From: Omnitrophica bacterium RIFCSPLOWO2_12_FULL_50_11
Lineage (GTDB): Bacteria; Omnitrophota; Omnitrophia; Omnitrophales; Danuiimicrobiaceae
Assembly (NCBI GenBank): GCA_001804315.1
Contig: MHFT01000074.1
Location: forward strand, 23,457-58,965
DNA: 35,509 nt
Direction of reading: 5' to 3'
A model generated the notes under the pieces. The model was given only the letters and a program-made list of their open reading frames with translations, was not told the DNA's origin and did not search any database. A program made the translations under genes and the position numbers. This document shows positions 1 through 35,509 of the stretch, one piece after another; the first letter of the stretch is position 1; every line of letters begins with the position of its first letter.

Positions 1-1
1 C

Positions 2-1285
2 TTGGTAGACTTTTGCGTTGAGCATGACTACGACTATGCCGATATCGAAGGATTGCCTTTTGGAACATTTTGCTACGCCCTTTCGTATGCTGCAATGGTT
101 CGCGCCTGTCAAGTGAAGGCTGAGGTTGATACGGAAAACTGGTGTGGATACTTTACGGAAACCGGCTTATTCAACATGGGTACTTTACATGTGACTGACC
201 CCGCGGTGCGAAGACCCGATTTGCGACTGACGGTAGATACGCCTGAGGATTTTGAAGTTGTAAGCATGATTTTTGACGCTTTATATGAGAAAGGAAAGGT
301 ATTCAGTTTGAAGGAAATCGTTGAGCTTTGCGACAAGAAGCCTGAAATAGTGAACGTGAATGCCCATGTGAAGCAAGCGCCAATGAAACCGATTCGGTTG
401 AAGCCAAGTAGGTCGTTCGATATTCAGCGAGATCAAAGGCCGCCGAAAGTCATCTTCGAGCTTGGACTCAATCATTTAGGAGATGTGAAAAAAGCGTATC
501 GCATGTTAGACGAGCTTTCAGCCGCAGGCGCTAAGTTTGTGACCTTACAAGCGATTTTCAATCACTCTCGATTTCGAGCGAATTCATTTCTTGCAAAGCA
601 GATCGAAAAATATTGTCTGAATTATGAAGAAACGCTTTCCGTGATTCACCGTGGAATTGATGCTGGTCTACACGTGGGAATAGTCGCCGTAGATCCCGAA
701 GATGTTTCACGCCTTTCTCAGGCTGTGGCGATCAGCTTTTTCAAGGTGCTCAGCGCTGATATCACATTTGAGCCGCTGATACGCAAAATTGCGTCGACGG
801 CGCGCCCAATCTATCTTTCAACAGGGGCTTCGACACTCGAGGAGATCGAGAACGCAATTCAATGCGTGCGCGCAGTATCTCCCTGTGTGGATATCCGCCT
901 CATTCATACCGTGCTGCATCATCCCACTCCATCCCATAGGCTCAATCTTCTCAATATCCCTGCTCTTGCTGAGTCACTTGGAGTTGCTGTCGCATATGGT
1001 CAGCACTCGGAAGATCTACAGGCCATTTATAGCGCCGTTGCTTTGGGCACCGAGTCTGTGTTCGTGTATGTGGCGGAAACAAAAGAGCCAGAGCTTCCTG
1101 ACGGTCCTCATGCTGTGCTGTGCTCTGAAGTCGGTGATTTGCTCGACAGGATCATGAGTGTCCATTCGATGCTGGGGACGAGAAACCGCATCGTGTCTCA
1201 AGAAGAACTCGAGGCTCAAGAGGCGCTTCGGTGTTCCGTGGAGGAGACGGGGCCTGTTTCCGCTCAAGGAGTAGACATCTTGTGA
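2..1285 (+). CDS. Fusion protein, 5' truncated by window: C-terminal part of a SpsF/NeuA-like cytidylyltransferase + NeuB-like (N-acetylneuraminate synthase family) domain
   Basis: RLTVDTPEDFEVV motif typical of the SpsF-type cytidylyltransferase C-terminus; then FELGLNHLGDVKKAYRMLDELSAAGAKF...FFKVLSADITFEPLIRKIASTARPIYLSTGASTLEEIENAI resembling the NeuB TIM barrel. ORF is open at the left window edge. Confidence 0.75.
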   Translation: MVDFCVEHDYDYADIEGLPFGTFCYALSYAAMVRACQVKAEVDTENWCGYFTETGLFNMGTLHVTDPAVRRPDLRLTVDTPEDFEVVSMIFDALYEKGKVFSLKEIVELCDKKPEIVNVNAHVKQAPMKPIRLKPSRSFDIQRDQRPPKVIFELGLNHLGDVKKAYRMLDELSAAGAKFVTLQAIFNHSRFRANSFLAKQIEKYCLNYEETLSVIHRGIDAGLHVGIVAVDPEDVSRLSQAVAISFFKVLSADITFEPLIRKIASTARPIYLSTGASTLEEIENAIQCVRAVSPCVDIRLIHTVLHHPTPSHRLNLLNIPALAESLGVAVAYGQHSEDLQAIYSAVALGTESVFVYVAETKEPELPDGPHAVLCSEVGDLLDRIMSVHSMLGTRNRIVSQEELEAQEALRCSVEETGPVSAQGVDIL

Positions 1286-2064
1286 GAACGGCACTTGTCG
1301 GAGGTTCAAGCAAAGGGTTGGGACTGGCATGCGCTCGTGCGCTTGCAGCTGAAAACTACAGGGTGGTGCTATGCGCGCGCAATCGAGACGTTCTCGAAAA
1401 CGCTGCTCGTGACATCTGCACTGCCGAAGGAACAGAAGTAATTGCGATCCGTTGCGATCTGTCAAAACGTGAGTCGCTGGCAACTTTAAAGGATGAACTG
1501 ACCAAACGGAACTTGCAGGTCGACATTTTGATTAATAACGTTGGTGGCCCACCACCAGGCGTAGTCACAGAATTGTCAGAGGCAGAGTGGGAATATGGTT
1601 TAGATCTTCTTTTTCGTTCCACGGTTCGTCTTTACAATATGTTTCTTCCAGGAATGCGCGAACGCAAATGGGGCAGGATCGTGAACATTCTCTCCACCAC
1701 CGCTGTGGAACCTGTGTCGACGTTGGCCGTGTCGAGCGTATTGCGCGCTGCCATAGCTTCCTATGCCAAACTCGTGGCTTGGGAGGTCGCAAGAGACGGT
1801 GTCATTGTAAATAGCGTCATGCCGGGCGGTTTTCGGACGGCACGTGCGGAGGCATTAGCGCTCGATCTCGCGCGACGCCGAAGTGTTACCGTTGAACGTA
1901 TTCGAAATGAGAAGACGGCAGACATTCCAATCCAGCGATTGCTTGAGCCTGAGGAGCTGGGTCATTTGATGACGTTTCTCGTTTCGGATGAAGCCGCAGC
2001 CATTGTAGGCGCGCTCATTCCTATCGACGGCGGTGTGCTGAAATCGTTGCAGGGGTGCGTGTGA
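1282..2064 (+). CDS. SDR family oxidoreductase (3-oxoacyl-ACP reductase-like; PtmA-like position)
   Basis: ALVGGSSKGLGLACARALA Rossmann motif, NNVGG, C-terminal DGG. GTG start at 1282 overlaps the upstream TGA (GTGA). Confidence 0.8.
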   Translation: MRTALVGGSSKGLGLACARALAAENYRVVLCARNRDVLENAARDICTAEGTEVIAIRCDLSKRESLATLKDELTKRNLQVDILINNVGGPPPGVVTELSEAEWEYGLDLLFRSTVRLYNMFLPGMRERKWGRIVNILSTTAVEPVSTLAVSSVLRAAIASYAKLVAWEVARDGVIVNSVMPGGFRTARAEALALDLARRRSVTVERIRNEKTADIPIQRLLEPEELGHLMTFLVSDEAAAIVGALIPIDGGVLKSLQGCV

Positions 2065-3122
2065 ATTCTATGGGAGGCCAGATTCAGATGGGCAGGTACC
2101 GAGTGGGTGAGCACCTGCCTTGTTTTGTGATTGCAGAGGCCGGTGTCAATCATAACGGTGATTTAGATATGGCGCGGGCGCTCGTAGATGTGGCGGTTCG
2201 AGCAGAAGCCAATGCCGTTAAGTTTCAAAGTTTCAAGGCATCGAAGTTGGCTACACCCTGTGCACCTAAAGCTGAATATCAATTGAGAACCACCGATGCT
2301 GAAGAGTCTCAGTATCAGATGCTGGAACATCTCGAACTTTCCCAGATGGCTCATCGGGCGCTCGTGGATTACTCGAGGGACAAAGGTATCCTTTTCATGT
2401 CAAGTCCTTTCGACGAGGAAAGTGCTGATCTTCTTGATGATTTGGGAGTGGACGTATTCAAAATTCCATCCGGCGAGATCACGAATCTTCCGTTTCTTGC
2501 GCATGTGGCCAGAAAGAAAAAGCCGATGATCGTTTCGACAGGGATGTCTTATTTGGACGAGGTCAATGATGCAGTCAAGGCGATTCGGAATGCAGGCTGT
2601 AAAGAACTCATCTTGTTGCACTGTGTATCGAGTTATCCTACTGATCCATCGGATGCGAATCTCCGAGTCATGGAGACGATGAGCAAGACGTTTCAAGTGC
2701 CTGTGGGTTTTTCGGATCACACTCCTGGAATTGAAGTGTCGCTCGCTGCCGTGGCACTCGGCGCTTGTGTGATTGAGAAACATTTCACCCTCGACACAAC
2801 GTTGCCTGGTCCAGACCAAAGGATTTCTTTGGACCCTCACGAATTACAGGCGCTTATCTCTGGAATCAGGAAGGTAGAACAAGCGTTGGGTACCGGCGCG
2901 AAGGAACCCGCGCCGTCGGAGGCAAACACGCGTCTCGTCGCACGACGCAGTATTGTAGCTGCGCGTGATATCTTGCAAGGTAGCCTGCTGTCTTCCGACA
3001 TGCTGACGACCCTGCGGCCGGCTACGGGTATTGCTCCGACCATGGCGGATCAGTTGGTAGGCCGCCGTGCAAAACGGTCACTCAAATCAGGGGAGTTAAT
3101 CTTCTGGAGCGACGTAGAATGA
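2055..3122 (+). CDS. legI: N-acetylneuraminate/legionaminate synthase (NeuB/LegI family) with C-terminal SAF domain
   Basis: FVIAEAGVNHNGDLDMARALVDVAVRAEANAVKFQSF, KIPSGEITNLPFL, HCVSSYPT, GFSDHTPG, GACVIEKHFTLD...GPDQ all intact; SAF-like tail ARRSIVAARDILQGSLLSSDML. Confidence 0.9.
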   Translation: MRVNSMGGQIQMGRYRVGEHLPCFVIAEAGVNHNGDLDMARALVDVAVRAEANAVKFQSFKASKLATPCAPKAEYQLRTTDAEESQYQMLEHLELSQMAHRALVDYSRDKGILFMSSPFDEESADLLDDLGVDVFKIPSGEITNLPFLAHVARKKKPMIVSTGMSYLDEVNDAVKAIRNAGCKELILLHCVSSYPTDPSDANLRVMETMSKTFQVPVGFSDHTPGIEVSLAAVALGACVIEKHFTLDTTLPGPDQRISLDPHELQALISGIRKVEQALGTGAKEPAPSEANTRLVARRSIVAARDILQGSLLSSDMLTTLRPATGIAPTMADQLVGRRAKRSLKSGELIFWSDVE

Positions 3123-4315
3123 GAACGATCGGTGTCGTGACGGTATCCCGCTCTGACTATGGGGCTTTTGTGCCTGTTTTAGAGCGAATCCGTGAGGATC
3201 CGGAGCTTCATTTGCACCTGATTGCGTCGGGGATGCATCTAGCTCCGGAATTCGGATTGACGGTAGGGTTAATTGAATCTGATGGTTTTGAGGTTGGTGA
3301 TCGTGTCGAAATGCTGCTATCATCCGACACGCCGGAAGGGATTAGTAAGTCGATCGGCCTAGGCGTGATTGGGTTTGCGCAAGCCTTTTCCCATCTTCGT
3401 CCGGACATACTTTTGGTACTAGGTGACCGCTTTGAAACATGCGCGGCAGCCTTAGCTGCTCTTCCTTTTAATATTCCCATCGCTCAAATTCATGCCGGGG
3501 AGGAAACCCGAGGGGCAATGGATAATGTCTTGCGGCACTGCATTACCAGATTGAGCCACACACATTTCGTTTCGAATGAACTGTATGCCCAGCGCGTGAT
3601 CGAGCTCGGCGAAGAAGCCTGGCGCGTCGTTGTATCAGGCGCACCCAGTCTTGACCATTTGGACTCAATTGAGCTATTAAGTGCCTCCCGGCTCGAACGC
3701 GAATACGGGATTCAATTGGATCGGCCGCCGCTTTTAGTCACATATCATCCCGTCACTTTGGAATATGAACAGACCGAATGGCAAGTGAACGAGTTATTGT
3801 GTGCTTTAGAAGCGTCGGGGTTGCCGGTGGTCTTTACATTACCTAACGCAGATACGCGAAGCCGAAGTGTAATTCGAATGGTCAAACAATTTGCTCAAGA
3901 TCATGATTTCATACAGATCGTGGATAATTTCGGTTCGAAAGGTTACTTCAGCATGATGGCGCTCGCGCTAGCGATGGTGGGTAATTCTTCCAGCGGGATT
4001 GTAGAAGCCCCTTCGTTTAAGCTTCCTGTGGTGAACATTGGCACGCGGCAGGAAGGGCGGATGAAGGCGATCAATGTGATCGACGTTGGTTACCGTCGCG
4101 ATCAGATTTTGGAAGGGATCCGAAAAGCCGTTGACCCGGAATTTCGCAAGCGTTTGACGAATTTAGAAAATCCTTACCGAAGCGGCCAAGCCGCTCGGAA
4201 AATTGTGAGCCACTTGAAGGCGATGACTTTGGATGAGCGGTTGATCAAAAAGCACTTCGCGGATTTGACGCTTCGTCGTGAGCCGGTTGCATCGAAGGAC
4301 GGATGCAATTCATGA
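3119..4315 (+). CDS. legG: UDP-N-acetylglucosamine 2-epimerase (hydrolysing) family, NeuC/LegG-like
   Basis: GVVTVSRSDYGAFVPVLERI, LVLGDRFE, IAQIHAGEETRGAMDNVLRHCITRLSHTHF, GNSSSGIVEAPSFKLPVVNIGTRQEGR. ATGA overlap with the upstream gene. Confidence 0.9.
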   Translation: MRTIGVVTVSRSDYGAFVPVLERIREDPELHLHLIASGMHLAPEFGLTVGLIESDGFEVGDRVEMLLSSDTPEGISKSIGLGVIGFAQAFSHLRPDILLVLGDRFETCAAALAALPFNIPIAQIHAGEETRGAMDNVLRHCITRLSHTHFVSNELYAQRVIELGEEAWRVVVSGAPSLDHLDSIELLSASRLEREYGIQLDRPPLLVTYHPVTLEYEQTEWQVNELLCALEASGLPVVFTLPNADTRSRSVIRMVKQFAQDHDFIQIVDNFGSKGYFSMMALALAMVGNSSSGIVEAPSFKLPVVNIGTRQEGRMKAINVIDVGYRRDQILEGIRKAVDPEFRKRLTNLENPYRSGQAARKIVSHLKAMTLDERLIKKHFADLTLRREPVASKDGCNS

Positions 4316-5010
4316 GCAACCTTGTCTGTGTCATTTTGGGCGGCGGTGGACATGCACAGGTGCTCATCGACAGCATTCAAGCTCAAGATGCGGCTGTCAT
4401 CTACGGTGTTCTCGATCGAGATAGTTCTCTATGGGGGAAGGAGGTATTGGGCGTACCTATTGTTGGAGACGATCTCTTACTACCAGAAGTCGTGAGCCGC
4501 GGTGTGAACTGCTTTGCAGTAGGAATGGGTTCAACGGGCGACAATCACGCACGAAAGCGTTTGTTCGATCTCGGCGTGGCTTATCATCTGGCTCCTTTAA
4601 CTGTCATTCATCCTCGTGCGGTTTGTTCAAAATGGGCTCGTGTGGGTGCGGGTTCGCAGCTTATGCCCGGCAGTATTGTTAACGCCGGAGCAACCGTGGG
4701 AATGAATGTGATCGTGAACACAGGTGCAATTGTGGAGCACGATTGCGTGCTCAGAGACCACGTGCACGTGGCGACCGGTGCACGGTTAGCCAGCACCGTG
4801 GAGGTTGGTCCCGGTGCTCATGTGGGCGCCGGTGCTGTCGTCAAGCAGTGTATTGTGATTGGTGAGGGCGCCGTTGTCGGCGCAGGCGCTGTCGTGGTTG
4901 AAGATGTTTCCGCTTTTACGGTGGTTGCAGGGGTGCCGGCGCGTCGGCTGCGTGAAGTCGAAACGCAATCACTTTTCTCGTGTGGAAATTCAGAAGGGTC
5001 GCGAAGTTGA
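4303..5010 (+). CDS. NeuD/PglD-family sugar O/N-acyltransferase (LegH candidate)
   Basis: ILGGGGHAQVLIDSI N-terminal PglD_N motif followed by left-handed beta-helix hexapeptides (VGAGSQLMPGSIVNAGATVGMNVIVNTGAIVEHDC). Confidence 0.85.
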   Translation: MQFMSNLVCVILGGGGHAQVLIDSIQAQDAAVIYGVLDRDSSLWGKEVLGVPIVGDDLLLPEVVSRGVNCFAVGMGSTGDNHARKRLFDLGVAYHLAPLTVIHPRAVCSKWARVGAGSQLMPGSIVNAGATVGMNVIVNTGAIVEHDCVLRDHVHVATGARLASTVEVGPGAHVGAGAVVKQCIVIGEGAVVGAGAVVVEDVSAFTVVAGVPARRLREVETQSLFSCGNSEGSRS

Positions 5011-5879
5011 ATATTCGCATCATCCCGCGTCTGGATATCAAGGGACCAAATTTGGTGAAGGGGATTCACTTGGAAGGTTTACGCGTTTTGGGCAAACCTG
5101 AATGTTTTGCCCGCTATTATTACGAAAACGGGGCTGACGAACTTTTTTATATGGACGCGGTGGCAAGTTTGTACGGGCGAAATAGCTTGTTGGAAATTAT
5201 TAAGAGAACCTCACAGGAGGTTTTTATTCCTCTCACGGTTGGCGGTGGTCTGAGAAGTGTGGACGACATTCGAACTGTCTTGCGCGCCGGAGCAGATAAG
5301 GTATCGATTAATACGCGAGCGATCCAGCGGCCCGAATTAATCCGTGAAGCTTCCAAAGCCTTTGGTTCATCGACGATCGTAGTATCGATTGAGGCGATCC
5401 GAAAACCGGACGGCACTTATGAGGCTTACACGGATTACGGCCGCCAAAGAACGGGTGTCGATGTGTTTGAATGGGTATTACGGGCAACGGAACTGGGAGC
5501 GGGAGAACTCGTAGTGACAAGCATTGATCGAGAAGGCACGGGGAAAGGATACGACGTGGAATTAACGCGGAGGATTGCCCAAGCGGTGCCTATCCCCGTC
5601 ATTGCTCATGGTGGCGCAGGAGAACCTCGTCATCTTTATGAGGTCATCGTGGAAGGGAAAGCAGATGCTGTGAGCTTCGCATCGATCGTGCATTACCATT
5701 ACATTAAGCACTCTAGCTATGACCACAAGGATTTTTTAGAAGAGGGCAATATTGAATTTTTGCGGCGGAGAACAGGATTTTCCAGGATTCACGATGCCTC
5801 GCTGCCGCAGATCAAGACGTATTTGGTTCAGCACGGCGTATTGTGTCGGAACGAAGCAACAGAGGCTGTACATGCGTGA
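5007..5879 (+). CDS. HisF-like imidazole glycerol phosphate synthase cyclase paralog (acetamidino-sugar pathway type)
   Basis: IIPRLDIKGPNLVKGIHLEGLR, PLTVGGGLRSVDDI, GADKVSINT, TSIDREGTGKGYD, IAHGGAG. TTG start at 5007 overlaps the NeuD-like TGA (TTGA). Genomic context is sugar, not histidine, biosynthesis. Confidence 0.85.
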   Translation: MNIRIIPRLDIKGPNLVKGIHLEGLRVLGKPECFARYYYENGADELFYMDAVASLYGRNSLLEIIKRTSQEVFIPLTVGGGLRSVDDIRTVLRAGADKVSINTRAIQRPELIREASKAFGSSTIVVSIEAIRKPDGTYEAYTDYGRQRTGVDVFEWVLRATELGAGELVVTSIDREGTGKGYDVELTRRIAQAVPIPVIAHGGAGEPRHLYEVIVEGKADAVSFASIVHYHYIKHSSYDHKDFLEEGNIEFLRRRTGFSRIHDASLPQIKTYLVQHGVLCRNEATEAVHA

Positions 5880-6567
5880 TCGAGAAGGCATCCACATCGC
5901 AATCGTGGACTATGGCTTGGGCAATCTCTTCAGCGTTAAGAATGCTTGCGAATTTTCTGGCATGGAGGCCACGATCACTTCGTCACGACACGAGATGCTA
6001 GAGGCAGATGCCATTCTTTTGCCCGGTGTAGGTGCTTTTGGCGATGCGATGGAGTCACTGGTGAAGTTGGATTTAATCGGTCCTCTCCGGGACGTTTTTC
6101 GATCCAATAAACCGTTGATTGGAATCTGCCTTGGTATGCAGCTCGTGATGAGTGAAAGTTTCGAGTTTGGAAAACATCAAGGCTTGGGCTTTATCGAAGG
6201 GCCGGTTGTGCGATTTGACAATCAGGGGACTTCGTCTGGTCGGCTCAAAGTTCCTCAGGTGGGGTGGAATCGTATTCTTAAAGCGAAAAATGGTCCTTCA
6301 TGGTCGGGAACGCTTTTAGACGGATTACGGGACGGTGCCTATGTGTACTTTGTCCATTCTTTCTATGTCAAACCTTTGAATCCAGGTGTGATTTTATCCG
6401 TTTCAGAGTACGGGGGGATTGAGTTTTGTTCGAGTCTGAGATATCAAAATATTTATGCGTTTCAATTCCATCCTGAGCGAAGCGGCCCTCAAGGATTGAA
6501 GATTTATCAGAATCTGGGCCCTTTCATTAAAGGGCAGAAGGGCTTGACCCAGCATGCAAACGCTTGA
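5872..6567 (+). CDS. HisH-like glutamine amidotransferase subunit paralog
   Basis: IAIVDYGLGNLFSVKNAC, LPGVGAFGDAM, GICLGMQL (nucleophile Cys), FQFHPERSG (His/Glu). ATG at 5872 overlaps the HisF-like stop. Confidence 0.87.
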   Translation: MRDREGIHIAIVDYGLGNLFSVKNACEFSGMEATITSSRHEMLEADAILLPGVGAFGDAMESLVKLDLIGPLRDVFRSNKPLIGICLGMQLVMSESFEFGKHQGLGFIEGPVVRFDNQGTSSGRLKVPQVGWNRILKAKNGPSWSGTLLDGLRDGAYVYFVHSFYVKPLNPGVILSVSEYGGIEFCSSLRYQNIYAFQFHPERSGPQGLKIYQNLGPFIKGQKGLTQHANA

Positions 6568-6603
6568 AAAAAACGACACGTTTCTCAAAAGATCAGAGCA
6601 GAA

Positions 6604-7671
6604 ATGAATCCTAAATTGTGCGTCACGCCTCGGGACACGATCCGTCAGGCAATTGCATACATGAATGAAAACGTGAAAGGTATTGTCTTAGTCGTGGCGC
6701 CTGACGGGCAACTTCTCGGAACGGTTACGGATGGGGACTTACGACGCGCATTTTTGAATGGTAGAAATTTGGAGACATTGGTGAGCGAGCTACTCGCCGA
6801 TAAGCAGAAGTCTCCGCATCCGACGCCGGTGACAGCAAAGTGCAGAAGTGAACACTCCATTTTATTACAAATGATGCGGCACCATTGTGTTAACCACTTA
6901 CCATTGCTGGACGATGACGGGCGTGTCGTGGACCTCGTGACGCTAAAAGATCTGATCCCCGGCCGCGCGACGCCACTAAAAGCTGTGATCATGGCAGGGG
7001 GATACGGCATGGGTTTGCGTCCTTTGACGGAGACTGTGCCTAAGCCCCTGTTGCTGGTAGGCGATCGTCCATTAATGGAACGGATTATCCAACAGTTGCA
7101 CGAAACGGGGGTTCGACACGTGAGCATTACCACATACTATCTTGCCGAAAAGATCATGGAGTATTTTGGAGACGGGCGAGATTTTGGTGTCGAGCTCAGC
7201 TACCTCAATGAAGATAGCCCATTGGGTACCGCGGGTGGATTGGGTCTCATGCCGGATTTTAAGGGACCTTTGTTGGTTGTGAATGGTGACATTCTCACGG
7301 AAGTGAATTTCCGTGCAATGCTGGCGTATCACGAGGAGCATCAGGCGGTTCTCACCGTGGCGGTACATAAGTACGACATTGAGGTACCTTATGGGGTGGT
7401 CGAATCAGATGGACCCTTCGTTCGCAGTTTGGTCGAAAAACCGTCCAAAAGTTTCTTCGTGAACGCAGGAATCTATTTTTTGGAGCCAGCAGCACGTCGT
7501 TACATTCCTGTCGGGCAGCGGTTTGAAATGACCGACTTGATTCAGCGGTTGCTTCTCGAGGGGCAACCTGTCGTTAATTTTCCGATCCTTGAATCCTGGC
7601 TGGATATCGGACGTCAGGCAGCTTACGGCCGCGCACAGGAAATCGTCGGCAAAGGAGAAGTTCAAACTTGA
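6604..7671 (+). CDS. CBS-domain pair + sugar nucleotidyltransferase (PtmE-like, candidate GlcN-1-P guanylyltransferase)
   Basis: Two CBS-like repeats (ATG start; GIVLVVAPDGQLLGTVTDGDLRRA; VNHLPLLDDDGRVVDLVTLKDL) followed by KAVIMAGGYGMGLRPLTETVPKPLLLVGDRPLMERII and VVNGDILTEV. Confidence 0.82.
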   Translation: MNPKLCVTPRDTIRQAIAYMNENVKGIVLVVAPDGQLLGTVTDGDLRRAFLNGRNLETLVSELLADKQKSPHPTPVTAKCRSEHSILLQMMRHHCVNHLPLLDDDGRVVDLVTLKDLIPGRATPLKAVIMAGGYGMGLRPLTETVPKPLLLVGDRPLMERIIQQLHETGVRHVSITTYYLAEKIMEYFGDGRDFGVELSYLNEDSPLGTAGGLGLMPDFKGPLLVVNGDILTEVNFRAMLAYHEEHQAVLTVAVHKYDIEVPYGVVESDGPFVRSLVEKPSKSFFVNAGIYFLEPAARRYIPVGQRFEMTDLIQRLLLEGQPVVNFPILESWLDIGRQAAYGRAQEIVGKGEVQT

Positions 7672-8654
7672 ACTGGAATGGGAAACAGGTGCTCGTAACG
7701 GGTGCCGGCGGTTTTATCGGTAGCCATCTCGTAGAGCGGTTGGTCGCTGCGGGGGCTTCTGTTCGAGCGTTCGTCCACTACAATGCGCTCGGTCGAGCAG
7801 GCTGGCTGGATCTGTCGCCCGTACGTGGGGACATTGAAATTGTTTCGGGTGATGTATGCGATTGGGATAGTGTGCGTAAGGCGATGCATGGCGTGGAGAT
7901 TGTTTTCCACCTTGCCGCACTGATTGCCATACCTTATTCTTATGAGGTTCCATCAGCCTATGTGCGCACGAATATTCACGGCACACTTCACGTTCTACAG
8001 GCGGCACATGAATTAGGTGTCGAACGGCTGATCCATACTTCTACAAGCGAGGTCTACGGCACTGCACGCTACGTGCCTATGGACGAAAATCACCCTTTGC
8101 AGGGGCAGTCTCCCTATTCTGCAAGTAAAATTGGCGCTGATAAATTGGCGGAAGCATTTTACTATTCGTACCGCATTCCGGTTGTGATCGTGCGGCCCTT
8201 TAACACTTTTGGCCCACGTCAGTCCCTTCGCGCAATCGTTCCGACCATCATCGCTCAGTGTTTGACCAACGGCGCCGTGCGATTAGGGAACCTCTACCCC
8301 ACTCGGGACCTGAATTATGTGGACGACATCGCCCGCGGATTTCTCAAGGCAGCGGAGTCACCTGAAGCAATTGGAAAAACGATCAATCTAGGTTCCGGGA
8401 AGGAAGTCAAGATCAGCGAATTGGTCCAATTGATCGCTGGATTTGTTGGTAGAAACATTAGGATCGAATCGGATGTTCAACGCGTACGTCCTAAAGAAAG
8501 TGAAGTCGAACGCTTACAAGCTGATAACACATTAGCTCGACAGATCTTAGGTTGGCAACCGTCCTCTGACTCGCTCGAAAAGGGGTTGCATCTCACGATT
8601 GATTGGATAAAAAGTCATCTTGAAGAATATCGGCTCCATGCTTACACGATCTGA
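7668..8654 (+). CDS. legB: NAD-dependent 4,6-dehydratase/epimerase, LegB-like
   Basis: VLVTGAGGFIGSHLVERLVAAGASVRAFVHYNALG, HTSTSEVYGTA, YSASKIGADKLAEAFYYSYRIPVVIVRPFNTFGPRQS. TTG start in a TTGA overlap. Confidence 0.85.
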   Translation: MNWNGKQVLVTGAGGFIGSHLVERLVAAGASVRAFVHYNALGRAGWLDLSPVRGDIEIVSGDVCDWDSVRKAMHGVEIVFHLAALIAIPYSYEVPSAYVRTNIHGTLHVLQAAHELGVERLIHTSTSEVYGTARYVPMDENHPLQGQSPYSASKIGADKLAEAFYYSYRIPVVIVRPFNTFGPRQSLRAIVPTIIAQCLTNGAVRLGNLYPTRDLNYVDDIARGFLKAAESPEAIGKTINLGSGKEVKISELVQLIAGFVGRNIRIESDVQRVRPKESEVERLQADNTLARQILGWQPSSDSLEKGLHLTIDWIKSHLEEYRLHAYTI

Positions 8655-9846
8655 GCTGAGTAAACAAGTCGAGGAACACGTGATTCCTCTTTGTGTGCCT
8701 GAGATTCGGGGTAACGAATGGACGTACGTGAAAGAATGTTTGGACACGAACTGGGTTTCCTCCGTTGGTCCTTTTGTTGACCGTTTCGAGCGGATGGTTG
8801 GAAACTATGTGGGGACGAAATACGCTGTTGCTACGATGAATGGCACCGCCGCACTGCATGTTGCGTTATTGGTCGCCGGCGTGCAACCTGACGATGAAGT
8901 GCTTGTATCCACATTATCGTTTATCGCTCCTGCCAATGCGATCCGCTACGTCGGCGCGTGGCCAGTTTTCGTTGATGCAGAGCCCGACTACTGGCAAATG
9001 GATCCTGAGAAAGTGAAGGAGTTCCTGGCAGAAGGCTGTCGGTGGCGGAATGGAGCGCTTTACAATCAACATACAGGACGGCGAATCAAGGCGATCTTGC
9101 CCGTGCACATTTTAGGTCATCCGTGTGACTTGGATCCGATCCTCGCGTGTGCGCGCAAATACAACTTGGTTGTCATCGAGGATGTTGCAGAGAGTCTAGG
9201 TGCCCGATACAAAGGGCGTAAGGTAGGTCAACTGGGCGATATCAGTTGCTTGAGTTTTAACGGAAATAAAATCGTGACTGCCGGAGGTGGCGGGATGGTT
9301 CTAACGGGGAATGAAGCGTGGGCTCGGCGGGCAAAGTATTTAACCGTTCAAGCTGAGGATGATGCGCTGTCGCGTATTCATCAGGAGATTGGTTACAACT
9401 ATCGGTTGACGAACCTTCAAGCCGCAATTGGATGTGCTCAATTAGAACGGCTTGATGAATACATTGTGGCGAAGCGACAGATTGCTACTGCTTATCGGCG
9501 GGCGTTTGAACGCATTTCTAACATGATTGTACCACAAGAAGCACCGTGGGCATTTAGCATTTATTGGCTGTACACGGTTCTTATGGATGGCATAGAAGGC
9601 GAAGACCATAGCCGTAGAATTGCGAAATGTTTGTTAAGCTCTGGCATTCAAGCACGGTTGCTTTGGCAGCCGCTTCACTTGTCTCCTGCCCATCGCGGTG
9701 CATATGCATGCTCCTGTGATGTCGCCGAACGAATTTTTAACTCGGCACTCAGTTTGCCTAGCTCAGTAGGTCTGAGTGCAACAGATCAAGATCGTGTGAT
9801 TCAACGTCTCCGAGAGATCGCTGAGAACGAATGGAAGGTCGTTTAA
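8638..9846 (+). CDS. legC: DegT/DnrJ/EryC1/StrS aminotransferase, LegC-like
   Basis: IPLCVPEIRGNEWTYVKECLDTNWVSSVGPFVDRFE, NGTAALHVALL, PVHILGHPCDLDPI, IEDVAESLGARYKGRKVGQLGDISCLSFNGNKIVTAGGGGMV (PLP Lys). Confidence 0.85.
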   Translation: MLTRSELSKQVEEHVIPLCVPEIRGNEWTYVKECLDTNWVSSVGPFVDRFERMVGNYVGTKYAVATMNGTAALHVALLVAGVQPDDEVLVSTLSFIAPANAIRYVGAWPVFVDAEPDYWQMDPEKVKEFLAEGCRWRNGALYNQHTGRRIKAILPVHILGHPCDLDPILACARKYNLVVIEDVAESLGARYKGRKVGQLGDISCLSFNGNKIVTAGGGGMVLTGNEAWARRAKYLTVQAEDDALSRIHQEIGYNYRLTNLQAAIGCAQLERLDEYIVAKRQIATAYRRAFERISNMIVPQEAPWAFSIYWLYTVLMDGIEGEDHSRRIAKCLLSSGIQARLLWQPLHLSPAHRGAYACSCDVAERIFNSALSLPSSVGLSATDQDRVIQRLREIAENEWKVV

Positions 9847-12032
9847 TTGTGGCTGACGGTCCATTAACGATTTTGACCGATTTGTATTCGGATCCGGTTG
9901 CTGAAGAGCTTAAGGAACGTTGGCCGCGGCATCAACTAAATATTCGCTATCTAAGGAAACAAGAAGGAAAATGGTCCTCATCTGCTCATGATCCGTTGAT
10001 GCAAGCGACCCTTTTAGATCCCGATGTTTCAGAAGTGCTCGTCGATGGTGGAATTAAATTTCGTTACGCCTTTTTGCAGCAGGGCTGGAAGCTCACGACG
10101 CATTTTTCTCGTGACGTGATCGGGAAAAGTTTTTGGATCCGCTTCATCGGTCGGGCCTCAAGCAGTCGGAGCGCTCAGGTATTTTATCTTCGGGAGTTTT
10201 ACAAAAGGGTGAGTCCATGGATTTTTCTCTGTTTGTATGCGCGTCACTTGTCCACAGAAGCGTCTTGCAATGAAAAATCGACAATCGTTTTTCTCGCGCT
10301 TAACCCCTTTGACGACTGGATCGTGGATTGCCTTCGAGATGTTTACGCTTCGATCGTCGTCGGCCGTAGAAGCTCTGATGCAAAAGCGTTCCGAATAGCC
10401 AGTGTTGATCTCATCAAACGCTTTCAACGACGATGGAAGCGTTTACGATCAAAACATCTGAAAGCTGTTAAGGAGGAAACGGTATCTGCCAACGATCGGC
10501 CTGTCGCTGTTGAAGTTTGTTGGGGACTCCACGATCCAGAGGAAGCGCATTCCGACCTGTTCTGGTTGCCGCGATCAGGGATTACTGATGATCAAGTGAT
10601 GGTTTATTTCGACCGCTCAGATCGTCCCCCTTCTGAAAAAGCGCTGGAGACCATCCGGAAGCGTGGCTGGCAGCCGTTTGTCTTGAGTCGTCAGCTTGAA
10701 TCGAGGACGGATGCAGTCCGGATGAGCTTGTACGCATTGAAGGTGGTAGGATGGAGAATGCTCCTCATGGTTTTAGCGTATCCCCTTTGGGTACTGGAGC
10801 ATCCCCTCAGACGCCGTACCTTCCGGTGGTGTTGGACGCGTACTTTGGCTTCATTGGTTCGGGTAACTTTTTGGCACCACATTTTCACAGGTTATCGTGT
10901 TCGGGTTCACAGCAACCACAGTGACCAAGCCTGTCTTCACCATGCAGTCCAAACGATTGCGCTGGAGTGGGGGGGAGGTATCAATCTTCACACGACTTTT
11001 TCCTTTGACTACGGTCCGAGCAAGATGAAAGGGGCGTATGCAACTCCTTTTGACGTCTTTTTTGCATGGGGTGCCTATATCGCTGGTATTGTTTCCACAT
11101 GCGATTTGGCAGGGATCACAACCTTGATTACGTGTGGCTTTCCTTTTGACTACCTGTTTAAAGGCGCCGGGCGTCGGGCAGGCGGTGTCCGCCGTGAACT
11201 CGAAGCACGAGGTGCGCGGAGGATCATTAGTTTTTTCGATACCGCATTTAACAAAATGACGCAGTCGCCGCAAGGAGAAGCTCAGCATATTTACCAAGCC
11301 CTATTGACAGAGGTGACTAAAAATCGTGAGTTCGGTTTGGTACTAAAACCTAAGAATATTTGGGAAGAAGCCAAAGCAGCCATCCCTGAGGAGTTGCTTC
11401 AGCAAGCTTTAGCAACCGGGCGGTGTAAGTTACTCATCCGCCACTCCTACAGTGAGCCTCCCATTAGTCCTGCTGATGCTGCCCTTGCTTCGGATCTCGC
11501 AGTGGGTTGCCCCATCAGTTCTGCAGTGATTGAAGCCGTGTTGGCAGGAGTACCTGGGGTTCATATGGACCTCGCTAAGGAACCCGGCCACTGGTTCTAC
11601 GAAGTGGATTCCGAGAAGTTTGTCTTTAATGACCTCGATCAAGCCATGGAGACCATCCGACGCTGGATCCGCAATCCAGCCGATGAACCCAAACTAGGTG
11701 ACCATTCTCAGGTCTTGGATGGAATCGACCCCTTCCGAGACGGCAAAGCGGCCCAGCGCATTGGCCAATATATGGCTTGGCTCCTTGAAGGATTCAAGGA
11801 GGGCTTAAGCCGGGATGGTGTGGTCCGACAAGCGACCCACCGATATGCAGAAGAGTATGGTGCTCAACATGTGCGCCTCGCACCGAGGTTGTGTGCAAAA
11901 GGAATCCATCGACACAGGTATTCACCCCGCCCCACGGTGGGGCGGAGCAAAGCTGTGGAGCGGGGTGAATTTGGAGAATTGACTCAGAGGGTAGGCCATG
12001 CAAGTTCTCGGCAAAGTCCGCAGTTCAATTGA
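9831..12032 (+). CDS. Large uncharacterised glycosyltransferase-like protein (GT-B-like C-terminal half; paralog A)
   Basis: 733 aa; GLVLKPKN..., ASDLAVGCPISSAVIEAVLAGVPGVH resembles donor-domain motifs of capsule/LPS GT-B enzymes. Homologous along its whole length to the ORF at 13206-15350. Confidence 0.6.
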   Translation: MEGRLIVADGPLTILTDLYSDPVAEELKERWPRHQLNIRYLRKQEGKWSSSAHDPLMQATLLDPDVSEVLVDGGIKFRYAFLQQGWKLTTHFSRDVIGKSFWIRFIGRASSSRSAQVFYLREFYKRVSPWIFLCLYARHLSTEASCNEKSTIVFLALNPFDDWIVDCLRDVYASIVVGRRSSDAKAFRIASVDLIKRFQRRWKRLRSKHLKAVKEETVSANDRPVAVEVCWGLHDPEEAHSDLFWLPRSGITDDQVMVYFDRSDRPPSEKALETIRKRGWQPFVLSRQLESRTDAVRMSLYALKVVGWRMLLMVLAYPLWVLEHPLRRRTFRWCWTRTLASLVRVTFWHHIFTGYRVRVHSNHSDQACLHHAVQTIALEWGGGINLHTTFSFDYGPSKMKGAYATPFDVFFAWGAYIAGIVSTCDLAGITTLITCGFPFDYLFKGAGRRAGGVRRELEARGARRIISFFDTAFNKMTQSPQGEAQHIYQALLTEVTKNREFGLVLKPKNIWEEAKAAIPEELLQQALATGRCKLLIRHSYSEPPISPADAALASDLAVGCPISSAVIEAVLAGVPGVHMDLAKEPGHWFYEVDSEKFVFNDLDQAMETIRRWIRNPADEPKLGDHSQVLDGIDPFRDGKAAQRIGQYMAWLLEGFKEGLSRDGVVRQATHRYAEEYGAQHVRLAPRLCAKGIHRHRYSPRPTVGRSKAVERGEFGELTQRVGHASSRQSPQFN
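11288..11896 (+). repeat. Direct repeat copy 1 (~609 bp, near-identical, ungapped) encoding the C-terminal domain of paralog A
   Basis: Aligns without indels (offset 3432 bp) to 14720-15328; contains perfect tracts 11288-11398 (111 bp) and 11437-11564 (128 bp). Confidence 0.9.
11920..11970. repeat. 51-bp nested inverted repeat / stem-loop element
   Basis: Outer arms ATTCACCCCGC (11920-11930) / GCGGGGTGAAT (11960-11970) perfect; inner arms CGCCCCAC (11928-11935) / GTGGGGCG (11937-11944). The arms share bases, so alternative folds are possible. Confidence 0.75.
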
Positions 12033-13206
12033 CAGACAGTTAGAGCGGCAACCCAAAGAAGTTATTTTTTGTAAGAAGTGTGTTGTCTCCAACCAACGGC
12101 CGCGTATTCAATTTGACGGGAATGGAGTGTGCAGCGCTTGCCAATATGCCTACCAAAAGGAATATGTCATCGATTGGAAGGAGCGGGAGCGCGAATTGAG
12201 GGATTTGTGCGACAGATACCGGCGTCTGGACGGTCGTTACGACGTCGTCGTTCCTGCGAGTGGTGGCAAAGACAGTGGTACAGTGGCACACAAGCTGAAG
12301 CACCAGTATGGCATGCATCCACTCACAGTGACATGGGCTCCCTTTATTTATACACAGATCGGATGGCGGAATTACCAGAATTTTGTGAAATCGGGTTTCA
12401 CAAACATCATGGGTGTGGCAAACGGTCATTTACATCGCAAATTAGCTCGGGTGGCATTTGAAGCGGTAGGTGACGTTTTCGTGCCGTTTATTTACGGGCA
12501 GACCTCGTATCCTTTTCACATTGCGCTTCAGTTTGACATCAAGCTCGTCTTTTTTGGAGAGAACTCCGAGGGTGAGTATGGCGGCGATCCTGGTACCTTG
12601 GGTCTCGTGGGAATGCCGGTCGAAAAGTGGGCCGATCAATATTACAAGGGTACGACTGTGGAGGATCTCATTGAATGGGGTCTCGAAACAGGCTTGCTGA
12701 GCAAAAGCGATTATGATGAGTCCGACTTGACGTTTTACAAGCCGCCGTCCGCGGAAGTTCTACGGGAGCGGGATATTCAGTGGCATTTTTTCGGATACTA
12801 TCACAAATGGATTCCGCAGGAATGTTACTACTATGCGGCGGAACACAATGGTTTTCAAGCCAATCCGGATGGACGGTCGGAAGGCACGTACTCCAAGTAT
12901 GCAAGTCTAGATGATTGTCTGGATGGTTTTCATTATTACATGGGTTTTATTAAATTTGGCATCGGTCGCGCGACTTCGGATGCAGCTCATGAAGTACGCG
13001 ACGGGCATCTGACTCGCTCCGAGGCAGTACAACTCGTGCACCGTTACGACGGCGAGTTTCCTAAAAAGTATTTGCGTGAGTCTCTGGCTTATCTTGACAT
13101 GACGGAAGAGAAGATGTGGGAAATCGTCGATCAGTACCGCCCGCCGCATCTTTGGCAAAAGGTGAACGGCGCACGGCAATTGAAATATAAGGTTTCCAAT
13201 TTGTAG
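11998..13206 (+). CDS. N-acetyl sugar amidotransferase (PseA/WbpG family, PP-loop)
   Basis: CKKCVVSNQRPRIQFDGNGVCSACQY zinc-ribbon-like start, VPASGGKDSGTVAHKL PP-loop, FFGENSEGEYGGDP, typical family architecture. Confidence 0.88.
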   Translation: MQVLGKVRSSIDRQLERQPKEVIFCKKCVVSNQRPRIQFDGNGVCSACQYAYQKEYVIDWKERERELRDLCDRYRRLDGRYDVVVPASGGKDSGTVAHKLKHQYGMHPLTVTWAPFIYTQIGWRNYQNFVKSGFTNIMGVANGHLHRKLARVAFEAVGDVFVPFIYGQTSYPFHIALQFDIKLVFFGENSEGEYGGDPGTLGLVGMPVEKWADQYYKGTTVEDLIEWGLETGLLSKSDYDESDLTFYKPPSAEVLRERDIQWHFFGYYHKWIPQECYYYAAEHNGFQANPDGRSEGTYSKYASLDDCLDGFHYYMGFIKFGIGRATSDAAHEVRDGHLTRSEAVQLVHRYDGEFPKKYLRESLAYLDMTEEKMWEIVDQYRPPHLWQKVNGARQLKYKVSNL

Positions 13207-13226
13207 TGCCAGGTAGCAATTTGGCA

Positions 13227-15350
13227 ATGGAGGAGAATCGCCGTCTTTGCGTGTGGACGGACGTATGGTCAGAGGCGCTAGCTAGAAAACTGTTGCGTTT
13301 GTGGCCGAACCGCACTTTGGACGTCTATTACCTCAAACGAGATGGGAATAATAGGCAGCGGGATGACGCCAGGTATCCGATTCGGGTTTTTCAGCTTGAT
13401 CCTGATGTTTCTTCGATCTGGCTGCCTCAGGGGATCAAGTTCGACCATGCGCTGTGGAAGCACGTATGGGATCTAACGATGCTTTTCCGTCACACGACGC
13501 TTAAAGAAAGTATTTGGTCCCGATGGATCGGCTGGATCTACAGTTCTCGTTTAGCAGAAGTCTTGTATCTTCGCAATTTCCACCGCACGGTCGAACCTTG
13601 GGTTTTGCTGTGCCTTTATGCGCGATATCTGTGTGAAACGGGGCACAACGGGAAAACGAGGCCTATCGTGTTTCTCTCATCAAATTCTTTCGGGACGAGC
13701 GTCGCCCATTACTTGAAGACGATTTATGAGGATGTGGATTATTCTGAGCCTTCCTTTTCCGAGTTGCTTCTCAATCCGTGGCGGACCATTTTAACCGGGT
13801 CCGTTGTGTTGGCGCGTGATAAGGTCAGAGGAATGGTGAAAACGTTCAGGGCGCCAAAGCGAAAGCGAACTTCAACAAAGGAACAAGCGAAAGAGTGCGC
13901 GAACGGCAAACGATCCAATCATAAGAGGAGCGTTGCGGTCGAAGCACATTTAGGACTGGACTTTGAGAGAAGTCGTTCCGACCTTTTCTGGTTGCCGAAA
14001 TCCGGCATTCCGAATGATCAGATTTTAGTTTATTTTGGGCGGTCACAGATGCCGCCTTCGAGTACGGCACTCGCGGCTGTTAAATCTCACGGTTGGGAAT
14101 CTTATGTGTTGGATTTACCGAGAGACAGGCCTCCTGCCGAGAAGTTCGGTCCCTACGGGGTTCGTTGTCAGTGGTGGCGGGCATTCCTCATGTTGCTTGT
14201 CGCGCCGGTTTGGTTACTGGCAAAACCTGCAAGATCTCGCATGGTGCAATGGTGTTGGCAGGTGGCATCTACCTCTCTCGGAAAATCCGCATTTTGGTAC
14301 AGTAGTCTCTTTTCCGATCATGAGGTTCGTCTTCACAGTAATTACAGTGATTGTATTGGATCCCAACATATGGACCAATCACTTGCGCTCGAGTGGCAAG
14401 GTGGACTGAATCTCCAAGTTCTGTTTTCGATCGACACACCTCCTCCGATTGCGAGATGCGCTTCAAGGTCGTCGCCGTATGACGTATGGTTCGTTTGGGG
14501 TTCCTACACGGCTCGTGGTTGTCAAGATTTTGACGTCTCCGGCATCACGACGTTCATTGCTTGCGGTTATCTGTTTGATTATCTGTTTGAAAGCGCCCGG
14601 CAAAAGGCTCTTGTATTGCGGCATGAACTCCAGGAGGCAGGGGCCCAAAGAATCATCAGTTTTTTTGACACGGGCTTCGGTAAGGTCAATTGTCCTGCGA
14701 CTAGAGAGGATATGGAAGGTATTTACCAAGCCCTATTGACAGAGGTGACTAAAAATCGTGAGTTCGGTTTGGTACTAAAACCTAAGAATATTTGGGAAGA
14801 AGCCAAAGCAGCCATCCCTGAGGAGTTGCTCAAGCAAGCGTTGGCAACGGGCAGGTGTAAGTTACTCGTCCGCCACTCCTACAGTGAGCCTCCCATTAGT
14901 CCTGCTGATGCTGCCCTTGCTTCGGATCTCGCAGTGGGTTGCCCCATCAGTTCTGCAGTGATTGAAGCCGTGTTGGCAGGAGTACCTGGGGTTCATGTGG
15001 ATGTGACACGTCAGCCCGGCCACTGGTTCTACGAAGTGGATTATGAGAAGTTTGTCTTTAATGACCTCGATCAAGCCATGGAAACCATCCGGCGCTGGAT
15101 TCGGAGTCCAGCCGATGAACCCAAACTGGGTCACCACACTCAAGTCCTGGATGGAATTGACCCTTTCCGAGACGGCAAAGCAGCCCAGCGCATTGGTCAA
15201 TATATGGCTTGGCTCCTTGAAGGATTTAACCAGGGCTTAAGTCGTGATGATGTGGTCCGGCAAGCAACCCACCGATATGCAGAAGAGTATGGTGCTCAAT
15301 ATGTGCGGCTTGCACCCAGATTGTGTCGAGTGAAACCATTGTGCGCTTAG
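13227..15350 (+). CDS. Large uncharacterised glycosyltransferase-like protein (paralog B of 9831-12032)
   Basis: Same architecture as paralog A (LDPDVS...GIKF, SDLFWLPKSGI, DVxGITTxIACG, RIISFFDT). C-terminal ~200 aa ~93% identical to A; upstream portion much lower by eye. The ORF extends to a GTG at 13206; ATG 13227 is an alternative start. Confidence 0.6.
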   Translation: MEENRRLCVWTDVWSEALARKLLRLWPNRTLDVYYLKRDGNNRQRDDARYPIRVFQLDPDVSSIWLPQGIKFDHALWKHVWDLTMLFRHTTLKESIWSRWIGWIYSSRLAEVLYLRNFHRTVEPWVLLCLYARYLCETGHNGKTRPIVFLSSNSFGTSVAHYLKTIYEDVDYSEPSFSELLLNPWRTILTGSVVLARDKVRGMVKTFRAPKRKRTSTKEQAKECANGKRSNHKRSVAVEAHLGLDFERSRSDLFWLPKSGIPNDQILVYFGRSQMPPSSTALAAVKSHGWESYVLDLPRDRPPAEKFGPYGVRCQWWRAFLMLLVAPVWLLAKPARSRMVQWCWQVASTSLGKSAFWYSSLFSDHEVRLHSNYSDCIGSQHMDQSLALEWQGGLNLQVLFSIDTPPPIARCASRSSPYDVWFVWGSYTARGCQDFDVSGITTFIACGYLFDYLFESARQKALVLRHELQEAGAQRIISFFDTGFGKVNCPATREDMEGIYQALLTEVTKNREFGLVLKPKNIWEEAKAAIPEELLKQALATGRCKLLVRHSYSEPPISPADAALASDLAVGCPISSAVIEAVLAGVPGVHVDVTRQPGHWFYEVDYEKFVFNDLDQAMETIRRWIRSPADEPKLGHHTQVLDGIDPFRDGKAAQRIGQYMAWLLEGFNQGLSRDDVVRQATHRYAEEYGAQYVRLAPRLCRVKPLCA
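14720..15328 (+). repeat. Direct repeat copy 2 encoding the C-terminal domain of paralog B
   Basis: Matches 11288-11896 at constant offset 3432. Confidence 0.9.
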
Positions 15351-15417
15351 CAAACCATCTTGTGAGAAATTGTGTGATCACAGTAAATCTGTCTTTCTCC
15401 TTCCGTGAGTCTAATTC

Positions 15418-16536
15418 GTGGAACCAATGAGATATCCTGATACAGAAAACCCCAGCCGTGCTCATTTCTTGCCTGATCCAGTACCATCGTTGGCCGCTCT
15501 CGTGCGCGTGCGTGAGCCAGGAAGCGAAACAAAGACGTTTATTGGCTTAGACCACAATGAACGTCTTGCACCATTTCCAGATTGGTTTGTGGAGCGAATA
15601 CGCCAGTCTGTGGGCAGCGCTTTACTGACAAAGTATCCCGTTCAGGATGAGTTGCATCGTCGGCTTTGTCGCGAGTTCGAGCTTCGGGAGGAACAACTGC
15701 TCTTAACCCCAGGTTCCGACGCTGCCGTTAAAGCCGTTTATCAGGTCTATGTACGCCGGGGCGATCGGATTGTTATTCTAGATCCAACTTACGCGATGTA
15801 TTCCGTCTACGCTCAAATGTTTGGGGGTGAGGCGATTCGGATCTCTTTCGATCGGGAGCTCCGAGTGGACACGGACTTCCTTTTAAGCCGTATCAGCACC
15901 GGCGTACGCCTCGTGATGCTGGCTAATCCGAACCAACCTACGGCGACGTTATTGGATGAGCAAATTCTTAAGCAAGTCATAGATCGAGCGCACGAGATAG
16001 GTGCGCTGGTGGCTGTTGATGAAGCTTACTATCCTTTTTCACATATGACTGTGCTTCCGTGGATCCGGGAAAAAGTGAATCTCGTCGTCATTCGAAGTTT
16101 TTCGAAGGCGGCAGGGCTGGCTGGCCTTCGCATCGGTTTCGTCGCAGGTCACGAGGAGGTGGTGCAAAACCTCTACAAAGTCCGTTCGATTTATGATGTG
16201 AATAGCATGGCGATCCTTTGTGCGGAACAAATATTATCTCATCCAGAAGTTGTCGACGATTACGTAGCACAAGTGGAAGAAGGTAAGCAGTTGTTGGCGG
16301 CGCGAGCGGCGCAGCTTGGACTGGTTGCCTTACCGACCCATACGAATTTTATCTTCCTACGGGTAGGACACCGGTGTGCCCCAGTTGAGTTGGTAGAGAG
16401 GCTGCGTGATCACCGGTACTTAGTTAAAACGGCTCCTGATCATCCTTGCTTGGTAGATTGTATTCGAGTTACGCTAGGGCCACCTGAGTTAATGGCGGCC
16501 TTCGCGGATATACTCGAAGAATTAATGAACACATAA
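15418..16536 (+). CDS. PLP-dependent class I/II aminotransferase, histidinol-phosphate aminotransferase (HisC)-like
   Basis: LDHNERLAPFPDWFVERI, LTPGSDAAVKAVYQVYVRRGDRIVILDPTYAMY, ANPNQPTATLLDEQ, VAVDEAYYPF, SFSKAAGLAGLRIGF (PLP Lys). Confidence 0.87.
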   Translation: MEPMRYPDTENPSRAHFLPDPVPSLAALVRVREPGSETKTFIGLDHNERLAPFPDWFVERIRQSVGSALLTKYPVQDELHRRLCREFELREEQLLLTPGSDAAVKAVYQVYVRRGDRIVILDPTYAMYSVYAQMFGGEAIRISFDRELRVDTDFLLSRISTGVRLVMLANPNQPTATLLDEQILKQVIDRAHEIGALVAVDEAYYPFSHMTVLPWIREKVNLVVIRSFSKAAGLAGLRIGFVAGHEEVVQNLYKVRSIYDVNSMAILCAEQILSHPEVVDDYVAQVEEGKQLLAARAAQLGLVALPTHTNFIFLRVGHRCAPVELVERLRDHRYLVKTAPDHPCLVDCIRVTLGPPELMAAFADILEELMNT

Positions 16537-17408
16537 TGGCTATGATTTCTCAAGTCAAATCCGTTATCGATCCAGTGATCGAACACTTTTTCCGTAGTGG
16601 GCGCGACGGGAAGAGCAAGGGCTTGGGGCGATGGTTTGCTCGCGAACCTTATCGGTGGCCCCATCACGTTCTTTTTATTGCCGGTTTGCCGAAATCGGGA
16701 ACGAATTGGATCGCTCAACTTCTCGCATCGGTGCCGGGATATCAATTGCGTTCCGCACATGATCCTCATGACTGTGTTTTGAAGCACGACATCTGCGATG
16801 GTATCTTGAGTCGCTTGCCGTGGCATTTGTACTCGGTACTGAAGTCGCACACAAAGTTTAACGTGGCAAATCTGTCCGTCATTGAAAAATATAATTTGCC
16901 GACTCTTGTGATGTATCGGGACTTGCGGGACCAGTGTGTTTCAAACTATTTTTACATTCTCCATCAACCGGGCCATCGGCATCATCGCTACTACAACGAA
17001 ATCCCAAAAGAAGAAGGATTATGGCACTGCATCGAAACCAAGTTGGAAGGGTATAGATCATGGATCCAAGGGTGGTTACCCATATTGACCGAGCGTCCCG
17101 ATCAGTTTCATGAGGTACGTTATGAGGATTTAAACCGTGAGCCGAATGCTGTTCTGACTCGAGTTCTCGATTTTTATCAAATTCGCCTCGATCCAAAAAA
17201 AATTGCAAGTATGGTGGATCATGTTGCTTCAAAAACGAAATATGATTTGTCCGCTAACCTTCGTGGGCGAAAAGGAACAGCTCGCAAAGGCATTGTCGGC
17301 GACTGGCGTCATCACTTTACGGATGAACAGGTCCGACGGTTCAAGGAGCTGTGCGGAGACTTTCTCATCCAGCTGGGGTACGAGAAAGACCTAAGCTGGG
17401 GCGTGTAA
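16536..17408 (+). CDS. Sulfotransferase-domain protein (PAPS-dependent type)
   Basis: FIAGLPKSGTNWIAQLL (5'-PSB loop), VMYRDLRDQCVSNYFY (3'-PB motif), RKGIVGDWRHHFTDEQ (C-terminal motif). Confidence 0.87.
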   Translation: MAMISQVKSVIDPVIEHFFRSGRDGKSKGLGRWFAREPYRWPHHVLFIAGLPKSGTNWIAQLLASVPGYQLRSAHDPHDCVLKHDICDGILSRLPWHLYSVLKSHTKFNVANLSVIEKYNLPTLVMYRDLRDQCVSNYFYILHQPGHRHHRYYNEIPKEEGLWHCIETKLEGYRSWIQGWLPILTERPDQFHEVRYEDLNREPNAVLTRVLDFYQIRLDPKKIASMVDHVASKTKYDLSANLRGRKGTARKGIVGDWRHHFTDEQVRRFKELCGDFLIQLGYEKDLSWGV

Positions 17409-17419
17409 GAGGGAACGGA

Positions 17420-17428
17420 GGGGGGGGG
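17420..17428 (+). repeat. Homopolymeric G9 tract in the Shine-Dalgarno region of the downstream gene
   Basis: ...ACGGAGGGGGGGGGATAACATGGCT; ATG at 17434. Confidence 0.85.
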
Positions 17429-17433
17429 ATAAC

Positions 17434-18228
17434 ATGGCTGTCGCTGCTTTAATGTTAGGGCGTGGTGGAAGCAAAGGTTTTCCTGAAAAAAATCTCTCTA
17501 TTGTTCTAGGACGTCCGCTCATGGCCTATCCACTTTTAGCGGCCCAAGCAAGTAAATATGTCAGCTACATTTATGTTTCCACAGACTCTGAGGCGATCAT
17601 GGCAGCCGGTCGTCGTTATGGTGCGGAGATTATCGTGCGGCCGCCAGAGCTGTGCACGCCAGAAGCATTGGGTGAAGACGCGTTCGTTCACGGCTACCGC
17701 GTGATTCGTCATCGGCTTTCTGAAAACGGTGAAACGGTCGAGCTCATGGTATTGCTCTTGGCAAACGCGGCGACGGTTACAGGAAGATTAATTGACGAAG
17801 GAATTGAGAAGTTGCGGGCGGATCCAACCCTCGATTCGGCTGTTACGGTATCTCGATACAACATGTGGAGTCCTTTGAGAGCGCGCCGCTTGGCAGAGGA
17901 TGGTTGCTTACATCCTTTTTTTCCATTCGGAGCGTTTGCTGAGTCAAAGACCCTGAGTTCTCATCGCGATTCGCAAGGCGATGTTTACTTTGCTGATATG
18001 GGTGTTTCAGTCGTCCGTCCGCGTTGCTTGGAAGATATAGCGAGTGGTTTACTCCCGCAAAAGTGGATGGGTCGTCGCATCGCTCCGATCCATTCTTGGG
18101 GAGGCTGCGACGTGGATTACGAGTGGCAGATAGCGGGTGTTGAATACTGGTTGCGCAAACAAGGTAGGGAAGCTCCTGTTGATGTGAACTGCGATGAGCC
18201 ACGCACAAGCAGTCTACCGAAAGCATAA
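17434..18228 (+). CDS. NeuA/LegF-like CMP-sugar synthetase (cytidylyltransferase)
   Basis: ALMLGRGGSKGFPEKNLSIVLGRPLMAYPLLAA, IYVSTDSEAIMAAGRRYGAEIIVRPPEL, C-terminal DVDYEWQIAGVEYWL. Confidence 0.85.
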   Translation: MAVAALMLGRGGSKGFPEKNLSIVLGRPLMAYPLLAAQASKYVSYIYVSTDSEAIMAAGRRYGAEIIVRPPELCTPEALGEDAFVHGYRVIRHRLSENGETVELMVLLLANAATVTGRLIDEGIEKLRADPTLDSAVTVSRYNMWSPLRARRLAEDGCLHPFFPFGAFAESKTLSSHRDSQGDVYFADMGVSVVRPRCLEDIASGLLPQKWMGRRIAPIHSWGGCDVDYEWQIAGVEYWLRKQGREAPVDVNCDEPRTSSLPKA

Positions 18229-19357
18229 TAGTTTTGTTGGGATCCTTGATAAGAATCCCGATGCGGCAATGCAGGCCCGCCGGCGAGTAGAAGGGCTCCG
18301 TGCACGACACGACTTGATGCAACCATTGTCTACAAAGGAACGCATGATTCTTGATCATGTCTTTACTGATTTATTTGAGGACGGTCCGCCTCATGGCGAG
18401 CCACGTTTTGCTCTGAGCACGCAGGTTGCAGCTGAGATTAACTCCTATCCCGATGATCGCGTGCTTCCGAGGTACTTGGTGCATCGGTATCGTTACGAGA
18501 TTTACCCTCAGCGGTATGAACTGGACGGTTTCCCGCCCTATTTACAGATTGAACCAACGTCGGTCTGCAATTATCGTTGCGTTTTTTGCTTTCAGACGGA
18601 TCGATACTTTACGAAAAAATCAAATGGATTTATGGGTCATATGAGCTTGAATCTATTTAAGCGTATTATTGATGAATCCGAAAAACGGGTGGAGTTTCTC
18701 TCGCTGTCATCTCGGGGCGAACCGTTGCTCTGTCGCGAGATCGAGGCGATGCTGGCGTACACACGCGGCAAGTTTTTGAACCTCAAGTTGAATACGAACG
18801 CATCACTCTTAGACGATCGAAAATGTCATGCCATCTTACAGAGTGGGGTGAAAACCGTCGTCTTTTCAGCAGATGAGGCAACAGAGCCTTTCTACAGCCG
18901 GCTCAGGGTTGGAGGTGAATTGAATCGGGTGCTTTCTAATGTAGAGCGTTTTCAACGGATCCGCAAGCAAGAGTATCCGAGTTCACAAATCATTACGCGA
19001 GTTGCGGGAGTGAAATTTCATGATGGGCAGGATCTCAACGCGATGAGCCGTGTTTGGAGCGATTTGGTCGATCAAATCGCATTTGTTACGTATAATCCTT
19101 GGGAAAACGTTTACGAGCGGCCGGTGAGTGAAATCCTGACACCTTGTTCTGATTTGTGGCGCAGGATGTTTATCTGGTGGGACGGAACCGTCAATCCATG
19201 TGATGTCGATTACAAATCCACGCTATCGGTCGGGCGGGTGCAAGACTGTTCCCTGAGTAATCTGTGGACTTCCGAGGCCTATCGCAATTTACGCGCCATT
19301 CACTTGAATAAGAAACGCAGCGCCAAATTGCCGTGCAAACGGTGTGTGGTCGTCTAG
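18194..19357 (+). CDS. Radical SAM protein with SPASM-like C-terminal cysteines
   Basis: IEPTSVCNYRCVFCFQTD (CxxxCxxC), LSSRGEPLL, LNTNASLL, CSDLWRRMFIWWDGTVNPCDVDYKSTLSVG...CKRC. Confidence 0.87.
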   Translation: MSHAQAVYRKHNSFVGILDKNPDAAMQARRRVEGLRARHDLMQPLSTKERMILDHVFTDLFEDGPPHGEPRFALSTQVAAEINSYPDDRVLPRYLVHRYRYEIYPQRYELDGFPPYLQIEPTSVCNYRCVFCFQTDRYFTKKSNGFMGHMSLNLFKRIIDESEKRVEFLSLSSRGEPLLCREIEAMLAYTRGKFLNLKLNTNASLLDDRKCHAILQSGVKTVVFSADEATEPFYSRLRVGGELNRVLSNVERFQRIRKQEYPSSQIITRVAGVKFHDGQDLNAMSRVWSDLVDQIAFVTYNPWENVYERPVSEILTPCSDLWRRMFIWWDGTVNPCDVDYKSTLSVGRVQDCSLSNLWTSEAYRNLRAIHLNKKRSAKLPCKRCVVV

Positions 19358-19427
19358 GATTGATACGATGGGAGAAGGTCACGGTCATTCGGAAGAAGCC
19401 GCGTTCGTGAACTGATTTTGTTCAGTT

Positions 19428-20250
19428 ATGAAGCAAAAGTTATTCGATATGGCGATTGCTCCTTTGACGTGGATGTTTCGTAAGGCGAATGCGGCCAATG
19501 TAAGGTTTCTTCAAAGTGCAAATCCAGTCTTCACCATTCCCGTAGACGGCGGGTCCGTCCGGTTTTTTTGCCCCAACGATCTAACGTTCTGGCGGGCAAG
19601 AACCCTTTTAACCAAGGAACCAGATACGATTAGCTGGATCGACTCTTTTGCAAAGGACGACGTTCTGTATGACATTGGTGCGAATGTTGGCATCTACTCC
19701 GTATATGCCGCTGTGAGAGGATTGAAGGTGTTCGCGTTCGAACCGGAATCCCAAAACTACGCCGTGTTGAATCGGAACATTTATCTCAATAAGATCCAAG
19801 ATCGTGTCATTGCCTACAACGTAGCGATCAGTGATGTAAAAGATACCGGATATTTGAATATCCGACAGCTGACAGCAGGGGCCTGCGCTGAATAATTTTG
19901 GGGAGAACGTGGATTACAACAAAAAAACGTTCGAGCCGGTTTTTAAACAAGCCGTCCTGTCATACCCACTCGATTTATTTATTGAAGAGTACCGTCTTCC
20001 ATCTCCGACACATATTAAGATTGACGTGGATGGGTTAGAAAGGTTGATCGTATCAGGCATGTCTCGAACATTGGCTGCCGCGTCTTTAAAGAGTGTGTTG
20101 ATTGAACTGAACACAAAATTGGATGAGGATATGGAGGTGGTGGATATCATGTCGGGTTATCGCTTTCAAGTGGTGAGCAGATTTCGCGCTCCTGAATTCG
20201 ACTCTTCGGAGTATCGATACATTTACAACTTTATATTTCGGCGTGATTAG
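19428..20250 (+). pseudogene. FkbM-family methyltransferase, frameshifted into two ORFs (19428-19895 and 19909-20250)
   Basis: DDVLYDIGANVGIYSVYAAVRGLKVFAFEPESQNYAVLNRNI in the first frame, HIKIDVDGLERLIVSGM in the +1 frame; continuity restored by dropping ~1 nt near 19880-19885. Confidence 0.8.
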
Positions 20251-20252
20251 AG

Positions 20253-21197
20253 ATGGCTAAGATTTTGGTTTCATCCGCGTCGTTTGATCTCGAGAACAAT
20301 GCAGCGCTTATGTCGCTAAAAAAAAGCGGCTTCGAAATTCTGATGAATCCATACAGCCGCGTTCTTAGCGAAGATGAAGTGTTAGCACTTGTGCAAGATG
20401 GTGTGGTGGGCATGATCGCAGATTTGGAACCTCTAACCCGTCGCGTCCTCGCCGCATCCAAATGCTTGAAAGTGATCTCCCGCTTAGGAACAGGGCTGGA
20501 CAATATTGATTTGAACGCAATCGAGGAGTATCAAATTCAAACGTACACGACCCCCGAAGCACCGGTCCAAGCAGTAGCCGAATTAACCCTTGCGCTCATT
20601 TTGTCTGTGCTGCGCCGCGTGACCGAGGCAGATCGAGATCTGAAGTCCGGTCGGTGGAAACCGCTGATGGGTCGACTCCTTTCTCACCGGAACGTCGGCG
20701 TGATTGGATATGGGCGTATCGGAAAACGTGTGGCTGAGTTGCTGCGTGCTTTTGGGGCAAAGGTGCTCGTGACCGACAAGCAACCAGTTGATACTGAAGG
20801 TGAGATTGAGTACTGTTCTTTTGAAGAAATCATTTCGAATTCTGACGTGCTCACGTTGCACGTGCCGTATGATTCATCAACCCACCGCCTGATCACGAGA
20901 CAAGTGCTCGAGAAGATGAAAGGGGGGTCGATTCTCATCAATACGTCCAGGGGAAAAGTCGTCGATGAAGAAGCGCTCTACGAGGTGTTGGTATCCGGCC
21001 ATTTGGCCGGCGCCGGACTGGATACCTTCGCCACAGAACCTTACTCCGGCCCGCTTATGTCGTTGTCTCAGGTTGTTTTAACACCTCATATGGGTTCATA
21101 CGCCCTGGAAACGAGAAAACAAATGGAACGCGAAGCAGCAGAGAATTTGGTCAAAGGACTGATGGCTCCACGGGTGAAAGTAACCGCAGCATCCTAG
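20253..21197 (+). CDS. D-isomer-specific 2-hydroxyacid dehydrogenase (phosphoglycerate dehydrogenase/SerA-like)
   Basis: VGVIGYGRIGKRVAELLRAFGAKVLVTD, LINTSRGKVVDEEAL, AGLDTFATEP, VLTPHMGS. Confidence 0.9.
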   Translation: MAKILVSSASFDLENNAALMSLKKSGFEILMNPYSRVLSEDEVLALVQDGVVGMIADLEPLTRRVLAASKCLKVISRLGTGLDNIDLNAIEEYQIQTYTTPEAPVQAVAELTLALILSVLRRVTEADRDLKSGRWKPLMGRLLSHRNVGVIGYGRIGKRVAELLRAFGAKVLVTDKQPVDTEGEIEYCSFEEIISNSDVLTLHVPYDSSTHRLITRQVLEKMKGGSILINTSRGKVVDEEALYEVLVSGHLAGAGLDTFATEPYSGPLMSLSQVVLTPHMGSYALETRKQMEREAAENLVKGLMAPRVKVTAAS

Positions 21198-21240
21198 GCT
21201 TTCTTTTAATTAGGGTTGCTTACAGAAAGGGCGTTGTGAA

Positions 21241-22173
21241 ATGACTAAAACGTGTGCGATCGTTTGTGGGGGGAGTGGGTTCCTCGGGAGTCATGTGGCC
21301 GATGCGTTATCGGAAGCGGGATTTCGAGTAAAAATCTTTGATCTGAAACCGTCTCCTTATCTGAGAGATGATCAAGATATGATTGTGGGCGATTTAATGG
21401 ATTTGCAGGATGTGGTTCGGGCGGCTGAAAATTGTCAGTATGTCTACAATTTCGTTGGGATCTCAAGTATCGAGGAAGCCAAGGACAGGCCGTTAGAGAC
21501 GGTCAGACTCAATATTTTGGGAAATGTCCACGCCCTAGAAGCAGCACGGCAGTCGGGTGCGAAACGCTTCATCTATGCGAGCAGCGTTTATGTTTACTCT
21601 GAAGCGGGGTCCTTCTACCGAGTCGGAAAACAGGCGTCGGAGCGATTTGTGGAAGCGTACCACGAACGGTATGGTTTGGATTACACGATTTTGCGCTACG
21701 CTTCTCTTTACGGACGAAGATCCAATGAGCGCAATGGCATTTACCGACTTTTAAAGCAAGCCTTGGAACAGAAATCGATTACCTATGAAGGGAGCGCGGA
21801 CGCGGTTCGCGAGTATATCCACGTGACGGATGCCGCGCGTCTGAGCGTTGAAATCTTGGAAGACAGTTATGCAAATCGCCACTTGATTCTAACCGGCCAG
21901 GAGCGATTGCCGGTTAAAAGCTTGATGAGGATGATCGCGGAGATGATTCCTGGCGGAGTGGAACTTCATTTTGGCAATAAAAAGGAGGATGGCCACTACG
22001 ATGTGACCCCCTATGCGTTTCAACCGAAACTCGGTCATAAATTGATCTCCACGGATTATGTGGATTTGGGACAAGGACTTTTGGATTGCCTGAGCGATCT
22101 ACATGAACGCCTGCATCTTGCTGAACCCCCTGACATCAAACAGTTTATCAGGACTAATGAAGTCGCTGAATGA
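21241..22173 (+). CDS. NAD-dependent epimerase/dehydratase (extended SDR)
   Basis: AIVCGGSGFLGSHVADALSEAGFRVKIFD, YASSVYVYSE, YRVGKQASERFVEAYHERYGLDYTILRYASLYGRRS. Confidence 0.88.
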   Translation: MTKTCAIVCGGSGFLGSHVADALSEAGFRVKIFDLKPSPYLRDDQDMIVGDLMDLQDVVRAAENCQYVYNFVGISSIEEAKDRPLETVRLNILGNVHALEAARQSGAKRFIYASSVYVYSEAGSFYRVGKQASERFVEAYHERYGLDYTILRYASLYGRRSNERNGIYRLLKQALEQKSITYEGSADAVREYIHVTDAARLSVEILEDSYANRHLILTGQERLPVKSLMRMIAEMIPGGVELHFGNKKEDGHYDVTPYAFQPKLGHKLISTDYVDLGQGLLDCLSDLHERLHLAEPPDIKQFIRTNEVAE

Positions 22174-22374
22174 GACATGGATATGACATTCACGTTTTGG
22201 TGTCTGAGCACGTGTAGAATCATGTAGAGAGATTATTGACCAAGGAAACTTTAAGCTCTCTCGTCCTCTGGCCGATCGCTTTTAGCAGCATGTCTTAGTG
22301 GGTGTGTGCCGCTTCATTTTCCTTGGTGTATCGATGATCTCGAGAAGCGTTCTAATGGCTAATACATACCGTCC

Positions 22375-24405
22375 ATGAAGATTCTGGCTGTTTTTGATCG
22401 TTGCGTTCAATTAAGAGGTCTAAAGAAAATAGACATGAGGAATCACGGGAGCGTTGTAGATATTTTTTCTCTTACGTCCGATGCGTCACTCGTCGAACGG
22501 ATGAAACGTGAATTAACAGAACGAAATGTTGGATCCGTCGGCTGTCTGAATTCCGCCAAATTAATCGATGAACATGTCACCCGTTTGCGGGAAGGCTTAT
22601 GCAGTTGGACGGCAAAGGTAGGCGGGACGAAGGTTCAAGGCAAGACCGTCAAAGAGTGGTTTGAGTTACCTGGAGAGCGCGTTAGTACCTGGTGGTTTGG
22701 ATTGCTTTCCGAAAAGAATAACTTCAAGACCGCTGCTTTTTTAAAAGTTGCGCAGCTTCATGCATTGCAAGAGGTGATGGCGCAGGGTGGTTACCACCTG
22801 TGTATGGTAGGCGTTTTGGACCAGGATTTGCGCCGATCCATTTGGAATTTAGGCGCGGCGCTTAAGATCGAGATCAAATTCATTCCCGCGGTTCCACCCC
22901 GAAATTTTAAGCGGAGGGTCAGATCCATTTTGGAAAGTTTCGGACTGCTGGGAGATTTGTGCCTAGGTATGGTTTACTGGTTTCAATTTTTATGGCGGGG
23001 ATTTATGGCTCGGAGACTTTTAGGTTCGCGTACCGACCGCCTGCCGCATTCCGATGCGCTATTTTTTGTCAGTTATTTCCGAGGCTCCGACGGAACAACT
23101 GCTCGACAAGGTGTCTACCGAAATGAGTATGCGTCGGCGCTTCAAGAAAAATTGAAAGAATTGCATATTCCAATTGTGTGGTTGTTTCGATGTTTGCGAC
23201 CTCCTGGTTCCGACTTTTATGGAATGCTTTCTCTCGCAAAACATTTTGCGAGGAACGGAGAAAAACTTTTCGTGTTGGAGGAGTTCTTGACGTTCAAAGA
23301 CGCGGTGAGGAGTCTCGCTCTGTGGCTTCAGCAGGTGTTTTTGAGCACCTATCTTTATGGGCATTTGGATCGGTCCTGTTTACTTTCCGAACCTATTGGA
23401 GCTGCAGCGGAGCCGGTGATCAAGTCGTTATGGAACGAATCTTTTCGGATTTATTCTGGTTTGGACGGAATCCTCAATTACTTTTCCTTTAGAGGAGCGT
23501 TTCGCGGGGTCCCGCGTATTACCGACTGTCTTTACTTTGCAGAGATGCATGCTTGGGAGAAAGCGTTAAATGCAGCCAAAAAAAAAGAAAAACCCGAGAT
23601 CCGGACCATAGGTTTCCAACACAGCAGTGTCTCACGGAACTATTTTCCTTACTTTTATGCTCCAAGCGAAACGACGGTGCGTCGGGAAACCCAAGATGTG
23701 CCTCTGCCTGACGTGCTTGCATGTAACGGTGAACTTACGTGTGCACGTCTGTCCGAGTCGGGCTATCCAAACCTTACCCCGGTTGAGGCGGTGCGTCATT
23801 TGTATTTAGATGAACCGCTGTCGTGCGAGCTTCCTACTCGCGCAAATGGACCCATTTTATTGGTTGCGGGTTCCATTGACAGGGCTGAGGCAGGTGCTTT
23901 GGTTGCGCTTGTCTATGGAGCTTTTCCGAAATCGGAGCAATTCGAGATCTGGTTCAAGGGGCATCCCTCGATGCCGTTTGAACCGGTCTTCCTGGAAAGC
24001 GGTATTGACGTGCGCAAGACGGGTTATAAGATTTGCGACAATGATGAGGTAAATTGCCTCAGAGACGTTTGGATCGTCTTGGTTCCCTCCAGTTCGGTTG
24101 CAATCGAAGCATTAGCATTCGGATGCGAAGTGATCGTTCCGGTCTTTCCAGATTCTGTATGCATGAACCCCTTGGTCGGTTACGAAGAGTATTGTCACAA
24201 GGTAACGTGCATCGAAGAGCTCCGGGTGACCATTGAAGGAATCATAAGTGGCAAGGCTGTGAACAACACGGATGAAAAGAAGCTGTTTACGAGACGATAT
24301 TGGGATTTGGACCGAAAGATGCCCAAATGGGAAAACTTGTTGAGACGATACCGCATAGATCAGGTCGATCATGTCAAAAGTAAGCGTCATTATTCCTACG
24401 TATAA
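22375..24405 (+). CDS. Surface carbohydrate biosynthesis / GT-B-like protein (resembles TIGR04326-type proteins)
   Basis: 676 aa; TIGFQHSSVSRNYFPYF, GPILLVAGSIDRAEAGALVALVYGAF, FEIWFKGHPSMPF, VLVPSSSVAIEALAFGCEVIVP. Confidence 0.55.
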   Translation: MKILAVFDRCVQLRGLKKIDMRNHGSVVDIFSLTSDASLVERMKRELTERNVGSVGCLNSAKLIDEHVTRLREGLCSWTAKVGGTKVQGKTVKEWFELPGERVSTWWFGLLSEKNNFKTAAFLKVAQLHALQEVMAQGGYHLCMVGVLDQDLRRSIWNLGAALKIEIKFIPAVPPRNFKRRVRSILESFGLLGDLCLGMVYWFQFLWRGFMARRLLGSRTDRLPHSDALFFVSYFRGSDGTTARQGVYRNEYASALQEKLKELHIPIVWLFRCLRPPGSDFYGMLSLAKHFARNGEKLFVLEEFLTFKDAVRSLALWLQQVFLSTYLYGHLDRSCLLSEPIGAAAEPVIKSLWNESFRIYSGLDGILNYFSFRGAFRGVPRITDCLYFAEMHAWEKALNAAKKKEKPEIRTIGFQHSSVSRNYFPYFYAPSETTVRRETQDVPLPDVLACNGELTCARLSESGYPNLTPVEAVRHLYLDEPLSCELPTRANGPILLVAGSIDRAEAGALVALVYGAFPKSEQFEIWFKGHPSMPFEPVFLESGIDVRKTGYKICDNDEVNCLRDVWIVLVPSSSVAIEALAFGCEVIVPVFPDSVCMNPLVGYEEYCHKVTCIEELRVTIEGIISGKAVNNTDEKKLFTRRYWDLDRKMPKWENLLRRYRIDQVDHVKSKRHYSYV

Positions 24406-25330
24406 TCGCGCTCACTTAGTACGTGAAACGATTGAGAGTGTTTTGAAACAAACCTATCGTGAATTTGAAGTGATCGTGGTTGATGACGGATCCTCGGATG
24501 ACACGTCTCGCATCGTTCATTCTTATGGGGGGTGCGTGCGGTACCTTTACCGGGAGAATGGGGGACAAGGTGCTGCTCGCAGCACGGGAATCCGTGCTGC
24601 AAGGGGGGAGTACATTGCCTTTTTAGATTCCGATGATCTATGGACGCCAACCAAACTTGAACGCCAAATGTCTTATCTTGCTCGGAACCCTGCTGCACCG
24701 TTCGTTTATTGTGATGCTGAATATTTTGATGATGAGAGTGGACGGTTGCTCTATCGTTCCAGCCAATTGTTGAGACTTTACGAAGGTCACGACGTCGGAG
24801 GACGGCTACTCGTTAATAATTTTGTTCCTGCTGCTTCGCCCGTCGTCAAACGAGCGGTATTTGAAAAAGTAGGGTATTTCGATGAGGACAGGCTCCTTCA
24901 GGGCAGCGAGGACTGGGAAATGTGGTTACGGATCGCGGCACGTTATCCGCTGGCGGTAGTGAGAGAACCTTTGGCGAGATACCGTTTGCATCGCGGCAAT
25001 ATGGTTGGCAGTGGTGGTAGGGCGCCGATAGGATGGTGCAAAAGACGCGTAGCGGTGATTGAACGGGCCGTTGCTTTTGCACCGGATGTTTATCGTCCCT
25101 TTTACCACAGAGCGATGAGTGCGACCTATCTGGAGACGGCTAAATTTTTGTTGGAAGGTGGAAGCAACAGCCAAGCGAGGGTTATGCTTCATAAAGCGAT
25201 GTTGCATAAGCCGTGTTCTTGGAAGATTTACTTATTTTGGGTCCTCACTTTCGCAGGTTCCGCGACAGCAAGAGTTTTAAAAAAAATATATTACTCATTG
25301 CGCGGGGTTTCAGAGCTACCAGTGGGGTGA
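24371..25330 (+). CDS. Family 2 glycosyltransferase
   Basis: VSVIIPTYNRAHLVRETIESVLKQTYREFEVIVVDDGSSDDT, GAARSTGIRAARGEYIAFLDSDDLW. Confidence 0.93.
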   Translation: MSKVSVIIPTYNRAHLVRETIESVLKQTYREFEVIVVDDGSSDDTSRIVHSYGGCVRYLYRENGGQGAARSTGIRAARGEYIAFLDSDDLWTPTKLERQMSYLARNPAAPFVYCDAEYFDDESGRLLYRSSQLLRLYEGHDVGGRLLVNNFVPAASPVVKRAVFEKVGYFDEDRLLQGSEDWEMWLRIAARYPLAVVREPLARYRLHRGNMVGSGGRAPIGWCKRRVAVIERAVAFAPDVYRPFYHRAMSATYLETAKFLLEGGSNSQARVMLHKAMLHKPCSWKIYLFWVLTFAGSATARVLKKIYYSLRGVSELPVG

Positions 25331-25339
25331 GCATAGTCG

Positions 25340-26167
25340 TTGGCAAAATCCCTATTTTCACCTGAGGAACGGCCGCAAGGTATGTCGGAGTTGTCATGGG
25401 CTGAGCACCCTGAGTTAGTTCGTTTCTATTCACAGCACCGCTCGCGCCCGGAGGACCTTTATCCTTCAGAGCGGCGTTTTTTACCCTGGCTTGCGCGTCA
25501 AGCTACCTCGGTTTTGGATACGGGATGTGCTGCGGGTGGCTTCATACACATTTGGCGCTTTTATCATCCTAACGTTGAATATACGGGAATTGACATATCC
25601 TCAGCATTGATCGAGACGGCAAGGCGCCTCCATCCTAACGAACTGTTTTTTCGTGCGAATGTAAGTGAGGTAACTGGACTTCCAGATCGCTATGCCAGTG
25701 TTGTGCAGGCATTGAGCTGGTTACATTGGGATCTCGACTACGTGAAAGCGATTACTCAACTCTGGCGATTGGCCGATCGCTACTTGTTTATGGACGTGCG
25801 GCTTTCGGCGCGGCGAAACTTTAATTTGAGATGCCGACAGAAATTGGCTTTTGTAGGACCGTGGGATGGAGAAAGTATGACACCCTATCTGATTTTAGGG
25901 TGGCCGCCGTTTGCGCGTTTGCTGCTTGGTTTAAAACCGAGGACTATTCTCGGCTACGGATACTGGGGAAAGCCTGCCGAAACGGTCGTTGGCGTCGACG
26001 AAGAGATTTGCTTTGCAGTATTTGTCTTGGAAAAGATAGGAATTGGAGCAAATTCCAGAATCCCTACCGTTTGTGTTGACCTACCTTTGGCTTGGCCAGC
26101 TGCGCTTAGCGGAAACGTTCATTTAATACCAGGATCAGAACTTAAGGCTTTAGTTCCACTTGAGTAA
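25340..26167 (+). CDS. Class I SAM-dependent methyltransferase
   Basis: TSVLDTGCAAGGFIHIWRFYHPNVEYTGIDISSALIETARR; TTG start. Confidence 0.82.
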   Translation: MAKSLFSPEERPQGMSELSWAEHPELVRFYSQHRSRPEDLYPSERRFLPWLARQATSVLDTGCAAGGFIHIWRFYHPNVEYTGIDISSALIETARRLHPNELFFRANVSEVTGLPDRYASVVQALSWLHWDLDYVKAITQLWRLADRYLFMDVRLSARRNFNLRCRQKLAFVGPWDGESMTPYLILGWPPFARLLLGLKPRTILGYGYWGKPAETVVGVDEEICFAVFVLEKIGIGANSRIPTVCVDLPLAWPAALSGNVHLIPGSELKALVPLE

Positions 26168-26314
26168 CGTCTGGGTACTTAAACCGATATTGCCGTAGCA
26201 AATGAACCGAGAACGAACTGTTGCAAGACCGTCTTCGTCAGAATGGATCGTTATCTCATCGATTTTCCATACTTTTACCGAATAAGTGACATCCGACCAA
26301 TTTCTTAAGATCGC

Positions 26315-27259
26315 ATGACTACGGAAAAAGTTTTAGTGTGTATCATTACCTACAGGCGGCTTCACTATTTGAGAACGTTGCTTGAGTGCTTAAATCAACA
26401 AAGGCTCAAGCCCTATAAAATAGTGATCGTCGATAATGGTTCGCAGCCTGAGGTGAAAAACCTGGTGTCTTCTTACGACCGCTGTGCTTACGTAGATCCG
26501 GGCGACAACATCGCTCAGCCCGCTGGCCTTGCTTTGGTGATTGAAAAATACAGGAATGACGATTGGGATTACTTGTGGATCTTGGATGATGATATGTACT
26601 TTTCTGAGACAGCGTTGGAGGAACTCGTTTCATGGTTTCGCCTGATTGATCAGAGCAAACTCGGCGCGATTGTTCCTCCTATCTCGACGCATCTCGAGAA
26701 TGGGGAGAAAAAGATACTTTTTGCCCGCGCGCCTCAGCCGAGGCGAGTCACGTTTGTGAATTGGGCGGGTCTTTTGTGTGCCAAAAAGGTCCTCGATGCG
26801 GGCGTTCGGCCAGATCCGGCTCTTTTCTTTGGCTGGCCTGATGCCGATTTTAGTCTTTCGATCAGGCGGAAAGGTTTTTCTGTGATGACCGTTCCCGGCC
26901 CCGAAATTTTCATTCCTTCTTCGCGAGATACCTTAGAAGGCATTGGATTAAATCCTGATCGAGGGATCGTTGGGAAATTTTTGAGTTGGAGAAAATATCG
27001 GATGCGTGCGATGCCGCCGTGGCGAGCGTACTATTATGTTCGGAATACGCTGCTGGTCGGAATCAGAAGGCATAGGCTTGCGTTGGTCTATTTTATCCGT
27101 TTCTTGCTGACTTCTTTTGCGACTTTGAATCGAGATCAATGGCGTTTCGCGATGCTGGGATTGTTTCACGGGTTGATCGGCAAAGACGGCAAGACGGTGG
27201 AACCCCTTGGGTATGATTCTGAGTCGAAAGCAGAGGAGTCCAGTTTTCATGGTTCGTAA
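26315..27259 (+). CDS. Family 2 glycosyltransferase (GlfT/rhamnosyltransferase-like)
   Basis: VLVCIITYRRLHYLRTLLECLNQQRLKPYKIVIVDNGS, YLWILDDDMYF, FGWPDADFSLSIRRKG. Confidence 0.88.
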   Translation: MTTEKVLVCIITYRRLHYLRTLLECLNQQRLKPYKIVIVDNGSQPEVKNLVSSYDRCAYVDPGDNIAQPAGLALVIEKYRNDDWDYLWILDDDMYFSETALEELVSWFRLIDQSKLGAIVPPISTHLENGEKKILFARAPQPRRVTFVNWAGLLCAKKVLDAGVRPDPALFFGWPDADFSLSIRRKGFSVMTVPGPEIFIPSSRDTLEGIGLNPDRGIVGKFLSWRKYRMRAMPPWRAYYYVRNTLLVGIRRHRLALVYFIRFLLTSFATLNRDQWRFAMLGLFHGLIGKDGKTVEPLGYDSESKAEESSFHGS

Positions 27260-28049
27260 GGTGCCCCATCGAAGAGTAAAAAAGTTCTTACACTCTGTAC
27301 TCGGTCTGGAGAACTATTCCATCTTGTTACAGAAGTATCTTGTTCTGGCTTCTTCGTTGCCGTTCGTTAGGGACTTTCCGTATCACAGAAATAGATTCAG
27401 AGATTTGCGGTTCATGTTCAAATTGATCCAGTACGGCGATACGTGTATCGATATCGGTGCGAATGTAGGGTTGTACACGATCAGAATGGCTCAGTTGGTG
27501 GGTCCTTCAGGAAAGGTGTACAGTTTTGAACCAGTGTCGATCAATTATCGTGTTTTATTGCGTGGCCTTCCACGAGACTTGACGAGGATGATCACGGCAG
27601 AAAGATTAGTTCTGAGTGATTCGATCGGAGAGAAGGAAATTTTGGTTCATGACGAAGATGGACTTTTTTTGCAGGGCTTATGCTGTGTCAATTCGAACGA
27701 TCGTGGGGTAAAAAGCGTGACGGAACGCGTCCCAGCGACGACGCTTGATCAGTATTTCAAGGATGACCACCATAAAATATCCTTCATTAAGTGTGACGTC
27801 GAAGACCATGAATTTTACGTGTTGTCAGGGGGTCAAAACGTTCTGGAAAGGGATCAGCCAATTGTTCTTTGCGAGCTTTGGGATAACGACAAGTTGTATC
27901 GGACATTTAGTTTTCTAGAGGCGTTAAATTATCAGGGATTTTATTTGGAAGAGGAAAAATTAAGCAGCGTGGACAAAACGACAGCCGGTTGGAGGAAAAA
28001 GTTAGACTATTTTTTTGTTCCGAAGAACCACGCCGTACTTCGAACATGA
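27249..28049 (+). CDS. FkbM-family methyltransferase (intact)
   Basis: YGDTCIDIGANVGLYTIRMAQLVGPSGKVYSFEPVSINYRVL, FIKCDVEDHEFYVLSGGQ. ATG at 27249 overlaps the upstream gene. Confidence 0.83.
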   Translation: MVRKVPHRRVKKFLHSVLGLENYSILLQKYLVLASSLPFVRDFPYHRNRFRDLRFMFKLIQYGDTCIDIGANVGLYTIRMAQLVGPSGKVYSFEPVSINYRVLLRGLPRDLTRMITAERLVLSDSIGEKEILVHDEDGLFLQGLCCVNSNDRGVKSVTERVPATTLDQYFKDDHHKISFIKCDVEDHEFYVLSGGQNVLERDQPIVLCELWDNDKLYRTFSFLEALNYQGFYLEEEKLSSVDKTTAGWRKKLDYFFVPKNHAVLRT

Positions 28050-29335
28050 ATCCATCGTATTTCGTGCCACAAAAGGCCAATATTTGGTCGAAAGAGTTTT
28101 GGTTCATTGTTTGGACTCTCGCACTCCTTTTAACGCCAAAATTTGCAGGGCCGTATGGCTTGCGATATGACGACTTCGTTCTGTTGTCTATCTTTTTCTT
28201 TTTGCTGTTCACGAAACCCAAGGTACCTGGTTATTACCCATTATTTTTTTTGATTTTGTATTTCTTGTTGAAACAAGCGATATTGACGTTTCATCTAGCC
28301 GCCCATCCAATCACTCCAGCACATGTTGCCATCTATGGAAAGTATCTCGCGCTGCTCTGCGTTGTGTTCGTGGCAGCTCGTCTTGATCTCGGCACATTGA
28401 CAAGCGTGATTTCTGCTCGTCTCAAGATTGGTCCTCTGCTCTTTTTCTTAGCGCTCGCGAACGTTCTATTTACCTATCGTCTAACCGGCAGTCTTAGTAG
28501 AATCACAGGCCTATTTATTAACGTCCAGTATTACTGGGAGGAACAGAGCGCTTTGTCCGGGAATTCTTTTTTTGGATACTATGTGGCATTGTGCTATTTG
28601 TACTTTTTAGTTTTTGGAGGCCGGTACCGGTATCTTTACTTATTTCCATTTTTAATCCTTTGCTTTCTTTCTGGATCGAGGATGGGCGTTGCCGCATTGG
28701 TTTTATGCAACCTCTTTTATTTGGCTTTGAGGTTGAAAAATGGATTTTACCTGTTGCCCGTATGTCTTCTCGTGATCATGTTCTTTGCGTACTATAACGC
28801 GGCAGCCCAGCCAGTCGAGGTGGTCGGCGTAGAACGCAGTGTCAAACTCTTTGATTATTTATTTCGAGGAGGAATGGATGGACCTGCTGAAAGCCGATTT
28901 TACGTTTACGAGAGCATTTTGTTCACGTCTCTTAGCAGTGCCTTAAATTTCTTCTTTGGACAAGGGATTGAGGCTAAGTCGATCGGAGGCGAAATTTCGT
29001 TCAGAATTCTTGAATCGCAATACTTGAGAGATTTGTATGAGACCGGAATTGTTCCACTATCCCTTTTAATTTTCTCAATGGGGAGTTTAGCGATCCTAAA
29101 TTGGAAACTGATGAGCAAAGCAGCCGACAGTCATACGAAAGATGTATTTGTTTTTTTCTGTATCTTTTCGATCGTGACCGCCGTGATCGCGCTTCTTTTT
29201 TCAGAACTGCTGATCGTTACGAAAGGCATTGTAGCCATTGTTCTTATGGTGATGAACGCCAAACTGATTCGCAGTTGTTCGCGACAAATCAAGAGCCGAG
29301 CGCGATTCGGAGCTTTGACGGCTGGAGGTTACTAG
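28046..29335 (+). CDS. Polytopic membrane protein, Wzy / O-antigen ligase-like
   Basis: Many hydrophobic segments; FLSGSRMGVAALVLCNLF motif region; large loop before ILESQYLRDLYETGIVPLSLLIF; ATGA overlap with upstream CDS. Confidence 0.75.
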   Translation: MNPSYFVPQKANIWSKEFWFIVWTLALLLTPKFAGPYGLRYDDFVLLSIFFFLLFTKPKVPGYYPLFFLILYFLLKQAILTFHLAAHPITPAHVAIYGKYLALLCVVFVAARLDLGTLTSVISARLKIGPLLFFLALANVLFTYRLTGSLSRITGLFINVQYYWEEQSALSGNSFFGYYVALCYLYFLVFGGRYRYLYLFPFLILCFLSGSRMGVAALVLCNLFYLALRLKNGFYLLPVCLLVIMFFAYYNAAAQPVEVVGVERSVKLFDYLFRGGMDGPAESRFYVYESILFTSLSSALNFFFGQGIEAKSIGGEISFRILESQYLRDLYETGIVPLSLLIFSMGSLAILNWKLMSKAADSHTKDVFVFFCIFSIVTAVIALLFSELLIVTKGIVAIVLMVMNAKLIRSCSRQIKSRARFGALTAGGY

Positions 29336-29532
29336 CTTGAGTTCTACAAATTTTCTCTCCCTCTCCCTCCTTTTTTTCCGCCACCCAGCGCGGCGGATCC
29401 GCCACGTCTTCTGGCGGAGGAGGGAGAGGGTTGGGGTGAGGGTGGATAGAATCGGTCATTCTACCCCCTCACCTTTATCCTCTCCCCCTGAAAAAGGGGG
29501 GAGAGGAGAGTAGGAAAAGTGCAGAACTCAAG
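29336..29532. mobile_element. MITE-like non-autonomous insertion with TIRs and 7-bp TSD
   Basis: Perfect TIRs CTTGAGTTCT (29336-29345) / AGAACTCAAG (29523-29532); flanking direct repeats TTACTAG at 29329-29335 and 29533-29539; extensive internal inverted repeats (CTCTCCCTCTCCCTCC / GGAGGGAGAGGG; GGCGGATCCGCC). Confidence 0.85.
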
Positions 29533-29578
29533 TTACTAGGATTCACTTTATTTGCCTGGTTGCGGGACCGCGTCGATA

Positions 29579-30694
29579 ATGGGAAAAATCATTGTGGTGA
29601 CCGATTTCATCTACCCCAATTATGTTGGCGGCTCTAGCCGATACGCCTATGACCTTGTGAAGGGGTTTTACCTGAATCGGATTGATTTTCTGGTGATCAC
29701 GAGAAAAAAGAGCGGTATCTTTGGAACAAGGGGGATTGACGATGATTTTTATGATCGTTTGCGAAAGGAGTACAAAGTGATCGAGGTTTCCTTGAATCCT
29801 TACAGCCTTTTCTCAACGTTAAATCATATTGGGCGTGATGATGTTCTCAATATACATCATCCAGTGCTCGGACTTTTTTATCTGGTATTCACACGTCCAA
29901 GAAAAATCACCTTTACGTTTCAGGGACCGTGGCACGAAGAATACCTTGCGATGGGAGGCAACCGATTTGGAGCCTTTTTAAGGAAGCGCTTGCAGGCTTT
30001 ATTGCTTGGAAGATCAGCGATTGTATTCGTCTTGTCGAATTATATGAGGAATAAGGCCACGTCCTTGGCGAAGAACATAAACATCAAAGTAGTAGGTCCG
30101 ATCGTTGATTTCGAAAAGTTTAAAGGTTTGGCTCAGGGGACGAAGATTGAGCTGAGGCGGAAGTACGGCTTGAATCCAGAGGCAAAGGTTCTTTTTACAA
30201 GTCGGAGATTAACCGCAAGAACAGGAGTCGTCGAGTTGGCCGAGCATTTCATCCGGGATTTTGATCCGTCTTACGAATTGATTATTGTCGGCCAAGGAGA
30301 ATTGAACGGTCAACTCTCCCAAGTGATTGGACAGGCAAAAAATGTTAAGTGGTATCGGTCTGTGGAGGATAGGAAACTTGCGGAGTTAATGAAGTTGTCA
30401 GATGTGTATGTGCTTCCTTCACGGGATCTCGAGGGTTTCGGATTAGTAGTTCTCGAAGCTATGTCGGTAGGGCTTCCGGTAGTCGTGAGCAATCAAGCTG
30501 GAGGGGGAATGGATTTTATAAGCTCGATCGATAAAAATTTAATTTTTGACATGAACGATTTTAGCAACAGTTTGAAGTCCTGTATCGAATACTCAAGCGT
30601 TTCTTACGAGAACGATGAACTTACGAAGATCGCGCGGAAATTTGACTTTAGAGAACGGGTTCCAGAAATTGCCGAAAGTATTTATCGATCATAA
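29579..30694 (+). CDS. Family 4 (GT-B) glycosyltransferase
   Basis: IIVVTDFIYPNYVGGSSRYAYDLVKGF, VLFTSRRLTARTGVVELAEHF, VYVLPSRDLEGFGLVVLEAMSVGLPVVVSN. ORF extends to 29552; ATG 29579 preferred. Confidence 0.88.
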   Translation: MGKIIVVTDFIYPNYVGGSSRYAYDLVKGFYLNRIDFLVITRKKSGIFGTRGIDDDFYDRLRKEYKVIEVSLNPYSLFSTLNHIGRDDVLNIHHPVLGLFYLVFTRPRKITFTFQGPWHEEYLAMGGNRFGAFLRKRLQALLLGRSAIVFVLSNYMRNKATSLAKNINIKVVGPIVDFEKFKGLAQGTKIELRRKYGLNPEAKVLFTSRRLTARTGVVELAEHFIRDFDPSYELIIVGQGELNGQLSQVIGQAKNVKWYRSVEDRKLAELMKLSDVYVLPSRDLEGFGLVVLEAMSVGLPVVVSNQAGGGMDFISSIDKNLIFDMNDFSNSLKSCIEYSSVSYENDELTKIARKFDFRERVPEIAESIYRS

Positions 30695-30740
30695 CACTGC
30701 CCTTCTGTGAAAGGATGAGTGTGATCTTCATTTTTTCTTG

Positions 30741-31895
30741 ATGAATATTCTGCATATTTGCAAACACTATTTTCACGAGATGGGCGGGATGGAAACCTAT
30801 ATTAGAACCTTGGTTCAAGGCCAGCTCGCGGCCGGTCACGACGTTACGGTTCTCGCGGCGGGCGATAACATGAAGCCTGCGGTCCAAACTTCAAATGGCT
30901 TAACCGTCCGCCAATTGTCTCGGTGGGGAACCTTTGCTTCTACGCCATTGACACCTGGTTTGCCACTTGCCCTGACACGTTATCGTCCCGACATCACTCA
31001 TGTCCATAGCCCTTATCCACCTGCCGAGTTATTTAATACGCTTTTAGGCAGATCGAGATTTACCGTGATCGGTTACCATTCGGATATTATTCGCCAAAGG
31101 CATTTGTTTAAATTGTACGAACCGTTCCTAAAAATGACGCTTAAAAAAGCGAATGTGATTATCTGCTCCAGTTCCAATTACATTGAGACGTCTCCCTTGC
31201 TCAGCATTTTTAGAGATAAGTGCCGGGTGGTTCCGTATGGGATTGATATTGAACGCTTTGCCTCGCCGGAATTATCAGTTCTGGAGAATCTGGGACGGAA
31301 ATTCGGAAGGTTCACGATCTTGTTTGTCGGTAAGCTTCGGTATTACAAGGGGTTAAATCACTTAATCGAAGCGATGCTTCGAGTCAAAGACGCAGATTTG
31401 ATTATTGTTGGCGATGGTCCGCTTCGTTCAGAATTAGAATCTCAAGTCGCAGCACTCAAGCTCACCGAGTGCATCCATTTTGTCGGCCGCGTGGAAGACG
31501 AGGATTTGCCCGCCCACTATCACGCAGCTGACTGTTTCGTTTTACCGTCTGATTCAAGAGCGGAAGCTTTTGGCATTGTTTTACTAGAAGCGATGGCGGC
31601 TGGCCTTCCACTCGTCACGACGGAACTGGGTACAGGTACTTCCTTTGTCAATATCCATGGGAAGACCGGTTTTGTAGTTCCACCCGGCGACGCCGATGCT
31701 CTTAGCGAAGCAATCAATACGCTTCGAAAAGATGTGGCTCTTCGTGAAAGATTTGCTCAAGGTGGTCGCGAGCAGGTACGGACGGAGTTTTCTCAAGAGG
31801 GCATGGTGGATAGAATGATGAATATTTACGACCAACTGTTAACCAAGGGAAGCCTTGAGAAGATATCGCCTGTCTGGCAGGGAGCTGCACAGTAA
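30741..31895 (+). CDS. Family 4 (GT-B) glycosyltransferase
   Basis: MNILHICKHYFHEMGGMETYIRTLVQGQLAAGHDVTVLAAG, ILFVGKLRYYKGLNHLIEAM, AEAFGIVLLEAMAAGLPLVTTELGTG. Confidence 0.92.
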   Translation: MNILHICKHYFHEMGGMETYIRTLVQGQLAAGHDVTVLAAGDNMKPAVQTSNGLTVRQLSRWGTFASTPLTPGLPLALTRYRPDITHVHSPYPPAELFNTLLGRSRFTVIGYHSDIIRQRHLFKLYEPFLKMTLKKANVIICSSSNYIETSPLLSIFRDKCRVVPYGIDIERFASPELSVLENLGRKFGRFTILFVGKLRYYKGLNHLIEAMLRVKDADLIIVGDGPLRSELESQVAALKLTECIHFVGRVEDEDLPAHYHAADCFVLPSDSRAEAFGIVLLEAMAAGLPLVTTELGTGTSFVNIHGKTGFVVPPGDADALSEAINTLRKDVALRERFAQGGREQVRTEFSQEGMVDRMMNIYDQLLTKGSLEKISPVWQGAAQ

Positions 31896-31948
31896 ATGAG
31901 GCTGCCGCAGGTACGCAAGTCCAATTTTTTTCGCATGGGGCTACACTG

Positions 31949-33787
31949 GTGATTAAGCTTCCGAGAAAGGGATCAGACATTTATCTCAGTATCAAGCGGT
32001 TCAGGGAATTTCTCCGGCGGCTCAAGTTGCGGCCTGTCTATTTGCTCATTCCTACCGTTTTGGCTCTCGTTGCGTCGATGTTTGAGGGTATCAGTATTGG
32101 ACTTTTGATACCGGCAATCAAAGGAATTCTCGGAGGAGATTTCAGCTTTGTCGGCACGAAACGAATTTTAGGAAGCATTCTTCACACCTTTCCACAAATA
32201 TTTGAAGGCCGCAACTCTAATGTATTTACCCTGCTCGTGGGGCTGATCTTTCTGGCCGCCACGGCAAAGAATATTTTTAAGTACCTGTCTTCTGTAACCA
32301 CGCTTTTTCAAGTGAGGCGGCTGACGAAGCATCTCAGATCACTCATCTACGAACGCTATCTGAGTTTCGGAAAACTCTTTTTTGATCGAAATAGCTTGGG
32401 CCATCTTCATCAAATATTGATCAGTTATTCCGTCCAGATTGGTGCAGAATTAGGGCAGATTCATTCGGCACTGAATAACTTTTTTATGCTCGTTGTTTAT
32501 TTGGTGATCATGTTTGTGATCTCGTGGAAGTTAACGTGCCTTATTTTGATTTCCTTTCCCATTTTATACCATTCGTTACAGTGGCTCATGAGAAGGATAT
32601 CAGAAACCTCAAAGGCCTACGCAGCGTCTTACTCGGAGTTCGGAAAGAAGATTTACAATGCGCTCAGTTGTATTCCGCTCGTAAAAGCCTATACGAACGA
32701 AGAAAAAGAACAGAAATGGTTCCTCAAAGCCAATGATTCTGTGGAAAGATTTGAATGCAGTATGGATAAGAAACGGCTCCTCGTGAATCCCTTTCAGGAG
32801 ATTATCTTACTTTGCGTCGTATTGTTGCTTGTGAGCGCTATGGCATTTCTTCTTTTTCGTGAGCGGGCCGGCGAAATTTCTGGATATATGGTTTTCTTTT
32901 TGGTGTTGAAGCGATCGATCACTTCGTTTGGTTTTTTTAATGATTTTATTGCTCATATCAGTGCAGTAATGGGCCCTATTTCGGAGGTCCTCACGATTTT
33001 TGATGACAAAGACAAATTTTTTATCCCGAATGGGCGCGTGAATTTCACAGGCCTAAGAGAAAACATCGAGTTGTGTGATCTCAACTTTTCTTATTCGGAA
33101 GGGAGGCAGGTCTTACGGGGAGTCACGCTTTCTATTGAGAAGGGGAAAATGACTGCCATCGTAGGTCCCAGCGGATCCGGCAAGACGACGTTGACCCACC
33201 TGCTTCTGCGTTTTTATGATAGTTCCCCCGGCGCGATTAAAATTGACGACGCTGACATCCGCGACTTCACGCTCGAGTCGTTGCGTTCCAAGATGGCATT
33301 TGTCAGCCAAGAAACATTTCTTTTTAATGCATCGCTTCGGTTGAATTTAGCTTATGGGTTGGATGGTACGGTGACGCAAGAAGAGATTGTAGAAGCTGTT
33401 AAAAAAGCAAGGCTTTACGATTTTATTGCGCGCCTACCCGAGGGTTTTGAAACAGAAATAGGCGATCGCGGAGTCCAGCTGTCGGGAGGAGAGAAACAAC
33501 GGGTAGCAATCGCGCGCGCCCTACTTAAAAAAGCGGATATTTTGTTATTAGATGAAGCAACAAGTGCACTTGACTCCAGAACGGAAAAAATGGTGCAAGA
33601 ATCGCTCGACGAGTTGACAAGGGATAAGACGACTATTGTCGTTGCCCACCGGCTTTCTACTATTCGGCATGCCCATAATATCGTTGTTCTGGAAGATGGG
33701 AGAGTGGTAGAGCAAGGTTCTTTAACCGCACTTCTTGGTCAGAAAGGGAAGTTCTATCAGTATTGGCAAGAGCAAAAGTTCTATTGA
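31949..33787 (+). CDS. ABC transporter, fused TMD-NBD (MsbA/PglK-like glycan flippase candidate)
   Basis: N-terminal TM domain; Walker A GPSGSGKTT, signature LSGGEKQR, Walker B ILLLDEATSALD, H-loop VVAHRLST. Confidence 0.92.
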   Translation: MIKLPRKGSDIYLSIKRFREFLRRLKLRPVYLLIPTVLALVASMFEGISIGLLIPAIKGILGGDFSFVGTKRILGSILHTFPQIFEGRNSNVFTLLVGLIFLAATAKNIFKYLSSVTTLFQVRRLTKHLRSLIYERYLSFGKLFFDRNSLGHLHQILISYSVQIGAELGQIHSALNNFFMLVVYLVIMFVISWKLTCLILISFPILYHSLQWLMRRISETSKAYAASYSEFGKKIYNALSCIPLVKAYTNEEKEQKWFLKANDSVERFECSMDKKRLLVNPFQEIILLCVVLLLVSAMAFLLFRERAGEISGYMVFFLVLKRSITSFGFFNDFIAHISAVMGPISEVLTIFDDKDKFFIPNGRVNFTGLRENIELCDLNFSYSEGRQVLRGVTLSIEKGKMTAIVGPSGSGKTTLTHLLLRFYDSSPGAIKIDDADIRDFTLESLRSKMAFVSQETFLFNASLRLNLAYGLDGTVTQEEIVEAVKKARLYDFIARLPEGFETEIGDRGVQLSGGEKQRVAIARALLKKADILLLDEATSALDSRTEKMVQESLDELTRDKTTIVVAHRLSTIRHAHNIVVLEDGRVVEQGSLTALLGQKGKFYQYWQEQKFY

Positions 33788-33928
33788 TTGCATGAATTTG
33801 GGCAAAGCCACTTTTGTGGCGAAAGAAGGAAGTCCAGTGCGTGCGAGATCAGACGATACCCATTTCTCACGTTCTGGGAGGGTTGATCGTTGCGGTGCGC
33901 GGATCTGGCGAAGCAGTTGTTTGGTTCG

Positions 33929-35266
33929 ATGATAAGAAGAATTTCAAGAAGGAGCGTGTGTTTGCTCGTTTGTGACGTGGGCGCTGTCTTTGCAGCGTTC
34001 TTGTGTGGAACTTATCTCCGTGTCGGAGCGCTGGAGTTCCGGTATGTGGTGCAACCTATCGTCTGGTTGTCGTACATCGCGTTCATCGGCAGCTTCTATA
34101 TTTTTGATTTGTATTCTCCTTTCAAATATTTTAGACCGGTGCAAACCGCCGTCGAAATATTCTACAGCGTGTTTGTCGGAAGTTTAATTTTGGCAGCAGC
34201 TTCTTATTTCGATCGCTCCCTTTTGATTGCTCGTCCTATTTTTGTTATGGCCGTTTGTTTCTTGGTGCTATTCGTTTTCTGTATTCGTATGCTTTATGAT
34301 TTGTTGTTTCGGTTCCGGCTTTTCGATAAGCGAACGGTGATCGTAGGCGCTGGCCCGTTAGAATACGAAGTTGCAAGATTGATCAGAAGAACTTCTTACT
34401 CCGGAATAAGGGTACTCGGTCTTATAGGCGTGGCTTCGTCGAGTCATGAGAAAAAAGGGTCAACATTACCTATACTTGGAACGACCTCCGAGTTACTGCG
34501 TGTGATTAATCTTCATAATGTTCAGCTGGTCATCCTCGCGATGGAGTTGAGTGAGACCTCTTCAGAATCTGATATGATAGGTACGCTTTTTAACCAGCCG
34601 GTTCAAGTCGTTAGTGCGATTCAGCTGTTTGAAAAATTGGAAAGGTCGGTACCCTGTCGGTTGGTGAATGAACATTATATTTTAACACTCATAGAAGAAG
34701 CGAAAAGAAAGCAGTACCTAAAGGTGAAACGCATGCTAGATGTTTTATGTTCTCTAGTCCTTCTAGTTGTTCTGCTACCGGTTTCGCTCTTGACAGTTCT
34801 TCTTCTCAGTTTTCAAGACATGAAAAGAATTTTTTTTGTGCAAAAACGGATCGGCAGAAATCGGCATCCGTTTCAGCTGTTCAAATTTCGGTCGATGATT
34901 CAAGGAGGTGACGGGAAAAAGATCATATCGGGTCTCGGAAAATGGCTCAGAAAATATCGGATTGATGAGCTACCGCAGATCGTTAACGTGTTAAAGGGCG
35001 ACATGAGTTTAGTGGGTCCGCGCCCTGAAACCGATAATTTCATCGAAAGGTCATATCGTTATATTCCTTCTTATCATGCTATTTTTGCTCTCAGGCCTGG
35101 AATCACAGGTTGGGCACAAGTTAATTTTAAACATACGACATCGGAACGGGGCTATGAAAAAAAGTTCTGCTACGATCTTTACTACTTAAAAAATTTTTCG
35201 CTTACTTTGGATGTCAGCGTACTTTTGAAAACGATAGGCATAATTTTGCGCGGAAAGGGCCGATAA
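33929..35266 (+). CDS. Polyprenyl glycosylphosphotransferase (WbaP/WsfP-like priming enzyme)
   Basis: N-terminal TM helices, CoA-binding-like VIVGAGPLEYEVARLI, KRMLDVLCSLVLLVVLLPVSLL, FFVQKRIGRNRHPFQLFKFRSM, YRIDELPQIVNVLKGDMSLVGPRPE, GITGWAQVN. ORF extends upstream to 33890. Confidence 0.93.
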   Translation: MIRRISRRSVCLLVCDVGAVFAAFLCGTYLRVGALEFRYVVQPIVWLSYIAFIGSFYIFDLYSPFKYFRPVQTAVEIFYSVFVGSLILAAASYFDRSLLIARPIFVMAVCFLVLFVFCIRMLYDLLFRFRLFDKRTVIVGAGPLEYEVARLIRRTSYSGIRVLGLIGVASSSHEKKGSTLPILGTTSELLRVINLHNVQLVILAMELSETSSESDMIGTLFNQPVQVVSAIQLFEKLERSVPCRLVNEHYILTLIEEAKRKQYLKVKRMLDVLCSLVLLVVLLPVSLLTVLLLSFQDMKRIFFVQKRIGRNRHPFQLFKFRSMIQGGDGKKIISGLGKWLRKYRIDELPQIVNVLKGDMSLVGPRPETDNFIERSYRYIPSYHAIFALRPGITGWAQVNFKHTTSERGYEKKFCYDLYYLKNFSLTLDVSVLLKTIGIILRGKGR

Positions 35267-35352
35267 TTGTTCTCGCAGTGAGGAGCGTGTCACAGGATTC
35301 GATGGAATTTCATCGGAGTTTGTTGTAACGTACTGGCGTCAAATCAGTTAAA

Positions 35353-35423
35353 GCGGGTGTAGCTTAGTGGTAAAGTCCTAGCCTTCCAAGCTAGTCACGC
35401 GGGTTCGATTCCCGCCACCCGCT
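35353..35423 (+). tRNA. tRNA-Gly(TCC)
   Basis: Acceptor GCGGGTG/CACCCGC, anticodon arm CTAGC-CTTCCAA-GCTAG (anticodon TCC), T-arm GCGGGTTCGATTCCCGC; CCA not encoded. Confidence 0.95.
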
Positions 35424-35509
35424 CATCTGGAAGCGTAAGCCTCGCTAATCTCTAACCTCAGACATTCCCCAACTATCATTGATCTTTGAAAGTTTGGCAA
35501 AGCAGGTAA

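Follow-up and report, generated by a model that had tools for sequence, protein, structure and literature searches.

Evidence for repeated gene conversion in the 3' third of two paralogous, predicted glycosyltransferase genes from an Omnitrophota legionaminic acid gene cluster

RESULTS

Two diverged paralogs share a nearly identical 3' third

Two large paralogous genes, g1 and g2, were found to differ extensively over most of their length but to share a nearly identical 3' third, and the distribution of differences between the two copies indicated that gene conversion had taken place within the genome, in two or more episodes. The genes lie in a 35,509-nucleotide stretch of the genome of Omnitrophica bacterium RIFCSPLOWO2_12_FULL_50_11, referred to as the window (Table 1). 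Duplication, divergence and then repeated conversion of the 3' third is the overall explanation that we favor, with a probability of about 0.85.

The original prediction was of an ungapped block of about 609 bp at a constant offset of 3432, with perfect tracts of 111 and 128 bp. Two direct-repeat blocks were detected at this offset; they extended over 608 bp without a gap and contained 50 differences (92% identity), and the two tracts were the longest perfect ones. Comparison at the same offset falls to background upstream of 11288 because of small gaps, and codon alignment indicated that the homology there is real. Over the 483 upstream codons, amino acid identity was 38%, with a pS of 0.80 and a dN of 0.63, while the 202 codons inside the block had 93% amino acid identity, a pS of 0.23, a dS of 0.28 and a dN of 0.036. 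The upstream similarity had been described as being at the level of distant paralogs and this was borne out, with an identity of 46% (pS, 0.80) even in the last 68 codons before 11288. In the first 36 codons of the block, the DNA of g1 and g2 was 100% identical. Synonymous divergence was saturated upstream and dropped abruptly at 11288, with a step and no slope in either synonymous sites or identity.

The sharp edge proposed for the block was confirmed on the left side only. The left edge at 11288 is a true recombination edge, located within homologous sequence, whereas the right edge is the end of both coding regions, beyond which homology is absent, and does not represent a junction in the middle of homology. 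Downstream of the block, g1 carries an extra 45-amino-acid tail, part of which is encoded by a dispersed palindromic repeat. This repeat has the pattern TTCACCCCGCNCCAC ... GTGGNGCGGGGTGAA and approximately five to six copies in the genome, on contigs C2, C74, C97 (twice), C99 and C104; the reversed control pattern had no copies in the genome.

Divergence within the block was patchy, with successive segments having dS values of 0, 1.08 (14 codons), 0, 1.07 (18 codons) and 0.45, and hence more than one exchange was indicated. When differences were permuted inside the block, the longest tract had a P value of ∼3 × 10^-4 (0.00045 for codon permutation), and the second-longest tract was matched by 0 of 20,000 permutations.

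Table 1. Features of the window
Feature	Position	Strand	Basis
NeuB, NeuC, acetyltransferase, HisF, HisH, PtmE-like nucleotidyltransferase, LegB-like and LegC-like genes; legionaminic-type pathway upstream	2055..9846	+	NeuB, NeuC, HisF and HisH by NCBIfam; PtmE, LegB and LegC via counterparts in G084; acetyltransferase by sequence inspection only
g1, paralog 1, predicted GT-B glycosyltransferase without Pfam family, 733 aa	9831..12032	+	ORF; no Pfam match; sister of g2 in trees
Putative converted block in g1, 3' third of gene	11288..11895	+	Base-by-base comparison, codon divergence, permutation
Perfect tract, 111 bp (partner, 14720-14830), dS = 0	11288..11398	+	Base-by-base comparison, codon divergence, permutation
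Perfect tract, 128 bp (partner, 14869-14996), synonymous divergence zero	11437..11564	+	Base-by-base comparison, codon divergence, permutation
Dispersed palindromic repeat directly 3' of block in g1, encoding part of extra C-terminal tail	11920..11970	+	
N-acetyl sugar amidotransferase (WbuX/PtmG-like), between paralogs	11998..13206	+	TIGR03573, 339.5 bits (cutoff, 203.2)
g2, paralog 2, predicted GT-B glycosyltransferase, 714 aa	13206..15350	+	ORF; AlphaFold2 pTM 0.86; Foldseek matches to GT-B enzymes
Putative converted block in g2	14720..15327	+	Base-by-base comparison, codon divergence, permutation
CMP-sugar synthetase, PseF/NeuA type	17434..18228	+	TIGR03584, E value 7.5e-22, below its cutoff

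Comparison with homologs supports exchange between the two copies

An alignment of 33 rows (g1, g2 and 31 homologs from other loci) was utilized to build separate trees on residues 1 to 240, 241 to 505 and 507 to 705. g1 and g2 were sisters with 100/100 support in all three trees and were separated by path lengths of 1.96 (N-terminal), 1.27 (middle) and 0.086 (C-terminal). Across 528 family pairs, C-block identity tracked middle identity (r = 0.90). The g1/g2 pair had 43% identity in the middle segment, for which 59% was predicted in the block, and the observed 92% placed this pair 6.4 residual standard deviations above the line for the 527 other pairs. Identical codons at conserved residues were used at 153 of 181 positions in the block compared to 62 of 165 upstream (Fisher P = 8 × 10^-20).

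These data bear on whether stronger purifying selection could have kept the C-domain similar while the N-terminal half diverged, an explanation to which we attach almost no weight. Within the family, conservation is highest in the C-domain: 20 of the 27 near-invariant family residues (including R550, D574, E587, D656, R662 and Y691) fall in the block, and C identity averages above middle identity across pairs. However, g1 and g2 have no synonymous differences across 239 bp, the drop in pS at the block is marked, and the deviation of g1/g2 from the family regression excludes stronger protein-level constraint. Purifying selection alone was rejected as the cause of the block by the synonymous-site step. 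The dN/dS ratio of ∼0.13 within the block is consistent with purifying selection acting on both copies.

Gene exchange is frequent among surface-sugar clusters, and no member of the family was detected in those relatives from the same order that were searched, as might be expected if both 3' parts had been imported from a third, foreign gene. The C-block and middle trees, however, gave g1/g2 the same neighbor groups (G245/G169/G106/G131 and G254/G232/G118/G185), and a search of the genome assembly detected no third copy of the block. As g1 and g2 are sisters in all segments, replacement from outside does not account for the tract. External domain import thus received no support from the trees and is improbable. 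Genomes from the family, order and class of the source organism were searched and none contained a homolog, and no close relative with an unconverted pair was found. When two further orders of the phylum were searched for closer relatives, distant homologs only were detected.

An assembly artifact was also considered, in which short reads merged or crossed the copies or strain variants were joined. The source genome is a metagenome bin of 107 contigs, and the perfect tracts are near the usual k-mer lengths, such that the phase of segments between g1 and g2 could be crossed. Crossing at the tracts would, however, alter phase and not cause homogenization. Furthermore, the 50 differences were spread through the block and each copy continued into its own distinct downstream gene, indicating two real copies, and the same kind of event was detected in an independent genome (G084; see below). 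The chance of an artifact is consequently slight.

Overall, the proposal of recent gene conversion between the paralogs was supported by the synonymous step, the mosaic tracts, the trees and the family regression. The events would have begun with duplication of an ∼700-amino-acid GT-B glycosyltransferase gene, private to this lineage among the sampled genomes, producing g1 and g2, which now occupy either side of the amidotransferase gene in the legionaminic acid cluster. The copies diverged to synonymous saturation, and homologous recombination between direct copies 3.4 kb apart then probably overwrote one 3' third with the other at least two times, the DNA being copied without exchange of flanks. 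On the left, the tracts stop within homology; on the right, they stop at the gene ends, past which the two genes share no homology.

The block covers most of a predicted nucleotide-binding-type domain

None of the 33 family members matched Pfam, and no family model was matched above its curated cutoff by family members. NCBIfam TIGR04417 (PFTS polysaccharide biosynthesis) gave 14.8 and 16.6 bits for the two proteins (curated cutoff, 100), and NF046086 (BFO_1060 family glycosyltransferase) did not match either protein and gave 24 to 28 bits for two homologs (curated cutoff, 200). Matches to these two profiles were weak (15 to 40 bits against cutoffs of 100 and 200), were present in few family members and fell mostly in the C-terminal part; most members matched neither. 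A sequence search for relatives with solved structures detected none, and a C-domain profile search yielded chance matches only.

An AlphaFold2 model of g2, produced with the 33-row alignment, had a pTM of 0.86. Foldseek searches with this model detected UDP-GlcNAc 2-epimerase, TagF, TarL and UGTs with modest scores (TM by target, ∼0.4 to 0.6), and the donors of the best matches are UDP or CDP linked. A model of the isolated C-domain (pTM, 0.80) matched GT-B C-domains, such as 5i45 and 2bfw, and UDP-bound epimerases, again with modest scores. The proteins are accordingly described as predicted to have two Rossmann-like domains of the GT-B type, with a nucleotide-binding-type C-domain and a putative function in glycosyl transfer. 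The GT-B fold suggested in the original prediction was therefore upheld at the level of a model and its structural matches, and the C-terminal block fell, as modeled, in the nucleotide-binding-type Rossmann domain.

The position of the left edge did not agree with a clean domain swap. In the model, the first strand of the C-domain corresponds to g2 residues 482 to 488 and the block starts at residue 506/507, within the first helix of the domain (residues 500 to 516). As this start is ∼25 residues into the C-domain, the block covers most of the domain but not its beginning. The bacterial sialyltransferase motifs HP and [DE][DE]G were not conserved in the family, and hence these proteins were not classed with that type of bacterial sialyltransferase. 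Gene neighbors are what points to possible use of CMP or NulO by the family.

Gene neighborhood and distribution in Omnitrophota

In the window, g1 and g2 are colocated with genes for CMP-NulO synthesis. A phylum-wide sample of 384 genomes included 54 with a homolog. A scan of genome contigs detected only two loci, one of which was from genome G050; one homolog locus was from a named Omnitrophota MAG and another was on a contig labeled Deltaproteobacteria. Core legionaminic or nonulosonic acid genes were detected above strict scores at 17 of 30 homolog loci and PtmG at 9 of 30, and a family gene was located directly at LegC in 6 of 30 loci, as g1 is in the window. These findings indicate a probable transferase family that has no Pfam entry and is spread over much of the uncultured phylum Omnitrophota.

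Other features of these regions were recorded. A third large surface-carbohydrate protein is encoded at 22375-24405 of the window (TIGR04326, 229 bits, just under the cutoff of 250), and the first open frame of the window (2-1285) appeared by eye to consist of a cytidylyltransferase-like end joined to a NeuB-like synthase domain. In another locus (L033, 2270-4762), an 830-amino-acid frame with a PtmG match of 860 bits, apparently a longer or fused amidotransferase, adjoins HisF and HisH.

A second linked pair has a conversion patch at a different position

A single further locally linked pair was detected, in G084, an independent genome from another Omnitrophota family (L032, 5588-7642 and 11698-13905). 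The gene order was NeuC-PtmE-LegB-LegC-copy1-HisF-HisH-PtmG-copy2, and thus the amidotransferase was again enclosed by a pair. The two copies were each other's sisters in each tree, and a conversion patch was detected in which identical codons were used at 67 of 84 conserved residues compared to 161 of 360 outside the patch (scan P = 5 × 10^-5). This patch was located at g2-equivalent residues ∼399 to 510, immediately N-terminal of the position of the g1/g2 block. Conversion therefore recurs and is not confined to the donor domain, as judged from two pairs only. The genes of G106, which also has two copies, had diverged (37% amino acid identity) and lacked a conversion patch.

DISCUSSION

Donor and acceptor choice

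GT-B enzymes bind the nucleotide sugar with the C-domain. From their gene position, g1 and g2 most likely transfer a legionaminic acid. On this basis, the C-domain would bind a CMP-sugar; the sugar would be legionaminic acid, as suggested by the position beside LegC, PtmG and the CMP-synthetase; and the unconverted N-terminal halves would hold the difference between g1 and g2, either the acceptor or the sugar form (plain versus acetamidino).

The original prediction was of one homogenized donor domain in enzymes with different acceptor specificities, and one possibility is that selection has held a single CMP-Leg donor domain identical in both. The block represents most of the predicted GT-B C-domain, as this reading would suggest, but the location of conversion is not consistent between pairs: the patch in G084 lies outside, and N-terminal of, the block position, and homogenization of the donor domain by selection was not supported. 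The one tested precedent, from Tannerella, also runs counter to it, as two transferases with an identical C-domain differ there in NulO donor and share the acceptor (PMC6388019). This reading is tentative, with the balance of evidence against it.

The Tannerella transferases use different sugars with a shared C-domain, and the N-terminal half may therefore choose the sugar form. The N-terminal halves of g1 and g2 would then select the form of NulO, plain Leg or the acetamidino form made with PtmG, HisF and HisH, with the C-domain in common. The paralogs flank PtmG in the window, the G084 pair flanks HisF-HisH-PtmG, and the Tannerella pair exhibits such behavior between strains (PMC6388019); in contrast, PtmG loci with only one family member were found (L040, L046, L049, L051 and L057). 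This reading, too, is tentative and on balance unlikely. A broader proposal is doubtful: that these genes represent an unrecognized GT-B legionaminic acid transferase family of Omnitrophota, with paired copies around the amidotransferase gene, a shared recombining core and N-terminal halves that discriminate between differently modified legionaminic acids, in which conversion shifts the border between shared and private sequence. Whichever reading applies, g1 and g2 combine a near-identical nucleotide-binding half with a strongly diverged remainder, and they lie next to genes of a known sugar pathway. They therefore offer a direct test of whether donor or acceptor choice by a nonulosonic acid transferase is determined by its N-terminal or its C-terminal half.

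Comparison with known systems

The GtfS and TFUB4_00887 nonulosonic acid transferases of Tannerella forsythia share an identical 241-amino-acid C-terminal domain and have diverged N-terminal parts; their donors are a Pse and a Leg derivative, respectively, the underlying glycan is common to both and they are not interchangeable (PMC6388019). GtfS has been described as being of the GT-B type (PMC6120980). These proteins resemble g1 and g2 in architecture, with an identical or near-identical C-terminal part and different N-terminal parts. They differ in being alleles of different strains, of ∼445 amino acids, and not paralogs in one cluster. In Campylobacter jejuni, Maf1 and Maf4 (a putative Leg transferase) are similar paralogs in a legionaminic acid gene cluster (PMC9298399). 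The clustering of similar paralogous enzymes with legionaminic acid genes is shared with g1 and g2, but the Maf proteins belong to a different family, that of g1 and g2 having no Pfam match, and act on flagellin.

Gene conversion or intragenomic recombination is well described for the pilE and opa surface genes (PMC10745880). In Methanococcales and Methanomicrobiales, mtrA-1 and mtrA-2 are operon paralogs in which one domain has been homogenized by gene conversion (PMC4632066). As in g1 and g2, the remainder of the proteins differs, although the distinct part of the mtrA products arose through domain shuffling and fusion, whereas that of g1 and g2 is a diverged homologous half. Conversion of mtrA has persisted across whole lineages, while that of g1 and g2 was seen in one genome. 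Domain-restricted conversion has thus already been described in prokaryotes and the process itself is not new; what is new here is an instance of this known process in an uncharacterized enzyme family.
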